Assembly (NCBI RefSeq): GCF_000429865.1
Contig: NZ_AUCR01000001.1
Span: forward strand, 186,001 to 250,000
From: Cucumibacter marinus DSM 18995
GTDB taxonomy: Bacteria; Pseudomonadota; Alphaproteobacteria; Rhizobiales; Devosiaceae
Direction: 5' to 3'
DNA length: 64,000 nt
Position 1 is the stretch's first letter; each line of letters begins with the position of its first letter. Positions 1-64,000 of the stretch are shown here, piece after piece. The position numbers and the translations under genes are program-made. Under the pieces are notes generated by a model. It was given only the letters and a program-made list of their open reading frames with translations, was not told where the DNA came from and ran no database searches.

Positions 1-642
1 CTAAAGCTCCAGAATTGAAGTGACGACGGGCACAAGCGCCTCGCCGATCGCCCGCGTGTTGGCCGCATCGAGATGAACGCCGTCGATGGGAGACGCGACC
101 GCAACATCTGCGGCATCAAAGAAATGCGCGCCTTCTAGGCCCGCCCAGTGCCGATAATGGCGTGCGAGTTCTTTCGAGTTTTCGATCGCTCCGGCGAAAT
201 TCTCACCCATGATCGGATCGTCGCTCCTGACCGCATGCGGCGGCGACATCACCAAAACCTGCGGCGCTGCATAGCGCGGGTCTTCGGCATGGTGGCCGCG
301 GACGATCCTGATCAGGCGCCGTATTCCCTGCCCGGCAGCGGCGGGGCGGCCATGCAGGGCCGCCCTCAGATCGTTGGACCCGAGCATGATGATGACGAGA
401 TCGAGCGGCGCATGGCTAGCCAGAAAGACCGGCAGGATGCGCGCGCCGTTCCGCTCGATGCTGCTGCTGCCATCCTCATAGGCGGTGGTGCGACCGCCCA
501 GTCCTTCGGCGATAATCCGTGCCTTGCCGCCGAGCCCCGCCTCGAGGGCCGAGGGCCAACGGTCATCATAGGCATGGCGGAGACCCGTTGCCGGGTCCTC
601 GCCAAAAGTCAGACTGTCGCCGAAGCACAGGATGGTTTTCAT
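1..642 (-). CDS. SGNH/GDSL-family esterase or lipase-like hydrolase
   Basis: A hydrolase of 213 residues in the SGNH fold, probably acting on an ester, acyl or acetyl group; the substrate is unknown. The block I motif FGDSLTFG with the nucleophilic serine lies at residues 7-14, GSNDLR (block III) near 90, and the C-terminal Asp/His block appears as DGVHLD near residue 192. No signal peptide is visible, so it is probably cytoplasmic. Two ATG codons are possible (654 and 642). I prefer 642 because it follows the stop of the upstream gene by one base and puts the GDSL block at the usual distance from the N-terminus. It is the last gene of a coupled trio on the minus strand. The family is clear, the specificity is not. 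Confidence 0.85.
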   Translation of the reverse strand: MKTILCFGDSLTFGEDPATGLRHAYDDRWPSALEAGLGGKARIIAEGLGGRTTAYEDGSSSIERNGARILPVFLASHAPLDLVIIMLGSNDLRAALHGRPAAAGQGIRRLIRIVRGHHAEDPRYAAPQVLVMSPPHAVRSDDPIMGENFAGAIENSKELARHYRHWAGLEGAHFFDAADVAVASPIDGVHLDAANTRAIGEALVPVVTSILEL

Positions 643-643
643 G

Positions 644-1147
644 TCAGCGTCCATACTCCGAAACCAGGCGTTCCAGCTTCTCGTTTCGATGCTTCAGATC
701 GAAAGGGCGCTGGCTTGCGGTCAGCCTGAACGGCCGGCCTTTCACGCGCGAGTGGAAGAACCGACCCGCCGAGGTCACGATGATGCACTCGCCCAAAAAA
801 TATCGGCCGAATACGAAGCAGAGCAACGACTTGTTCTCTCCGAAATAGTCGATCTCCCAAACTCCTGTCCGATTGACGGCTGCATCGTTGTTGAGCGCCA
901 CGAACGTCCCGTCATTGCGGAACTCCACCAGCGAATAGTCTTCCAACGGAAAGGCTGCGGAACCCATCCGCGTGCGGACCAGATAGGTGTATCCCGCGAA
1001 TTCAGCCTTGAGCGCAGCGGCGCCGCCGTCTCGGCCCACCTTGATGAGGTATCGGCCCTGAACGTCTTCGACCTGCTGCGCGCCAGCACTCATCGTGAAG
1101 GCCAAGGCAACAACAATGCCAAGCAGCATGGTTCTGATCGTGTTCAT
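644..1147 (-). CDS. Hypothetical secreted protein, 167 aa
   Basis: I do not recognise the family. Residues 1-23 form a typical Sec signal peptide (short basic start, hydrophobic core LLGIVVALAF, then SAGA before the probable cleavage site), so the mature protein of about 144 residues should be periplasmic. The mature part is rich in aromatic and beta-prone segments (GRYLIKVG, TYLVRT, TGVWEIDYF, GRYFLGECIIV) and resembles a small beta-sandwich or lipocalin-like fold, which is only an impression. Its stop is one base from the SGNH hydrolase start, and its start is one base from the stop of another secreted protein upstream, so the three are probably translated from one message. Confidence 0.7.
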   Translation of the reverse strand: MNTIRTMLLGIVVALAFTMSAGAQQVEDVQGRYLIKVGRDGGAAALKAEFAGYTYLVRTRMGSAAFPLEDYSLVEFRNDGTFVALNNDAAVNRTGVWEIDYFGENKSLLCFVFGRYFLGECIIVTSAGRFFHSRVKGRPFRLTASQRPFDLKHRNEKLERLVSEYGR

Positions 1148-1148
1148 C

Positions 1149-1670
1149 TCACAGCCCCTTCTGCTTTGCCATCTTGGCGAGTGTGATTTTCCGACTCATG
1201 CGGAATTGAGGAGCCTCTCCGGCAGTCAGTCCAAAAGGGTTACCGTCAGTGATCTCTCGAAAATTTGCGGTCCCGCCGCGGAAGCAGTCTGACAAACCGG
1301 ATTGGGTTGCCAGTTGGAAGCAGGGATCCAGGACGCCCGGAATGATTTCACGCACCTTCCAGCGCCCGGGCAATGCAACCTTGTATTTGCCGTTCCACCA
1401 GACGAGATCGCCGTTCGATTTGGCATAGGCAATGAACGAGCCGGTGTTCAGTATTCGTTTGAGCGAATCCCCTCTGGCGCGCGATGTGACTTCAACGCGA
1501 ATGGTTTTGTTGCCGAACTCACGTTTGGCATACGACATGCCTTGCCCGAGCATCCGGTCAAGATCACTCCAGTGAAGCGGACGGATCTCGAGCGCAGACG
1601 CCGGCATAGCTGTCGCGATTGCGACTAGTGCGGCCAGCAAGATCTGAAATATTGGGCGGTTAGAAATCAA
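1149..1670 (-). CDS. Hypothetical secreted protein, about 173 aa
   Basis: No family is recognised. The N-terminus is a Sec signal peptide (hydrophobic ILLAALVAIATAM, then PASA as the likely cleavage motif). The mature domain carries two cysteines (in DPCFQL and SDCFRG) that could form a disulfide, and a tryptophan-rich stretch DLVWWNGKYKV. A TTG start at 1670 is preferred because GGAGG lies 8 bases upstream; an in-frame TTG at 1685 would overlap that site. It sits 41 bases downstream of the pdhC stop and is followed by another secreted protein with a one-base gap, so this pair may be expressed by read-through from the pdh genes or from its own weak promoter. Confidence 0.6.
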   Translation of the reverse strand: MISNRPIFQILLAALVAIATAMPASALEIRPLHWSDLDRMLGQGMSYAKREFGNKTIRVEVTSRARGDSLKRILNTGSFIAYAKSNGDLVWWNGKYKVALPGRWKVREIIPGVLDPCFQLATQSGLSDCFRGGTANFREITDGNPFGLTAGEAPQFRMSRKITLAKMAKQKGL

Positions 1671-1711
1671 GGACGTATCCTCCAATCGAAAACAGGAGGC
1701 GATGATGTCCG

Positions 1712-3067
1712 CTAGGCCAACATCATCACCGGTGTTTCGATCAGCCGCTTGAATTCGCTTAGCAATTCTGCCCCGAGCGCCCCATCGACCGATCGATGGT
1801 CGCAGGACAGCGTTACGGACATGAATTGACCAGTCAGGATTTCTCCGTTCTCCACATAGACTCGCTCTTCGCCGGCCCCGACAGCCAGAATTGTGCCGTG
1901 CGGCGGGTTGATGACGGCGCCGAAGTCCTTGATCCCGTACATGCCGAGATTGGAGACCGAGGATGAACCGCCCTGGTATTCATGGGGCGCGAGCTTCTTG
2001 GACCGGGCGCGGGTGGCGTAATCGCGCACTTCCTCGGAGATCTGGCGCAGGGTCTTTTCCTCGACCTTGCGCACGACCGGGGTGAACAGACCGCCTGGGA
2101 CCGCAACAGCCACACCGACATCGGAATGCTTGTGATAAAGGATCGAATCCCCGGCAAAGGTCGCATTGGCCTGCGGGACGTTCTGCAGCGCGATGGCCCA
2201 GGCCTTGAGGATGAAGTCGTTGACCGAGAGCTTGAACTCGGGCTTGCCGTCCTTGGTCTTCGGCGCCGTCGCATTGATGCGTTCGCGCGAAGACATCAGA
2301 TCGTCGATGTTACAGTCGATGGTCAGGTAGAAATGCGGGACGGTTTGCTTGGCCTCGGTCAGGCGCGCGGCAATGGTCTTTCGCATGCCGTCATTGGGCA
2401 CGATCTCGTAGGTGCCCTCCTCATAGAGCGCCAGCACCTGATCCTTGGTCATGCCGGTCGCCATGGCGGCACCGCCAGCAGCACCCGCCGCCGGCCTGGC
2501 TGACGGGACACCTTCCTTGAGTGCCTTTTCGATGTCGCGCTTGACGACGCGGCCCTTGGGCCCGGTGCCACTGAGCGCAGTCACATCGATATTGTTTTCC
2601 TTGGCCAGACGGCGCGCCAGCGGTGAAGCGAAGACCCGTTCGCCATCCTTGCGCGGCGCGGCACCGGCGCTTTCCTTGGCGGCAGGCGCCGGTGGGGCCT
2701 TCTCGGCCTTTGCGGGTTCGGGCTTGGCCTCTGACTTGGATTCCTCCTTGGCAGGCTTTTCCTCGGCCTTCTTGTCCGCTTTGGGCGCGTCGGCTTTCAC
2801 CTCACCGATGTCGGAAGCGCTTTCGCCTTCCTCGAGCAGCACGGCGATAACCGCGTTGACCGCCACGCCTTCGGTGCCCTCCGCGACGACGATCTTGCCG
2901 ATTGTGCCTTCTTCGACGGCCTCGACTTCCATCGTCGCCTTGTCGGTCTCGATCTCGGCGATCACGTCACCCGGTCCGATGGAATCGCCTTCCTTGACGA
3001 GCCACTTGGCGAGGGTTCCCTCCTCCATGGTGGGCGAAAGCGCGGGCATGGTGATGTTGATGGTCAT
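1712..3067 (-). CDS. pdhC: Dihydrolipoamide acetyltransferase (pyruvate dehydrogenase E2)
   Basis: This is the E2 core of the pyruvate dehydrogenase complex, transferring acetyl from lipoyl to CoA. The 451-residue protein has a lipoyl domain at about 2-78 with the lipoylated lysine in ETDKATME, a long Ala/Pro/Lys/Glu linker at about 85-140, a peripheral subunit-binding domain ([12 protein letters not shown]) near 145-180, and a catalytic domain ending in the acetyltransferase motif DHRSVDG. The start at 3067 ([12 protein letters not shown]) is chosen over an upstream codon because every lipoyl domain begins there and AGAGG lies just upstream. It follows the cytosine deaminase homologue after about 45 bases. 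The E3 gene lpd and lipA, often next to pdhC in rhizobia, are not here. Confidence 0.97.
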
Positions 3068-3112
3068 ATCCGGACCTCTGAGCGCGGTTGGCGCGGGCAC
3101 ATGGCCCTAGCG

Positions 3113-3562
3113 CTAATTGCCAATATCTTCGTTCCACAATTCGGGGTGATCTGCGATGAAGCCGCCCATCATCCCGATGCATTCTTCATCGTCGAGGTCC
3201 ACGACCTCGACGCCTGCCAGGCGCAGAACGTCCTGGTATCCCTTGAAATTCCGGCTTTCACCGACCACCACCTTCGGCACGCCGAACTGGATGATCGTTC
3301 CGGTGCACATCATGCAGGGCGACAGGGTCGTGTACATGATCGTGTCTTTGTAGGTCTTCTGCCGGCCCGCGTTGACGAGACAAGCCATCTCGCCATGCAG
3401 GATCGGGTCGTCTTTCTGCACGCGCTGATTGTGTCCCCGCCCGACGATCTCGCCATTGCGCACCAGCACGGCGCCGATCGGCAAACCGCCGACCGAGAGA
3501 CCGGTGCGTGCTTCAGCAACGGCCTCCTGGAAATGGCTCAAATCGGGGGTGAAGGGCTGCAT
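3113..3562 (-). CDS. Cytosine deaminase-like zinc hydrolase (fungal Fcy1 type)
   Basis: A 149-residue member of the cytidine/deoxycytidylate deaminase superfamily. The zinc site is complete: His56 and Glu58 in HGE, Cys83 and Cys86 in PCMMC. From memory it resembles yeast cytosine deaminase Fcy1 through its length: GRGHN, YKDT, TTLSPCxMCTG, VVVGE, and the C-terminal FI-x5-W-x-EDIG, whose aspartate (here Asp146) contacts the pyrimidine in Fcy1. Deamination of cytosine or a related amino-heterocycle is therefore likely, though not proven. It is embedded in the pdh genes, 4 bases after the pdhB stop and 45 bases before pdhC, so it is probably co-transcribed. No purine or pyrimidine salvage partner is nearby. 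Confidence 0.85.
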   Translation of the reverse strand: MQPFTPDLSHFQEAVAEARTGLSVGGLPIGAVLVRNGEIVGRGHNQRVQKDDPILHGEMACLVNAGRQKTYKDTIMYTTLSPCMMCTGTIIQFGVPKVVVGESRNFKGYQDVLRLAGVEVVDLDDEECIGMMGGFIADHPELWNEDIGN

Positions 3563-3566
3563 GACC

Positions 3567-4982
3567 TTACTTCCGGTAGGTGACCTTGTTGACCGCGTCG
3601 ATCACCTCGTCGGTGCTCGGAAGGGCCAGCTTTTCAAGATTCGCCGCATAGGGCATCGGCACATCCTTGCCGGTGACCGATAGCACCGGCGCATCGAGAT
3701 AGTCGAAGGCCTGGGTCATGATCTGAGCGGCGATGTAGCTGCCGAGCGAGTTCTGCGGCCAGCCTTCCTCGACAGTCACGCAGCGGCCGGTCTTCTTGAC
3801 GCTTTCGATGACGGTCGGCAGGTCGAGCGGGCGCAGGGTGCGCAAATCGATCAGTTCGACGTCAACGCCCTCGGATACCAGCTGTTCGGCAGCCTGTGTC
3901 GCGTAGCGCATGCCCATGGAATAGGCGACGATGGTCACATCAGCACCTTTGCGGGCGATGCGGGCCTTGCCGATGGGCAGCACGTAATCGTCGAGCTTGG
4001 GGACATCGAAGCTCTGGCCGTACATGATCTCGTTTTCGAGGAAGACGACCGGGTTCGGATCGCGGATCGCTGCCTTCAACAGGCCCTTGGCATCAGCCGC
4101 CGTATAGGGCGCGACGACCTTGAGGCCCGGGACATGGCTATACCATGCCGAATAATCCTGGGAGTGCTGGGCGGCAACGCGTGAGGCGGCGCCGTTCGGG
4201 CCACGGAACACGATGGGCACGTGCTGCTGGCCGCCGGACATGTAGAGCTGCTTGGCGGCGGAGTTGATGATCTGGTCAATCGCCTGCATGGCGAAGTTGA
4301 AAGTCATGAACTCAACGACCGGACGCAGCCCTGCAAAGGCCGCACCAGTGGCAAGACCGGCAAAGCCGTGCTCGGTGATCGGGGTGTCAATCACACGCTC
4401 GGCGCCGAACTCCTGCAGCAGGCCCTGGGTGACCTTATAGGCGCCCTGGTACTCGGCGACCTCTTCGCCCATGACGAAGACGTCCTTGTTGGCGCGCATT
4501 TCCTCGGCCATGGCATCGCGCAGCGCTTCGCGAACGCTGGTCGAGACCATCTCGGTACCCTCGGGGATATCGGGATCGCTCTCGGCTTCGAATGCAGGGG
4601 CGGCGGGCGCGGCCGGTTTCTTGTCCTCATCAGAATCCGAGCCCGAGGATTCTGCCTCGTTTGCGGCCGGCTTTTCGTCCTCGACCTTCGATTCTTGAGA
4701 TGCCGGCTCGGCATCCGCCTTGATGTCGTCCGCACTCTCGCCTTCGCCCAAAAGCGCGGCAATCGGGGTGTTCACGGCCACCCCTTCGGTGCCTTCGGCG
4801 ATCAGCAGCTTGCCGATGGTGCCTTCATCGACGGCTTCGACTTCCATCGTCGCCTTGTCGGTCTCGATTTCAGCGATGACATCGCCGGGACCGACGGAAT
4901 CGCCTTCTTTGACGAGCCATTTGGCGAGTGTGCCCTCTTCCATGGTGGGGCTCAGCGCGGGCATCAGGATATTAGTGGGCAT
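3567..4982 (-). CDS. pdhB: Pyruvate dehydrogenase E1 subunit beta with N-terminal lipoyl domain
   Basis: The beta subunit of E1 works with PdhA to decarboxylate pyruvate on thiamine diphosphate. The 471-residue protein is longer than a plain E1 beta (about 330) because residues 1-78 are a lipoyl domain (ETDKATME), followed by an acidic Glu/Asp/Ala linker to about 135. The transketolase pyrimidine-binding domain follows ([16 protein letters not shown], then [17 protein letters not shown]), and the C-terminal transketolase domain contains [11 protein letters not shown] lipoyl domain on E1 beta is usual in alphaproteobacteria. The lipoyl domain is almost identical to that of PdhC. The gene lies 21 bases after the VOC gene. 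Confidence 0.97.
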
Positions 4983-5003
4983 GCGCGGTTTCCTCGATCA
5001 GAT

Positions 5004-5384
5004 TCAGGCGGCCCCGGGATCGGCTTGATGAATGCCGAACACATTGCCTTCTGTGTCTTTCGCAAAATACTGCCAACCCACTCCGGGGATGGCCTGTTTG
5101 GGTACGGCCGGGGTGGCGCCAAGCGCCTCGGCCCTCGCGATCGTGGCGTCGAGGTCGTCGACCTCGATCGTGCACACGAACGCCATGATGATATTGCCGG
5201 ATTGTTCGCCAACCCGCTTGAGCAGGCCACCATCGATGCCGGGCTCGCCCTTTTCTCCGGTTTTGACCGTCCAGTAGGTGTCGGGCATGATCTCCGCGAA
5301 CTCCCAGCCGAACAGCTCGCCATAAAACCGGCGGGCGCGGGCTGGATCGTCACAGTGGATCTCGAAGTGAACGACACGCGGCAT
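5004..5384 (-). CDS. VOC (glyoxalase/bleomycin-resistance fold) family protein
   Basis: A small metal-binding-fold protein of 126 residues with two beta-alpha-beta-beta-beta modules, typical of VOC proteins related to glyoxalase I. The first module opens with VVHFEIHCDDPARARRFYG and the second with AFVCTIEVDDLDATIARAE. The end, WQYFAKDTEGNVFGI, is the usual VOC terminal strand with its glutamate neighbourhood. The start at 5384 is decided by GGAG 7 bases upstream; longer in-frame starts would run into the end of pdhA. It lies between pdhA (14 bases upstream) and pdhB, so it belongs to the pdh transcript. The substrate is unknown. Confidence 0.85.
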   Translation of the reverse strand: MPRVVHFEIHCDDPARARRFYGELFGWEFAEIMPDTYWTVKTGEKGEPGIDGGLLKRVGEQSGNIIMAFVCTIEVDDLDATIARAEALGATPAVPKQAIPGVGWQYFAKDTEGNVFGIHQADPGAA

Positions 5385-5398
5385 GGGTTGGCTCCGAC

Positions 5399-6598
5399 TC
5401 AGGCGCTGACCGTGATATCGGTCCACAGTTCGGACGCATCGGGCTGGTCATCTTCAGTAGCGAATTTCTCCGCCTCGGACACGACGGCCCTGATTTCCTT
5501 ATCGATATCCTTGAGCTCGTCCTCGGTGGCCCATTTCTGGTCGAGGATGCGCTTGCGCACCATCTCGATCGGATCACGCTCCGAGCGCATGGTCTGCACT
5601 TCTTCCTTGGAGCGGTATTTCGCCGGATCGGACATGGAATGGCCGCGATAGCGGTAGGTCAGCATCTCAAGGATGTAGGGCCCCTTCCCGCTTCTTGCAT
5701 GATCGATGGCCCGTTCGGCAGCTTCCTTGACCAGGCGGACATCCATGCCGTCGACCTGCTCGCCGGGGATGTCGAAAGACCGGCCGCGCTGCGAGAAATC
5801 GGTGGTCGAGGCCGAACGCTCCACGCTGGTGCCCATGGCGTATTTGTTGTTTTCGATCACATAGACGACCGGCAGGTTCCAGAGCTTGGCCATGTTGAAG
5901 CTCTCATAGACCTGACCCTGGTTGGCGGCGCCATCCCCGAAATAGGTGAGCGAGACCGACTTGTCCTTGCGGTATTTGGCGGCGAAGCCGAGGCCCGTAC
6001 CGAGGCTGACTTGTGCCCCGACGATGCCGTGGCCGCCATAGAAGCGCTTTTCCATGGAGAACATGTGCATGGAGCCACCCTTGCCTTTCGACAGGCCGCC
6101 CTGGCGTCCGGTCAGCTCAGCCATCACGCCGTTGGGGTCCATGCCCACGGCCAGCATGTGACCGTGGTCGCGATAGCCGGTGATCGTCGCATCTTCGGGC
6201 TTAGCGGCCATTGTGATGCCGGTGACCACAGCTTCCTGGCCGATATAGAGGTGACAAAAGCCGCCAATCAGGCCCATGCCGTACATTTGGCCTGCCTTTT
6301 CCTCAAAACGCCGGATCAGCAGCATATCGCGGAAGGCCTTGAACTCCTGCGCTTTGTCGAACTTGGGCGCATTCGACCGCGATGCGGCGGCATTGGCCTT
6401 GGCCGTGGTGCTGGAGGATTTGCCTGCCGCAGACCGGGACGCCGGCTTGCGTCCCGCGCTTGTGGCCGAGCGGGACTTCGAAGCGGTTGGCTTGCTGGCA
6501 GTGGTTTTGCTGGCAGTCGACTTGCTGGCGGGCTTTTTCGCCTCGCCCTCGGACGCCTTTGAGGGTTGCCGGGACCGGGTGGTGGTTTTGCGTGCCAT
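5399..6598 (-). CDS. pdhA: Pyruvate dehydrogenase E1 subunit alpha with basic low-complexity N-terminal tail
   Basis: The alpha subunit of E1 binds thiamine diphosphate and feeds acetyl groups to E2. The catalytic part starts near residue 82 (AQEFKAFRDMLLIRRFEEKA) and carries the ThDP motif GDGAANQGQ...NN and the loop YRYRGHSMSDPAKYR. The protein is 399 residues, about 50 longer than many bacterial E1 alphas, because residues 2-78 form a Lys/Arg/Ala/Ser/Thr tail with three TASK repeats, like a histone-H1 tail. GGAGG lies 8 bases before the ATG. This is the first gene of the cluster pdhA, VOC, pdhB, cytosine deaminase homologue, pdhC. The AT-rich gap upstream should hold the promoter. Confidence 0.97.
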   Translation of the reverse strand: MARKTTTRSRQPSKASEGEAKKPASKSTASKTTASKPTASKSRSATSAGRKPASRSAAGKSSSTTAKANAAASRSNAPKFDKAQEFKAFRDMLLIRRFEEKAGQMYGMGLIGGFCHLYIGQEAVVTGITMAAKPEDATITGYRDHGHMLAVGMDPNGVMAELTGRQGGLSKGKGGSMHMFSMEKRFYGGHGIVGAQVSLGTGLGFAAKYRKDKSVSLTYFGDGAANQGQVYESFNMAKLWNLPVVYVIENNKYAMGTSVERSASTTDFSQRGRSFDIPGEQVDGMDVRLVKEAAERAIDHARSGKGPYILEMLTYRYRGHSMSDPAKYRSKEEVQTMRSERDPIEMVRKRILDQKWATEDELKDIDKEIRAVVSEAEKFATEDDQPDASELWTDITVSA

Positions 6599-6743
6599 GT
6601 GGCAGCCTCCGCAATTGGCCTTGGGCTGGGTGACGAAACTCCTATCACCTTACGCGCGACGTCACCAGCCGGAAACTGCGAGAATTACCCCGGCCTACCG
6701 TCTATCTCATTGTTATTCATATTGAATTCGATTTAATCGTTTT

Positions 6744-6768
6744 TCAGTTAAATCACTAACTTAACTGA
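6744..6768. promoter_or_regulatory. AT-rich dyad upstream of pdhA
   Basis: Two 8-base arms, TCAGTTAA and TTAACTGA, flank a 9-base spacer in the most AT-rich stretch of the neighbourhood. A second small palindrome, CGATTTAATCG, sits just beside it (about 6729-6739). The region is between ftsB and pdhA, about 150 bases before the pdhA start. It could be an operator for the pdh promoter. A terminator for ftsB is less likely because no T-run follows on the minus strand. Function is inferred only from position and symmetry. Confidence 0.4.
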
Positions 6769-6775
6769 TTTTCGA

Positions 6776-7093
6776 TTACTGCCCCGTCAGCGGGATCAAC
6801 AAGTCGTCCTTGTGCGTCATGCCGACCAACTCGCGAGCGCGCTGGGTCAGAATGTCCGGATCAAGCCGATTGGGATCGAACAAGGCGATGCGATTGCGGT
6901 AGCTCTCAATGTCAGCATCGATCTCGGCGATTGTGGCATGGAGCTCGACCTGCTTGTCCTGCATGGCGAGCTGTGAGGTAATGCCGTAATTGCCACCCAG
7001 CGCATTGTAGGCCAGATAGATCTGGGCCGCGATCAGCACCCCGGTGATGGCGAGCTTCTTGGTGATCGAGGGACGCTTGAGACGGGTGGGCAT
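6776..7093 (-). CDS. ftsB: Septum formation initiator FtsB/DivIC family
   Basis: A 105-residue bitopic membrane protein of the divisome, which pairs with FtsL and FtsQ to activate septal peptidoglycan synthesis. A short basic cytoplasmic start (residues 1-14) precedes one membrane segment (about 15-33, LAITGVLIAAQIYLAY). A coiled-coil follows (about 42-75, LAMQDKQVELHATIAEIDAD), then a C-terminal segment with the family pattern DPDILTQRARELVGM. Its place between eno and pdhA is standard for alphaproteobacteria. The gap to the DUF4180 gene holds a strong hairpin, so it is probably transcribed from its own promoter. Confidence 0.85.
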   Translation of the reverse strand: MPTRLKRPSITKKLAITGVLIAAQIYLAYNALGGNYGITSQLAMQDKQVELHATIAEIDADIESYRNRIALFDPNRLDPDILTQRARELVGMTHKDDLLIPLTGQ

Positions 7094-7172
7094 AGCGGTT
7101 CAACGCGATACTGGAACAGTCCGGTTACCCTATGACAAATGCCTTAATGCGAGGTTGAAGCCCCCCGAAACA

Positions 7173-7194
7173 GGGCCACGGTATGCCGTGGCCC
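7173..7194 (-). terminator. Strong hairpin between the DUF4180 gene and ftsB
   Basis: A perfect 9-bp stem (GGGCCACGG pairing with CCGTGGCCC) closes a 4-base loop. On the minus strand it follows the DUF4180 stop and is succeeded by TGTTTCG, a poor U-tract. It probably ends or stabilises the eno/DUF4180 message. Confidence 0.5.
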
Positions 7195-7228
7195 CATCGG
7201 CTCGATGCTGCGGCTCAACGCAGCCTCA

Positions 7229-7573
7229 TCAGATCGCTTCCACCGTCAGGGCGAAGCGAACCGGTCCGCCACGGCGGGTTTCAACGACAAAATCGTTGAG
7301 CGGTTTGCTGCTGGCCGATTTCGCTGACAGGTCGCCAACGAACACAATGCCCAGCCCGTAATTCACGAACTTCTGGGTGAACAGACCCAGCTTGCGGTTG
7401 GCCAGATCGAAGAAGTCGGGATCGCAGCGTTCGATGGGAATGCCGACGCAATCGGCCTCGCTCCCGAACAGGCTCCCCATCAGATCAACCGCATCCGCCT
7501 CGGTGCCGAATTTCGGACCGGTTGCTGGAATGATGGCGACGGTCTTGCCGTCTCTGGTTGTCTTGATCTGCAT
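7229..7573 (-). CDS. DUF4180 domain-containing protein
   Basis: A 114-residue cytoplasmic protein that matches the DUF4180 family as I remember it: an N-terminal strand pair, DAVDLMGSLFG, the segment DPDFFDLANRKLG, QKFVNYGLGIVFVGD, and DFVVETRRG near the end. The molecular function of the family is not known. It lies 72 bases downstream of eno on the same strand. A hairpin between the two suggests reduced read-through rather than tight coupling. AAGAAG about 4 bases upstream of the ATG can serve as ribosome-binding site. Confidence 0.75.
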   Translation of the reverse strand: MQIKTTRDGKTVAIIPATGPKFGTEADAVDLMGSLFGSEADCVGIPIERCDPDFFDLANRKLGLFTQKFVNYGLGIVFVGDLSAKSASSKPLNDFVVETRRGGPVRFALTVEAI

Positions 7574-7588
7574 GATCTTCTTTCTGAC

Positions 7589-7626
7589 AAGGCGGGAAGT
7601 CGGGAAGGCCCGGCCTCCCCCGCCTT
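7589..7626 (-). terminator. GC-rich hairpin downstream of eno
   Basis: Arms AAGGCGGG (7589-7596) and CCCGCCTT (7619-7626) enclose a further small CGGG/CCCG stem. It lies 20 bases after the eno stop on the minus strand. There is no U-tract after it, so it may be a processing or attenuation hairpin rather than a full terminator. Confidence 0.4.
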
Positions 7627-7645
7627 GCGAAGACCATGACCCGGG

Positions 7646-9067
<1,422 letters not shown>

Positions 9068-9139
9068 CTATCGTATTCCGACAGGTCGTGGCGAACCGCC
9101 GGTCTGAAGGGACCTGGGAACTGCAAGAGGGAGCAGGAG

Positions 9140-9517
9140 ATGAACTCGTCTATTGCAAAATACCTGGTGTTGACCATCCGAGTGGTCTTGACCCTGGCCT
9201 TTCTGGCCGCGGGCATCGCCAAACTGATGGGCGCGGAAATGATGGTCGCAACCTTCGATTCCGTGGGTTGGGGCCAATGGTTCCGATACGTCACCGGAAT
9301 CATCGAAATCGGCGGTGCGATCTTGCTGTGGGTACCGGGGGTCCAGATACTGGGCGCGCTTTTGCTGGTGTGCACCATGATCGGTGCCCTTTTCGCGCAT
9401 ATCACGGTGCTGGGCATGGGCACGGCGCCGCCAGCCATCATTCTCGGCATTCTCTCGGCTGTCATGATCGCTGTTCACCGGGATCAGATCCGGCGCTTCA
9501 CAGGCGCAGCCGCCTGA
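9140..9517 (+). CDS. DoxX family membrane protein
   Basis: A 125-residue integral membrane protein with four predicted helices (about 8-28, 45-65, 70-92 and 97-114), the usual layout for DoxX-like proteins. The segment LAFLAAGIAKLMGAE after the first helix is a typical DoxX signature. The start at 9140 is preceded by AAGAGGGAG. It is divergent from eno across about 220 bases that should contain both promoters, and it converges on slyX. The role is uncertain; family members have been linked to respiratory or redox functions. Confidence 0.75.
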   Translation: MNSSIAKYLVLTIRVVLTLAFLAAGIAKLMGAEMMVATFDSVGWGQWFRYVTGIIEIGGAILLWVPGVQILGALLLVCTMIGALFAHITVLGMGTAPPAIILGILSAVMIAVHRDQIRRFTGAAA

Positions 9518-9532
9518 CGGGCGATACCGGCG

Positions 9533-9751
9533 CTAGTAGTGTGGTGGCGGTGCGTCGGGTTGCTTGTCTTCCAACGCGGCCTCGACCTCGCGCAGCTCGT
9601 CCTGAAGTTTGCCCAGCCGGCGTTCCAGCGCTTCGATATGCCGCCAGTGACCGGCCAGCGCCTCGTTGAGGTCGTCGATGGTCTGATCCTGGTGTGCGGC
9701 ACGGATTTCGAGGGTCTCCAGCCGCTCAAGCAAAGCAGCGATATCGGTCAT
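9533..9751 (-). CDS. slyX: SlyX family protein
   Basis: A 72-residue coiled-coil protein. Heptad-like repeats run from residue 5 to about 58 (LERLETLEIRAAHQDQTID, then LERRLGKLQDEL), and the end is the SlyX-typical proline cluster followed by HY. Its function is unknown; it is named from its position next to slyD in enterobacteria. It lies 9 bases downstream of the TRIC-like channel gene and is probably co-transcribed with it. Confidence 0.8.
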   Translation of the reverse strand: MTDIAALLERLETLEIRAAHQDQTIDDLNEALAGHWRHIEALERRLGKLQDELREVEAALEDKQPDAPPPHY

Positions 9752-9760
9752 GGGGGCCTC

Positions 9761-10375
9761 CTAGTGCCAATCGCGGGTATAGACGAAGCGCGGCATTTCC
9801 CATTTGCGGAAGATGGCCAGCGCTCGCAACGCGAAGCCGAACACCAATGCGATCGCTGTCACCGCATCATGGGGCAGCGGCGTGTACTCCCCTGCCAGAT
9901 AGATGACGCCCGTGATGATCGACACTGACGCATAGAGTTCACCTCTGAAGAGAAGCGGCACTTCGTTGCAAAGGACATCGCGGATGACTCCGCCCGTACA
10001 ACCGGTGATCATGCCCGCAACGATCACGATCAAAAGCGGTTGTTCGAGGGCGATCGCGACATTGCAGCCAATGATGGTGAAGGTGACCAGGCCCAGGGCG
10101 TCGAGCAGCAAGAACGCCGTCTTGAGACGATCAAGGAAGCGGGCGAGAATGATCGTTGCAGCGGCCGCGCCGATGACAACGAGCAGATAGTGCGGGTTCG
10201 CAACCCAGGGCAGCGGATAGTTGCCAAGAAGCATGTCGCGCACCGATCCGCCCCCGAGCGCTGTGACACACGCCAGCAGGCAAACGCCGACCCAGTCCAT
10301 GTTGCGGCGGCCCGCGCTTAGCGCGGCAGTCATACCCTCAACGGTGATGGCCAGATAGAAGATGGCGATGAGCAC
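9761..10375 (-). CDS. Trimeric intracellular cation channel (TRIC/YicG, UPF0126) family protein
   Basis: A 204-residue inner-membrane protein made of two homologous halves, each of three helices, as in bacterial TRIC channels that conduct potassium or other monovalent cations. Each half carries the duplicated signature: GGGSVRDMLLG in the first and GGVIRDVLCNEVP in the second. A GTG start at 10375 is preferred because GGAGG lies 5 bases upstream; the only longer option is a TTG without a good site. It lies just upstream of slyX. The family assignment is firm, the transported ion is not. Confidence 0.85.
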   Translation of the reverse strand: MLIAIFYLAITVEGMTAALSAGRRNMDWVGVCLLACVTALGGGSVRDMLLGNYPLPWVANPHYLLVVIGAAAATIILARFLDRLKTAFLLLDALGLVTFTIIGCNVAIALEQPLLIVIVAGMITGCTGGVIRDVLCNEVPLLFRGELYASVSIITGVIYLAGEYTPLPHDAVTAIALVFGFALRALAIFRKWEMPRFVYTRDWH

Positions 10376-10474
10376 CGGCCCCTCCGGAATCGTTCCGCAA
10401 AGTGTGGGGCGGGGCCGGTCACCCGGCAAGCGGCACCTTGCGCAGGGCGGAGTTTCACACAGATGCCACTGGGG

Positions 10475-10651
10475 TCAGTCGTCCAGCTTGTGCGCATCCA
10501 GTTCGCGTTGCGCTTTCTCGCGTTCGGCTTCGGTCCGCTTTTTCTCGGACTTGGTCCGCCCGAACAAGGAACGGTTGGATTCAGCCTGCGCTTGTTTTTC
10601 TGCCTTCGCCTTGCGCTTGCGCGCCTGTCGCAGATTGATGATTTCCGCCAT
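10475..10651 (-). CDS. DUF4169 family small basic protein
   Basis: A 58-residue highly charged protein. It matches DUF4169, a short alphaproteobacterial family, through its start MAEIINLRQARKRKAK and the central NRSLFGRTKSEK. It should form a single long helix and is rich in Lys, Arg and Glu; no function is known. The ATG at 10651 gives the conserved family N-terminus. It follows the nitroreductase-like gene by 26 bases on the same strand. Confidence 0.75.
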   Translation of the reverse strand: MAEIINLRQARKRKAKAEKQAQAESNRSLFGRTKSEKKRTEAEREKAQRELDAHKLDD

Positions 10652-10677
10652 CTCGGGACCCCTGATCGTCGATGCCT

Positions 10678-11772
10678 TCAATCGATAACGGCTTCCACCG
10701 GGCGCCGCAACGATCGCGGCATGGCCGGCCCGCGGCCAAACCGCATGATCAAATCGGGACGCCTGCCACCAAGGCCGAGTGCTGCCGAGAGCTGTGACCG
10801 CAGCTCAGCCACCTCAACCGGTTGATTGACGAAGGCAGTGCGAAGGCCCTGCCGCGTCGCCTCAAGCGCAAATCGCTGGCTGGCCCGGCCTGCAGCAATC
10901 CAGTGCTCTGGATCATCGCGTTCAGACACGAAAACTGCCAACCCTGCCGATGATCTGATCTGTCGGGCGTATTTGTCGTTTTCGGCATCTGCCGTAAAAA
11001 CCAGATCAAAGATCGCATTGGCGATCAGCGGTGGCAGAGGCGGATTGCCTGAACAGGCCGAATAGAGGCCGTCTCGCGCAGCAGCTGCCTGGCGACCGTC
11101 AAAGCGCAGCCAGGATCGCAGTTCGCGCCGGAATGCCGGGTTCTCCACCTGACGGGTGTTGGCCGCCAATACGAAGTCGAGCACCTGTTCGATCTGCTGC
11201 GGATCGTCGATCAACAGGACTTCACAACCCTCAACTTTTGCGGCGCGCTCGAGCGCTGAAAGCAAACCGGCTTCCACAGGTTCTCCGTCATACTCGGCGC
11301 GGGTCGACTGGCGCTCCAGAATAGCGTCGAAGAGCGGGTTTTGTTGGCCGCCGGTTCGCGTGAGGTCGATGTCGAAGGCGGGCGCAGCATCCCCTGCATA
11401 CGCGCCGGCCACTGCCCAGCCCTGGCGTGTTGCCGCCAGCATGAGGTTTTCTGCGGCACAACCAAGACTGGCGTAGAGATGATGATCGTCAGGATCAGCG
11501 CTCGGCGTCACCCGGGTGAAGTCGGGCTTGATTGATACCGTCGTGCCCGCCAGGCTGAACCGCCAGGCCTGTGTGTTGTGGCTATTCGCGGCAAGCGTGG
11601 CGTAGTGGGTCAGGTAGGAAAGGTCGTGGAGCTCGACCGGATCCCGATGGGACCAGGTTTCGAGGAGAGCCGCCTCATAAGCGCGCGCGCCCGACCATTG
11701 ATATGCGCCACCGCCGGCAGCCAAAGCCGCAAGGCCGCCTGCCCCGATCAAGACATCTCGGCGTGTGACCAT
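10678..11772 (-). CDS. Tat-exported nitroreductase-like (Acg-type) FMN protein
   Basis: A 364-residue protein related to the nitroreductase fold, probably binding FMN. The N-terminus has a twin-arginine signal (VTRRDVLIGAGGLAALAAGG), so it should be exported folded with its cofactor. A nitroreductase-type segment follows near residue 60 (HYATLAANSHNTQAWRF), where NSHNTQ is the usual flavin-phosphate-binding region. The second domain half ends with the typical QGLRTAFVNQPVEV. The ATG at 11772 is used because it puts the RR motif at the right place and GGGGAAG is just upstream. Acg-family members in mycobacteria are flavin sequestering proteins; a role here is not known. Confidence 0.75.
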   Translation of the reverse strand: MVTRRDVLIGAGGLAALAAGGGAYQWSGARAYEAALLETWSHRDPVELHDLSYLTHYATLAANSHNTQAWRFSLAGTTVSIKPDFTRVTPSADPDDHHLYASLGCAAENLMLAATRQGWAVAGAYAGDAAPAFDIDLTRTGGQQNPLFDAILERQSTRAEYDGEPVEAGLLSALERAAKVEGCEVLLIDDPQQIEQVLDFVLAANTRQVENPAFRRELRSWLRFDGRQAAAARDGLYSACSGNPPLPPLIANAIFDLVFTADAENDKYARQIRSSAGLAVFVSERDDPEHWIAAGRASQRFALEATRQGLRTAFVNQPVEVAELRSQLSAALGLGGRRPDLIMRFGRGPAMPRSLRRPVEAVID

Positions 11773-11848
11773 GCTTCCCCCCACTCGACATGCGGAAAGC
11801 ATAGGCGCGATCTCGCGCGCCGCCTTGTTTCAAATCAACTGGGAAACC

Positions 11849-13522
<1,674 letters not shown>

Positions 13523-13536
13523 TCAACTACCAACCA

Positions 13537-13565
13537 AAAAAACGGGGGCGCCCTGCCCCCGTTTG
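13537..13565 (-). terminator. Rho-independent terminator after secG
   Basis: A 10-bp stem (AAACGGGGGC and GCCCCCGTTT) closes a 5-base loop. On the minus strand it is followed by seven T residues. It lies 22 bases past the secG stop and upstream of pyrG, so the tpiA/secG transcript should end here. Confidence 0.85.
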
Positions 13566-13587
13566 ATTATTCTGCCCTTTGAGCGGG

Positions 13588-14040
13588 CTATTGCGCGTTG
13601 TCTGCGCCTGCCTCGTCAGAGGATGGCGCGGGCAATGCATTTGTATCGTCCGCAGGCGCTGGCAAGGCATTGGCGTCTTCCGCCGGCGCCGGCTGATCAC
13701 CCGAATCGGTTGCCTCGCTGCCTGTATCGCCGCTGAGTTCATTCAGGCGATCAAGAACGTTGGTCTGGCCGCTCGAGCGTTCACCGGCCTGGTCGAGAAT
13801 CGTGCTCGACTGGCTGCCGAGCTGCGGCAGGATGGTGAGGGCAATCGAGGTAGCGAAGAACAACGCCGCGAGAATCGCGGTCGTGCGGGTCAGCAGATTG
13901 GCCGACGAGCGGGCGCTCATGAAACCGCCGCCGCCGCCACCGCCGATGCCCAGCGCGCCCCCTTCGGAGCGCTGCATCAGGATCACCGCAATCATCGCCA
14001 CAACGATGAGCAGATGGATCGCAATCAGGACTGTTTCCAT
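13588..14040 (-). CDS. secG: Preprotein translocase subunit SecG
   Basis: SecG is the small accessory subunit of the SecYEG channel. Residues 2-22 and about 52-72 form the two membrane helices, joined by the conserved glycine-rich loop LMQRSEGGALGIGGG and then FMSARSSANLLTRTTA. The protein is 150 residues, longer than the 110 of E. coli, because residues 85-150 form an acidic Ala/Pro/Asp tail with repeated ALPAPADD-type units. An extended tail is common in alphaproteobacterial SecG. It lies between tpiA and pyrG and ends at a strong terminator. Confidence 0.92.
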   Translation of the reverse strand: METVLIAIHLLIVVAMIAVILMQRSEGGALGIGGGGGGGFMSARSSANLLTRTTAILAALFFATSIALTILPQLGSQSSTILDQAGERSSGQTNVLDRLNELSGDTGSEATDSGDQPAPAEDANALPAPADDTNALPAPSSDEAGADNAQ

Positions 14041-14136
14041 CGGAATTCTTGTCCGGCTTGTTCAAAAGATGCGCGGTTCTACACGAACTGATCCCCACAT
14101 GACCAGACCGTGTGACCGAAAAATGTCGCAGGGGAG

Positions 14137-14892
14137 CTATGCAGCCTGAATAATGGCCACGAATTGCTCCGCATTGAGGCTGGCGCCTCCGACGAGCGCC
14201 CCATCCACATTTTCTATAGCGAGCAGTTCGGCGGCATTGTCCGGTTTGACAGACCCGCCGTACAGAATGCGAATCCCCTCGCCGATTTCACCATAGCGCT
14301 CGACCAGAACCTTGCGGATCACGGCATGCATTTGCTCGACATCCGTAGGGGATGCGGTCTTGCCTGTGCCGATGGCCCAAACGGGCTCATAGGCAACCAC
14401 AATCGTCTCCGGTTTACCCTCCTGGGGCAGAGAACCGACCAACTGCGCGATCACCACCTGATAGGCGTCACCGGATTCACGCTGGCTTTCGGTTTCGCCA
14501 ACGCAAATTATGGGAAGCAGTCCGGCTTCCAGCGCTGCTTCCGCCTTAGCGCGCACCGTCGCATCGTCCTCGTGATGGTCAGCCCGGCGCTCGGAGTGCC
14601 CGACAATGACGTATTTTGCGCCGACGTCCGCCAGCATATCGGCCGACAAATCGCCGGTGTGGGCACCGGACTTGTCCTGATGACAATCCTGCCCACCAAG
14701 GCCAATGGCGCTGTCACCCAATCGCCAACCCATCTGGGCCAGGATTGTCGCGGGTGGACAAATCAGCACATCGCAGTCAGGCGTGTTCTCGCCCTCGATC
14801 CGATCGGCAACGCGTACCGCCTCGTCGATACTGGCGCGCAGCCCGTTCATCTTCCAGTTTCCCGCCACCAGTTTGCGTGGTGCAGTTGCCAT
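14137..14892 (-). CDS. tpiA: Triose-phosphate isomerase
   Basis: Interconverts glyceraldehyde 3-phosphate and dihydroxyacetone phosphate. The 251-residue protein has the substrate-binding lysine in GNWKMNG, the catalytic histidine in IVGHSERR, the catalytic glutamate in AYEPVWAIGTG, and the phosphate-binding loops ILYGGSVKPDN and VGGAS. It is divergent from ppiD across 236 bases and is followed by secG after 96 bases, probably on one transcript. Confidence 0.98.
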   Translation of the reverse strand: MATAPRKLVAGNWKMNGLRASIDEAVRVADRIEGENTPDCDVLICPPATILAQMGWRLGDSAIGLGGQDCHQDKSGAHTGDLSADMLADVGAKYVIVGHSERRADHHEDDATVRAKAEAALEAGLLPIICVGETESQRESGDAYQVVIAQLVGSLPQEGKPETIVVAYEPVWAIGTGKTASPTDVEQMHAVIRKVLVERYGEIGEGIRILYGGSVKPDNAAELLAIENVDGALVGGASLNAEQFVAIIQAA

Positions 14893-15128
14893 ACCCGCTA
14901 TCTCCTCATACCCCTAGAAAAACAAGCGATTGAGCGCCTTGCGATCCAAGCGAGACCCTGTCTATTATGCGCCGCCTCTCGCCGGGGGATAATCCCGCAG
15001 TAACGAGATATGAGCGGCGCATATCGCCCATAAAGCGGTTGCCCGTTCGGCACAGTTTATCGTACCGCATTCGCGGAAGGCGTGCCGAAACACGTTTCGC
15101 CCCGAATTGCTTTAGGAATGGACGTTTC

Positions 15129-17021
15129 ATGCTCGATCAGATGCGCAGCTTCGCCTCGACCTGGGTCGCCAAGATCCTCATTGGTCTATTGATTATCGGT
15201 CTCGCGGGGTTCGGTATCTCAAATGTCTTCCTGAATCTAGGGAGTTCGACCGTTGCCCGTGTGGGCGATGAGGAAATCAGTTCGCGCGATTTCCAGCGGG
15301 CCTATGTGAATCAGATCAATGCCTATGCGCAGCAGACCGGTCAGTACCTGACCGCGGAAGAAGCGACGCAGCAAGGCATTCCCGGCGCAATCCTGCAGCG
15401 GCTGGCCACAGACGCTTCGCTCGATGCCCTGGCCAAGCGCTACGGCATGAGCGTCACCGACGAGCGCGTGACCGATATCATCGCCAATGATCCGAGCTTC
15501 TCCGACACTCTGGGCGGTTTCAACCGCGACGCCTTCACGGAAGTGCTGCGCCGCGCTGGCTACACGGAAAACGAATTCATCGAAGTTCAGCGTGCCGCCG
15601 CGACGCGCCAGCAGCTCGTCAATGGCCTGTTTGCAGGCATTCCTGCGCCTGAGACGATGTCGACGCTCACTCGCCGCTATCAACAGGATACGCGCACGCT
15701 CAACTACTTCATCGTCAACTCGACCATGATCGACGAGATTGCCGAGCCGACCGAAGAAGAGCTGGCAGCCTATCTTGAAGAGAACCAGGCACAATTCCGT
15801 ACCCTTGAGACGCGGACCGTTCAGATGCTCGTGCTGACGCCGGAAACGCTGGCGGCCACCATTGAGCCGACCGACGAGCAGATCGCTGCCGAATATGACC
15901 GGTCCGGTGCCGACTTCCAGGCCCCGGAAAAGCGCGCGGTCCGCACCGTTACCCTGATCGATGAAGGCGCCATGCAGCGTTTCGTTGAGGGTCAAAGCGA
16001 AGGCACGGACTTCGACACCCTTGTTTCCGAACTCGGACTTTCGGCAACGGTAGCCGATCTTGGCACCGTCAGCGCCGCAGAAATCGGCTCTGACCTGGTT
16101 GCGGAAGCAGCCTTTGAGACCGAGGCCGGCAGCTTTGCGCTGATCGATGGCGACACCGAAGGAACCGCTGTGGCTGTTGCCGTCGACAGCGTCGAAGCGG
16201 GAGGCCAGTTGCCGCTCGACGACGTACGCGATGAAATTGCCGACCGCGCGGCTCTGCGCCTTGCCAATGATCGCATGCTCGACATCGTCGACCAGATCGA
16301 AGAATTGCGGGCAGGCATCATCCCGGTCACTCAGGCCGCTGAACAGTTCAACCTCAATCTCGATGAAGTCACCGTCAACCGCTCAGGCGCCGGCCTTTCT
16401 GACGTTGCCGCGCTTCCTGAAGGCGCAAGCGGCCGGCTGATTCCCGCAATTTTCAATGCGGAGCAGGACGGGCTTATCCCTTCGGTGGCCTTGTCCGCCG
16501 ATGAAACCGTGTGGTTCGACATCACCAATATCGAACCTGCACGTGACCTGACGCTCGACGAGGCCCGTGACGACATCACCGCGGCGCTGATCGAGGAACG
16601 CACCGACAAGGCGCTCGAAGCGAAGGCGGAAGAGTTTGTCGCCGAGATGGAAGAAGGCCAGTCGCTGTCTCAAGTGGCGTCCGCGAACGGGCTGTTCCCT
16701 CAGCTTTCGGCACCGGTAACCCGGTTTGGCGGCGACGAGAATATCGGCCGGCAGGTCGCGAATGCTTCGTTTGACGGCGGCATCGGTTACCCGGGTTATG
16801 CCCGCAATGCCGGCGGTGACCTGCTTGTCTTCCAGGTTGCCGATATTCAGCCCGCCAGCGAAGAGCAGACTGCCGACACCCTGACCGACGCAGTGCAGAC
16901 GGCTGTGCTCAATTCCCTGTCGACAGCCTTCCTGCAGGGATTGCAGGCCGATGCCGGGTTCCGCGTCAATCAGGGCGCTCTCAACCAGGCGATGGAACTC
17001 ACCACCTCCGGGGGCCAGTAA
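15129..17021 (+). CDS. ppiD: Periplasmic folding factor PpiD/SurA-type with parvulin domain
   Basis: A 630-residue inner-membrane-anchored chaperone for proteins leaving the Sec channel. Residues 1-14 are cytoplasmic and about 15-35 form one membrane anchor (ILIGLLIIGLAGFGISNVF). A SurA-type N-terminal chaperone region follows (DEEISSRDFQRAYVNQI), then a divergent parvulin region near 250-360, and a second chaperone part (VEAGGQLPLDDVRDEIADRAA). The parvulin core is poorly conserved, so isomerase activity is doubtful. The ATG at 15129 gives the family start MLDQMRSFAST. Its stop lies 4 bases before trpE, and this ppiD-trpE link is common in alphaproteobacteria. Confidence 0.88.
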   Translation: MLDQMRSFASTWVAKILIGLLIIGLAGFGISNVFLNLGSSTVARVGDEEISSRDFQRAYVNQINAYAQQTGQYLTAEEATQQGIPGAILQRLATDASLDALAKRYGMSVTDERVTDIIANDPSFSDTLGGFNRDAFTEVLRRAGYTENEFIEVQRAAATRQQLVNGLFAGIPAPETMSTLTRRYQQDTRTLNYFIVNSTMIDEIAEPTEEELAAYLEENQAQFRTLETRTVQMLVLTPETLAATIEPTDEQIAAEYDRSGADFQAPEKRAVRTVTLIDEGAMQRFVEGQSEGTDFDTLVSELGLSATVADLGTVSAAEIGSDLVAEAAFETEAGSFALIDGDTEGTAVAVAVDSVEAGGQLPLDDVRDEIADRAALRLANDRMLDIVDQIEELRAGIIPVTQAAEQFNLNLDEVTVNRSGAGLSDVAALPEGASGRLIPAIFNAEQDGLIPSVALSADETVWFDITNIEPARDLTLDEARDDITAALIEERTDKALEAKAEEFVAEMEEGQSLSQVASANGLFPQLSAPVTRFGGDENIGRQVANASFDGGIGYPGYARNAGGDLLVFQVADIQPASEEQTADTLTDAVQTAVLNSLSTAFLQGLQADAGFRVNQGALNQAMELTTSGGQ

Positions 17022-17025
17022 ATCA

Positions 17026-18534
17026 GTGACCGCCGGCGCCGACGCAGACTTTGCCACCGCCTATAACGCCGGCGCCGCCCAACTGGTGTGGCGCCGTGTC
17101 GTGGCCGATCTGGAAACGCCGGTCGGCACGCTCCTGAAACTGGCGGAGGGCCGCAAATACACCTTCCTGCTCGAATCGGTGCATGGCGGCAATGTCCGTG
17201 GCCGCTATTCGATGATCGGGGTCGAACCGGACCTGCTTTTCCGCATTGTCGACGGAAAGGCGGAGATCAATGAGACGCCTGACCGGGATCCGGATGCCTT
17301 CGTCCCCATGAACGAGGCCCCGCTGGATGCCATTCGCGCCGTCTTGAAGTCCTCCGAATTCGATCTGCCCGATGACGTGCCGCCGATGTCCGCAGGCGTG
17401 TTCGGCTATCTCGGCTATGACATGGTGCGGCAGATGGAGGATTTGCCGGATAGCAATCCGGATGTGCTGGGCGTGCCCGAGGCCATGTTGATGCGTCCAT
17501 CGCTTGTGGCCGTCTTCGACACGATCAAGGACGAACTCTATCTTGCCACACCGGTCAGACCGCGTGATGGCGTTTCCGCCGGACAAGCCGAGGAAGCCGC
17601 CCTCGCCCGTATCGATGATGCGATTGCCCGGCTGGCACGTCCGACTGGCGCCACGCCAGAACTGCCCGACATCGCTGCGCTGAAGACCGTCTCCAACACG
17701 CCGCGCGACGAGTATCTCGGGATGGTCGAAAAGGCGAAGGACTATATCCGCGCCGGCGACATCTTCCAGGTCGTGTTGAGCCAGCGCTTCGAGACCGAAT
17801 TCACGCTGCCGCCCTCGTCATTCTATCGGGCACTCAGGCGCACCAACCCTTCGCCTTACATGTATTTCCTCGATATGGGCGCGTTCTCGATTGCCGGCTC
17901 GAGCCCGGAAATCCTGGTGCGCGTTCGCGATGGCAAGGTCAATGTCCGCCCGATCGCGGGCACCCGCAAACGAGGCGCCACCCCGCAGCGCGACAAGGAA
18001 CTTTCCGAGGAACTTCTGAACGATCCAAAAGAGCTTGCCGAGCATCTGATGCTGCTCGATCTGGGTCGAAACGACGTAGGAAGGGTCGCCAAGATTGGTA
18101 CGGTCGAGGTCACTGACAAATTCTTCCTCGAGTACTATTCGCATGTCATGCACATCGTCTCGAACGTCGAGGGCGCGCTCGATCCGAAATATGACATGAT
18201 CGATGCACTGACCGCGGGCTTCCCTGCAGGCACGGTATCGGGTGCCCCCAAGGTGCGCGCCATGGAGATCATCGACGAGCTCGAACGCGACCGCCGCGGC
18301 ATTTATGCCGGGTGTGTCGGGTATTTCGCGGCCGATGGGTGGATGGACACCTGTATCGTGCTGCGCACCGCGATCCTCAAGGACAACAAGCTCTATGTGC
18401 AGGCGGGCGCCGGGATCGTTGCCGACAGTCAGCCGGAACTTGAGCAGCTCGAATGCGAAAACAAGGCCCGCGCCCTTTTCAGCGCCGCCGAGGAAGCGCT
18501 ACGCTATGCCGGTGAGGCCGGGGTCGGGCAATAA
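17026..18534 (+). CDS. trpE: Anthranilate synthase component I
   Basis: Converts chorismate and ammonia to anthranilate with TrpG. The 502-residue protein has an N-terminal regulatory domain with LLESVHGGNVRGRYS, where tryptophan feedback residues lie in this family. The chorismate-binding domain carries GDIFQVVLSQRF, NPSPYMYFLDMG, SIAGSSPEILVRV, RPIAGTRKRG, FPAGTVSGAPKVRAME and ENKARALF at the end. A GTG start at 17026 is preferred because it lies just after the ppiD stop with GGGGG upstream; the next ATG inward is far inside the conserved region. The operon continues with trpG. Confidence 0.96.
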   Translation: MTAGADADFATAYNAGAAQLVWRRVVADLETPVGTLLKLAEGRKYTFLLESVHGGNVRGRYSMIGVEPDLLFRIVDGKAEINETPDRDPDAFVPMNEAPLDAIRAVLKSSEFDLPDDVPPMSAGVFGYLGYDMVRQMEDLPDSNPDVLGVPEAMLMRPSLVAVFDTIKDELYLATPVRPRDGVSAGQAEEAALARIDDAIARLARPTGATPELPDIAALKTVSNTPRDEYLGMVEKAKDYIRAGDIFQVVLSQRFETEFTLPPSSFYRALRRTNPSPYMYFLDMGAFSIAGSSPEILVRVRDGKVNVRPIAGTRKRGATPQRDKELSEELLNDPKELAEHLMLLDLGRNDVGRVAKIGTVEVTDKFFLEYYSHVMHIVSNVEGALDPKYDMIDALTAGFPAGTVSGAPKVRAMEIIDELERDRRGIYAGCVGYFAADGWMDTCIVLRTAILKDNKLYVQAGAGIVADSQPELEQLECENKARALFSAAEEALRYAGEAGVGQ

Positions 18535-18546
18535 GGGGATTGGGCC

Positions 18547-19143
18547 ATGCGCCTCCTGTTCATCGATAACTATGACAGCTTCACCTACAACCTCGTGCAT
18601 TTCCTCGGGGAATTGGGTGCGGAGCCCGTTGTTCAACGCAACGACAAGATCGCTCTGGATGATATTGCCGAGATGGCGCCCGAAGCCATTGTGCTGTCGC
18701 CAGGCCCCTGTACGCCGAACGAGGCCGGTATCTGCCTCGATCTCGTTTCGCGCTTTCGCAATCGCATTCCGATCCTGGGGGTCTGTCTCGGACACCAGTC
18801 GATCGCCCAGGCGCTTGGCGGAAAGGTCATCCGCGCGCCAAAGCTCATGCATGGCAAGACCAGCCGGATCAGCCATAATGGGCGCGGTCTGTTCCGGGGG
18901 CTCAATGACGGCTTCGTCGCGACGCGCTATCATTCGCTGACCGTCGAACGCGAGAGCTTGCCCGCGGAGTTGATCGTCACTGCGACTTCGGACGACGGTC
19001 TGATCATGGGGCTCGAACACATCTCGGAACCGCTTTACGGCGTGCAGTTCCACCCCGAAAGCATCGCGTCCGAGAACGGACATCAGATCCTCAAAAACTT
19101 CATGGAGCTGGCCGGCGATTTCAACACCGCCCACGCCGCCTGA
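18547..19143 (+). CDS. trpG: Anthranilate synthase component II (glutamine amidotransferase)
   Basis: The amidotransferase subunit supplies ammonia to TrpE. The 198-residue protein has the class I triad: Cys80 in GVCLGHQS, and the His and Glu in QFHPES near the end. [12 protein letters not shown] forms the oxyanion strand region. It is 12 bases after trpE and 13 bases before trpD. It may also serve 4-amino-4-deoxychorismate synthesis, as in some bacteria with a single copy, but nothing here shows that. Confidence 0.96.
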
Positions 19144-19156
19144 CGGGAGATTGGCC

Positions 19157-20176
19157 ATGAATATGAGCGCCACCCTCAACGCCATCGCGGCGGGTCAAGA
19201 ACTGTCCACCGACGATATGCGCGCGGTGATGTCCACCATCATGGGCGGCGAAGCGACCCCGGCACAGATCGGCGCGTTTCTCATGGGCCTGCGCACCAAG
19301 GGCGAGACCGCCGGCGAAATCGCCAGTGCCGTCGCGATCATGCGCGAAAAGATGATCCCGGTCGATGCGCCGGATGACGCCATGGATATTGTGGGCACGG
19401 GCGGCGACGGCTCGGGGACCTACAACATCTCGACAGCAACCGCATTCATCGCGGCGGCTGCCGGCGTTCCCATCGCGAAGCACGGCAATCGCGCGCTGAG
19501 TTCGAATTCAGGATCTGCCGAGGCCCTCAAAGTGCTGGGCGTCGAGCTCGACCTGCCGGCCGAAGGAATCGCGCGCTGCATCCGCGAGGCCGGCATCGGA
19601 TTCATGTTTGCCCCCAACCATCACCCCGCGATGCGGTTTGTAGGTCCCGTGCGGGCCGAAATGGGTATCCGCACCATCTTCAATCTGCTCGGGCCACAAT
19701 CAAATCCGGCGGGCGTGAAGCGCTTTCTGCTCGGTGTGTTTGCGCCTGAATGGGTGCGGCCCGTTGCCGACGCCCTTTTGGAGAACGGTGCGACCAGTGC
19801 CTGGGTTGTCCACGGTCATTCCGGCCTCGATGAAATCTCGACCACCGGCCCTACCCAGGTCGCCGCGGTCGAGGATGGCGCCGTGCGCGAATTCGAGATC
19901 GCACCTGCCGATATCGGTATTGAAATCGCCGATCTGAGCGACCTCAAGGGCGGCACGCCCGAAGAAAATGCGGCTGCGTTGCGCGCGATCCTTGATGGGG
20001 AACGCAACGCCTACCGGGATATCGTGATTTTCAACGCTGCCGCCGCGCTATTGATCGCGGGCAAAGTCAACTCCTTGAGCGAAGGCGCTGCGCTCGCCGC
20101 TGACCTGATCGATACGGGCGCGGCGCGGCTCACCCTTGAACGCCTGGTTTCGACCTCCCAGGATGCGGCGCAATGA
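19157..20176 (+). CDS. trpD: Anthranilate phosphoribosyltransferase
   Basis: Transfers phosphoribose from PRPP to anthranilate. The 339-residue protein has the glycine-rich PRPP motif [14 protein letters not shown], then [22 protein letters not shown] spacing (here [11 protein letters not shown]), [11 protein letters not shown] and [11 protein letters not shown]. The start at 19157 has GGGAG 8 bases upstream; an in-frame TTG six bases earlier is less likely. The stop overlaps the trpC start in an ATGA arrangement, so the two should be translationally coupled. Confidence 0.96.
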
Positions 20177-20991
20177 GCGACATTCTTTCCCGCATCGAGG
20201 CGTATAAGCGCGAGGAGATCGAGGCGGCCAAGTCGGCTGTGCCGATGGCAGAGATCTCCGCTCGCGCCAAAGACGCTGACGCGCCGCGCGGTTTTCTGGA
20301 TGCCCTGCGCAACAAGCGTGCAGACGGAGAAATCGGGCTTATTGCGGAAGTGAAAAAGGCGAGTCCTTCCAAGGGGTTGATCCGGGAAGACTTTGATCCC
20401 CCGGCCCTCGCCGCTGCCTATCAGGCGGGCGGCGCGGCTTGTCTATCCGTACTGACGGATTCCCCGAGTTTCCAGGGCGCGCCGGAGTTCCTGACCGCGG
20501 CCCGTGCCGCGACCGGTCTGCCGGCCTTGCGCAAGGACTTCATGTTCGAGGCCTATCAGGTCGCCGAAGCACGCGCCTGGGGCGCCGATGCCATTCTTAT
20601 CATTCTGGCCAGCGTCGATGACGACGATGCGCGCCGGCTGATGGAGGCTGCCGATGAGTGGGGCATCGACGCACTGATCGAAGTGCATGACGCCCCCGAG
20701 ATGGAGCGCGCGCTGGCACTCGAGGCACCGCTGATCGGGATCAATAACCGCGATCTCAGGACCTTCGAAACCCGGCTCGATACGACGCTCGCCCTGGCTG
20801 ATATGGTCGATGATGACACGTTGCTCGTGTCCGAAAGCGGGATCTTCTCCTTTGGAGATATCTCTGCCCTGCGCGACCATTGCGGCGTTCAGACATTCCT
20901 TGTAGGCGAGAGCCTGATGCGGCAGCCCGATGTGGAGGCGGCAACGCGGGTGCTGCTCAATGGCGAGGCAGAAGCGGCCCATGCCGGATGA
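20173..20991 (+). CDS. trpC: Indole-3-glycerol phosphate synthase
   Basis: Closes the indole ring from CdRP. The 272-residue TIM-barrel protein has the catalytic lysine motif [12 protein letters not shown], then [36 protein letters not shown] and VSESGIF, all in the usual order. The protein is a stand-alone TrpC, not fused to TrpF. It overlaps trpD by 4 bases and overlaps moaC by 11 bases. No trpF, trpB or trpA gene is in the window. Confidence 0.97.
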
Positions 20992-21469
20992 GAGCGGACT
21001 TACGCATCTAAGACCGGACGGCAGCGCCCACATGGTCGATGTAGGCGGCAAGGACGTCACCGAACGCAAGGCAATCGCGACCGCTCGCATTGCGATGTCG
21101 GCGGAGGCTGCTCGCGCCATCCGCGACGGCAACCTCAAGAAAGGCGATGCGCTGGGCGCCGCCCGGCTGGCCGGGATCATGGCTGCCAAAAAAGCCTCAG
21201 ATCTGATCCCGCTCTGCCATCCCCTGCCCCTCACCAAAGTTGAAATTGACATCGAGTCGACCGAAAACGGCTTTGCCATTTCGGCCCTTGTCAAAACGCG
21301 CGGGCAAACCGGTGTAGAGATGGAAGCGCTGACTGCGGCTTCTGTTGCCGCGTTGACGCTCTATGATATGGCCAAGGCGCTCGACAAGGCGATGGTGATC
21401 GGCCCCGTGCAACTCGAACAGAAATCCGGCGGCAAGTCCGGCGATTTCCAGCGCGTGTCTGGCAAATGA
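20981..21469 (+). CDS. moaC: Cyclic pyranopterin monophosphate synthase
   Basis: Forms cyclic pyranopterin monophosphate in molybdenum cofactor synthesis. The 162-residue protein has the conserved segments [49 protein letters not shown] and [20 protein letters not shown] with its active-site lysine after it (KALDK). The ATG at 20981 lies inside the end of trpC and is the family start ([10 protein letters not shown]). It overlaps moeA by 4 bases. The trpC-moaC-moeA order is standard in rhizobia. Confidence 0.97.
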
Positions 21470-22665
21470 TCGATGTCGATGAGGCCATTGACCGTATTCT
21501 GAGGCTGGCGCGCCCCCTGCCCGCACAGACCGTCCCGCTCGCGGATGCGGCAGGCCACTTTCTGACCGGCCCCGTGTCCGCCCACCTCGACAACCCACGC
21601 TTCGATGCGTCTGCAATGGACGGCTACGCGGTGCGGGCCCAAGACCAGGCGGACACGCCCCTTCGAGTGATTGGCCGTTCTGAGGCTGGATCAGGATTCG
21701 AAGGCGAAGTAGGCCCGGGGGAAGCGGTGCGTATCTTTACCGGTGCGCCGGTTCCGAATGGCGCGGATGCCGTGGTGATGCAGGAGAAGGTGCAAGCCGA
21801 CGGGGATTCCGTTCGGCTCGATGCTGCTCCGAGCGTCGGCCAGAACATCCGCCGGCGCGGGAGTGATTTTGCCGAAGGCGATACCCTGATTGACGCCCGG
21901 TCCTTGCTCGGCCCGGCGGGCCTGGCGCTGATGGCCGCGTCCGGCCATGACACGGCAACGGTTCACCGCCTGCCGCGGATATCGATCATCTCGACCGGCG
22001 ACGAACTCGTGCCAATCGGTACCAGACCTGGACCCGACCAGATCGTGGCTTCCAACGCGCTTGCGTTGACGGCGCTGTTGCGCCCTTTCGGTTCCCACAT
22101 AGCCGACCTCGGAATCGTGAAGGACGACCCCGTTGTCCTGCAGGAGGCCATCGAACGCGCGCTTTCTCTCTCAGATGTGGTTTTCACCATTGGCGGCGCC
22201 AGCGTCGGGGAACGGGACTTTGTGAAACCCGCGCTTGAATCGGCGGGAGTGACGCTCGACTTCTGGAAGCTCAAAATGCGGCCGGGCAAGCCGCTCATGG
22301 TCGGCAATCTCGGGGACAAGCTGGTGTTCGGCCTGCCTGGAAACCCAGTCTCTGCGCTGGTCACCGCGAGGGTCGCAGCCATTCCGGCGTTGCGGGCGCT
22401 GGCTGGATCACCAGCACCGCGGGATGGGCAGCGCAGGTTGCCCCTGACGGGAGACCTTCCGGCAAACGGTTTCCGCCGGCACTTTCTCCGGGCCCGCACT
22501 GTCGAGACTGCAGACGGACTTGCCGTCGAACCGCTCCTGCAAACCGACAGTGCTCATCTGACCTCACTGGCAGCCGCAGACTGCCTGATCGTGCAGGCCG
22601 AGGATGATCCCGGCATGCCCGAGGGCACCCCTGTATCAGTCATCGAGCTGAATCCTTCGCACTGA
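21466..22665 (+). CDS. moeA: Molybdopterin molybdenumtransferase MoeA
   Basis: Inserts molybdate into adenylylated molybdopterin. The 399-residue protein has the MoeA order: an N-terminal segment with [15 protein letters not shown], the domain with [23 protein letters not shown], the MPT-binding domain with [32 protein letters not shown] and [10 protein letters not shown], and a C-terminal beta domain. ATGA overlap couples it to moaC. In the rhizobial order I remember, lexA follows moeA; here lexA is about 22.7 kb further on. Confidence 0.96.
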
Positions 22666-22674
22666 AGAGGTCAG

Positions 22675-23163
22675 CTATTCTGCATCCTGGGGAAGGCGCA
22701 GAATGTCGGCGTAGATGCCGGGCACTGAATCGGGGATCGCGATTGCATTGACCACCCGTTCGTAGAAGCCGACCGGACCGGCCCCGCCGATCACACCGTA
22801 GGCATAGCCACGTGCCTGCATGGCCTTCAGGGTTTCGATCAGCAATGCTGTGCCGATACCCTGCCCTTCTTGCTTCTCGTCGACGCCAGTCGGGCCGAAA
22901 AACCCGAGCGCCGTTGTGTCGAAGCACGCGAAGCCCAGCATCTCCGCGCCTCTCTGGGCCACCAGAATGGTCGTCGGCGTCTTCGAGAATGCGCATTCAG
23001 CTTCCGAGGCCCAACGATCGCCGAACCGTTCATAGATCCACTTCACGACGGGCGCCCTCTCTGGCGCTATCGCATTGCGGATCGCGATGCCGTTTTCGGC
23101 CAGCGCAGCCTTGCGGTCTTTCCATTCGCCGGATCGATAGAGCGGCACCAACATATCGGGCAT
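22675..23163 (-). CDS. GNAT family N-acetyltransferase
   Basis: A 162-residue GCN5-type acetyltransferase. The acetyl-CoA-binding motif is EKQEGQGIGTALL (the Q/R-x-x-G-x-G/A loop) near residue 96, followed by LKAMQARGYAYGVIGGAG and GFYERV, which is the usual alpha4/beta6 segment. The substrate is unknown. It converges on moeA with a 9-base gap and is divergent from the GH20 gene across 116 bases that hold a hairpin with a T-run. A role in amino-sugar metabolism with GH20 is possible but only positional. Confidence 0.8.
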   Translation of the reverse strand: MPDMLVPLYRSGEWKDRKAALAENGIAIRNAIAPERAPVVKWIYERFGDRWASEAECAFSKTPTTILVAQRGAEMLGFACFDTTALGFFGPTGVDEKQEGQGIGTALLIETLKAMQARGYAYGVIGGAGPVGFYERVVNAIAIPDSVPGIYADILRLPQDAE

Positions 23164-23226
23164 GAATCCATTTTCCTTGTGTCGCGCGGCGAGATGACTG
23201 TGCTAGCGTCCGCCTGTTTGAGAGCT

Positions 23227-23247
23227 GCCGGCGCCCGCCGGCTTTTT
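23227..23247 (+). terminator. Hairpin with T-run in the leader of the GH20 gene
   Basis: A 7-bp stem (GCCGGCG and CGCCGGC) with a 2-base loop is followed directly by TTTTT and then ATT. It lies 32 bases before the GH20 ATG and reads in the plus direction, so it is either an attenuator for that gene, the end of a short RNA, or a stop for read-through from moeA. Confidence 0.6.
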
Positions 23248-23279
23248 ATTGTGAGACCGATCCCAGACCGAGGTAATTC

Positions 23280-25205
23280 ATGCCGTTCGATCATTGCCGC
23301 CTGGACATGCGTTGGGACCCCGATGCACCGGACCACGGCTATTACACAGTCACACTAACCAATGCCACCGCTCAACCGAAATCCATTTCATCGCTGTGTA
23401 TGACCGCCATCGCCTTCCCCAAACCCGAACATCGGTGCGAAGGTGGCGAGATCAAGCGCCGGGTCGGCAGCTTTCTTGAATACGCGCCCGTTAATGGCCC
23501 AGTTTCCCTTCAGCCCGGCGAGCACTGGGAGTTCAAGATCTATGATCTGATGTTGCCGCCCAAGCACCGTTCCGACGGTGCGCGCAGCGGCTGGATCGAA
23601 CTCGCCGATGGCGGCCGCGAAGCAGTCACCACGGGCGATCTGATCCATGGCGGCGGTGCGGCGCCCTTCGCGCCCGTCCTCATTCCCGAGGGAAATGTCA
23701 CCGTGCCCGTTTCGCTGATTCCCTGGCCGAATGCCATCGAGATCACGGGGACGACCTCTGACCTGCCGGTCGCGATCTGCCCGGCTGAGGGAACCTCACC
23801 GGACGTCGAGCGCCCACTGGCGACGGTCGCAGCACTGGCGCGGCGCCTGTTCCCGGACATGCCAGATCTGCTCGCGACGCAGCCCTTTGACGGCGGCTAT
23901 GCCGTGACGTTCAAAACCGCTGCCGATCTCGGCGAGGAAGCCTATCGTCTCTCCTTTGCTGATACCGGCCCCACGCTCGAAAGCGCGGCGCGTGCGGGTC
24001 TCCAATATGGATTGATCGCGCTGTGCCAGATGCTGGCGGGTGCGCGCAAGGAACCGGGCAAGTTCGCCTTTCCGACTGCCGGAACAACTAGCGATGCGCC
24101 GCGCTATGGCTGGCGGGGCGCGCATCTCGACGTCTCCCGCTTCTTCTATCCCATCGACTGGGTCGAGCGGTTCGTCGACATTCTCGCCTGGAACAAGATG
24201 AACGTGTTCCACTGGCATCTGACCGACGACGAAGGCTGGCGCGTCGAGATCAAATCCCTGCCCAAGCTGACCGAAACCGCAGCCTTCGCCAGTGCCGACG
24301 GGCCGGTGCTGCCGCAATTTGGCGCCGGTATGGAAAAATCGGGCGGGTTCTACACCCAGGACGAGATCCGCACCCTCGTTGAGCAGGCCGACAGCCTGTG
24401 CATCGAAGTTGTGCCGGAAGTCGATGTGCCTGGGCATTGCCATGCGGCGATTTCGGCCTATCCCGAACTGGCCGATCCCGGTGAGCCGGAGGCGGCCTAT
24501 TATTCGGTCCAAGGCTATCCCAACAATTCTCTCAATCCGGGCGTTGAGGCCAGCTACGACTTCATGGAAAAGGTTCTGACCGAGTTGGCGGACCTGTTCC
24601 CCTCCCCGCATATTCATCTTGGCGGCGACGAGGTCGAGCACACGGCCTGGATGGAATCGCCCAAAGCCCGTGAGTTGATGCAGAAGGAACGGCTGCAGGA
24701 CACCTCCGCGCTGCAATCATACTTCCTCAAGAAGACACAGGTGATGCTCAAGAAGCTCGGCAAAAAGACTGCCGGCTGGGACGAAGTCTCCCATGGCGGC
24801 GGCATTGAGCGCGAAGGCAGTTTGCTGGTGGCTTGGCAAAAGCCCGAAAAGGGCCCGGACCTCGCCGCGGAAGGCTATGACGTCGTCATGGCACCGGGAC
24901 AGGCCTATTATCTCGACATGGCCCAGGACGAAGCCTGGATGGAACCGGGGCTGAGCTGGGCCGGGCTGTCCTCGCCCGAACACGCCTATACCTATGAGGC
25001 CGCCGGTGAGTTCCCAGAGCACCTGGCCCATAAGCTCAAAGGCGTGCAGTGCTGCATGTGGTCGGAGACCATCAACAACCGGCACCAGTTCAACCACATG
25101 GTCTATCCGCGCCTTTCGGCGGTTGCCGAAGCGGGCTGGACCGAGCGCGAAAACAAGGACTGGCCGCGCTTTGCCGCCACTTGCCGATTGATGCCGGTGC
25201 TATAG
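23280..25205 (+). CDS. Glycoside hydrolase family 20 beta-N-acetylhexosaminidase
   Basis: Removes terminal GlcNAc or GalNAc by substrate-assisted catalysis. The 641-residue protein has an N-terminal beta domain (about 1-130) and a GH20b-type domain (about 150-270). The catalytic barrel begins RGAHLDVSRFFYPIDWV, continues FHWHLTDDEGWR, and has the Asp-Glu pair in IHLGGDEVEHTAW. No signal peptide is seen, so it probably acts in the cytoplasm on imported chito-oligosaccharides or peptidoglycan fragments. GAGG lies 8 bases upstream. No transporter or NagZ-type partner is adjacent. The gene body matches its neighbours in base usage. Confidence 0.9.
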   Translation: MPFDHCRLDMRWDPDAPDHGYYTVTLTNATAQPKSISSLCMTAIAFPKPEHRCEGGEIKRRVGSFLEYAPVNGPVSLQPGEHWEFKIYDLMLPPKHRSDGARSGWIELADGGREAVTTGDLIHGGGAAPFAPVLIPEGNVTVPVSLIPWPNAIEITGTTSDLPVAICPAEGTSPDVERPLATVAALARRLFPDMPDLLATQPFDGGYAVTFKTAADLGEEAYRLSFADTGPTLESAARAGLQYGLIALCQMLAGARKEPGKFAFPTAGTTSDAPRYGWRGAHLDVSRFFYPIDWVERFVDILAWNKMNVFHWHLTDDEGWRVEIKSLPKLTETAAFASADGPVLPQFGAGMEKSGGFYTQDEIRTLVEQADSLCIEVVPEVDVPGHCHAAISAYPELADPGEPEAAYYSVQGYPNNSLNPGVEASYDFMEKVLTELADLFPSPHIHLGGDEVEHTAWMESPKARELMQKERLQDTSALQSYFLKKTQVMLKKLGKKTAGWDEVSHGGGIEREGSLLVAWQKPEKGPDLAAEGYDVVMAPGQAYYLDMAQDEAWMEPGLSWAGLSSPEHAYTYEAAGEFPEHLAHKLKGVQCCMWSETINNRHQFNHMVYPRLSAVAEAGWTERENKDWPRFAATCRLMPVL

Positions 25206-25312
25206 TGACGCAGCGATCGGGGGCCGGAAGATCCGGCCCTCGATTTGCCCCAATCCGGGCGCAGAGCAAAACCAGCGGACGGCGCGGTGCCCTCCGTGAT
25301 CCGGATACTCTC

Positions 25313-25621
25313 ATGAATAAAATTCCTGCGCCCGACGGCGTTGAAAACGTCCCGACCACAAATGGTCAGGCGACGCCCAAGCTCGACTTCGGCTTCTATG
25401 TGACCGTTGCGAGCATCATCCTGTTCATCAATGGCCTGTTGTGGATGGTGGTCATGGCCACCGGATGGGCCATGGCCGGCATGATGCATTTCAACCTCTG
25501 GATGGACGTGGCCGGCGGCGTCATCATCGTGCCAATTCTGGCGTTCGTCGCCTGGAAATCGGCCATGCTGGTCATTTCCGCGGAAGTCGATCTGCGCAGG
25601 CAGCCCTCTTCGGACGCCTGA
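25313..25621 (+). CDS. Small two-helix membrane protein of unknown function
   Basis: No family is recognised. The 102-residue protein has a polar start (residues 1-25), a membrane helix at about 27-50 (VASIILFINGLLWMVVMATGW), a methionine-rich turn, a second helix at about 64-85 (GGVIIVPILAFVAWKSAM) and a short charged tail. The ATG at 25313 is supported by the coding pattern of what follows, but its ribosome-binding site is weak. It lies 107 bases after the GH20 gene and could be on the same message. Confidence 0.55.
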   Translation: MNKIPAPDGVENVPTTNGQATPKLDFGFYVTVASIILFINGLLWMVVMATGWAMAGMMHFNLWMDVAGGVIIVPILAFVAWKSAMLVISAEVDLRRQPSSDA

Positions 25622-25658
25622 CCCCACCTCACAAGGGTTCGAAATTTCGTTTCGGCCC

Positions 25659-25686
25659 TTGAACCTATATTAGAAAATCCTAATAT
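25659..25686 (+). promoter_or_regulatory. Promoter with palindromic operator for the DUF302 gene
   Basis: A -35-like TTGAAC (25659-25664) and -10 TAATAT (25681-25686) are separated by 16 bases. An inverted repeat, ATATTAG (25667-25673) and CTAATAT (25680-25686), covers the spacer and the -10 box, so a repressor bound there would block RNA polymerase. The start codon is about 28 bases downstream. Confidence 0.6.
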
Positions 25687-25714
25687 TCATCGGGAACCGT
25701 AGAGGAGATTCCCG

Positions 25715-26101
25715 ATGGGCTACAGCTTTGACCGCCGTTTTGAAGGCGAAGATTTCGACGACATCGTTGCCCGCACCCGCGAGGCCCTGGCCGGCAAAGG
25801 ATTCGGTGTGCTGACCGAAATCGACGTCAAGGCGACGATGAAGAAGAAGCTCGACGAGGATCTGCCGCCCTACCTCATTCTGGGGGCCTGCAACCCGCCG
25901 ATGGCGTTCAAGGCGATCGGTGCAGAACCGAAGATCGGTGCGATGCTGCCCTGCAATGTGATCGTTCGCGATACGGGCGGCGCCATTGAGGTCAGCGCGG
26001 TCGACCCTGTCGCCTCCATGCAGGCCGTCGACAACCCGGCCCTCGGCGAAATCGCCGGGCAGGTCCGTGACATGCTGCAACTGGCCGTGGCCGACATCTG
26101 A
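25715..26101 (+). CDS. DUF302 domain-containing protein
   Basis: A 128-residue cytoplasmic protein that matches DUF302: FDDIVARTREALAGKGFGVLTEID, the centre ILGACNPPMAFKAI, and the C-terminal VDPVASMQAVDNPALGEIAGQV. The single cysteine in GACNPP and another in LPCNVIV are family-typical. Function is unknown; in other bacteria DUF302 genes often accompany sulfur- or metal-related regulators. GGAG lies 8 bases upstream. A strong promoter with a palindrome precedes it, and a hairpin follows the stop, so it is a single-gene unit. Confidence 0.8.
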   Translation: MGYSFDRRFEGEDFDDIVARTREALAGKGFGVLTEIDVKATMKKKLDEDLPPYLILGACNPPMAFKAIGAEPKIGAMLPCNVIVRDTGGAIEVSAVDPVASMQAVDNPALGEIAGQVRDMLQLAVADI

Positions 26102-26124
26102 CCCCGGCCCTACCGGCGCGGGGT
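26101..26124. terminator. Shared hairpin between convergent DUF302 gene and pcaJ
   Basis: ACCCCG pairs with CGGGGT and an inner GCC pairs with GGC around a short loop. It fills the 26-base gap between two converging stop codons and can serve both strands. The T-rich run after it is weak (TTCCTTA). Confidence 0.5.
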
Positions 26125-26127
26125 TCC

Positions 26128-26781
26128 TTACGCCCTGAAGGTCAATCCTGCGCCGGTTTTTGACTGCAACTCATCCCTCGACAGGCCGTCCACCATCTCA
26201 ATGACCTCGAAACCGCTGGCAGTGACCTCGATCACGGCCAGATCGGTGTAGATGCGGTTGACGACGCCTGAGGACGTCAAAGGGTAGGTGCAACGCTCGA
26301 CAAGCTTGGGTTCGCCGGTCTTTGTGGTGTGAGTGGTCATCACCCAGAGATTGCGGGCGCCAGCCGCAAGGTCCATGGCGCCGCCGACCGCCGGAACCCT
26401 GTCGTTTTGCGATGTCGTCCAGTTGGCGATATCGCCATTCTCGGCGACTTCGAAGGCGCCCAGAACACATAAATCGATATGTCCGCCCCTGATCATCGCG
26501 AAGCTGTCCGCGTGATGGAACAGCGCGGCGCCTTTGACGAGCGTGACGTTCTGCTTGCCTGCATTGACCATCCAGGGATCGACATTTTCGGCCGTCGCCA
26601 GCGGTCCCATGCCGAGAATGCCGTTCTCAGAATGAAGGATCACCTCCCGTCCATCGGGGATGCTGTCGGCAATCATGGTCGGCAGGCCGATACCGAGATT
26701 GACATACCAGCCCTCAGGGATATCAGCGGCGGCACGGCGCGCCATGTCGGGCTTGGAGAGGCGTTGAATGGTGTCGGTCAT
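26128..26781 (-). CDS. pcaJ: 3-oxoacid CoA-transferase subunit B (PcaJ-like)
   Basis: The beta subunit of a class I CoA transferase, moving CoA from succinyl-CoA to a 3-oxoacid such as 3-oxoadipate or acetoacetate. The 217-residue protein carries the catalytic glutamate in LHSENGILGMGP and the family blocks EGWYVNLGIGLPT, FHHADSFAMIRGGHID, PAVGGAMDLAAGARN and YPLTSSGVVNRIYTDLAV. As I recall them, Pseudomonas PcaJ sequences are very close. AGAGG precedes the ATG, which lies 9 bases after pcaI. Substrate choice (3-oxoadipate versus acetoacetate or another 3-oxoacid) cannot be settled from sequence. Confidence 0.85.
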   Translation of the reverse strand: MTDTIQRLSKPDMARRAAADIPEGWYVNLGIGLPTMIADSIPDGREVILHSENGILGMGPLATAENVDPWMVNAGKQNVTLVKGAALFHHADSFAMIRGGHIDLCVLGAFEVAENGDIANWTTSQNDRVPAVGGAMDLAAGARNLWVMTTHTTKTGEPKLVERCTYPLTSSGVVNRIYTDLAVIEVTASGFEVIEMVDGLSRDELQSKTGAGLTFRA

Positions 26782-26790
26782 GATCGCCTC

Positions 26791-27483
26791 TCAGCTTGCG
26801 ATGGCGGCGATTGGCGGATCGCCGCAGGGTCGGTGGATCACCCGATCAACAAAGATCGAAGGGGTCATCACGTCGTCAGGCTCAATCGCACCAAGCTCGA
26901 CGATGTGCTGTGCCTGAACGATGGTGCACTTTGCCGCCATCGCCATGACCGCGTTGAAGTTTCGTCCGCTGCCGCGATAAGTCAGATTGCCCCAACGGTC
27001 GGCGTTCCAGGCTTCGACCAGAGCGACATCGCCCGGCAAGGCATGTTCGAGCACATAGGTGCGACCGTCGATTTCGCGGGTCTCCTTGCCACGGGCGAGC
27101 TGGGTGCCCGCCGATGTTGGCGTGAAAAACGCCGGAATACCCGCCCCTGCGGCACGGATACGTTCGGCAAGCGTCCCTTGGGGTACAACTTCAAGCTCAA
27201 TGCGGCCCGCCTGATAAAGCTCGTCGAAGACGCTCGATCCGCGGGGAAAGCTGCAGACGATCTTGCGGACAAGGCCGCGCTTCATCAGCACGGGAAGGCC
27301 GATATCGGGATCAAAACCGGCATTATTGGCGATGATCGTAAGATCACGCGCGCCGTGTTCGGCCAGCGCCTCGATGAGAATATTGGGCTGGCCAACCGCG
27401 CCGAACCCGCCGACGAGAACGCTGGAGCCGTCCGCTATTCCGGCCATGGCCTCTTGCATCGAGGCGACTTGCTTGTTGATCAT
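26791..27483 (-). CDS. pcaI: 3-oxoacid CoA-transferase subunit A (PcaI-like)
   Basis: The alpha subunit of the same class I CoA transferase. The 230-residue protein has the CoA-binding glycine motif VGGFGAVGQPNILIEAL near residue 22, then LTIIANNAGFD, RKIVCSFPRG, FDELYQAGRIELEVVPQGT, GIPAFFTPTSAGT, GKETREIDGRTYVLE and DRWGNLTYRGSGRNFN, which agree closely with PcaI. It follows the enoyl-CoA hydratase by 26 bases and precedes pcaJ by 9. Together they look like the last steps of a CoA-dependent degradation route. Confidence 0.85.
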   Translation of the reverse strand: MINKQVASMQEAMAGIADGSSVLVGGFGAVGQPNILIEALAEHGARDLTIIANNAGFDPDIGLPVLMKRGLVRKIVCSFPRGSSVFDELYQAGRIELEVVPQGTLAERIRAAGAGIPAFFTPTSAGTQLARGKETREIDGRTYVLEHALPGDVALVEAWNADRWGNLTYRGSGRNFNAVMAMAAKCTIVQAQHIVELGAIEPDDVMTPSIFVDRVIHRPCGDPPIAAIAS

Positions 27484-27509
27484 CAGTCTTCCGTTTGGTG
27501 TCGGGACGC

Positions 27510-28286
27510 CTAGCGCCCCTTGAATTCCGGGCTTCGTTTTTCGGCGAAGGCCGCCCTGCCCTCTGCCCTGTCTTCAGTATCACGGATCAGGCCCCAGGCC
27601 TGCCGCTCAGCCATGAGACCAGCGTCGAGAGACATGTCTGCTCCGGCCAATGCCAGTCGTTTGACTGCACGGACCGCAAGTGGTGCGTTCGCCGCGATCC
27701 GGGTGGCGATATCCCGTGCAGCCCCTATCAGTTGGCCGGGCGCCACCACAGCGCTCACCAGCCCGATCCGCAAGGCTTCATCCGCCTCGATGATGTCGCC
27801 GGTGAGGAGCATTCGCATGGCATTGGACTGCCCGACAATGCGGGCGAAGCGCTGCGTGCCACCTGCACCCGGTATGGTGCCGACCGTGACCTCGGGCAGG
27901 CCAAAGCGGGCGTTCTCACTGGCGATGCGGATATCGCAGGCAAGCGCCATTTCGAGACCGCCGCCAAGCGCGTAGCCATTGATGGCCGCGATCATCGGTT
28001 TGGCGATGTCCATCCCGTCGACCGGGTTGAAATCTGGCTCATCACCGAAGATGGATGCGGCGAAGGGCGCATCGGCTTGCCGGGTCTTTTTGAGGTCGGC
28101 GCCGGTCGAGAAGGCTTTGTTCCCGGCACCGGTGACGATCCCCACGCGTATGGCCGGGTCGCTATCGATCCGCGCCCAGATGGCCGCAAGCTCGCTCTGG
28201 GTTTCCGGATCGATGGCATTCAGGGCCTCGGGCCGGTTGAGCGTGACCGTTGCAATGCCGTCAGCGATGTCCAGTGCTGTGGTCAC
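27510..28286 (-). CDS. Enoyl-CoA hydratase/isomerase (crotonase) family
   Basis: A 258-residue crotonase. Both general acid/base glutamates of true hydratases are present: one in GGGLEMALACD and one in FGLPEVTVGTIPGAGGTQR. The oxyanion hole region is GNKAFSTGADLKK. It probably hydrates a 2-enoyl-CoA. The start is GTG at 28286, with no clear ribosome-binding site. It is first of a unit with pcaI and pcaJ. A 13-bp sequence shared with three other starts in this region lies 64 bases upstream of the start. Confidence 0.88.
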   Translation of the reverse strand: MTTALDIADGIATVTLNRPEALNAIDPETQSELAAIWARIDSDPAIRVGIVTGAGNKAFSTGADLKKTRQADAPFAASIFGDEPDFNPVDGMDIAKPMIAAINGYALGGGLEMALACDIRIASENARFGLPEVTVGTIPGAGGTQRFARIVGQSNAMRMLLTGDIIEADEALRIGLVSAVVAPGQLIGAARDIATRIAANAPLAVRAVKRLALAGADMSLDAGLMAERQAWGLIRDTEDRAEGRAAFAEKRSPEFKGR

Positions 28287-28349
28287 CTTGATGGCGTCCC
28301 GATGGCTGTTGAATGTCGAGTGGAGTTTCCGCTGTGCGCCATGATCTGG

Positions 28350-28362
28350 TCAAACGAGATAA
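28350..28362 (-). promoter_or_regulatory. Shared T-N11-A motif upstream of the enoyl-CoA hydratase gene
   Basis: On the plus strand TCAAACGAGATAA; on the transcribed strand TTATCTCGTTTGA, a T-N11-A sequence as in LysR boxes. Nearly the same 13 bases occur at 35377, 37854 and 43557, each ahead of another gene of the catabolic region. Confidence 0.5.
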
Positions 28363-28385
28363 CCGGCCCGAAGGTTGAACTATGC

Positions 28386-29174
28386 TCAAGCATCAAGGTC
28401 GTCGGCCCACTGCCGGATGGCCTGCGCGACAGGCTCGGGTTCCTCCAACATCAGCGCGTGGCTGAGCCCGGCGATCACCTCAATGGTGACGCGGTCGCCC
28501 AGCGCATCGCGAATTTCGTTGCGGGTGTCGGCCGGGCGCCAGGGGTCCAGAGCCCCCTGCAGATCGAGAATGGGCGCCGATCCGGCCGGCCACCAAACCT
28601 GTTTGGGAATTGCGCGATTGGCGGCGTCATAAAAGCCGATAAGCGCGGGGTGAAAGCCCTCCACCATGATCTCCGGATCGTGGCCAGGTGCAAAAAACGC
28701 CCTGCGCAGGGCGTCGCGGCGATCATCGTGTGTCGCCTGAGGCGAAACCAGAATTCGAAAGCAGTCGACAACCCAGTTGGGCGGAGCGAGGCATGAGGCG
28801 GCTGCCAGCACCACTCCGCGTACCGCCCCCGGATGCGCAGCGGCCACCATCCGGGCAATCCAGTTGCCATAGGCGTGACCGAGTACGATGGCGGGGCCCG
28901 CCCCCTCATGCTCGATGACAGCAGCCACATCGTCGGCGAGGTCGCGCAGGGTCATCCCTTCAAGCGGCGCACTGGTTCGCTCCATGCCGCGCGGTTGAGG
29001 CCTCAGCACCCGGAACCCTTGCCCCGCCAGAAGGGTGGCGAAATCATCCATGTCGGTGGAGGCGCGATTGGCCGAAGGCAGAACCACGATCAGGTCGCCC
29101 TGACCTTCAGCGACAGTGTCAATGCGGACATCGTCGCGATACTCGACGAAATACCGGGTGCGCGATCCGCTCAA
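28386..29174 (-). CDS. Alpha/beta hydrolase-fold protein lacking the nucleophilic serine
   Basis: A 262-residue alpha/beta hydrolase. The core is intact: strand LIVVLPSANRAS, VLRPQPRGMERT, the nucleophile elbow, LDLQGALDPWRP for the acid, and IAGLSHALMLEEP for the histidine. The elbow, however, reads GHAYG, with alanine (Ala101) where serine is expected, so ordinary esterase chemistry is unlikely. I recall a subfamily with GHAFGN at this place. A TTG start at 29174 overlapping the aapM stop is preferred, since AGAGG lies 5-6 bases upstream. It is the last gene of the aap transcript, in the position where an ATPase gene would be expected. Confidence 0.75.
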   Translation of the reverse strand: MSGSRTRYFVEYRDDVRIDTVAEGQGDLIVVLPSANRASTDMDDFATLLAGQGFRVLRPQPRGMERTSAPLEGMTLRDLADDVAAVIEHEGAGPAIVLGHAYGNWIARMVAAAHPGAVRGVVLAAASCLAPPNWVVDCFRILVSPQATHDDRRDALRRAFFAPGHDPEIMVEGFHPALIGFYDAANRAIPKQVWWPAGSAPILDLQGALDPWRPADTRNEIRDALGDRVTIEVIAGLSHALMLEEPEPVAQAIRQWADDLDA

Positions 29175-30289
29175 CGTATCCTCTCCGGCGCAACTTCCTT
29201 TTCCAGCCAAATGGAATAGCGTGAAAAACTGAAGCAGAAGATGAAATAGATGAGCGCCGCGAAGAGATAGGCTTCGATATGGATTCCGAGCCAATCCCCG
29301 TCGTTGAGCGTGGCTTTGACGGTGGTCAGGAAATCGAACAGCCCGATGATGATGACAAGCGATGTATCCTTGAAGAAACCGATAGCGATATTGACGAGCG
29401 CCGGAATGACGACCTTGAGCGCCTGAGGCAGGATGATCTTGCGCATCTTGAGGGAATAGCCGAGGCCCAGGGAATCCGCGGCTTCGTACTGCCCCTTGGG
29501 CAAAGCCTGCAGGCCGCCGCGCACAACCTCGGCGATGAAGGCCGCGGCAAAGATGATCAGTGCAACCTGCGCGCGCAGCAGCTTGTCGACCACCGCGCCC
29601 TCGGGCAGCAAAAGCGGGAACAGGACGGAGGACATGAACAGGATGGTGATCAGCGGCACACCGCGCAGCGTTTCGATATAGAGGACGCAAAGATTGCGGA
29701 TCAGCGGCATTTTCGACCGGCGCCCCAGCGCAAGCAAAATGCCCAGCGGAAAGCCAAAGGCGAGCCCCACCACCGCCAGCAGCAGGGTCAAAGGCAGGCC
29801 GCCCCAGACCCGGGTAGGCTGATAGCTGAGACCGAGGATGCCGCCATTGATGAGGATGAAGACCGCGGGCACCGCGGTCAGCCAGGCATAAGCCAGCCAG
29901 CGCTTCCAGAACCGGGGCTGTGCCGATGCCACGAGTATGGCCAGCGTGATGACCATGACCAGGATCAGGCGCCAGTGCTCTTCCGGCGGATAGAAACCAA
30001 AGAACATGAAGCGCATTTTGGCCCAGACAAAAGCCCAGCAGGCGCCGGCATGCGCGTTGGCGCGGCAGGTCTCACCATCGCCCACCCAGATGGCATTCAG
30101 GATACCCCAATTGAGGATGAAGTTTGCCGCAAACCCGATGGCAACAAGGCAAACCAGGGTGATCGAGGTGTTCAGCCAGCTCGAAAAGAATGCCCGCTGA
30201 ACCTTTGCGCCAAAGCCGACGGCGCTGGGAGGAGGACGCATTTCAGGAACCAGCGATTCGCGGACCATGGCGATTGGCCGATTGCTCAT
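29171..30289 (-). CDS. aapM: General L-amino acid ABC transporter permease AapM-like
   Basis: One of two permeases of a polar amino acid (PAAT) ABC importer. The 372-residue protein has a long N-terminal part with several extra helices (about 35-150), typical of AapM/BztC, and then the conserved permease domain with eight helices in all. The EAA loop that contacts the ATPase is EAADSLGLGYSLKMRKIILPQA. It follows aapQ after 3 bases. In Rhizobium the order is aapJ-aapQ-aapM-aapP, importing many L-amino acids; here aapP is absent. A different substrate is possible given the surrounding catabolic genes. Confidence 0.9.
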   Translation of the reverse strand: MSNRPIAMVRESLVPEMRPPPSAVGFGAKVQRAFFSSWLNTSITLVCLVAIGFAANFILNWGILNAIWVGDGETCRANAHAGACWAFVWAKMRFMFFGFYPPEEHWRLILVMVITLAILVASAQPRFWKRWLAYAWLTAVPAVFILINGGILGLSYQPTRVWGGLPLTLLLAVVGLAFGFPLGILLALGRRSKMPLIRNLCVLYIETLRGVPLITILFMSSVLFPLLLPEGAVVDKLLRAQVALIIFAAAFIAEVVRGGLQALPKGQYEAADSLGLGYSLKMRKIILPQALKVVIPALVNIAIGFFKDTSLVIIIGLFDFLTTVKATLNDGDWLGIHIEAYLFAALIYFIFCFSFSRYSIWLEKEVAPERIR

Positions 30290-30292
30290 TAC

Positions 30293-31504
30293 CTAGTTCT
30301 CCCGGATCGCCACATGGGCGTTGTACCAGTTCATGAACAGCGAGATCCCGATCGAAAGGGTCAGATAGGCGCTCATGAGGATGGCGATATTCTCCACCGC
30401 CTGCCCGGTCTGGTTCATTGTCGTGTTCACGACGCTGACGAGATCCGGATAGCCGATGGCAACGGCAAGCGACGAGTTCTTGGTGAGCGCCAGATAGATC
30501 GAGGTGATCGGCGGCACGACAACACGCAGGGCCTGCGGCAGGATCACAAGACGCATGGTCTGGCTCCAGCTCAAACCCACCGAATAGGCCGCCTCGCGTT
30601 GGCCGGCCGACACAGACTGGATGCCGGAGCGGACGATCTCCGAAATGAGCGCCGCGGAATAGAGCGTCAGCCCGATCAGGAGTGCTGCGAATTCGGGTGA
30701 CAGGGTCGCGCCACCTTTGAAGTTGAATCCGGAAAGCGCGGGCAGTTCGATGCCGATCCATTGCCCGGAGAGCAGAAGAGCGGCTGGCACCCCAATCATC
30801 AAGGCCAGGTTGATCGGCCAGGTGCGGCGTTGCTGCCCTGTTCTTTCGCGGTGACGATGATTGATCATGTACACGGCAAAAACGCCGGCGGCCATCAGCG
30901 CGAAGCCGATGAGCCACAGCCATCCGTTCGACCAGGTCAGCGCCGGCACGACGATGCCGCGATTGGACAAGAACGTACCCGGCAAGGGGTTGAGCGCCAC
31001 GCGCGGACCGGGAAACAGGTTGAGGATGATCGCGTACCAGAAAAACAGCTGCAAAAGCAGCGGGATGTTACGGATGGTCTCAACATAGGATTGAACGAGG
31101 CCGCGCAACAGCGGATTGGTGCTGAGCCGCATCACCCCGAGAACGGTGCCGATGAGCGTGGCAAAGACGCAGCCGAGAAAAGAGACCTTGATCGTGTTCG
31201 CAAGCCCCACGAGGACGGCCTGGCCGTAGCTGTCCGAAGACTGGTACTCGAACATCGACTCGCCGATGGCAAAATTCGCTGACCGCGAAAGAAAGTCGAA
31301 TCCCGAAGTGATGCCAACGTGGTTCATGTTGTCGATGGCATTCTTGGCGAAAAAGCCGAAGACCAGCACGACCGTGCCGAAAACCAGCGCCTGGATGATC
31401 AGGGAGCGGATAAATTCGTCGTACCAGAACCCCCAAAGGCCGTGGCGCTGACCGCGCCGTGGCTGGTTTCGCAGGGGCGTTGCTGATCCGGTTAGTTGCG
31501 TCAT
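30293..31504 (-). CDS. aapQ: General L-amino acid ABC transporter permease AapQ-like
   Basis: The partner permease of AapM. The 403-residue inner-membrane protein has the long N-terminal extension typical of AapQ/BztB, then ANTIKVSFLGCVFATLIGTVLGVMRLS. The EAA loop is REAAYSVGLSWSQTMRLVILPQA, near the C-terminus. RNIPLLLQLFFWY is a family signature. The N-terminal 20 residues are basic and cytoplasmic. The gene lies 100 bases downstream of aapJ copy 1 and 3 bases upstream of aapM, consistent with one operon. Confidence 0.9.
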   Translation of the reverse strand: MTQLTGSATPLRNQPRRGQRHGLWGFWYDEFIRSLIIQALVFGTVVLVFGFFAKNAIDNMNHVGITSGFDFLSRSANFAIGESMFEYQSSDSYGQAVLVGLANTIKVSFLGCVFATLIGTVLGVMRLSTNPLLRGLVQSYVETIRNIPLLLQLFFWYAIILNLFPGPRVALNPLPGTFLSNRGIVVPALTWSNGWLWLIGFALMAAGVFAVYMINHRHRERTGQQRRTWPINLALMIGVPAALLLSGQWIGIELPALSGFNFKGGATLSPEFAALLIGLTLYSAALISEIVRSGIQSVSAGQREAAYSVGLSWSQTMRLVILPQALRVVVPPITSIYLALTKNSSLAVAIGYPDLVSVVNTTMNQTGQAVENIAILMSAYLTLSIGISLFMNWYNAHVAIREN

Positions 31505-31604
31505 GGCGCCTGAAGGTCCCGGTCTTGGTGAGTTGTGACGTTTGAGCGCCGTGTTTCAGACCGGTGCGCAAAGCCGAAGTCTGCGCACCGGTGATCATTG
31601 CGGA

Positions 31605-32624
31605 TCAACGGAACGGCGGATTGTAGAGCAGCCCGCCATTGGTCCACAGTTCATTGAGCCCTCTGTCGAGCTCGAGCGCGGTGTCGGGTCCAACCCAGCG
31701 ATTGTAGATGTCGGCGTAGTTGCCCACCTGCTTGACGACATTATAGGCGAACTTGTCATCGACCCCGAGCGCTTCGCCGAGGCCGGGTTCTACACCGAGG
31801 AAGCGGCGGATCGCCGGGTCATCGGAATCAAGGAAGTCGTCAACATTGGCCTGATTGATCCCGTATTCCTCCGCCTGCATGGTGGCGTAGATCGTCCAGG
31901 AAACAATATCGAGCCATTCATCGTCGCCCTGACGGACCAGCGGTGCCAGCGGCTCCTTGGAGATACGCTCGGGCAGGATCATGAAGTCGTCGGGTGCCGG
32001 TGACGCCACGCGCGCGGCCGCCAACAACGAACTGTCCGTTGAATAGACATCGCACCGTCCTGAGAAGAATGCCTCTCGCACCTCCGCCACGCTTTCGATG
32101 ACGAGCGGGTTGAACGTCATGTTGTTCGCGAGGAAGTAGTCGTTGAGGTTCAACTCGGTGGTCGTGCCCGGCTGTACACAGACAGTCGCGCCGTCGAGCT
32201 CGGTTGCCGAAGAAATCGCGAGCGATTTGGGGACCATCATCCCCTGCCCGTCATAGAAATTGGTGGCACCGAAATTGATCCCGAGCGTTGCATCGCGGGT
32301 CAAGGTGTTGGTTGTGTTGGAGATCAGCACGTCGATTTCCCCGGTCTGAAGGGCCGGAAACCGCGTCTGGGACGTCAGCGAGACCATCTCGGCCTTGCTG
32401 GCATCGCCGAGCGTTGCCGCGGCGAAGGCATGGCAGAAATCGGGGTTCATCCCGATAAAGCTGCCACTGTCATCCGGATAACCGAAACCGACGGTACCCT
32501 GCGGCGTGCCGCAGCGGACAAGATCTCGATCCTTCACGGCGTCGAAGGTTTGCCCGGCTTGGGCAATAGCGGGCGCAAGGACCAAAAAGGCCGCTGCGAC
32601 CGGAAGGTAATATCTGGTCTTCAT
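31605..32624 (-). CDS. aapJ: Amino acid ABC transporter substrate-binding protein, AapJ-like copy 1
   Basis: A periplasmic binding protein of the AapJ/BztA family, 339 residues. Residues 1-23 are a signal peptide ending AIAQA. The mature part has RCGTPQGTVGFGYPD, NPDFCHAFAAATLGD, QTGEIDVLISNTTNTLTRD, TTELNLNDYF and FLGVEPGLGEALGVDD, all AapJ hallmarks. GGAGAA lies about 7 bases upstream of the ATG. It is the second of two binding-protein genes of exactly equal length in tandem; most blocks are shared with copy 2, so they arose by duplication. Confidence 0.92.
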   Translation of the reverse strand: MKTRYYLPVAAAFLVLAPAIAQAGQTFDAVKDRDLVRCGTPQGTVGFGYPDDSGSFIGMNPDFCHAFAAATLGDASKAEMVSLTSQTRFPALQTGEIDVLISNTTNTLTRDATLGINFGATNFYDGQGMMVPKSLAISSATELDGATVCVQPGTTTELNLNDYFLANNMTFNPLVIESVAEVREAFFSGRCDVYSTDSSLLAAARVASPAPDDFMILPERISKEPLAPLVRQGDDEWLDIVSWTIYATMQAEEYGINQANVDDFLDSDDPAIRRFLGVEPGLGEALGVDDKFAYNVVKQVGNYADIYNRWVGPDTALELDRGLNELWTNGGLLYNPPFR

Positions 32625-32662
32625 TGTTGTGTTCTCCATAAGCCTGGCCTGGCTATGCAGAA

Positions 32663-32679
32663 CCGGTGTTGAGCACCGG
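32663..32679 (-). other. Intergenic hairpin upstream of aapJ copy 1
   Basis: CCGGTG and CACCGG enclose TTGAG, a 6-bp stem about 40 bases before the aapJ copy 1 start. No T-run follows. It may act with the next hairpin to set the ratio between the two binding proteins and the permeases. Confidence 0.4.
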
Positions 32680-32791
32680 CTTGGCGCCTCCGGCATTGCT
32701 GTCGGAAATGCAGAGAATCGGGTGCGCCCGATCTCGGGCGGAATGCGGGTCCGGGCATTGCGATTGCGGTTTCCCAAGAGGCCCGCCAGGA

Positions 32792-32814
32792 CCGGCGGCA
32801 TCGGCTGCCGCCGG
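32792..32814 (-). other. Stable hairpin just after aapJ copy 2
   Basis: A perfect 9-bp stem, CCGGCGGCA and TGCCGCCGG, with a 5-base loop, begins 22 bases after the aapJ copy 2 stop. There is no U-tract. Such hairpins after binding-protein genes commonly protect the upstream message from 3' decay. Confidence 0.5.
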
Positions 32815-32836
32815 CACTCAGGTCACGTGTCGCCGA

Positions 32837-33856
32837 TCAACGGAACGGCGGGGCGTACATCAGGCCGCCTTCGGTCCACAGGTTGTTGAGACCTCTCTCG
32901 AGCTCGAGAACGGAGTCGGGCCCGACCCACTTTTCGTAGATCTCACCGTAATTGCCGACCGCCTTGATCACGTTGTAGGCGAATTTGTCGTCAAGGCCGA
33001 GCGCCTCACCGAGACCAGGTTCCACGCCCAGGAAGCGGCGGATCGCCGGATCCTCGGATTCGAGGAAGCTGTCCACATTAGCCTGGGTGATGCCGTATTC
33101 CTCGGCCTGAATGACGGTGTTCACCGTCCATTTGACAATGTCATACCACTCGTCATCCCCGTGGCGTACCAGCGGGGCCAGCGGTTCCTTGGAGATGCGC
33201 TCGGGCAGGACCATGAAGTCATCCGGTGCCGGGGATGCCACGCGGGCGGCGGCCAGCAAGGACGCGTCTGTGGTGTAGACATCGCATCGACCCGAGAAGA
33301 AGGCCGCGCGGACTTCCTGCACGCTTTCAATCACCACCGGTGTGAAGGTCATGCCGTTCTTGCGGAAGAAGTCCGTGATGTTGAGCTCGGTGGTGGTGCC
33401 AGGCTGCAGACACAGCGTGGCGCCGTCGAGATCGAGTGCACTGGTGACGTTGAGCGATTTGGGCACCATCAGACCCTGGCCGTCATACATGAAAGGTGGT
33501 GCAAAGTTCAGGCCCACCGTCGTGTCGCGGCTCAGCGTATGGGTGGTGTTGCCCGAAATCAAATCGACTTCGCCGGTCTGCACCGCCGCAAATCGCTGTT
33601 GCGCCGTCAGGGATACGAATTCGACCTTGGCGGGGTCACCGAAAACGGCTGCGGCAAAGGCATGGCAGAAATCGGCGTTCATGCCGACCCACTCGCCATC
33701 GTCGTTGGCGTAGCCAAAGCCGATGGAGCCAGTGCCCTGACCGCATTTGATGACACCTCTGTCCTTGATCGCATCCAGGGTTTCCCCCGAATGGGCAAGT
33801 GACGGCGTCAGGATGAGCGCGGCAGCAGCCACCGCACCCGACAATTGACGAAACAT
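32837..33856 (-). CDS. aapJ: Amino acid ABC transporter substrate-binding protein, AapJ-like copy 2
   Basis: A 339-residue AapJ-family periplasmic protein with a signal peptide of about 23 residues (cleavage after LAHS or near it). Blocks KCGQGTGSIGFGYANDD, NADFCHAFAAAVFGD, QTGEVDLISGNTTHTLSRD, TTELNITDFFRKN and FLGVEPGLGEALGLDD match copy 1 with scattered differences. The ATG at 33856 follows AGGAGGAGGGAG, a very strong ribosome-binding site. It is the first gene of the transporter unit, which suggests that it is the more abundant binding protein. Differences in ligand-loop residues (GQGTGS versus GTPQGT) may mean different ligands. Confidence 0.92.
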   Translation of the reverse strand: MFRQLSGAVAAAALILTPSLAHSGETLDAIKDRGVIKCGQGTGSIGFGYANDDGEWVGMNADFCHAFAAAVFGDPAKVEFVSLTAQQRFAAVQTGEVDLISGNTTHTLSRDTTVGLNFAPPFMYDGQGLMVPKSLNVTSALDLDGATLCLQPGTTTELNITDFFRKNGMTFTPVVIESVQEVRAAFFSGRCDVYTTDASLLAAARVASPAPDDFMVLPERISKEPLAPLVRHGDDEWYDIVKWTVNTVIQAEEYGITQANVDSFLESEDPAIRRFLGVEPGLGEALGLDDKFAYNVIKAVGNYGEIYEKWVGPDSVLELERGLNNLWTEGGLMYAPPFR

Positions 33857-33869
33857 AACTCCCTCCTCC

Positions 33870-33901
33870 TGGTTATCTTTCTTGCTGATTATCGTTCTTG
33901 C
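33870..33901. repeat. Tandem 16-bp direct repeat upstream of aapJ copy 2
   Basis: TGGTTATCTTTCTTGC (33870-33885) is followed at once by TGATTATCGTTCTTGC (33886-33901), 14 of 16 bases equal. It ends 14 bases from the aapJ copy 2 start, covering its leader. A paired regulator site is possible. Confidence 0.5.
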
Positions 33902-33952
33902 GTCGTTTCGACTGCCGGCCCGCGCCTCCCTGCGCATGCCGGCTCCGGCGTT

Positions 33953-35323
33953 CTATGGCACCGTATTCAAATCCGAGATCGCCCGTACGCTCCCAAGATC
34001 ACAAAGCTGATCGAAAAGCCGGTGGGCAGCTTGCTCGCCGAGATGATCGGCGCTGCAGGCCAGGAACTTGGCCCTGCGCTCATCGGCACTCATGCGCCGT
34101 GTCCAGTGTCCGCGGGCATAGGTGACAGGTTCGCTTTCAAGCACGCGGCTATCCTTGAGATGAAGCCGCACGGCGCCGGAAAAACCGAGATTGGGCGTCT
34201 TGTCGGCCGGGATGGCGGCATCGGCCTTCATCTCGACCTTGTCCATCATCTGTCGAACATCGCTGCGCTCGTAGAATGCTGGCTGAAGTTCCTCAAAGCC
34301 GGCACGCCGGTTGATGATTGCCGCCGACATGGCGAGGCCGACCGAAAACCCGGGCACAAAGCTGGTGACGGAGGGCGATTTGGAGACGACCTCGAACTGG
34401 GCCTCGCTCAATAGCGCCTCGACGCGCGCAACCTGATCGGGTCTGACATCGTGTTCGCGCACGAGGTCGAGAATGCCATCGAGCGCGCGCTGCATCATGT
34501 TGCCGAAAGGATATTGCTTGCAGTGAATGCCAATGGTCTCCAGTCGCCACTTGATACCGAGATCGGTGACCGGCGTGTCGAGATCGACACGGCCGTTGGG
34601 CGACAGCGCTACCAACATGCCCCGGCCAGGCCGTTCCAGGGCATCGGCGGGCGCCGTCGCCCCCGACATGGCCAACCGCACGGCCATGATGCCGGCAGCC
34701 GAGGCGCGCCCGACCTGAACCGGTGTTGCGTCGGTATCAAAAGCTGCGGTGGTACCCCCGGTCATTGACGCGGCAAGGCCCAATGCGCGCAGTGTGGCGT
34801 CCTCATCGAGACGGTGAAGACTGGACAGGGCCGCCGCTGCGGCGAAGGCGCCGAAATTTGCCGTCGCGTGCCAGCCTTTGGAGGCGTAGCTGTCGGGGTC
34901 GCGCTCCGCGAGGCGGGCCCAGACCTCGTAGCCGGCGGCATAGGCGCGGATCACATCGGCACCGCTGGCACCAATCGCTTCTGCTTCGGCGAAAATCGCA
35001 GGCATCAGAATGCCACTGGTGTGGCAACCGCCAAAGGCAACATCGTCGAACACGACGGAGGTCAGTGTTGCCGCGTTGACGAATGCTGCCTCATTGGCGG
35101 ATGCGCGCTGGTCACCGAGTAGAAGCCGTGCCCCATCCACCCGGCCTCGGGTGCCGATGAAGGCGAGCGCGTATTTGGAAACTGGCTTATTCACGCCCGC
35201 GAACATCACCCCCACAACATCGGTCAGCCCGGTCAATATCGCCTCTGTGGCGAGGACCGGAATGTGATCGTCGCGGAGACCGGATACGAAACCGGCCAAG
35301 GTTCTGGTTAGCGGTGCGGGCAT
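33953..35323 (-). CDS. MmgE/PrpD family protein
   Basis: A 456-residue member of the MmgE/PrpD family, which includes 2-methylcitrate dehydratase and cis-aconitate decarboxylase. It should act on a small polycarboxylic acid. The helical domain 1 (about 1-270) contains FDDVAFGGCHTSGI and GYEVWARLAERDPDSY followed by GWHATANFGAFAAAAAL, with the histidines and aspartates usual in the family. Domain 2 follows from about 275, with IKWRLETIGIHCKQYP. The ATG at 35323 has GGGGAAA upstream. It stands alone between two units and carries the shared 13-bp motif 54 bases upstream. Dehydratase, isomerase or decarboxylase activity cannot be told apart. Confidence 0.85.
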   Translation of the reverse strand: MPAPLTRTLAGFVSGLRDDHIPVLATEAILTGLTDVVGVMFAGVNKPVSKYALAFIGTRGRVDGARLLLGDQRASANEAAFVNAATLTSVVFDDVAFGGCHTSGILMPAIFAEAEAIGASGADVIRAYAAGYEVWARLAERDPDSYASKGWHATANFGAFAAAAALSSLHRLDEDATLRALGLAASMTGGTTAAFDTDATPVQVGRASAAGIMAVRLAMSGATAPADALERPGRGMLVALSPNGRVDLDTPVTDLGIKWRLETIGIHCKQYPFGNMMQRALDGILDLVREHDVRPDQVARVEALLSEAQFEVVSKSPSVTSFVPGFSVGLAMSAAIINRRAGFEELQPAFYERSDVRQMMDKVEMKADAAIPADKTPNLGFSGAVRLHLKDSRVLESEPVTYARGHWTRRMSADERRAKFLACSADHLGEQAAHRLFDQLCDLGSVRAISDLNTVP

Positions 35324-35376
35324 GATTTCCCCTGTACTCAACGTGGTTCAGATGATCGACAAGGCCGGCAATTCAA

Positions 35377-35389
35377 GCAAACGAGTTAA
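35377..35389 (-). promoter_or_regulatory. Shared T-N11-A motif upstream of the MmgE/PrpD gene
   Basis: Plus strand GCAAACGAGTTAA, one base different from the copy at 43557. It lies 54 bases before the start codon on the minus strand. Confidence 0.5.
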
Positions 35390-35400
35390 CTGCAAGCCTT

Positions 35401-35417
35401 TGTGAGATTCGCTCACA
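35401..35417. promoter_or_regulatory. Dyad TGTGAG-N5-CTCACA upstream of the MmgE/PrpD gene
   Basis: Perfect 6-base arms with a 5-base centre, 78 bases before the start codon and 11 bases from the shared motif. It looks like CRP half-sites but the spacing is one base too long for CRP. It may be a GntR-type or other operator. Confidence 0.4.
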
Positions 35418-35513
35418 TTCCGGACGGCGCTAAAGGCAACCGGATTTGCCCGAACCGTCTGCTGGTGCGGCCTTCCTGGCTGATCTGACCGTTATGGCAG
35501 CTCGGACGCGGCA

Positions 35514-35897
35514 TCAGGAAAGTGCAAACATCGGCATGGTCTGACCGTCGACCTTGTGTCCCCAAGCCAGCCGAACGCGATGCTCGACGGTGATTGCCTC
35601 CAGATCGCTGTCGACAATGTTGGTCATCAGGATCGGGCCTTCGTCCAACCGCACATAGGCGATGGTATAGGGCGTCTCCGCCCGGCGCATGACCGAGTAG
35701 GAGTAGATGTTCCCCTCGCCACTTCCCTCCCGCCATTCAGTATGGGCGCTGTGGCAATGCGGGCAGATTGCGCGCGGATACCAGTGCGCTTTCTCGCAAT
35801 CGGCGCAAAACCGGATCAGGAACCGCCCTTCCTCCAGCGCCTGCCAGAATTCGGCGGTTTCGGGATGGTGGATCATCAAATCGGAAAAATCGGCCAT
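35514..35897 (-). CDS. DUF35 OB-fold zinc-ribbon protein, partner of the adjacent thiolase homologue (pair 1)
   Basis: A 127-residue protein of the DUF35 family. Residues about 30-54 form a zinc ribbon with CX2CX10CX2C spacing (CADC, then CPHC), followed by an OB-fold with SYSVMRRAETPYTIAYVRLDEGP and a C-terminal strand. DUF35 proteins bind thiolase-fold enzymes and position the acyl-CoA, as in benzoylsuccinyl-CoA thiolase BbsAB and the steroid aldolase Ltp2-ChsH2. It starts 9 bases after the thiolase homologue, so the two should be made together as a complex. A second such pair lies at 41870-43449. Confidence 0.88.
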   Translation of the reverse strand: MADFSDLMIHHPETAEFWQALEEGRFLIRFCADCEKAHWYPRAICPHCHSAHTEWREGSGEGNIYSYSVMRRAETPYTIAYVRLDEGPILMTNIVDSDLEAITVEHRVRLAWGHKVDGQTMPMFALS

Positions 35898-35906
35898 CGC
35901 CGCCTC

Positions 35907-37076
35907 CTACTGCCGTTCGAGAATGAGTGTGGCGGCCCCGTGACGGGTGCCGAGATTGCCGCCCGTGCCATGCGCGAGCGCCAGGTCACAGCCAGGCACC
36001 TGGACGGCGGGGTGCGCTTCTCCCCTCAACTGCCGAACGGTCTCGATGACCTTGGTCATGCCGCCGCGATGGACGGGGTGGTTGTTGCACAATCCTCCGC
36101 CGTCGGTGTTGAAGGGCAGTTTGCCGACACCCGAGATCAGATTGCCGTCCGAGACGAAAGCGCCGCCCTTGCCTTTCTCGCAAAATCCGAGATCTTCGAG
36201 CTGGGTGAGGACGGTGTAGGTGAAGCTGTCATAGACAGAGACATATTTGATGTCGTCAGGCGTGATCCCGGCTTCCTCGAACGCTTTCGGCCCGGAAAGC
36301 GCACCGGCCGACCAGGTCAGGTCAAAAGTCCCGCCTGACTGATGTTTGACCGCCTCGGCGCCGCCCCGAACCATGATTTTCGGACGGTTCAGTTCCTTTG
36401 CGATTTCCGGGCGGACCACCACAAGCGCACCACCGCCATCCGACACCACGCAGCAATCGAGGCGGTGGAGCGGATCTGCGATCATCGGCGAATTGACCAC
36501 ATCCTCGACCGTCACGACATCGCGCAGCATCGCGTTGGGGTTGTGCTGGGCGTGATGGGACGCGGCAACCTTGATCCAGGCCAGTTGTTCCGAGGTGGTG
36601 CCGTATTCGTACATGTGGCGCATGGCGCACATGGCATAGGCATTGACCGTGGTCATGCGCATCGGCGATTCCCAGGGAAAATCAGGCTGCACCGGGTTGT
36701 CGGTGCGCGGGACGATGCCCTTGGACAGACCTTCCGAGCGTGGCCGCCCGGCCAGCGTGATCAGCGCGACGTCGCATTTGCCCGCGGCTATCGCTTCGGC
36801 CGCGTGCCCCACATGCAGAATGTAGGATGCGCCGCCGATATTCGATGAATCGGCGTGGCGGACGTTGAGGTTCATATAGTCTATGAGCGAAAGCGGACCA
36901 GTACCCGGCGCATCGCCACCGCAGAAATAGCCATCGACATCGTCAATCGTCAGGCCGGCATCCGCCAGCGCTCCCAGCGCCACTTCCGCATGAAGCTGAG
37001 CGACGGATTTGTCCGGCGCCTTGCGCAAAGGATGTTCATAAATGCCGGCGATACATGCCTTGCCGCGAATGCTCAT
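35907..37076 (-). CDS. Thiolase-fold protein lacking catalytic cysteines (pair 1)
   Basis: A 389-residue thiolase-superfamily protein of the SCP-x type. Domain 1 has VALGALADAGLTIDDVDGYFCGGD; where thiolases have the nucleophile in a VNxxCGSG-type loop, this protein has DSSNIGGASYILH, with Gly82 at the cysteine position and no cysteine in the loop. The His of the GHP block is kept (GGLCNNHPVHRGG), but the C-terminal cysteine block reads AHGTGGNLG. Classical thiolysis through a Cys pair is thus unlikely; retro-aldol or another C-C reaction with its DUF35 partner is possible. It lies 28 bases after a GST gene. The ATG at 37076 fits the family start. Confidence 0.85.
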   Translation of the reverse strand: MSIRGKACIAGIYEHPLRKAPDKSVAQLHAEVALGALADAGLTIDDVDGYFCGGDAPGTGPLSLIDYMNLNVRHADSSNIGGASYILHVGHAAEAIAAGKCDVALITLAGRPRSEGLSKGIVPRTDNPVQPDFPWESPMRMTTVNAYAMCAMRHMYEYGTTSEQLAWIKVAASHHAQHNPNAMLRDVVTVEDVVNSPMIADPLHRLDCCVVSDGGGALVVVRPEIAKELNRPKIMVRGGAEAVKHQSGGTFDLTWSAGALSGPKAFEEAGITPDDIKYVSVYDSFTYTVLTQLEDLGFCEKGKGGAFVSDGNLISGVGKLPFNTDGGGLCNNHPVHRGGMTKVIETVRQLRGEAHPAVQVPGCDLALAHGTGGNLGTRHGAATLILERQ

Positions 37077-37104
37077 AAACGAGGCCCCCAAGGTCTCAAG
37101 ATAA

Positions 37105-37725
37105 TCAAATGTCGTCGTATGGTTTGGTGGCGGCGACCGAGGGCCGCGCATTGAGATGGTCACCCAGTTCGGCCAGCGCAGGCCGCCCGGCCCGCCAATC
37201 GAGATCGTCGAAGCGGAAATCGAGATAGCCGAGCGCGCAGGCGATCGCGATATGGGCGATGTTGAAGCGGGTGTCGGCCAATCGCGAGGCCTGCGTTTCA
37301 AGCTCATCGAGGGTCAGCCGGACCCGAAGATCATAGAGCCGGAAGCGCTCATTGGTGTCGGCGGCCGGGTCCCGAAATTTTTCCGAATACCAATCGACCA
37401 CCAGGCCCATCAGCCCCTCGCCTATGGCGTGGTCACGCATCGCCTGAAATCGCGCATCGGGATCGTCGGGGTGCAGATGCCCGTCCCCGCGGACTACATC
37501 AAGGTAATGGACGATGACGGTTGAATCGAAGATTGCGGTGCCATCGTCCAGCACAAGCGTGGGCAGTTTGCCGAGCGGGTTGACTGCAAAAAGCGCCGGA
37601 TTGTCGCGAGAAGGCGACACGCGCATGGTTTCGAGCAAAACCTCATGTGCGAGCCCGGCCTCGTGTATCGCGATCATCGCCTTCCTCACATAAGGCGAGC
37701 GCGTGGAGTGATAGAGCTTCATCAT
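37105..37725 (-). CDS. Glutathione S-transferase family protein
   Basis: A 206-residue GST. The N-terminal thioredoxin-like domain (1-80) has LYHSTRSPYVRKAMIAIHE, NPLGKLPTLVLDDG (with the cis-proline that binds the glutathione backbone) and IFDSTVIVHYLD. The C-terminal helical domain runs from about 88 and contains FNIAHIAIACALGYLDFRF. Two adjacent ATG codons (37725 and 37722) can serve as start. It is the first gene of the unit GST, thiolase homologue, DUF35. In catabolic clusters GSTs may isomerise or open a substrate; here the role is only positional. Confidence 0.85.
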   Translation of the reverse strand: MMKLYHSTRSPYVRKAMIAIHEAGLAHEVLLETMRVSPSRDNPALFAVNPLGKLPTLVLDDGTAIFDSTVIVHYLDVVRGDGHLHPDDPDARFQAMRDHAIGEGLMGLVVDWYSEKFRDPAADTNERFRLYDLRVRLTLDELETQASRLADTRFNIAHIAIACALGYLDFRFDDLDWRAGRPALAELGDHLNARPSVAATKPYDDI

Positions 37726-37853
37726 GAACCTTGCCCCCGCCCCATCCGGAATACTCCGAATGCCCAGTTGAAATAAACTCGGTCCGCGCGGCACCCCTCA
37801 TGCCCGCACGCCTCCAGTAACGCCCAAAAAATGCTCACTTAATAGCTTGTCCG

Positions 37854-37866
37854 TCAAACGATCAAA
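37854..37866. promoter_or_regulatory. Variant of the shared motif in the lysR/GST intergenic region
   Basis: Plus strand TCAAACGATCAAA. It keeps TCAAACGA and the T-N11-A frame but differs in the second half from the other copies. It lies between the divergent GST and LysR genes, where a LysR protein usually binds to control itself and its target. Confidence 0.45.
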
Positions 37867-37891
37867 TCATACGCTTTATTGAGTTTTGATC
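37860..37891. promoter_or_regulatory. Inverted repeat upstream of the LysR gene
   Basis: GATCAAA (37860-37866) and TTTGATC (37885-37891) are separated by 18 bases and end 15 bases before the LysR start. This is a possible autoregulatory site. Confidence 0.45.
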
Positions 37892-37906
37892 ACAATGGAG
37901 CCTTCC

Positions 37907-38857
37907 ATGCGCCGCCGTCTTCCTCCGCTGAATGCCCTGCGCGCCTTCGAATCCGCGGGCCGGCATGTCAGCTTCACACGCGCCGCCGAAGAGCTTCACG
38001 TCACCCCCGGCGCAGTCAGCCGGCAGATCAAATTGCTTGAGGATTATCTCGGGCTTGAACTGTTCGAACGAACCAGCCGCGATCTGCGAATTACAGAAGA
38101 GGCGGAGGATTACGTTCACGCCCTGACGGATGTGTTCGACAGGGTGAACTCCGCCACCGAAAGGCTGCTGACAGCGCGGCGCGAACGCCCGTTGCGCATT
38201 CACTGTGCCATGACCTTCACCTTGCGTTGGCTGGTTCCGCTCCTGCCCCTGTTTCACCGGCTATATCCGCAACGCGAAATTCAGCTCACGACCTCCCTGG
38301 CGCCTCTGCCGGTAACACTGCTCGAAAGTGGCGATGTGGATGTCGCTATCCAGATGGGACGCGGAGACTGGCAGGGCATGATCGCGCACCGGCTGGCCGG
38401 CAGCGCGCTGGTCCCGGTTTGTGCGCCGGCTTTGATTGATGGAGATCTTCCGCTCGGCGCTGTCCACGATCTCAACGAGCACACGCTCCTGCACTCGCTT
38501 GCGCGCCCGCATGACTGGGCTGACTGGCTCGAGGCGGCAGGCGCAGCTCAAGTCGACCCGGAACGCGGTTTGCGTTTCGAGAGTTCAAGCCTTGCCTATC
38601 AGGCGGCCAAGGAAGGGCTGGGTGTAGCCATGGGCCAAATGGCGCTGATCGTCGACGATCTGGAGACCGGACGGCTGGTTACGCCCTTCGACTTTGTCTT
38701 CGACAATGGTGAGGCCTACTACCTGACCTATGCCGATCACGCGGAAAACGACCCGCGGGTCCGTGAATTCCGAGATTGGGTGCTCGGGCAGGCCGAGGAT
38801 TACGCTCAGGCCCACAAAGACACGATAAAGCCCGGTGTGACCGCTCTGTCGGGATAG
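37907..38857 (+). CDS. LysR-family transcriptional regulator (GcvA-like)
   Basis: A 316-residue LysR regulator and the only regulator in the catabolic region. The winged helix-turn-helix is at about 6-65: NALRAFESAGRHVSFTRAA, then VTPGAVSRQIKLLEDYLG and LFERTSRDLRIT. The effector domain follows from about 90, with GDVDVAIQMGRGDW and GLGVAMGQMALI. The ATG at 37907 is chosen because GGAG lies 6 bases upstream; in-frame TTG and ATG codons lie slightly upstream. It is divergent from the GST unit and the only plus-strand gene between 26 and 43.5 kb. It is the natural candidate for binding the four T-N11-A motifs. Confidence 0.9.
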   Translation: MRRRLPPLNALRAFESAGRHVSFTRAAEELHVTPGAVSRQIKLLEDYLGLELFERTSRDLRITEEAEDYVHALTDVFDRVNSATERLLTARRERPLRIHCAMTFTLRWLVPLLPLFHRLYPQREIQLTTSLAPLPVTLLESGDVDVAIQMGRGDWQGMIAHRLAGSALVPVCAPALIDGDLPLGAVHDLNEHTLLHSLARPHDWADWLEAAGAAQVDPERGLRFESSSLAYQAAKEGLGVAMGQMALIVDDLETGRLVTPFDFVFDNGEAYYLTYADHAENDPRVREFRDWVLGQAEDYAQAHKDTIKPGVTALSG

Positions 38858-38869
38858 CGCCGCCGGCGT

Positions 38870-40033
38870 TCAGTCCGCCAGTTCAATTACGCCTTCCTCG
38901 GCGAATTGATCGATTTCCGGGTCGGTGTAGCCCGCCAATTCAGACAGAATAGTTCGGCTGTCGGCGCCAACCTCCGGCGCGTCGCGATCGATCGCGAGCG
39001 GCTGATTGACAAGCTGGACGGGAAAGCCCTTGAACCAGCCGCCGTCATCGCCCCCCGGTATAATGGCCATATTCCACAATCGGGCGGTTTCACTCATCAG
39101 GCGATCGCCGGTCATGGCCGTTGCAGCGGCAATCCCGGCATCCACGAGCAACGCGACCGCTTCGTGACCCTGCCGCGCTCCAATCCAGTCCAAAAGGGCC
39201 TGCCGGCATTGCTGTGCGTGAGCACCTTCAGGCGCTCCGATCAACTGATGGAGTTTCGAGCGGTCTCTGTGTTCCAGCGACACCGCGACCCATTCACCAT
39301 CGGCCGATCGAAAGCAGTCCTGCACCAGATAGGGCGCGTCCGCGTTGCCGATTCTGGGCGCGGCTTCATCTTTGGCCGAAATGAACGTTTCGCCAATGAG
39401 ATAGCTTGTCAGCTCGCGCTGCGAGAGATCGAGGTGAGCGCCCTGTCCGGTTGCGCGCGCCTCATGAAGCGCCGACACGATCATCGATGCCGCGAATATC
39501 GCAACAACCTGATCGGGGTAGTTGACGTCCCGCCCGCTGACCACGGGTGCATCGCCATCATAGCCCGTGTGCCAGGCCATACCTGCCACCGCTTCAAGCG
39601 TTGAGCCGTAGGATACGTAATGGGAATCCGGGCCGGTCTCGCCCTGGCTGGAGATTGACCCCAGCACCAATCCGGGATTAACGCCAGCGAGCGTTTCATA
39701 TCCAAGGCCGAGGCGCTCCAGCACCCCGCGCCGGAAGTTTTCGACCAGACCATGAGAGCTGGCCGCCAGGCGCAGCATGATTTTTCGGCCAGCGGGTTGC
39801 TTTAGATCGAGGCTGAGCCCACGTTTGTTGCGGTTCGTGGCCCGGAAAAACGGTGACATCGCGCCTTCTGACATCGCTGGACCGTCCGGGATCCAGGCCC
39901 GGAAGGGATCACGATAGCTGGGCGATTCGATCTTGATCACCTCGGCGCCCAAATCGGCCAGCAAAGCGGAAGTGGCGGCGCCTGCCGTGATGATGCCGAG
40001 ATCGAGGATACGGCAACCCTTGAGAACACCCAT
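38870..40033 (-). CDS. Class III (CaiB/BaiF) CoA-transferase, subunit with catalytic aspartate
   Basis: A 387-residue class III CoA transferase, which moves CoA between acids through an aspartyl-CoA thioester. The N-terminus has CRILDLGIITAGAATSALLADLGAEVIKIE. The segment RDVNYPDQVVAIFAASMIV aligns with the catalytic block of formyl-CoA transferase, and the aspartate after the proline falls at the nucleophile place. LKQPAGRKIMLRL and LVENFRRGVLERLG are family features. It overlaps the second transferase gene by 3 bases. A heterodimer like BbsEF (benzylsuccinate CoA transferase) is possible. Substrate is unknown. Confidence 0.88.
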   Translation of the reverse strand: MGVLKGCRILDLGIITAGAATSALLADLGAEVIKIESPSYRDPFRAWIPDGPAMSEGAMSPFFRATNRNKRGLSLDLKQPAGRKIMLRLAASSHGLVENFRRGVLERLGLGYETLAGVNPGLVLGSISSQGETGPDSHYVSYGSTLEAVAGMAWHTGYDGDAPVVSGRDVNYPDQVVAIFAASMIVSALHEARATGQGAHLDLSQRELTSYLIGETFISAKDEAAPRIGNADAPYLVQDCFRSADGEWVAVSLEHRDRSKLHQLIGAPEGAHAQQCRQALLDWIGARQGHEAVALLVDAGIAAATAMTGDRLMSETARLWNMAIIPGGDDGGWFKGFPVQLVNQPLAIDRDAPEVGADSRTILSELAGYTDPEIDQFAEEGVIELAD

Positions 40034-41103
40034 CAGCGAGTCGCACGCCCGATTATGGCCGCGTCAACGGTATCGGGACCGGGCCGTTTCCCGTTCATCA
40101 GCAGAGGCAGACCAGGCACACGAGCGGACCCGATCTGGGCTGCGGCGAAAAAATCTCGCTCGGTGCATTGAGGGTCATCGAACAGTTCTTCGGGGCTCCA
40201 GACAGGACCGAGGGGCAGACGATGATCCAGCGCCATACGCCGGATATCGGCGCGAGACATGTCGGTAAAGTTGTCCTCGATCAGCGCCGCAACCCTTTTG
40301 GATGCGCGCAATCGATCTGCACGCAAGGCGAGAGCCGGATCGCTTAACCTCGGGTCGTTCAAAGCCTTACACAGACGCTCCCAGTCGGCTTCCTGATAGA
40401 CGATGGCAACATAACCATCAGCACATCGCACGACTTGCCATTCGCCGCTTGTGCCCGCCCGCATGAGGGGCTCAGCGTCAGTGCCCGGCATCGGGATCGC
40501 TTTCCAGTTGAGCCAGACAATCGTATCCATCAAATTGGCTCGCACGACCTCCCGCTGACCGGCGCGCTCGCCGAACTCACGGCCGAACAGGGCGGACGAA
40601 AGCCCCAGAAATGCTGAAAGTCCCAGGGCGTAGGCCGGCTGATGACCGGCAAGGCGCAGCGGCTGCCGGTCAGGATCGCCCACCATTGAGAGAAGGCCCG
40701 CCAGTGCCGCGACCGTGAACTCACTGGCCTTGCGCGCATCATCATTGGCGAAACAACTCAGCTCGACCACGATATCGCTGGGAAGCGCGAGCGCTTCGCC
40801 GCCAAGACCCTTGTTGGTGATTACGGCGTCGGTATCTGCCGCTATAGCCATGAGGGCGCTACCGGACACTTCTGCCATGTGCAGCGTTGATTTGCGGGCC
40901 GAAAGGAAACTGAAAAGCGCGCCGTCATCGTTCCCCTGCGCGCCAACCGATCGCAACGGATCACCGCAACCACCCTCCACCCTGAGGACGTTCGCCCCCA
41001 AATCCGCAGCAATGCGGCCGGTCATCGCCATGGCAACGCGCAACGGCAAAGGACAATCGGGGGTTGGCGCCTCGAGCAGGGTATAGTTGGTGGCATGCAG
41101 CAT
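40033..41103 (-). CDS. Class III (CaiB/BaiF) CoA-transferase, divergent subunit without the aspartate
   Basis: A 356-residue CaiB/BaiF protein, shorter and more divergent than its neighbour. The N-terminal fold is recognisable (AMTGRIAADLGANVLRVEGG), as is EFTVAALAGLLSMVGDP. The catalytic block reads GHQPAYALGLSAFLGLS, and the aspartate position appears to hold alanine, so this chain may be a non-catalytic partner. The active protein may be a heterodimer with the downstream subunit, whose start overlaps this stop. The ATG at 41103 has GGAGAA about 11 bases upstream. It lies 19 bases after the dienelactone hydrolase gene. Confidence 0.8.
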   Translation of the reverse strand: MLHATNYTLLEAPTPDCPLPLRVAMAMTGRIAADLGANVLRVEGGCGDPLRSVGAQGNDDGALFSFLSARKSTLHMAEVSGSALMAIAADTDAVITNKGLGGEALALPSDIVVELSCFANDDARKASEFTVAALAGLLSMVGDPDRQPLRLAGHQPAYALGLSAFLGLSSALFGREFGERAGQREVVRANLMDTIVWLNWKAIPMPGTDAEPLMRAGTSGEWQVVRCADGYVAIVYQEADWERLCKALNDPRLSDPALALRADRLRASKRVAALIEDNFTDMSRADIRRMALDHRLPLGPVWSPEELFDDPQCTERDFFAAAQIGSARVPGLPLLMNGKRPGPDTVDAAIIGRATR

Positions 41104-41122
41104 GGGGCTGGGCTGTTCTCCG

Positions 41123-41869
41123 TTAATGGCGGCCCGTCTGGGTGGTTCGTTCGAACAGGTCAAACAAGCGCTCCCAGGTCTGTTCGGCGGCCGCCGGGGC
41201 ATAGGCTCGCCCGGCCGCAAAACAATAGCCGTGCTGCGTGTCCGGATAGACGTCGACGGTGTGTGGCGCTCCGCTAACTTGCAGCGCCTGCCTGACCGTT
41301 TCGATGGTCTCGGGCGGGGCCGAACTGTCTGTTTCGGCGAACCCGAAATAGTATTCCGTGCCTGAGGGGTTGAAGAGCCGGTGTGGCGACCCTTGGTCTT
41401 CGGTCACCAGCTTCGTGCCGTAGAGCGACGCCACCGCAGCGAACTGGCCGGGGAAAGCGTGTGCGGCTGCGCAGACATAGCGACCGGACATGCAAAACCC
41501 GACCGCCCCAACCGGACCGGTTGCGACTTCGGCCTGCGCCCTCACGAACATCAGCATCGCGGCAGTGTCTTCGATCACCCGCTCATTATCGATGCTGTTC
41601 AGCGCCGCGCCGATGACCCGGGACATCGCATCATCGCGGCGCGGTAAATCGAACCTGACGTGGCCTAGTCGATAGTAGAGATCCGGAAGCAGGACGTAGT
41701 AGCCATGCGTGGCAAGGCGCCTGGCCATCTCACGCAACTCCTCGCGAATGCCAGGGGCGTCCATGAAGAAGAGGATCGCAGGAAATGGGCCCTCCCCATC
41801 CGGGTGCACGGCAAACGTCGGCATCAGACCGTGTTTCGTTGTAATTTCGGTCTCGTATTCCTGCATCAT
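41123..41869 (-). CDS. Dienelactone hydrolase family protein
   Basis: A 248-residue alpha/beta hydrolase of the dienelactone hydrolase family. The nucleophile elbow is GFCMSGR with cysteine, as in true dienelactone hydrolases, and the histidine is in DTQHGYCF. The N-terminal strand GPFPAILFFMDAPG and the region HGYYVLLPDLYYRLG are typical. It should open a lactone or hydrolyse an ester in the cytoplasm. Its start abuts the stop of the DUF35 gene (ATG directly after TAG), so they are coupled. It belongs to the unit thiolase homologue, DUF35, DLH and two CoA transferases. Confidence 0.88.
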   Translation of the reverse strand: MMQEYETEITTKHGLMPTFAVHPDGEGPFPAILFFMDAPGIREELREMARRLATHGYYVLLPDLYYRLGHVRFDLPRRDDAMSRVIGAALNSIDNERVIEDTAAMLMFVRAQAEVATGPVGAVGFCMSGRYVCAAAHAFPGQFAAVASLYGTKLVTEDQGSPHRLFNPSGTEYYFGFAETDSSAPPETIETVRQALQVSGAPHTVDVYPDTQHGYCFAAGRAYAPAAAEQTWERLFDLFERTTQTGRH

Positions 41870-42283
41870 CTAGGCTCCCTCTGCCCCGGCGCCGGCCCAC
41901 TCAAAGGCATGTTGGCGACGCCCTTCGTGTTGGCGACACGTGAGTTGTACCGGCTCGCCGATCCAGTTGCCTACCGGCATGATGCCCATAAGGTTCGACA
42001 CCAGGATGGGCCCCTCTTCCAGACGGACGGCAATCGCGTTGTAGGGAGGTGGAAAATCATCAAAATACTGGCGGTGGAATATCACCCAGGACAGGATCTC
42101 TCCGCGGCCTGATACCGGCGTCCAGGCATAATCCATGCTGAGGCAATCCGGACAAACAGGCGCCGGCGGATAGCGGAACCGAGCGCATGAAGCACAACTT
42201 TGGAGCTCGAGCCTGCCCTCGGCCATGGCGGCCCAGAAAGGTTCATCGTAAAGGCTGAGAACGGGTTGGGCGTCTGCCATCAT
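41870..42283 (-). CDS. DUF35 OB-fold zinc-ribbon protein (pair 2)
   Basis: A 137-residue DUF35 protein with the same layout as the one at 35514: a zinc ribbon CX2CX10CX2C (CASC, then CPDC), then an OB-fold with ILSWVIFHRQYFDDFPPPYNA, AVRLEEGPILVSNLMG, and a C-terminal strand. Its start overlaps the thiolase homologue stop in an ATGA arrangement, so the two proteins should be made in equal amounts and bind each other. GGAG lies 4 bases upstream. Sequence identity to the first DUF35 is moderate, so the pairs are old duplicates or were gained separately. Confidence 0.88.
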   Translation of the reverse strand: MMADAQPVLSLYDEPFWAAMAEGRLELQSCASCARFRYPPAPVCPDCLSMDYAWTPVSGRGEILSWVIFHRQYFDDFPPPYNAIAVRLEEGPILVSNLMGIMPVGNWIGEPVQLTCRQHEGRRQHAFEWAGAGAEGA

Positions 42284-43449
42284 GGTGCTCCGTAGATGAT
42301 AGAGATCGCCTTGCCGGCCACATCCGATGAGTAATGGACGTGCCGGCACTGCGGCACCTGGCGGTCACCGGCTTCGTTCCGAACCTGCCTGACTGCCTCG
42401 ATCTGGTGATTCCAGCCCTGCATATAGGTCTCGGACAGATGGCCGCCGCTGGTGTTCACCGGCAGGCCCTTGTCGAGCGAAATGCCATGCTCGGTCAGAA
42501 ACCGACCCGCCTCACCGGGCCGACAATAGCCATAACCTTCCAGTGCCAGCGGGACATGCAGGGAAAAGCTGTCATAGATCTGCAGCGCGTCCATGTCCCG
42601 TGGACCCAATCCGGCCATTTCGAAAACCTGATCTGCCACTTTCGACTGGGCAGAATGGTAGTAATCGGTGAGGCGTGGCTCGAGGCTGGTTGCGCCCTTG
42701 TTGAGGTCGAAACGACCCACCCCTTTTATCGATACCGGCTTGCGGCTGATCTGGCGGGCCTTTTCGGCCTCTGCGACGAGCAGCACCACCCCGCCATCAT
42801 TGATCAGGCAATAATCGAACAGGTGGAGCGGTTCACATATAAAGCGGGACGCAAGGTAATCCTCGATAGTGATTGGCTCGCGCATCAACGCGTTGGGATT
42901 TCGGCTCGCGGCGAGGCGTTGTGCGACCGCAACCTCGCCGAGTTCGGCCTCGGTCATGCCGCGTTCATGGAGATAGCGCCGGGCCATCATGGCGTAGAGG
43001 GCGCCTTGGGAAGTGAAGCCCCAGGGGGCGTGGTAGACGTAGGACAGGAAGGCATTCCCGCCCATCGCATCGGGTCCTCCATATTTGACCGCCGCGGAGC
43101 GCTGGTCATTGCCATAGACCAGCGCCACAACTTCGCAATATCCGGCGCGGATGGCAGCGACGGCCTCAAGAACCGCGGTCATGGCGTCGGCCTGACCTCC
43201 CCACCGCACATCGAGCCCGAGGAGTTCTCCCATGCGTTCATTGGCGATAGTCGGGCCGACGATCAGACCGTCGATATCCTGGCGCGAAATGGCCGCATCT
43301 GCGAGCGCAGCGTTGAAGGCCGCTGCGGCATAGCCATAGGAATCATGGGGCTTGTCACCGGCGCGGACGCGGGCGTGATCCGCCGGCCAGTCCGTATGGC
43401 CGACGCCGATCATGGCAGCGATGCCGCTAAGGTCATTTTGAGCCGCCAT
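42280..43449 (-). CDS. Thiolase-fold protein, Ltp2-like, without catalytic cysteines (pair 2)
   Basis: A 389-residue thiolase-superfamily protein. Where thiolases carry the nucleophilic cysteine it has WGGQADAMTAVLEAVAAI, with glutamine at the expected site. The GHP histidine block reads NTSGGHLSETYMQGWNHQ, with tyrosine at the histidine place, and the last cysteine block is QCRHVHYSSDVAG. GGxLSExY is the pattern I associate with steroid side-chain aldolase Ltp2 and relatives, which need a DUF35 partner and cleave C-C bonds by retro-aldol chemistry. An alternative GTG start at 43506 would add 19 residues. It is the first gene of a five-gene unit. Confidence 0.85.
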   Translation of the reverse strand: MAAQNDLSGIAAMIGVGHTDWPADHARVRAGDKPHDSYGYAAAAFNAALADAAISRQDIDGLIVGPTIANERMGELLGLDVRWGGQADAMTAVLEAVAAIRAGYCEVVALVYGNDQRSAAVKYGGPDAMGGNAFLSYVYHAPWGFTSQGALYAMMARRYLHERGMTEAELGEVAVAQRLAASRNPNALMREPITIEDYLASRFICEPLHLFDYCLINDGGVVLLVAEAEKARQISRKPVSIKGVGRFDLNKGATSLEPRLTDYYHSAQSKVADQVFEMAGLGPRDMDALQIYDSFSLHVPLALEGYGYCRPGEAGRFLTEHGISLDKGLPVNTSGGHLSETYMQGWNHQIEAVRQVRNEAGDRQVPQCRHVHYSSDVAGKAISIIYGAP

Positions 43450-43556
43450 ACGGGCAAGGTCTCCGGCTTGGCTATGTGATGGACAGGCACCGCTTGGGAA
43501 CAGCACCCGGTCAACCGACAGGGTTGCCAGAGCATCCGCTGGCAGCGCTCAAAGGG

Positions 43557-43569
43557 TCAAACGAGTTAA
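43557..43569 (-). promoter_or_regulatory. Shared T-N11-A motif upstream of the thiolase pair 2 unit
   Basis: Plus strand TCAAACGAGTTAA; on the transcribed strand TTAACTCGTTTGA. It is 107 bases before the ATG at 43449 and 50 bases before the alternative GTG at 43506, the latter matching the spacing at the other genes. Confidence 0.5.
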
Positions 43570-43702
43570 GAGAAAGCTGGATTGAGCAACGCTCAAGCGG
43601 TGGGGCGGCGGGCTCCAGATTTCAGTGATTTGCTGAGAGCGGGACGCCCCCGCATTTCGGCGTGACCACCGGGCAGAACTTAACCGTGAGCCGCCTATCT
43701 CC

Positions 43703-43731
43703 TTGAACCCGCTCACGTGAGGGGCTTTATT
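43703..43731 (+). promoter_or_regulatory. Possible promoter for manC
   Basis: TTGAAC (43703-43708) and TTTATT (43726-43731) are spaced by 17 bases. The -10 match is four of six. The spacer overlaps the left arm of the hairpin at 43712-43745. Confidence 0.4.
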
Positions 43732-43745
43732 GATGCCCCCGTGAG
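43712..43745 (+). other. Bulged hairpin in the manC promoter or leader
   Basis: CTCACG and GGGGC on the left pair with GCCCC and CGTGAG on the right; TGA is bulged and a 9-base loop is left. It is 48 bases before the start codon. It may be an operator if read as DNA. Confidence 0.4.
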
Positions 43746-43793
43746 TGTGCGCTAGAGACGCGCAGCACCGGATCTGAATAGTCAGGAGCAACC

Positions 43794-45209
43794 GTGGCTT
43801 TCTTCCCCATCATCATCAGCGGCGGCACCGGAACCCGGCTCTGGCCGCTGTCGCGAGAAGCCCATCCCAAGCCGTTTCTGGCCCTGCCCGACGGCAGCAC
43901 GCTGATCACGCGCACCTATGAGCGGCTCGCCTCGCTGGATGGGGCCGAGCGGATGATCACGGTGACAAATCGCGACCTGCTGTTCCTGACCGCCGACGCC
44001 TATGCGGATGCGAAAGCGCCAGAGCTTGCCAACGAATATTTGCTCGAACCGGCGCCCAGAGACACAACCGCTGCGATCGCGCTGGCCGCCATACATCTCA
44101 ACGCCACGGTCGGGCCCGATGCCATTCTTGTGGTGATGCCTTCGGACCATCTTGTGCATGATCAGGCTGCATTTGCCGGCGCGGTTGAACGCGCCGTCGA
44201 ACAGGCAAAATCGGACCGAATCGTGACTTTTGGCGTAACGCCGGAGCGCCCGGAAACCGCCTATGGCTACATTGAAACCCACGGCACCGAAGTTGTGAGC
44301 TTCAAGGAAAAGCCGGACGAAGCGACGGCGGCTCAATTCGTTGAAAGCGGACGTTATCTTTGGAATGCGGGCATGTTCTGTTTCCGCGCCGACACGATGT
44401 TGACCGCCATGGGCAAACACTGTCCCGACATACTCGACGGCGCGCAAACGGCCTATGAAACCGCGAAGCACAGTGATCTGATGGGCAGCAGTGTGCTCGA
44501 GTTTCCCATGGATCCCTTCTCCGGGATCGAGGCAATCTCGATCGACCACGCCGTGATGGAGAAGACGGACAGAATCGCCTGCCAGAAGCTTGATTGCGGC
44601 TGGACCGATGTGGGGTCCTGGACCTCGTATGCCGAGCTCCTGCCGCCGGATGAAAACGGCAACCGGATCACGGGCACCGTGGTGCAGGAGAATTCAAGCG
44701 ACAGTTTCGTGCACGCGGAAGACCGTCTGGTCGGTCTGGTCGGTGTCTCGGACCTGTTGGTCATCGATACGCCGGATGCCTTGCTGGTTGCCCGCCGCGG
44801 GCATGATCAGGCCGTGAAGGGCCTCGCCAAGCAGCTTTCTGCACAAGGACACGAGGCTGCAAAGCTACACCGCACGGCCCACCGTCCCTGGGGCACCTAC
44901 ACGGTTCTTGAAGAGGGCAGCCGATTCAAGATCAAGCGGATTGTCGTGAAACCCGGGGCCAAGCTGTCCCTTCAATCGCATCACCACCGCTCGGAGCATT
45001 GGGTGGTCGTCTCCGGCACCGCACGCGTGGTCAATGGTGAGGACGAAATCCTGCTGACCACAAACCAGTCGACCTATATTCCGTGCGGGCACACACACAG
45101 GCTCGAGAACCCGGGCATCCTGCCTCTGATCCTCATCGAGGTGCAGACAGGGGACTATCTGGGCGAAGACGATATCGTGCGTTATGACGATACCTACGGG
45201 CGTCCCTGA
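43794..45209 (+). CDS. manC: Mannose-1-phosphate guanylyltransferase / mannose-6-phosphate isomerase
   Basis: Makes GDP-mannose for surface polysaccharides. The 471-residue protein has two domains. The nucleotidyltransferase begins PIIISGGTGTRLWPLSRE, contains VMPSDHLV, and has FKEKPDEATA and WNAGMFCFRADTML. The C-terminal cupin isomerase (about 350-471) has RPWGTYTVLEEGSRFKIKR, KLSLQSHHHRSEHW with its metal ligands, and THRLENPG. The start is GTG with GGAG 5 bases upstream. No other sugar-nucleotide or exopolysaccharide gene is adjacent, and it lies at the end of the accessory block next to lexA. Confidence 0.95.
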   Translation: MAFFPIIISGGTGTRLWPLSREAHPKPFLALPDGSTLITRTYERLASLDGAERMITVTNRDLLFLTADAYADAKAPELANEYLLEPAPRDTTAAIALAAIHLNATVGPDAILVVMPSDHLVHDQAAFAGAVERAVEQAKSDRIVTFGVTPERPETAYGYIETHGTEVVSFKEKPDEATAAQFVESGRYLWNAGMFCFRADTMLTAMGKHCPDILDGAQTAYETAKHSDLMGSSVLEFPMDPFSGIEAISIDHAVMEKTDRIACQKLDCGWTDVGSWTSYAELLPPDENGNRITGTVVQENSSDSFVHAEDRLVGLVGVSDLLVIDTPDALLVARRGHDQAVKGLAKQLSAQGHEAAKLHRTAHRPWGTYTVLEEGSRFKIKRIVVKPGAKLSLQSHHHRSEHWVVVSGTARVVNGEDEILLTTNQSTYIPCGHTHRLENPGILPLILIEVQTGDYLGEDDIVRYDDTYGRP

Positions 45210-45277
45210 ACAACCCGGGGCCCGCCCCCCCACAAGCCGCGAGCGACCCTGCCAAACCGGGCTTTCCTGCATTGCAG

Positions 45278-45306
45278 TTGCGGAACATAACCCGAACATG
45301 TACTAT
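45278..45306 (+). promoter_or_regulatory. lexA promoter
   Basis: TTGCGG (45278-45283) and TACTAT (45301-45306) are spaced by 17 bases, about 44 bases before the lexA start. Both SOS boxes overlap or adjoin this promoter, so LexA bound here would block its own transcription. Confidence 0.7.
45283..45297 (-). promoter_or_regulatory. LexA binding site (SOS box) 1
   Basis: GAAC-N7-GAAC on the plus strand, that is GTTCGGGTTATGTTC on the minus strand, an exact match to the alphaproteobacterial SOS box GTTC-N7-GTTC. It lies between the -35 and -10 elements of lexA. Confidence 0.85.
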
Positions 45307-45307
45307 T

Positions 45308-45322
45308 GTTCGAGCTTTGTTC
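45308..45322 (+). promoter_or_regulatory. LexA binding site (SOS box) 2
   Basis: GTTCGAGCTTTGTTC, an exact GTTC-N7-GTTC match on the plus strand, directly after the lexA -10 element. It is opposite in orientation to the first box. Confidence 0.85.
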
Positions 45323-45349
45323 TGATTCTGCCTTTGAAAGGACCCTCTG

Positions 45350-46063
45350 ATGCTCACGCGAAAACAGCATGAATTGCTGATGTTCATCCATGAGCGCATG
45401 AAGGAAAGCGGTATTCCGCCGTCCTTTGACGAGATGAAGGATGCGCTGGACCTCAAATCGAAGTCCGGCATTCACCGGCTGATCACAGCGCTCGAGGAAC
45501 GCGGCTTCATCCGCAGGCTTCCCAATCGGGCCCGCGCGCTTGAGGTGATGCGTCTGCCGGACTCGATGAACCCGTCTCTCGGCGGCAAGCGGTCGAAGTT
45601 CGAACCGAGCGTCATCGAGGGGGATCGCGGCAAGCCCAAGGCTCCGCCTGCCCCGCCGCCTCCGCAATTTTCGAATGCGAGTACTGTTTCCATCCCGGTC
45701 ATGGGCCGGATTGCGGCTGGCGTACCGATCGAGGCGATCCAGACCCATTCCCATTCGATCAGCGTGCCCCCCGAAATGGTGTCCGGCGGGGAGCATTATG
45801 CGCTTGAGGTGCGCGGGGATTCGATGGTCGATGCCGGCATCTTCGATGGCGATACCGTGGTGGTGAAAAAGCAGGAAACCGCCGGCAATGGCGATATTGT
45901 CGTTGCGCTGGTCGACGATGAAGAGGCTACGCTCAAGCGCTTGCGCAAAAAGGGCAATTCGGTGGCCCTGGAAGCCGCGAACCCGGCCTATGAGACCCGG
46001 ATATTCGGTCCTGACCGCGTCAAGGTTCAGGGGCGTCTGGTGGGTCTCTTCCGCAAATACTGA
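45350..46063 (+). CDS. lexA: SOS regulator LexA
   Basis: The repressor of the SOS response, which cleaves itself when RecA is activated. The 237-residue protein has a winged helix-turn-helix at 1-65 ([36 protein letters not shown]), a proline-rich linker near 95-110, and a peptidase domain. The cleavage bond is the Ala-Gly in GRIAAGVP. The catalytic serine is in [10 protein letters not shown] and the lysine in EEATLKRL. It is somewhat longer than E. coli LexA (202), as is usual in alphaproteobacteria. Two SOS boxes at its promoter show autoregulation. Confidence 0.98.
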
Positions 46064-46108
46064 CGCCGGTTGCATCCCTGCGGTCCTGGTGCCTGACTTG
46101 CGACTTGA

Positions 46109-46151
46109 GCTTGGCTCGCAAGCGGCTTGGGCTTGGCTCGCAAGCGACTTG
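46109..46151. repeat. Two tandem 21-bp hairpin-forming repeats downstream of lexA
   Basis: Two copies of a 21-base unit with period 22 (46109-46129 and 46131-46151) differ at one base. Each contains GCTTG-GCTCG-CAAGC, a small hairpin, and the second overlaps CGCAAG-CGA-CTTGCG (46139-46153). They lie 46 bases past the lexA stop in the 245-base gap before dgoK and could end or stabilise the lexA message. Confidence 0.65.
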
Positions 46152-46308
46152 CGGGCGTTCGGCCGCCTCGCGCTTGCGGGCATTTCCAATAATGATATTG
46201 CCAGCGCCCCACCCTGCCCGCTAGAAGCAAGCCGCAGGCAGTAGGGGGATTTATGCCAGGTCATCTCGAGTGGACGGTGACGGATAGCCTTTTGCGCGAC
46301 CTCGTCGT

Positions 46309-47250
46309 ATGCGAGGGGTCGCAGGCAGCGTGACCCAAGCGATTTCATCTTTGGCCATCGACTGGGGCTCGTCCAATCGAAGGCTCTGGGGCCTTAATGA
46401 TGCCGGGAACATTGTCTGGCATGCCGCCGACAATGTTGGTGGCGCCGGGCTTTCCCCCGATCAGTTCGAACCTGCATTGATGGCGGCAATTGCCGATCTG
46501 GAACTCGGCATCGAGGTTCCCATCGTGATTTGCGGCATGGCGGGTTCCCGGCAGGGCTGGGTCGAGGCACCCTACCTTGAGGCGCCGACGGCTCTCTCAG
46601 AGCTTGCCAGACACACGGCAAGGGCCGCCGCTCATGAGCTCACACAGGCCGTTTTCCTCGTCCCGGGCATTGCCGACCGGCAGAACGGCCGGTTCGATGT
46701 GATGCGCGGGGAAGAAACCCAAGTGCTTGGTCTTTTGTCGGCTCAGCCGGGTTTTCGGGGCTCGATCTGTACGCCGGGCACCCACAGCAAGTGGATCGCG
46801 ATCGAGAACGACCTTCTTATCGGGTTTGCAACCGCAATGACCGGCGAGATGTTCTCCGTTTTAAACAGCCATTCCGTGCTGCGTCACTCGCTGCCGGTTC
46901 AGCAGGATGGCGTCGCTGACAGCTCAGCTTTTGACACCGGCGTTAACGAGGCACTGGGCAATCCCGACCAGCTTTTGACGAACCTGTTCCAGGTTCGCAC
47001 GCGGTCCCTGCTTGCGGACGCGTCACCGGATTGGTGCCGCGGTTATCTTTCGGGTCTGCTGATCGGCGCCGAAATTGCAGCTTGTGCGCCCAAGACAACC
47101 GCCGCGCCGGTCCCCGTCATCGCCGGCGAGGCCCTTGGCGGTCTTTACCGGCGCGCGCTCGAACTTGCCGGCCACAAAGCGCAGATCGTGTCGGGTGAAA
47201 GCGCCGTCCTTGCAGGTCTGAAGACCGTCATCTCATCCATCGCGCCCTAG
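46309..47250 (+). CDS. dgoK: 2-dehydro-3-deoxygalactonokinase
   Basis: Phosphorylates 2-keto-3-deoxygalactonate in the De Ley-Doudoroff route. The 313-residue protein has the family start LAIDWGSSNRRLWGL, GMAGSRQGWVEAPY, FLVPGIADR, the block MRGEETQVLG, TPGTHSKW (with the likely catalytic Asp-equivalent region) and SGLLIGAEI. Start choice is uncertain: an ATG at 46309 lacks a good ribosome-binding site, and a GTG at 46330 (seven residues shorter) is about equally good. It is 28 bases upstream of dgoA. Confidence 0.9.
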   Translation: MRGVAGSVTQAISSLAIDWGSSNRRLWGLNDAGNIVWHAADNVGGAGLSPDQFEPALMAAIADLELGIEVPIVICGMAGSRQGWVEAPYLEAPTALSELARHTARAAAHELTQAVFLVPGIADRQNGRFDVMRGEETQVLGLLSAQPGFRGSICTPGTHSKWIAIENDLLIGFATAMTGEMFSVLNSHSVLRHSLPVQQDGVADSSAFDTGVNEALGNPDQLLTNLFQVRTRSLLADASPDWCRGYLSGLLIGAEIAACAPKTTAAPVPVIAGEALGGLYRRALELAGHKAQIVSGESAVLAGLKTVISSIAP

Positions 47251-47278
47251 CGCGAAATCCAATCCTGGAGGGACAGAA

Positions 47279-47893
47279 ATGTCCGGCAACAGAGAAATAA
47301 TTGCCATTCTGCGTGGGGTTCGCCCCGAAGAGGTGCTCGATATCTGCGACGCATTGATCGAGGCCGGCATCACGCGCATCGAGGTCCCTCTTAATTCACC
47401 TGATCCACTTGAGAGCATCGGCAAGGCCGCGGCTGCTTTCTCCGGCAAGGCCGAGATCGGCGCCGGAACAGTCCTGACACCGGACGATGTCGATGCGGTG
47501 GCCGGTGCCGGAGGAACATTCATCGTTTCGCCCGATGCCAATCCGGCAGTGATTTCACACACGGCCGGCAAGGGTCTTGGGAGTTTTCCGGGCGTTTTGA
47601 CCCCGACCGAGGCTTTCAGCGCCATCCGCTCGGGCGCAACGGGGCTCAAACTGTTTCCCGCCAGCGTTCTGGGTCCGGACGGTATCAAGGCCATCAAGGC
47701 GGTATTGCCGCCTGAAATGCCGCTTTATGCAGTCGGGGGCGCCGGCGTGAACAACTTCGCCGAATATGCAGACGCCGGTTGTGTCGGTGTAGGACTTGGC
47801 ACCAGCATTTACGTGCCCGGCAAGAGTGCTGAAGCCGTGTCTTCGGACGCCCGCGCCATCGTGGCTGCTTTTGACGCCGCTTTTGCTCGATGA
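47279..47893 (+). CDS. dgoA: 2-dehydro-3-deoxy-6-phosphogalactonate aldolase
   Basis: Splits 2-keto-3-deoxy-6-phosphogalactonate to pyruvate and glyceraldehyde 3-phosphate. The 204-residue class I aldolase of the KDPG/KDPGal family has the general base Glu35 in RIEVPLNSP and the Schiff-base lysine Lys124 in GLKLFPAS. Others are IAILRGVRPEEV, IGAGTVLTPDDV and FIVSPDANPAVI. PLNSP rather than the Entner-Doudoroff TLRT-type segment and the adjacent dgoK favour the galactonate version. GGAGG is 8 bases upstream. It overlaps the lactonase start by 4 bases. Confidence 0.92.
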   Translation: MSGNREIIAILRGVRPEEVLDICDALIEAGITRIEVPLNSPDPLESIGKAAAAFSGKAEIGAGTVLTPDDVDAVAGAGGTFIVSPDANPAVISHTAGKGLGSFPGVLTPTEAFSAIRSGATGLKLFPASVLGPDGIKAIKAVLPPEMPLYAVGGAGVNNFAEYADAGCVGVGLGTSIYVPGKSAEAVSSDARAIVAAFDAAFAR

Positions 47894-48750
47894 TCATTGA
47901 TGCCCGGCTTGCGATTGCGGCCCAAAACCAACTTGGCGAGGGACCCATCTGGCATCCCGGACGCAATCAGCTCCTGTGGGTCGATATCAACGCCTGCCAG
48001 CTGTTCATCGCCGAGATTACGGACGACGACGGCCACGTGGTCGGGATGCACCAGTTCGAGGACAGTTGTTCGGCAATAGCGCTGGTCGACGAGTCCCGGG
48101 TGGTGGTTGCCATTGGAACATCACTGTTCCTCGTTTCCATCGGCACCGGTGCGAGCGAACACCTGATCGATCTGGATGCCGATGCGGTCCGTCTGCGCAG
48201 CAATGATGGACGCGTGGACCGAAAAGGCGGCTTCTGGATCAGCACGATGGGCCGGCAGGCAGAAATCGGCGCCGGTGCCGTTTACCGATACCACCGGGGA
48301 CGCCTGTCGAAACTGTTCGACGGCTTGACGATCCCCAATTCGATCTGCTTTTCGCCCGACGGTTCCACGGCCTATCTATGCGACGGTGGCACCGGCGAGA
48401 TGATGAAGTGCCCACTTGATGCGGCAACAGGTCTGCCGTCTGGCTCGCTCACAACCTTCCACTCAGTCGAGAAGCCCGAAGAGCCTGATGGTAGTGTTGT
48501 CGATGCCCAAGGGTGCCTCTGGAATGCGCGCTGGGCCGGCGGTCGCGTGGTCCGGCTTTCGCCGCAGGGCGAAATCATAGAGGAGATCAGGATTCCGGCA
48601 CTGCGGCCGACCTGTCCCGCTTTTGTTGGCGGCAAGATGGACAAGCTGGCCATCACAACCGCCAATATGGCGGCGGATGACCAGGGCGGCGGTCTCTATC
48701 TGGCTTCTCTCGCCGTTGAAGGCATTGCCGAGTCGTATCTCGACCTCTGA
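47890..48750 (+). CDS. SMP-30/gluconolactonase family sugar lactonase
   Basis: A 286-residue six-bladed beta-propeller lactonase. The metal ligands of the family are visible: Glu in LGEGPIWHPGRNQLLWVDI, Asn in PNSICFSPDG, and Asp in EEPDGSVVDAQGCLWNARW; NDGRVDRKGGFW is the usual second-blade segment. It should hydrolyse a galactonolactone, given its ATGA overlap with dgoA and the upstream dgoK. No galactose dehydrogenase or galactonate dehydratase is in the window, so the pathway must be completed elsewhere. It converges on comEC with 8 bases between stops. Confidence 0.9.
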   Translation: MIIDARLAIAAQNQLGEGPIWHPGRNQLLWVDINACQLFIAEITDDDGHVVGMHQFEDSCSAIALVDESRVVVAIGTSLFLVSIGTGASEHLIDLDADAVRLRSNDGRVDRKGGFWISTMGRQAEIGAGAVYRYHRGRLSKLFDGLTIPNSICFSPDGSTAYLCDGGTGEMMKCPLDAATGLPSGSLTTFHSVEKPEEPDGSVVDAQGCLWNARWAGGRVVRLSPQGEIIEEIRIPALRPTCPAFVGGKMDKLAITTANMAADDQGGGLYLASLAVEGIAESYLDL

Positions 48751-48758
48751 GGCGACCT

Positions 48759-50858
48759 CTACCGCCACGGTCTGCCGGTATCGGGCATTCCAACCTCGAG
48801 AACAGGCGCCTCCCACGCGCCGGAAATCACATGCACGCCGTACCGGTCGAGATCCGCACCGGTGATCACCCATTTCGCCGCACAGGTTGGCGGGGCCCCG
48901 CGACGCGCGATCAGAATGCCGGCTTCGAAGCACTCTTCGGCAGCGGCAGCGTAATCCTCTGCGATCCCCAGAACCTGTGTCTGAAGCGACACCGCACAAC
49001 CCATGTCGTCGCATTGGCCTATAGCGGGGAGATCGCCGAGCGGTATTCCATAGCGGTCAGACCATGCCCGAACGGTGAAACTCGAGCGGTTGGACCCGAC
49101 AAGACGCATGCCGTCCTCGTACCGTACGGCAACCGCCTTGGTCGAATCCGAGACGATCAGCAACGCTTCGGGCTTCGGCCCCAGGGTAACAAAGGCTGCG
49201 AGCGCCAGCACCGGCCCGACAAACCTGAGCGGGTGGCGCAGAAAGGCGAACCAGGCCAGGCCAATACCGACTAGCGCCAGCGTGCCCGAACCATAGACGG
49301 GTGATCGCGTAAAGGCGCCGCTATGGGCCGAAACCCAATAGGCAATCGCCAGGACCCGCTCAATGCCCCAACCCATGGCGGCGAGTGGCACGCCTTCCCC
49401 GCCGAAAGGCATCAGCAAGACCGCCATAAAACCGGCGGGCAGGATCAACATCCCGACCAGCGGCACAGCAAGAAGATTGCCGACCACACCAAGGGGTGCG
49501 AACTGCTGAAAGTGGTAGGCCGCGAATGGCGCAGTCGCGATACCCGCGACCAGGCTCGTGAACACCAGCCCACCGACATAGCGCCAGGCCGGATGGGTCA
49601 CCGCGTCGGCTGGCCGCCGGTCACGCAGCGCCTCATAACACCCGACGAGGCCGACAACCGCGGCGAATGAAAGTTGAAAGCCCGGCCGGAAGCTATCCAT
49701 GGGCGACATGGCGATCACGATCAGGGCAGCGATCGAGACATTTCGCATGGTCAGCGCCCGCCGGCCAAGCATCACGGCCAGAAACACCAGGGTCAGCATG
49801 ATCGTGGCCCGGATGGTCGCAATGCTTCCCGCCGAAATCATCAAGTAGAAAAAGGTGACGAATATCGCCGTGCCCGCGGCGACGGCCTTGATCGGCCAAT
49901 GAAATGAAAGCGGAGAGAGGGCGAGCAACAGCCGCAGGCTTACGAAAACACCACCGGCAACGAGCGTCAGGTGCAATCCGGATATGGCAATGACATGGGC
50001 CAGCCCTGCCTTGGCCAAAGCGTCGCGATCTTCATCGGAAACAGCGCCCTGATCGCCGATGATCAGTGCTTTCGCGATGGCCGCTCCGCTGCCCGTAAGG
50101 TGAAACTCAATGCGCTGCTTGATGGTGGTTCTAAGCGCGTCGAAGGCCGTTCTGATCCCCTGCCCGCGGGCCAGAACCTCCGGCGGATCGAGGGCGGAGG
50201 CGTAGGCACCGATCCCGTCGAAATATCCGTGCAGCTGGGCGTCATAGGCGCCGGGGGCCACAGGCCCGGGGACAGGAAAGTAGCGCAGCCGAATGCGAAC
50301 GAAGCTGCCCACGGTCACCGGGTCGGCGCCGGCAACCGTTACGCGCAGCTTGCGGACGCCGTCCAGCCTTCCGTCGGTGTCGTCGGATTTCCGGTTGAGA
50401 AACAGGACCTGGCGATCGGAGCTGCTCCAGGCCGTATCGGCGACAATCCCTTCCACCACTGCGACGCCTGGATAGGTCACCATATGGGTTCCCCACACCG
50501 CGGCGGAGATCGCCGGCCAGGCAAATCCGACGAGCATGCAAGTCAACAATGCGGCTGCCCGAACGCCGGCATATCGGTGCCGGGCCAACCAGACGAGCAA
50601 CAGGCCAGCAACCACCGTTGCCGCTGCCGCGAAGGAGTTCGGCTCCGCGGGAACGGCACGATACAGCGCGATCCCGGCGAGAACCGCGAAGGGTGCAAGG
50701 ACAATGGCGCGCCGATGGTCTACGGCGTCAGTGATCGCAGCTCGCAAGGACACCCTGCGCAAGCGTTCCGGCGCCCGCCGGCTATTCGGCCAGACAGGTG
50801 GACCAAATCCTCTCCCAGACGCCTGTTTCCCCCTGGGCGGGGCCGCCGCCTCCGGCAT
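48759..50858 (-). CDS. comEC: ComEC/Rec2 family DNA uptake or membrane channel protein
   Basis: A 699-residue polytopic membrane protein. The N-terminal part has two helices and a DUF4131-type OB region (about 60-200). The competence domain has the signature [25 protein letters not shown] and continues through many helices to about residue 530. The C-terminal 170 residues are soluble, but the metallo-beta-lactamase motif HxHxDH is absent, so nuclease activity is unlikely here. The ATG at 50858 has GAGG 5 bases upstream. It is divergent from gltX with 76 bases between starts. The lexA-comEC-gltX order is conserved in rhizobia, interrupted here by the dgo genes. Confidence 0.9.
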
Positions 50859-50934
50859 GCCAGCCTCACCTTGCGCATTCCCGGCTCTATGGTACACACG
50901 GCGCAGATTTTCTCCAGCAAGAGCCCCAGTTTCG

Positions 50935-52350
50935 ATGACGTCATCCGTTGTGACCCGTTTCGCCCCCTCGCCCACCGGCATGCTGCATATCGGCGGCGCG
51001 CGCACCGCGCTGTTCAACTGGGCGTTCGCCAAGGCCAATGGCGGCAAGATGCTGCTCCGTATTGAGGATACCGACCGCGCCCGCTCAACCGATGAATCCG
51101 TTGCCGCAATCCTCGATGGGTTGAGCTGGCTCGGCATCGAGTGGGATGGCGACCCGATCTCCCAGTTCGCCCGCGTCGCGCGCCACAAGGAAGTCGCCGA
51201 ACAGCTTCTGGCGGAAGGCAAAGCCTATCGCTGCTATTGCTCGCAAGACGAACTCGCCGAGATGCGTGAAAAGGCGCGCGCCGAGGGCCGCCCGCCCCGT
51301 TATGACGGGACCTGGCGCGACCGCGACCCGTCCGAGGCGCCCGAAGGCGTCAATCCCGTCGTACGCATCAAGGCGCCACGCGAGGGACAAATCGTGGTGC
51401 GCGATCATGTGCAGGGTGACGTGACCTTCGCTGCCGAGAACCTCGATGATTTCATCATCATGCGGTCCGACGGCACCCCCACCTATATGCACGCTGTTGT
51501 CGTGGACGATCACGATATGGGCGTGACCCACATCATTCGTGGCGACGACCACCTGACGAATGCGGCTCGCCAGCAGGTCATTTTCGAGGCGATGGGCTGG
51601 CCCGTGCCGGAGATGTCGCACATACCGCTCATTCACGGCCCGGATGGCGCCAAGCTTTCCAAGCGCCACGGTGCGCTGGGGGCGGCTTCCTATCGCGCGA
51701 TGGGCTATTTGCCCGACGCGCTGTGCAACTATCTCGCACGGCTCGGCTGGGCGCATGGGGACGACGAGATTTTCTCGCGCGACCAGCTGGTCGAATGGTT
51801 TTCGCTTGATGGGTTGAACAAGGCTGCAGCGCGGTTCGATTTCAAGAAACTCGAAAACCTCAACGCACACTACATCCGCACGTCGACGCCCGACGCACTA
51901 TATGCCGCGATGGTGCCGCTTGCCGAAGAGCTGGAACGACCGGACGACAAGGCGGGCCTTGAGGCTCACCGCGACACGGTTCTTGCTGCCCTGCCTGAAC
52001 TGCAGCCGCGCGCGAAAACCGTTGTTGAGCTGATTGACGGCGCCCAGTTCATTTATCAGCCGCGCCCGCTGCCGCTCGATGAGAAGGCCGCCGGGCTTCT
52101 GGACGATGATGCGCGAGCGCTGATCGGGCGGCTTGCAAGTGAACTGACCGCATTGTCTGCGTGGGACCACGACACGATCGACGCGGCCGTCCGCAGTTTT
52201 GCCGAGGCGGAAGATCTCAAGCTTGGCAAGGTCGCCCAGCCTCTTCGCGCCGCGCTCACCGGCAAGGCAGTCTCGCCCGGCATTTTCGACGTCATGCTGC
52301 TGATCGGACAGGAAGAAACTCTGGCCCGGCTTGGCGATATCGCTGTCTAG
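50935..52350 (+). CDS. gltX: Glutamyl-tRNA synthetase
   Basis: Charges tRNA-Glu, and often tRNA-Gln for later amidation in alphaproteobacteria. The 471-residue protein has the class I HIGH motif in [21 protein letters not shown]-type context (HIGG), the zinc-region-like [18 protein letters not shown], and the KMSKS-equivalent KLSKRHG. The anticodon-binding domain is helical (about 330-471). The ATG at 50935 gives the family start [15 protein letters not shown]; longer in-frame sequence upstream lies in the comEC leader and is not coding. It is followed by gltA. Confidence 0.97.
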
Positions 52351-52388
52351 CGCAAAGCCCCGGCACCAGTCGGGCGCGGCCCTGTGCC

Positions 52389-52406
52389 ACGGCCGAAGCG
52401 GGCCGT
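52389..52406 (+). other. Hairpin between gltX and gltA
   Basis: ACGGCC and GGCCGT close a 6-base loop 38 bases after the gltX stop, in a 212-base gap. No T-run follows. The gap should also hold the gltA promoter, which I cannot place with confidence. Confidence 0.35.
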
Positions 52407-52562
52407 AAGAGGCGCAATTCTATTGCAGAATGAGGCCAAATCCGGTACCCACTCACCAGCCCGGCGACACTGCCGCCAGGCTCGGCGCGGCATGCTGCGT
52501 TGCCACCTTGGCTAGCCGTTCGTCCAGCCATCTCAATCGCAACATCCGGAGGGAGGCCACCC

Positions 52563-53852
52563 ATGACCGAAAAGAACGCCAAGCTCGTTATTGGCGACAA
52601 AACATACGAATTTCCGATCATATCGGGGTCGGTTGGCCCGGATGTTATCGACATCCGCACGCTCTACAAGCAGACGGGTCTGTTCACCTTCGATCCAGGC
52701 TATACCTCGACCGGATCGACTGAATCCCAGATCACCTATATCGATGGCGATGAAGGCACCCTGCTCTATCGTGGCTATCCCATCGAGCAGCTTGCCGAAA
52801 AGAGCAATTTCGTTGAGGTGGCCTATCTGCTGCTCAATGGCGAACTGCCGACCGCAGCGGAGTATGACAAGTTCTCCGAGACCGTCATCCGGCACACCAT
52901 GCTTCACGAACAGATCGTGAAGTTCTACACCGGCTTCCGCCGCGACGCCCATCCGATGGCCATCACCTGCGGCGCTGTTGGTGCCATGTCGGCCTTCTAT
53001 CACGACAGCACCGACATCACGGACGAAAAGCAGCGCGAGATCGCCACCATCCGGCTGATCGCCAAGATGCCGACCATTGTCGCCTGGGCCTATAAATACT
53101 CGATCGGTCAGCCCTTCGTGTATCCGCGGAACGATCTCGATTTCGCATCCAATTTCCTGCGCATGTGCTTCGCCGTTCCGGCGGAAGAGTACGAGGTGTC
53201 CCCGACCCTCGCGCGCGCCATGGACCGCATCTTCACCCTGCACGCGGATCACGAGCAGAACGCCTCGACCTCGACGGTCCGGCTTGCCGGGTCTTCGCAT
53301 GCCAATCCGTTCGCCTGTATCGCAGCAGGTGTCGCTTCGCTTTGGGGCCCCGCTCACGGCGGCGCCAATGAAGCAGCGCTGATGATGCTGCGCGAAATCG
53401 GAACGCCGGATCGCATTCCCGAATATGTTGCCCGCGCCAAGGACAAGTCGGATCCGTTCCGCCTGATGGGCTTTGGCCACCGCGTCTACAAGAACTACGA
53501 TCCGCGCGCCAAGGTGATGCAGGAAACCGCACGCGAAGTGCTGGCGGAGCTCGGCGTCGAAAACAACCCGACCCTGCAGGTCGCCCAGCAACTCGAAAAG
53601 ATTGCCCTTGAGGATGAGTATTTCGTCGAGAAAAAGCTCTATCCGAATGTCGACTTCTATTCGGGTATCATCCTCGATGCGATCGGCTTCCCGACCTCCA
53701 TGTTCACCGCGATCTTCGCCTTGGCCCGCACCGTGGGCTGGGTCTCGCAGTGGAAGGAGATGATCGAGGATCCGACCCAGAAGATCGGTCGCCCGCGTCA
53801 GCTCTATACCGGCTCGGACAGCCGCGACTATACCGATATCGGCACACGCTAG
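52563..53852 (+). CDS. gltA: Citrate synthase
   Basis: Condenses acetyl-CoA and oxaloacetate in the TCA cycle. The 429-residue type II (hexameric-type) enzyme has [23 protein letters not shown] near the start split by the substrate loop, the catalytic His in [12 protein letters not shown], the [15 protein letters not shown] block, and the C-terminal aspartate region ([16 protein letters not shown]). GGAGG lies upstream of the ATG at 52563. It supplies the entry step for the acetyl-CoA that PDH makes at the other end of the window. A palindromic repeat starts at its stop codon. Confidence 0.97.
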
Positions 53853-53853
53853 A

Positions 53854-53897
53854 GCGTTTCCAGGTGAATTGGATACCGGTTCACCGTTCGGAAACGC
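53854..53897. repeat. Palindromic intergenic repeat between gltA and lpxB
   Basis: Outer arms GCGTTTCC (53854-53861) and GGAAACGC (53890-53897), inner arms GGTGAA (53863-53868) and TTCACC (53880-53885), and an 11-base loop. The element begins at the gltA stop codon and lies between converging genes. Palindromes with GAGCGTTTCC ends are, as I recall, dispersed in rhizobial genomes. Here it may serve as a two-way terminator. Confidence 0.75.
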
Positions 53898-53950
53898 GAA
53901 GAGCCAAGCGCTTAGATCCGTTCAGCGATTCCAACTGACGCAGTACGGGT

Positions 53951-55087
53951 CTAGGCGGGCCGATCGCCGGCGGCGAGATCGCGGATAATCCGCGCGCCGC
54001 TGATCAGAGGCGCTTCCGGCGTCCCCTGCATCATCAGGTTGTTGAGCCTTTCGAACGCCCGCCGCTGATCCCGGCGGGCGCTTTCGTTGGCGAGCAGATC
54101 CGCCACAACGGCAGCCCAGCGTGCAGGCTGCGGGGTCTCCGCCAGCACTTCGGGAATGGCGGGCTCACCCAGGATGATATTGGGCAGGGACAGGTGATCG
54201 GGCCGATACTGGAAGTACTTCCGTTTCTGCCAGAAATCGGCCAGATAGACGCCGACTGTTGGCGTGCCGGAGAGCGCCAGTTCGAGGGTGGCCGTTCCCA
54301 TCACGCAAAGCGCAACCTCCGCCTCCGCCATGGCCCGGGCGACAGCGTCACCTCCGACCGCGATTTCTGCATCCACCGAAAAGGCCCGGCAGGCGCGAGA
54401 AACGGTGTCCGCCAGATGTGGCAAGGTCCCGACTGAAAAACTGGCACCCGGCCGTGCCGTGCGGATGGCCGCCGTTGCCGTCAGCATATGCCCGAGGTGC
54501 CGCCGCACCTCGCCTGTCCGCGATCCGGGCAAAAGCAGCACACGATCAGGAATGCGGTCGACATCGGCAATCGACCGGTCAAGCGCAGGGTGCCCGATGT
54601 AACTCGTCGGAGGACCGCCCAGCCGGGCCATAACTTGTGGCTCAAAGGGCAGGACAGCCAGAACATGGCTGTAGATGCCTTTCATTGCGGGCGCCCTCTC
54701 TGGTCGCCATGCCCATACTGAAGGAGCGACGCACAGGACGATGGGCAGGTCTGGCATTCGTTGCCGGACAGCCTTGGCTACACGCCAGGAGAACTCCTGG
54801 GAATCGATGAGAACCAGCACGTCGGGTTGCCATTCACACACTGCATCGATGGTCTGGCGCAGTCGGCTCAGCAATCGCGGCAAGCGAAGCAGCACGTCGG
54901 TCAGCCCCATCACCGAGAGTTCGTCCATGCCGAACAGGGACTGCAGGCCCTCTGCAGCCAGTGCTGGGCCACCAACACCAGCGGCGGTTACGGGCCCGGA
55001 CCTTTTGAGATCAGCCAGAATGCCGGCACCGATCCGGTCACCGGACGTTTCTCCGGCCACAACAAAGACGTTGAGGGGGTCACTCAT
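53951..55087 (-). CDS. lpxB: Lipid-A-disaccharide synthase
   Basis: Joins UDP-2,3-diacylglucosamine and lipid X. The 378-residue GT19 protein has VFVVAGETSGDRIGAGILADL at the start, then GVGGPALAAEG, LSVMGLTDVLLRLP, VLVLIDSQEFSWRVAKAVR, CVAPSVWAWRPERA and LPFEPQVMARLGG. The second half has LLPGSRTGEVRRHLG and the C-terminal GTPTVGVYLADFW. It is the last gene of the envelope operon and overlaps lpxI by 8 bases. It converges on gltA across the palindromic repeat. Confidence 0.96.
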   Translation of the reverse strand: MSDPLNVFVVAGETSGDRIGAGILADLKRSGPVTAAGVGGPALAAEGLQSLFGMDELSVMGLTDVLLRLPRLLSRLRQTIDAVCEWQPDVLVLIDSQEFSWRVAKAVRQRMPDLPIVLCVAPSVWAWRPERAPAMKGIYSHVLAVLPFEPQVMARLGGPPTSYIGHPALDRSIADVDRIPDRVLLLPGSRTGEVRRHLGHMLTATAAIRTARPGASFSVGTLPHLADTVSRACRAFSVDAEIAVGGDAVARAMAEAEVALCVMGTATLELALSGTPTVGVYLADFWQKRKYFQYRPDHLSLPNIILGEPAIPEVLAETPQPARWAAVVADLLANESARRDQRRAFERLNNLMMQGTPEAPLISGARIIRDLAAGDRPA

Positions 55088-55898
55088 CGGCGGTGACGCC
55101 GAGAATAGCGATGCCGAGCCGTTCGGCCCGTTCAGCGACCACTTTGCGTTGAATAATCAGGCAACGTGCCGCCTCCAGCACGATGGCGGTCACGCCCGCC
55201 GCGGCGGCCTGATCGATCGTATCCGGACCGATAGCGGGCATGTCGAGTACTGCTGGCTGTCCGGGCTTCAGAGCTTTTGCCATCAAGCGCGGCGCTATTT
55301 CGGGTGACGGCAGCAAGCCCTCATCCGAATATCGCTCTATTCGGACCAGCAGGCCGGAAGTGCCCGAGATATCTTCGGCTGCCACTACACGGCCGCCAAC
55401 CCAGACCACGGCTTGTCCGAGGTCCAGCCGCCCTGCGTTCCGCGCTGCTTCGATGGCTGCCGCAGCCGCACCATGCAAGGGCAGGCTGTTCTCGGGACCG
55501 GCAATCAGCCCGTTACCTGCGAGGAGTTCCGGCGCGATCTGATGGGCGCCAACCAGCGCAAATCCAAGCTTGGTCGCCAGGCCCATCACATTGGCACTGC
55601 CCGCCAGGTCGCTGGCATCGCGAGCGCCGTCAGACGCGTCAGCGATATCCATGCGCTGGGTGTGCGAAATGTGCAAAGCGCCAACAGCACAGACATGTGT
55701 GGGAGCCAGGGCCGCGAGCTTGGCGAGTACGCCCGGCAAATCTTCCAGGCTGCCATGTTCAACCGGGCCGAGATCGTCTCGCGCGACCAGGGACAAGATT
55801 GAAACCCGCTTTGCGTGTTCCCGCGCCGCCTCGCTGACTTCGGGCACCAGATCGCCTGTGCCCGCCAGAATGACCAGATGTTCAGGCGTCTCGCTCAC
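55080..55898 (-). CDS. lpxI: UDP-2,3-diacylglucosamine pyrophosphatase LpxI
   Basis: Hydrolyses UDP-diacylglucosamine to lipid X, replacing LpxH in alphaproteobacteria. The 272-residue protein has the LpxI layout: an N-terminal domain from LVILAGTGDLVPEV, an inner segment LGFALVGAHQIAPELLA, and the C-terminal domain with the invariant VLDMPAIGPDTID, where the catalytic aspartate lies. A GTG start at 55898 is preferred: it overlaps lpxA by 17 bases, has AAGGAC 8 bases upstream, and gives the family N-terminus. No lpxH is in the window. Confidence 0.92.
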   Translation of the reverse strand: MSETPEHLVILAGTGDLVPEVSEAAREHAKRVSILSLVARDDLGPVEHGSLEDLPGVLAKLAALAPTHVCAVGALHISHTQRMDIADASDGARDASDLAGSANVMGLATKLGFALVGAHQIAPELLAGNGLIAGPENSLPLHGAAAAAIEAARNAGRLDLGQAVVWVGGRVVAAEDISGTSGLLVRIERYSDEGLLPSPEIAPRLMAKALKPGQPAVLDMPAIGPDTIDQAAAAGVTAIVLEAARCLIIQRKVVAERAERLGIAILGVTADE

Positions 55899-56700
55899 TG
55901 ACGAAGTCCTTGACGCTGCGCGGCGTGCAATAGGCCCGCCCATTGGGACCGTCGAGGAAAGCCAGGATCTCGGCAATGTCCTCGGGGTTCTCGACATCCT
56001 TGGCGAGGGCCTCGGCGCGCTGATGCATGGGGCCGGAGATCGTAAAAAGCTTCTTGTAGGCAGCACGCAGGGTGTGAATCTGCGTGCGCGTAAACCCTCG
56101 GCGCTTGAGACCGACGACATTAATTCCACTCATATAGGGCGGATTGCCGGAGACCATGGCGTACGGCAAAACATCCTTTCTTATGCAGGCTTGTGCCCCC
56201 ACAAAGGCATGTTTGCCGATCCTCAAGAACTGGATGATTCCCACCAATCCACTAATGATCGCGTGGTCCTCAATCGTAACGTGACCAGCGAGGGTCACAT
56301 TGTTGGCAAGGATGACATTGGAGCCGACATGGCAGTCATGGGCGACATGGGCACCGACCATCAACAGGCAGTCGTCACCGACGGTGGTTTCCATACCGCC
56401 GCCTTCCGTGCCTGGATTGAGGGTCACGTGTTCGCGGATCGTACAATTGCTCCCGATGACCAGCCGGCTGTGCTCACCCCTGAATTTGAGATCCTGCGGC
56501 GCCGATCCGATCGATGCGAACGGATAGACGGTCGTTCCAGCACCGATTTCGGTATTGCCGGTGACCACGACATGTGACTTCAGCTCGACATTTTCGCCGA
56601 GCGAGGCCTCGCCATCGACAACGCAATAGGGTCCGATCCGGACGTTTTCCCCGATCCGGACCGATGATCCGACGATTGCTGTCGGATGAATATGGGTCAT
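55882..56700 (-). CDS. lpxA: UDP-N-acetylglucosamine acyltransferase
   Basis: The first step of lipid A synthesis, 3-O-acylation of UDP-GlcNAc. The 272-residue protein is a left-handed beta helix with hexapeptide repeats from residue 1 to about 190 (IHPTAIVGSSVRIGENVRIG), the catalytic His in LLMVGAHVAHDCHVG, and a helical C-terminal domain (FTRTQIHTLRAAYKKLF). It is 4 bases after fabZ and overlaps lpxI at its end. Length and order match rhizobial LpxA. The acyl-chain ruler residue lies in GxPP (SGNPPYMSG). Confidence 0.96.
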   Translation of the reverse strand: MTHIHPTAIVGSSVRIGENVRIGPYCVVDGEASLGENVELKSHVVVTGNTEIGAGTTVYPFASIGSAPQDLKFRGEHSRLVIGSNCTIREHVTLNPGTEGGGMETTVGDDCLLMVGAHVAHDCHVGSNVILANNVTLAGHVTIEDHAIISGLVGIIQFLRIGKHAFVGAQACIRKDVLPYAMVSGNPPYMSGINVVGLKRRGFTRTQIHTLRAAYKKLFTISGPMHQRAEALAKDVENPEDIAEILAFLDGPNGRAYCTPRSVKDFVSERDA

Positions 56701-56704
56701 AAAC

Positions 56705-57163
56705 TCAAACGTCCTGAACGATCATCGCGCCAATTTCGGCCTCTGCGATGAGGACACCGTTGACCATGGCTTTTGCTTCGTAGCGCCCCACGTTGCGGCG
56801 CAGGTTGATCTTCCGGACATGGTATTCGATGACGTCTCCCGGGTGGGACGGCTTGCGGAATTTCGCCTTGTCCACGGTCAGCAGATAAACCATGTGCTCT
56901 TCACCCGCTTCGCGCTGGGCCGCTACCACCATGGCACCTGCGGTTTGCGCCATGCCCTCAATAATGAGCACACCGGGAAAGATAGGTTCCTGAGGGAAAT
57001 GGCCCGTGAAAATGGGCTCATTATAGGTGATGTTCTTGATGCCAATGCCGCTCTCGATCCCGTCGATCTCGATGATCTTGTCGATCATCAGGAACGGATA
57101 GCGATGCGGGAGACACTTGAGGATGTCCCGAATATCGAGCGCGTTGAGTTCCCGGTCTGACAT
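56705..57163 (-). CDS. fabZ: 3-hydroxyacyl-ACP dehydratase FabZ
   Basis: Dehydrates 3-hydroxyacyl-ACP in fatty acid synthesis. The 152-residue hot-dog protein has LPHRYPFLMIDKI at the start, the catalytic His in FTGHFPQEPIFPG and the Glu in VLIIEGMAQTAG, then KFRKPSHPGDVIEY. Being between lpxD and lpxA it can balance fatty acid and lipid A synthesis, since both use 3-hydroxyacyl-ACP. It starts 3 bases after the lpxD stop. Confidence 0.96.
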   Translation of the reverse strand: MSDRELNALDIRDILKCLPHRYPFLMIDKIIEIDGIESGIGIKNITYNEPIFTGHFPQEPIFPGVLIIEGMAQTAGAMVVAAQREAGEEHMVYLLTVDKAKFRKPSHPGDVIEYHVRKINLRRNVGRYEAKAMVNGVLIAEAEIGAMIVQDV

Positions 57164-57165
57164 AG

Positions 57166-58218
57166 CTAGTCCTTGGTATTGTTCTTATCTACCGGCCTGC
57201 GCCCGGCAAGGCGCGCAAGTGCAGCCATCTGTCGGCGCCAGGTCATTGAGTCTCGGCCAGGAAAGCCCGCCAGTCGCGAGTTTGGCGGGCAGGACCTCGT
57301 CGCCACCCCACGACCATGAACCACACTTCCCTCCCCGACATGCACATATCCATCGACCGCTGCCCCGCCGCCAAGCAGGACATGATCGCCCAGTGAGGAC
57401 GATCCAGCCATGGCGGCCGTGCCAGCCAACTGGCAATTGCGACCGAGGCGGCAATTGTGGCCAATCTGAACCAGATTGTCGATCTTGGTCCCCTCGCCGA
57501 TCACGGTATCGCCTAACGTGCCCCTGTCGATAGTCGTGGATGCTCCGATTTCCACATCATCCTGAACGATTACGCGGCCAAGCTGGGGGATCTTGAGCGG
57601 GCGCCCCTTGCCGGGGATGAAGCCAAAACCTTCATTCCCGATCCGTGCACCGGGGTGAATGATCACGCGATTGCCCAGCAGTGAGCTATGCACGGAAACA
57701 CTGGCGCCGACCACACAATCTCGACCAATCGCCACACCGGGTCCGATCACGGCATTTGGACCGAGTATCGTGCCGCTGCCGATCTCCGCACCGGGTCCCA
57801 CCGCAGCGCCCGGTCCCAAGGTCACGTTCTGTTCGATCCGAGCACTGGCATCAATGTGTGGCGCAGCCGCCGCCAACCGGGCGTTGGCGCGCAGATTGTC
57901 GGGATACAGAACTTCGAGCATGCGGGCAAACAACGCGTAGGCGCCTTTTGTCAGCACCGCGGTGGCCGTCTCGGGCACGTACTCGGCGAAGGCGGGTTCG
58001 GCAATGACGACTTCCGCTCGGGTAACCGCAACCGCGTCCCGAAAGTTCGAACTGGCCAACAACACCATGTCGCCCGCGCCTGCAGCTTCTGCGTCCTTGG
58101 CATCGGCGATCATCGGATTCGCTGTTAGCGCTGCGGCCAATTCTTCCGCGCCTGCAGCCTGCAACAAGTCAGCGAGCAGTATCGGCCCGGCACTGATGTA
58201 GAATCTGTTGTCTACCAT
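57166..58218 (-). CDS. lpxD: UDP-3-O-acylglucosamine N-acyltransferase
   Basis: Adds the second acyl chain to lipid A precursor. The 350-residue protein has an N-terminal uridine-binding domain (about 1-105), then hexapeptide repeats forming the left-handed helix from [19 protein letters not shown], with the catalytic His in [16 protein letters not shown], and a C-terminal helical tail. The ATG at 58218 is chosen ([12 protein letters not shown]), but no clear ribosome-binding site precedes it. A hairpin with TTTTG ends 13 bases upstream of this ATG, so expression relative to bamA may be reduced. Confidence 0.95.
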
Positions 58219-58231
58219 GGCTCTGCATAAC

Positions 58232-58263
58232 AAAAGGACCGCAGCACAGGCTACGGTCCTTTT
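58232..58263 (-). terminator. Terminator-like hairpin between bamA and lpxD
   Basis: AAAAGGACCG (58232-58241) pairs with CGGTCCTTTT (58254-58263), a 10-bp stem with a 12-base loop. On the minus strand it comes 24 bases after the bamA stop and is followed by TTTTG inside the stem end, then the lpxD start. It may be partial terminator or attenuator; TTTTTGGTTTTT on the other strand makes it look two-way. Confidence 0.55.
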
Positions 58264-58287
58264 TGGTTTTTCTTGTGTACCCTGATC

Positions 58288-60609
58288 CTAGAACAGGTTC
58301 GACAGGGTCAGCTGGAATGTCTGCGTTTTGTCGTCGGTCGACTTGTTGATGGCATAGGCGAAGTCGCCACGCAGAGCCCCGAAAGGCGAATCCCAGATCA
58401 AGCTGGCACCAGCCGAAGTGCGGACCGGAACATCATTACTTGTTCCATCGATCGCCACGGCAAATCCGTCGGTACCGAAGTAGGCAGCATCGGCCCAGAC
58501 CGCGCCACGGATACCATAGGATTCCGGGATAACCGGGATCGGGAATTCAACTTCACCCGACACTGCCGCGTATTCGGTGATGCCGATAGTGTCGCCGCCC
58601 GACCGCGGACCGAAGTCACCCGGAACGAAGCCGCGAACCAGCCGGGCTGAAGCGCGATAGGCTTCAAGCGGGCTCACACCACCGCCAGAGAAATCGTAGA
58701 TGGTGCCGGCCTGGCCCTTGATGGACGCCACCACGCCGTAGTCCGGCAGGACCGAGTAGAAGTAGCGCGCCTTACCCTCAACCTTGGCGAGGCTGTAATC
58801 GAGCCCGACATACTGAGTGGTGAGCTGGGCGATCACGCCTTCCGTCGGCCGACGGCTGTCATCCAGCGTCGAGAAGGTGAGCGTTTTGCCGACAAAGATC
58901 TTGTTGGCTTCCATGCTACCCGGCAGGTAAGCCGGCGCAGGCATCGGATCGTTATCGGTGAAGGTCTGGTGCTCATAACCGGCAAACATGTTGACCGAGA
59001 GCTCATCTGTCAGCGGAACGCCAACACGAACCTGGCCGCCGATCGTCTCCATGCCATAAGTCACAGGGGTCGTGGCCGTTTCGTTTTCATCGCGGGTCCG
59101 GCGGTAGACATCGAAGCCGGTCGAGACATCCAGGCCGAGGAAATGCGGCTCGGTAAAGGAGAAATCGAAGCTGCGGGTCCCGGAGGTCGCACTGATCGAC
59201 GCCTTGAGATACTGGCCACGGCCGAGGAAGTTCCGTTCGGTCAGCGAAAGCTCGCCAAGAACACCATCTGCCGTCGAATAGCCTGCGGTTGCACCGTATT
59301 GAGCGGTCGAGGTCTCTTCGACCAGCACGTTGACGACCACAAGGTCACCAGCCGAGCCGGGCTCGATCGACACCTGTACGGCGGCGAAAAGACCACTGCC
59401 TTCAAGTTCGTCGCGTGCCTTCATCAGCAGCGCACGGTTGAACGGATCGCCTTCAGCGAAGTCAAAGGCGCGACGGATCACGAAGTCGCGGGTCTTGTCG
59501 TTGCCGAAGATATTGATGCGCTCGACGTAAAGGCGCGCACCTTCGTCAACCAGATAGGTCACCCGGAACCGCTTGTTGGCGATGTCACGCTCAACGCGGG
59601 GACGCACCTCGGCGAAGGAATAACCCTGATTGGCGGCAGCGAGGGACATCTCCTGGGTGGTGCGATCAAGATCGCGACCCGAGAACCGTGTGCCTTCGCG
59701 AGTGCGGATTTCGCGCTCAAGCGAACGGGTATCGACTCCGGGGATCGAGGTCTCGATGGCGATATCGCCGAACTCGTAACGCTCACCTTCCTGGATGTCG
59801 AAATTCACATAGTAGGCGCCGCGCTGCTCGTCGAACTCGACAACGGCCGACTGCACGATGGCGTCGGGGAACCCGTGATCGACGTAGAACTGACGGATCA
59901 GTTCCTTGTCAGCAGCAATCTTGGCCTCGTCATAGACGTCGTCCCGGAACAGGAAGCTCAACAGGTGTGACTGGCGAGTCTTGATGACTGAACGCAATGT
60001 CCAGTCGGAAATCGACTGGTTGCCGGTGAAATTGATGGCTGCGACGCCGATCCGGTCCCCTTCGACAATGTGGAAGGTGACGCGGACGCGCTGATTGGTC
60101 AGCGTCTGCACTTCCGAGCGCACCGTCGCGGGAATGCCGATCTTGTCATACTCGGCACGAATCGCGCGAACGCCCCGCTCGAGACCGGCGTCGGTATAGA
60201 CCCCGCTTTCGGACAGATCGACCAAATTGGCCAGCTTGCCGTCATTGATCTTGCGGTTGCCGTCGAAAAGGACAGAAGCGACGATCGGGTTTTCCGACAC
60301 AGAAACGCGCAGCGTGTTGCCCGACATGCGCACATCAACCGTCTTGAACAGGCCGCTCTGATAGAGCGAATCGATCGACGACACGATGTTCGAGGAATTC
60401 GCGGTCTGCCCCACTTTCACAGTGAGGAAGGAAATCACCACCGTGTCATCGACCCGGTTGTTCCCCGAAACCGCGATTGCGCGGACCGTTTGGGCTTGCG
60501 CAGCCTCAACGCCGACAAGGTTTTGCAGGGGCCCGCCGACAAGTGGCGCGGCCACCCATATCAGAAGGCCAAGAATCAGACTGGGCAGGAGGTGGGCTCT
60601 GGCGGTCAT
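58288..60609 (-). CDS. bamA: Outer membrane protein assembly factor BamA
   Basis: The core of the BAM complex that inserts beta-barrel proteins in the outer membrane. The 773-residue precursor has a signal peptide (about 1-40, ending near AQAQ), five POTRA domains from VRAIAVSGNNRVDDTVVIS to about 420, and a 16-stranded barrel from GYSTADGVLGEL to the end. The conserved loop motif VRGF is seen as VRGFVPGDFGPRS, and the last residue is phenylalanine (LTLSNLF), as in BAM substrates. A promoter-like pair lies about 90 bases upstream. It is followed by a hairpin and lpxD. Confidence 0.96.
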   Translation of the reverse strand: MTARAHLLPSLILGLLIWVAAPLVGGPLQNLVGVEAAQAQTVRAIAVSGNNRVDDTVVISFLTVKVGQTANSSNIVSSIDSLYQSGLFKTVDVRMSGNTLRVSVSENPIVASVLFDGNRKINDGKLANLVDLSESGVYTDAGLERGVRAIRAEYDKIGIPATVRSEVQTLTNQRVRVTFHIVEGDRIGVAAINFTGNQSISDWTLRSVIKTRQSHLLSFLFRDDVYDEAKIAADKELIRQFYVDHGFPDAIVQSAVVEFDEQRGAYYVNFDIQEGERYEFGDIAIETSIPGVDTRSLEREIRTREGTRFSGRDLDRTTQEMSLAAANQGYSFAEVRPRVERDIANKRFRVTYLVDEGARLYVERINIFGNDKTRDFVIRRAFDFAEGDPFNRALLMKARDELEGSGLFAAVQVSIEPGSAGDLVVVNVLVEETSTAQYGATAGYSTADGVLGELSLTERNFLGRGQYLKASISATSGTRSFDFSFTEPHFLGLDVSTGFDVYRRTRDENETATTPVTYGMETIGGQVRVGVPLTDELSVNMFAGYEHQTFTDNDPMPAPAYLPGSMEANKIFVGKTLTFSTLDDSRRPTEGVIAQLTTQYVGLDYSLAKVEGKARYFYSVLPDYGVVASIKGQAGTIYDFSGGGVSPLEAYRASARLVRGFVPGDFGPRSGGDTIGITEYAAVSGEVEFPIPVIPESYGIRGAVWADAAYFGTDGFAVAIDGTSNDVPVRTSAGASLIWDSPFGALRGDFAYAINKSTDDKTQTFQLTLSNLF

Positions 60610-60690
60610 GATATTTTCTGCAGCCTTTCAATCGTCTAGCGGGCGTCACGCCGGACGGGCCGCACGAAGCAGCCCTAACTCGATTGTTCC

Positions 60691-60718
60691 GTTTTACCGT
60701 TTCTTAAGCCAAAGACAA
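60691..60718 (-). promoter_or_regulatory. Possible bamA promoter
   Basis: On the minus strand TTGTCT (60718-60713) and TAAAAC (60696-60691) are separated by 16 bases. The start codon of bamA is about 80 bases downstream. The 189-base gap after rseP supports an internal promoter here. Confidence 0.4.
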
Positions 60719-60798
60719 GGCTAAACGCTTGCATCGGTTACCAAAAGATTGGCGTCCTTGCGAACATGCAACACTATGGAAACGGCTGGGGCAAGCCC

Positions 60799-61932
60799 TC
60801 ACATTAAGCGGTTCACAACATCCGGGATGTCGATTGCGATCGTGAATACCATCAGGGTGAACACAATGGCCAGCCCGAATCTGAATCCGGCCTCCTGCAC
60901 TCTGGGGCTGAGCGGCTTTCCGCGCACGGCCTCAATCAGGTAGAAAAGCAGGTGCCCGCCATCGAGCAGCGGGATCGGAAACAGATTGAACAGACCGATA
61001 CTCAGCGACAGAAGCGCGATCCAGTTCACCAGTTCCAGCCACCCCAGGGTCGCCACGTCGCCAGAAACCTGGGCGACCTTGATAGGGCCGCCAAGCTGAT
61101 CCGGATCACCGCGGCCCACAAAGAAGTCGCCAATGAACGCAAAGGTCCGGTCGACAATCAGCCACATGCGCGACACCGTGATGCCAACGGCGTCAATCGG
61201 ATCGGGCCGGATATGCTCGATGTCTTCAGCAGTGGTCTGACGCGAAACACCGAGCCGACCGATCTTGTTGATGTTGCCCAGCGCGTCTTCCTGCTCGACG
61301 ATCTCAGGTGTCACAAGAAATCCCAGCCGCTCGCCGTCGCGCTCGACATAAACGGTCACTGGCCGTCCGGGGCTTGTTGCCACCAGCCGCTGGAAGTCCT
61401 CGAACCCCCTCACCTCGTATCCATCGACACCCACTACACGGTCTCCGGGCTCCAGCCCGGCCACAGCGGCGGGTGAATCCGGCACAACGTCCTGGATGAC
61501 CGGGGGAATGGTATATTGCCCGAGGCTCATCAGCAGCGCGTAGAAAACCACGAATGTGAAGATGAAGTTCGCAGCCGGCCCGGCCACCACCACGGCGATG
61601 CGCTGCCAGACATTCTTGTAATAGAACAGTGAATTGCGGATTGCGGGATCCATTTCAGCCAGCATGTCGCGATCGGGTGCGCTCGCCGGGTTCATGTCAC
61701 CCACAAAGCGCACATAGCCGCCAAGCGGAATCGCGGAGAGCCGCCAACGGGTGCCGGACTTATCCGTGAAGCCAGCCAGTTCGCGACCGAAGCCGAGCGA
61801 AAAGGTCTGAATGGCAACCCCGTTCCAACGCGCGACCAGATAGTGCCCCATCTCGTGAACGAAGACGATCACGGTGAGAACGACCAGGAAGGGAATGATG
61901 TAGGACAACAGGGATAGGAGGGCTTCGATCAC
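60799..61932 (-). CDS. rseP: Site-2 zinc metalloprotease RseP (MmpA-type)
   Basis: An intramembrane protease that cleaves membrane anchors after a first cut, as RseP does for RseA and MmpA for PodJ in Caulobacter. The 377-residue protein has the zinc motif HEMGH in the first helix (about residue 27), a single PDZ domain (about 115-195; VVPDSPAAVAGLEPGDRV), and the third zinc ligand in FNLFPIPLLDGGH near 320. Only one PDZ is seen, against two in E. coli. It lies between cdsA and bamA, the common order. The start MIEALLSLLSYIIP fits the first helix. Confidence 0.95.
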   Translation of the reverse strand: MIEALLSLLSYIIPFLVVLTVIVFVHEMGHYLVARWNGVAIQTFSLGFGRELAGFTDKSGTRWRLSAIPLGGYVRFVGDMNPASAPDRDMLAEMDPAIRNSLFYYKNVWQRIAVVVAGPAANFIFTFVVFYALLMSLGQYTIPPVIQDVVPDSPAAVAGLEPGDRVVGVDGYEVRGFEDFQRLVATSPGRPVTVYVERDGERLGFLVTPEIVEQEDALGNINKIGRLGVSRQTTAEDIEHIRPDPIDAVGITVSRMWLIVDRTFAFIGDFFVGRGDPDQLGGPIKVAQVSGDVATLGWLELVNWIALLSLSIGLFNLFPIPLLDGGHLLFYLIEAVRGKPLSPRVQEAGFRFGLAIVFTLMVFTIAIDIPDVVNRLM

Positions 61933-62007
61933 CTTGCATTCCTCATGTTTGCTGTCCGCTGGTGCGGCTTCGCACCGCCTGTCTCATCCAAATGCGGCGA
62001 AATCCGG

Positions 62008-62862
62008 CTACCAGACCAGAACCCCGAGTGCCGCCGCGCCGGTACCGGCATGCAACGCGCCGAGAATGTAAAGGCCGATCCCGCCGACCGTAAAGCTGTC
62101 GATACGGTCGAGTATACCCCCATGGCCGGGAATGATATCGCCGCTATCCTTTACCATGAACCAGCGCTTAAGAGCACTCTCTGCCAGGTCGCCCAACTGT
62201 GCCAAAACGCTCAGGCTCGAGGCGATAATGACACCGATCCACCACGGTGAGTCGGACGCCAGCAGCCACACTACGAGACCGCCGATCGTGCCGATGATCA
62301 GGCCGCCGATTGCGCCAGACCAGGTCTTTGAGGGCGAAATCTCAGGGGACAGCCGAAATCCCCCGATCAGCCGGCCCACAACCAGCGCGCCGCTGTCGGT
62401 GAGCCAGATCACAGCGGCCAGGAAAATCGCCGCCCAGATGCCATCAGCCGTGTCGCCACGCAGCGCCATCCAGGCGATGCCGGCGATGCCGAGCAAGGCC
62501 ACTCCAGGGGCCCGGAAAAGATAGGCGCGGCTCGAATCGGCAGCGACGACAGCCACAGCAACGGCAACCGCCGTCAGAGCCAACGCTGCAAGTGAGCCGA
62601 ATGCCTCGAAGGCAAAGGGGGAAGCCGCCAGCAGCGCCATCAGCGAAATCGTGCGCCAATCACGGTGGCCACCATTGATGATGGTGTCCCATTCCCTGAA
62701 GGCGCCGGCGATGGTCACGGCGACGGCAAGCGCGATCAGCCAGCCGCCAAAAAAGATGGCGACCGCGACCACGGGAATCAGCACTGCCGCCGACGCCAGC
62801 CGCGGCAACATATCAGACCATTTGCGCCTGGTGCTGTCTGCTCCTCCCCCGGATTCCGTCAC
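62008..62862 (-). CDS. cdsA: Phosphatidate cytidylyltransferase
   Basis: Makes CDP-diacylglycerol from phosphatidic acid and CTP. The 284-residue protein has several membrane helices and the CDS signature in the last third: SALKRWFMVKDSGDIIPGHGG followed by LDRIDSF, with the conserved aspartates. EISPSKTWSGAIGG is another family block. A GTG start at 62862 overlaps the uppS stop in TAGTG and gives a normal N-terminus (MTESGGGADSTRRKW). The next ATG, at 62811, is also possible. It is 75 bases upstream of rseP. Confidence 0.94.
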   Translation of the reverse strand: MTESGGGADSTRRKWSDMLPRLASAAVLIPVVAVAIFFGGWLIALAVAVTIAGAFREWDTIINGGHRDWRTISLMALLAASPFAFEAFGSLAALALTAVAVAVAVVAADSSRAYLFRAPGVALLGIAGIAWMALRGDTADGIWAAIFLAAVIWLTDSGALVVGRLIGGFRLSPEISPSKTWSGAIGGLIIGTIGGLVVWLLASDSPWWIGVIIASSLSVLAQLGDLAESALKRWFMVKDSGDIIPGHGGILDRIDSFTVGGIGLYILGALHAGTGAAALGVLVW

Positions 62863-63617
62863 TAGCGGTTCTCCAGGGCGCCATAGCGGCGTTGACGCTG
62901 GCCAAATTCGAGCAGGACGTCGCGAAACGTGTCTTCGTCGAAATCGGGCCAGCACTGGTCGATGAAGATGAACTCGGAATAGGCAGCCTGCCAGAGCAGG
63001 AAGTTGGAGAGCCGCTTTTCGCCGCCAGTTCGCAGAATGAGATCGGGATCCGGAATGTCGCGGGTATAGAGGTTCTCGCCCACCATGTCGGCGGTGATTG
63101 CGTCCGGTGCCAGCTCGCCCGAGGCAACCTGGCGCGCAATCTTGCGCATTGCCGAAGCGAGCTCGAACTTGGCCCCGTAGTTGAATGCCAGGTTGAGTTG
63201 CATGCGGGTGCCACTGGCCGTCCGGCTCTCGACCTGATCGAGCAGGCCGCAGATGGTCTTGTCGAGCCCTTCGCGCTCGCCCAGCACCTTCACGCGAATG
63301 CCGTTTTTAACAAAACGCTCAAGTTCTGCCGCAACATAGCGCCGCAACAAATTGAAAAGAAAGGAGACTTCTTCCTTCGGGCGCCGCCAATTCTCTGAAG
63401 AAAAGCTGTAAACGGTCACAAATTCGATGCCCTGACGGGCTGAAAGTTCGATCAGCCGGCCCAGCGCCTCAACACCCGCCTTGTGCCCCTCGGTCCGGGG
63501 CTTGCCCCGGGCCTGGGCCCAACGCCCGTTCCCGTCCATGATCACGCCCAGATGGCGCGGCACGGCATGTGCATTCTCCAAGGGAGGCTGTTGGACGGAA
63601 GCGGGCTCATTGGCCAT
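62862..63617 (-). CDS. uppS: Undecaprenyl diphosphate synthase
   Basis: A cis-prenyltransferase making the C55 lipid carrier for peptidoglycan and O-antigen. The 251-residue protein has HLGVIMDGNGRWAQARGK with the catalytic aspartate, GHKAGVEALGRL, YSFSSENWRRPKEEV, LAFNYGAKFEL and the C-terminal DPDLILRTGGEKRLSNFLLWQ and SEFIFIDQCWPDFDE. An N-terminal extension of about 20 residues is Pro/Gln-rich. It is 19 bases after frr and overlaps cdsA by one base. Confidence 0.97.
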   Translation of the reverse strand: MANEPASVQQPPLENAHAVPRHLGVIMDGNGRWAQARGKPRTEGHKAGVEALGRLIELSARQGIEFVTVYSFSSENWRRPKEEVSFLFNLLRRYVAAELERFVKNGIRVKVLGEREGLDKTICGLLDQVESRTASGTRMQLNLAFNYGAKFELASAMRKIARQVASGELAPDAITADMVGENLYTRDIPDPDLILRTGGEKRLSNFLLWQAAYSEFIFIDQCWPDFDEDTFRDVLLEFGQRQRRYGALENR

Positions 63618-63636
63618 CGGGGGGGACCATCCCAGG

Positions 63637-64000
63637 TTAGACCTGCATGATTTCTTTTTCTTTGGTCGCGAGCATCTCGTCGATCTGGGCTACGGCATCG
63701 TCGGTTGCCTTTTGCACCTGATCGGACTGGGAATGCATCTCGTCCTGGCTCATGTCGCCGTCTTTTTCGAGCTTCTTGAGGATGTCCATCCCGTCACGGC
63801 GGATGTGCCGCACTGCCACGCGGGCCTGCTCGGCATACTGATGGGCAACCTTGGTGATCTCGCGGCGCCGCTCTTCGTTGAGTTCGGGCAACGGAACGCG
63901 GATCAGCGTGCCTTCAGATGCTGGGTTGAGACCAAGGCCGGATTCGCGGATGGCCTTGTCGACGGCTGCGGTCATCGATTTGTCCCAGACCTGCACGGTG
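63637..64000 (-). CDS. frr: Ribosome recycling factor, C-terminal part (cut by window edge)
   Basis: RRF splits the ribosome after termination, with EF-G. The 121 visible residues are the C-terminal two thirds of the usual 185: VQVWDKSM at the window edge, [48 protein letters not shown], and the end EKEIMQV. The start lies beyond 64000. It is the first visible gene of the minus-strand envelope operon frr, uppS, cdsA, rseP, bamA, lpxD, fabZ, lpxA, lpxI, lpxB. The visible part carries no disruption. Confidence 0.96.

Follow-up and report, generated by a model that had tools for sequence, protein, structure and literature searches.

A linked pair of class III CoA-transferase genes in Cucumibacter marinus, with one predicted catalytic subunit and one lacking the nucleophile

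The gene pair and its surroundings

The window, by which is meant the whole stretch of DNA analysed here, comprises 64,000 nucleotides of Cucumibacter marinus DSM 18995 (contig NZ_AUCR01000001.1, positions 186,001 to 250,000). At 38870-41103 it carries two minus-strand open reading frames that are real genes, each scoring above the PF02515 cut-off of 23.3 bits. The upstream gene, A (40033..41103, 356 aa), encodes a class III CoA-transferase fold without the nucleophile, as judged from its PF02515 match (119 bits for the longer frame 40033-41220), a check of the nucleophile column and an AF2 model with a pLDDT of 78.9. The downstream gene, B (38870..40033, 387 aa), matches PF02515 at 235.9 bits and is, from the same column check, the predicted catalytic subunit; that the upstream subunit is the shorter one had already been noticed in an earlier sequence-only reading of this DNA. 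The two genes meet in TGATG (40031..40035, minus strand), read directly from the sequence, in which the stop codon of A (TGA, 40035-40033) and the start codon of B (ATG, 40033-40031) have a single base in common; the overlap of 3 bases given in the earlier reading is corrected here to 1. This arrangement probably leads to translational coupling of A and B. The whole genome contains four PF02515 genes, A and B included.

On the minus strand the order is thiolase-fold protein A, DUF35-type protein A, a DLH-type hydrolase just upstream of A (41123..41869; PF01738, 129.7 bits), A and B, followed by a LysR-type regulator on the plus strand (37886..38857). Beyond the regulator, again on the minus strand, lie a glutathione S-transferase family gene (37105..37794) upstream of thiolase-fold protein B, then that protein itself, DUF35-type protein B, an MmgE/PrpD family protein (33953..35341) and a polar-amino-acid-type ABC transporter with two SBP_bac_3 proteins and two permeases (29171..33937). 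The best NCBIfam matches of the transporter are a lysine/arginine/ornithine-type substrate-binding protein and a GltK-type permease, both below their cut-offs. On the other side of the cluster, a plus-strand run at 43794-48750 encodes a ManC-type mannose-1-phosphate guanylyltransferase, a LexA-type gene (45350-46063), DGOK, a KDPG/KHG-type aldolase and gluconolactonase-like genes; from DGOK to the gluconolactonase-like genes it is a set for sugar-acid breakdown, with no evident tie to A/B.

The nucleophile column and the linkage of A and B

In a joint alignment, D174 of B (NYPDQVV) falls on the column of the aspartate of E. coli Frc (D169), YfdE and CaiB and of BbsF D178, and Ala157 of A (GHQPAYALG) stands in the same column. 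By arithmetic, the two codons lie at 39514-39512 and 40635-40633, respectively. The sequence-only reading had proposed exactly these two residues, and both assignments hold; an aspartate conserved in the upstream protein was looked for in the alignment, and A has none.

No close relatives came up with A as a single-protein query, either in the genome contigs or, at E 1e-15, in plasmids, so that an alignment query was needed. Scanning the genome contigs with such a query gave 89 loci, of which the best 80 were used; the column and motif counts below refer to these 80 loci plus the window. The nucleophile column of A holds Ser in 51 rows, Ala in 24, Cys, Pro, Tyr and Val in one each, Asp in one and a gap in one, so that Asp is absent from 79 of the 80 readable rows. 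The same column of B holds Asp in 75 of 76 rows, that is, in all 75 readable ones, the remaining row being truncated and showing a gap. Loss of the aspartate in A is a trait of the family, above chance. The single A row with an aspartate comes from Rhizobium sp. CF080 (locus L104, A subunit at 9953-10978, AGSQLDYAAG), where the residue was either retained or regained.

Further motifs separate the two subunits. The ENFxxG-type motif, whose position we take to be on the CoA side, occurs in 0/81 A rows versus 73/76 B rows, and N[RA]NK in 0/81 versus 72/76; conversely, a WxNWK-type motif is present in 80/81 A rows and in 0/76 B rows. Conservation of the E, N and F in ENFxxG is 79-84% over 19 other class III sequences and 95-100% over 20 B rows. 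Within A, two motifs of its own, GGHQx[AS]Y and WxNWK, are strongly kept, and 26 columns are invariant over 24 aligned rows.

Among the 60 nearest genomes, from the same family and order, matches reach at most 32% identity, and a class-wide search at E 1e-28 found matches in 10 of 385 genomes, the window's own included; some of the 80 loci share genomes with these matches. Many of the 80 loci are metagenome bins, and counts over them are non-independent: a single Reyranella-dominated clade holds 46 of the 75 B-tree rows.

Adjacency was no part of the search, and in 75 of the best 80 loci the gene directly after A on its strand is B; in the other five the DNA ends at most 139 bases from the A match. 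In 22 of these 75 A-B loci the two are fused into one protein, and in 53 they are separate genes. The split genes overlap in 51 of 53 loci, 44 of them by 4 bases, and are separated by gaps of 5 and 17 bases in the other two, these lengths resting on start codons picked by script. On the B tree the fused or split state changes eight times, at least six of the changes being forced by starred branches. Distant fused A-B proteins of 620-684 aa were also seen (L117-L119, L121 and L122), with an A part that is shortened or divergent and has lost the GHQ motif.

These data bear on the possibility that A and B are two separate homodimeric class III enzymes standing side by side, with A active through another residue. 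In favour of it, each protein matches PF02515 on its own, A has its own kept motifs and the Rhizobium A subunit has an aspartate in the column. This alternative is nonetheless unlikely in view of the constant succession of A and B (the only five departures lying at a DNA end), the repeated fusion of the two, the absence of an ENFxxG-type motif from every A row and the grouping of A with BbsE in the tree described below. Still less probable, in our judgement, is that A is a decaying pseudo-enzyme, retained merely to chaperone or regulate B. Such decay would agree with the longer end branch of the window's A in the tree (0.96 versus 0.47 for B) and with the shortened A part of two distant fused copies (L041 and L042), whereas the invariant columns in A and its in-frame fusion to B in 22 of the 75 loci argue against it, and BbsEF offers a precedent for the place of such a subunit within an enzyme.

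The residues, the co-occurrence, the overlap, the repeated fusion and the tree together lead us to regard AB as one enzyme. Probably, A and B form a single BbsEF-type heteromeric class III CoA-transferase with one working site, in B, per AB unit. The physical complex, catalysis at one site and the CoA donor are features that we infer from sequence. Asp174, the nucleophile, would come from B along with the ENFxxG motif, and A, which has neither, would serve as the structural and substrate-side half; the reaction would proceed through an anhydride on Asp174 of B and then an Asp-CoA thioester, the course taken by Frc and BbsEF.

Descent of the subunits and the comparison with BbsEF

The tree was built from 67 rows: 20 of the 81 A rows, 20 of the 76 B rows, three plasmid-borne fusions divided into halves, BbsE, BbsF and 19 other class III sequences (Frc, YfdE, CaiB and 16 uncharacterised ones). 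Two loci were left out (L002 and L013) as the open reading frame picked by script was off at the nucleophile and looks to be in the wrong frame, as were six of the 19 loci L006-L024, in which the script found no suitable frame. The A rows and the B rows each form one group (100/100). A, the three fused N halves and BbsE are split from all other rows at 99/95, B groups with the three fused C halves and BbsF at 99/95, and the 19 other class III sequences make up a third group at 96/86. In the three plasmid fusions the nucleophile column of the N half reads Ser, Ala and Glu, and the C half has Asp in 3/3.

Forcing A and B into one clade was 37.8 log units worse in an AU test (p 0.002), and forcing BbsE and BbsF together 17.9 log units worse (p 0.014), both clades having been chosen post hoc from a tree already seen. 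When the A rows were removed, BbsE still grouped with the fused N halves and BbsF with all but one of the three C halves, at SH-aLRT 86 and 93, respectively. Long branches are found in BbsE and, in the tree without A rows, in several fused halves, and non-catalytic halves evolve fast; the grouping of A, the N halves and BbsE may partly reflect long-branch attraction. The tree against BbsE, BbsF and CaiB that the sequence-only reading had called for joins A to BbsE, joins B to BbsF and puts CaiB elsewhere, and does not give the picture of two unrelated homodimers. Together with the aspartate in the BbsF-type subunit, this grouping supports that reading's suggestion of a heteromer with a single catalytic subunit, for which BbsEF is the precedent.

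The likeness to BbsEF extends to the residues. The title of 9fol in the PDB reads 'BbsEF, D178-CoA adduct'; of the two subunits, BbsF has Asp at residue 178 and BbsE has Ala. As in A/B, two class III subunits are present and the aspartate is found in the F-type subunit only (BbsF D178), BbsE having Tyr171 in the column; BbsE is likewise without the N and F of ENFxxG, a motif missing from A. Identity is low: a fused relative shares 27% with 9fn0_D, and the model of A 20% with 9fn0_A. Unlike BbsEF, the A/B family includes fused proteins, and its partners look aldolase-type. A model of one fused relative (L066, 774 aa) has a pLDDT of 83.6 and a pTM of 0.89, and its B half superimposes on the BbsEF chain 9fol_D with Z 25.4 and an rmsd of 2.5 over 358 residues; the structural alignment rows for this model span residues 402-768 only, the A half lying outside. 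The model of A alone gave rmsd values of 14 to 16 Å against known class III chains, with Z up to 18.0, and perhaps these high values would reflect a chain that is interlocked in the dimer; no claim made here leans on this comparison.

Other heteromeric or two-domain class III enzymes are already known, and A/B would be a further member. The catalytic aspartate of DddD, the DMSP CoA-transferase/lyase, lies in its second domain, and SptAB consists of two subunits. DddD resembles the fused relatives in having two CaiB domains on one chain, which an extract of one report places at 1-416 and 439-821 in the Endozoicomonas protein (PMC7174347), and part of another states that the catalytic Asp is required (PMC4437653). 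It differs from the window, where A and B are two open reading frames, fusion being seen in 22 of the 75 A-B loci. In the relevant section of PMC5592240, a class III malate CoA-transferase is given as (alpha beta)6 and benzylsuccinate CoA-transferase (printed 'benzoylsuccinate') as alpha2beta2, and SptAB, another class III enzyme, is named in a portion of PMC11659651; DddD, malate CoA-transferase and SptAB are likened to A/B by description. In the open-licence literature, we found no description of the A/B family, its repeated fusions, its aldolase-type neighbours or the BbsEF structure.

A further plasmid locus may be placed beside these. On plasmid p5 of Sagittula sp. MA-2 (L126, 3343-7325), a thiolase/OB-fold pair adjoins two CoA-transferase genes; both of these keep the aspartate, and the tree places them with the ordinary class III sequences. 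Several of the plasmid-borne relatives are annotated plainly as 'CoA transferase'.

The thiolase-fold partners and a candidate route

Two thiolase-fold/DUF35 pairs accompany A and B, and they account for both Thiolase_C_1 matches of the genome. Thiolase-fold protein A (42280..43506, minus strand), a predicted Ltp2-type retro-aldolase, and DUF35-type protein A (41870..42349, minus strand), with a zinc ribbon and an OB fold (PF12172, PF01796 and a CxxC...CxxC pattern), both have uncertain starts. Thiolase-fold protein B (35907..37307, minus strand) is of the PRK08142 type, and is followed by DUF35-type protein B (35514..35897, minus strand; PF01796 60.9 bits, PF12172 46.4 bits). It scores 724 bits on NF006010 (cut-off 462), with a match that begins at residue 78; homology places its true start probably near 37076. 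As called from 37307, the 5' end of its frame is overlapped by the glutathione S-transferase gene.

That these genes encode true thiolases was considered and dropped, as the thiolase cysteine is missing. Compared with TcLtp2 (6ok1), CtSal (9myr) and 7yvy, an acetyl-CoA acetyltransferase that has the Cys, thiolase-fold protein B shows Gly at the position of that Cys; thiolase-fold protein A likewise shows Gly in an alignment made through 6ok1, its direct alignment with 7yvy being out of register at that point. Both proteins carry YDSF, corresponding to YDHF in Ltp2 and YDCY in Sal, and among the best 80 loci the motif is found in 9/9 A-type and 44/44 B-type rows of at least 300 aa (shorter or less similar rows excluded). 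Thiolase-fold protein A further has a Tyr at the place of TcLtp2 Tyr344, within an LSE[ST]Y stretch kept in 9/9 rows, whereas in thiolase-fold protein B this second tyrosine of Ltp2 is replaced by a His-Pro stretch. The arrangement resembles Ltp2-ChsH2 and Sal-Shy (PDB 6ok1 and 9myr) in its thiolase fold with DUF35, its Y-D-x-F/Y motif and its missing thiolase Cys. Those are steroid side-chain aldolases, whereas no steroid genes are found among the scanned neighbours. The nearest solved relative of both proteins, 4u4e, is titled only 'Thiolase' and likewise has YDSF. On these residues, both thiolase-fold proteins are predicted Ltp2/Sal-type aldolases; as protein A has both TcLtp2 tyrosines, the names 'thiolase' and 'lipid-transfer protein' probably mislead.

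The same evidence bears on the suggestion in the sequence-only reading that the cluster recalls the bbs route. BssA is a PFL-like glycyl radical enzyme, and a search for a PFL-like gene (PF02901) gave 0 matches in the window's own genome, which is 99.33% complete, the control search having matched in 3 of 14 genomes. The two thiolase-fold proteins, at 96.3 and 150.2 bits, fall far short of the cut-off of 750 for the BbsB model NF053628. A reduced bbs route with true BbsAB-type thiolases, as the co-location of a CoA-transferase pair with thiolase-fold/DUF35 pairs might suggest, is hardly credible against these scores, the missing PFL-like gene and the presence of YDSF in place of a thiolase Cys, and the suggestion is not supported. 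The tie to bbs is one of subunit ancestry rather than of pathway, because there is no PFL-like gene, the BbsB scores are low and the thiolase Cys is absent.

Among the best 80 loci, thiolase-fold protein B is present in 44 and its DUF35 partner in 43 (each in 32 of the 43 loci with full flanks), thiolase-fold protein A with DUF35-type protein A in 10, LysR in 11, DLH in 7 and PrpD, at 50% identity or more, in 3. The open reading frame group of the glutathione S-transferase (representative L043) occurs in nine loci (L043-L046, L048, L069, L094, L104 and L108). A scan of selected neighbours at selected loci found, near some relatives, an enoyl-CoA hydratase, an alpha/beta hydrolase, an SSADH-like aldehyde dehydrogenase and a PRK07586-type TPP enzyme, as well as MmgE/PrpD, PrpF and tripartite or ABC importers. 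These neighbours are consistent with a CoA-dependent pathway acting on a small polar acid, without naming the substrate.

Speculatively, AB would activate an imported carboxylic acid and the linked Ltp2-like thiolase-fold/DUF35 proteins would cleave the product by retro-aldol reaction, the route running from import of a small polar acid through CoA transfer by AB to a beta-hydroxyacyl-CoA, its retro-aldol cleavage and oxidation of the aldehyde. A broader reading, which we offer tentatively and with some doubt, joins this route to the tree: a single early class III split would have produced a catalytic and a nucleophile-less lineage, with BbsEF, the A/B family and the two-domain fusions (perhaps DddD) as its descendants and the dead half as a platform for substrate specificity, and the window's pair would open an undescribed CoA-dependent route in which, after activation of a carboxylic acid, two Ltp2-like aldolase/DUF35 complexes would cleave it in place of a thiolase. 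If A is indeed a dead, specificity-setting half, one residue and one motif would suffice to recognise split and fused pairs, substrates could be sought by swapping A subunits, and the origins of BbsEF and of the two-domain enzymes would become one evolutionary question. The aldolase-type partners hint at an uncharacterised catabolic route, here mainly in Alphaproteobacteria.

A distant parallel of the window's cluster is found on a plasmid of Diaphorobacter sp. HDW4B (L124). It encodes at 7863-10403 a fused CoA-transferase of 846 aa whose N half has no Asp, and its neighbours are MmgE/PrpD, a TPP enzyme, an HMG-CoA lyase, MaoC-type and acyl dehydratases and an SSADH.
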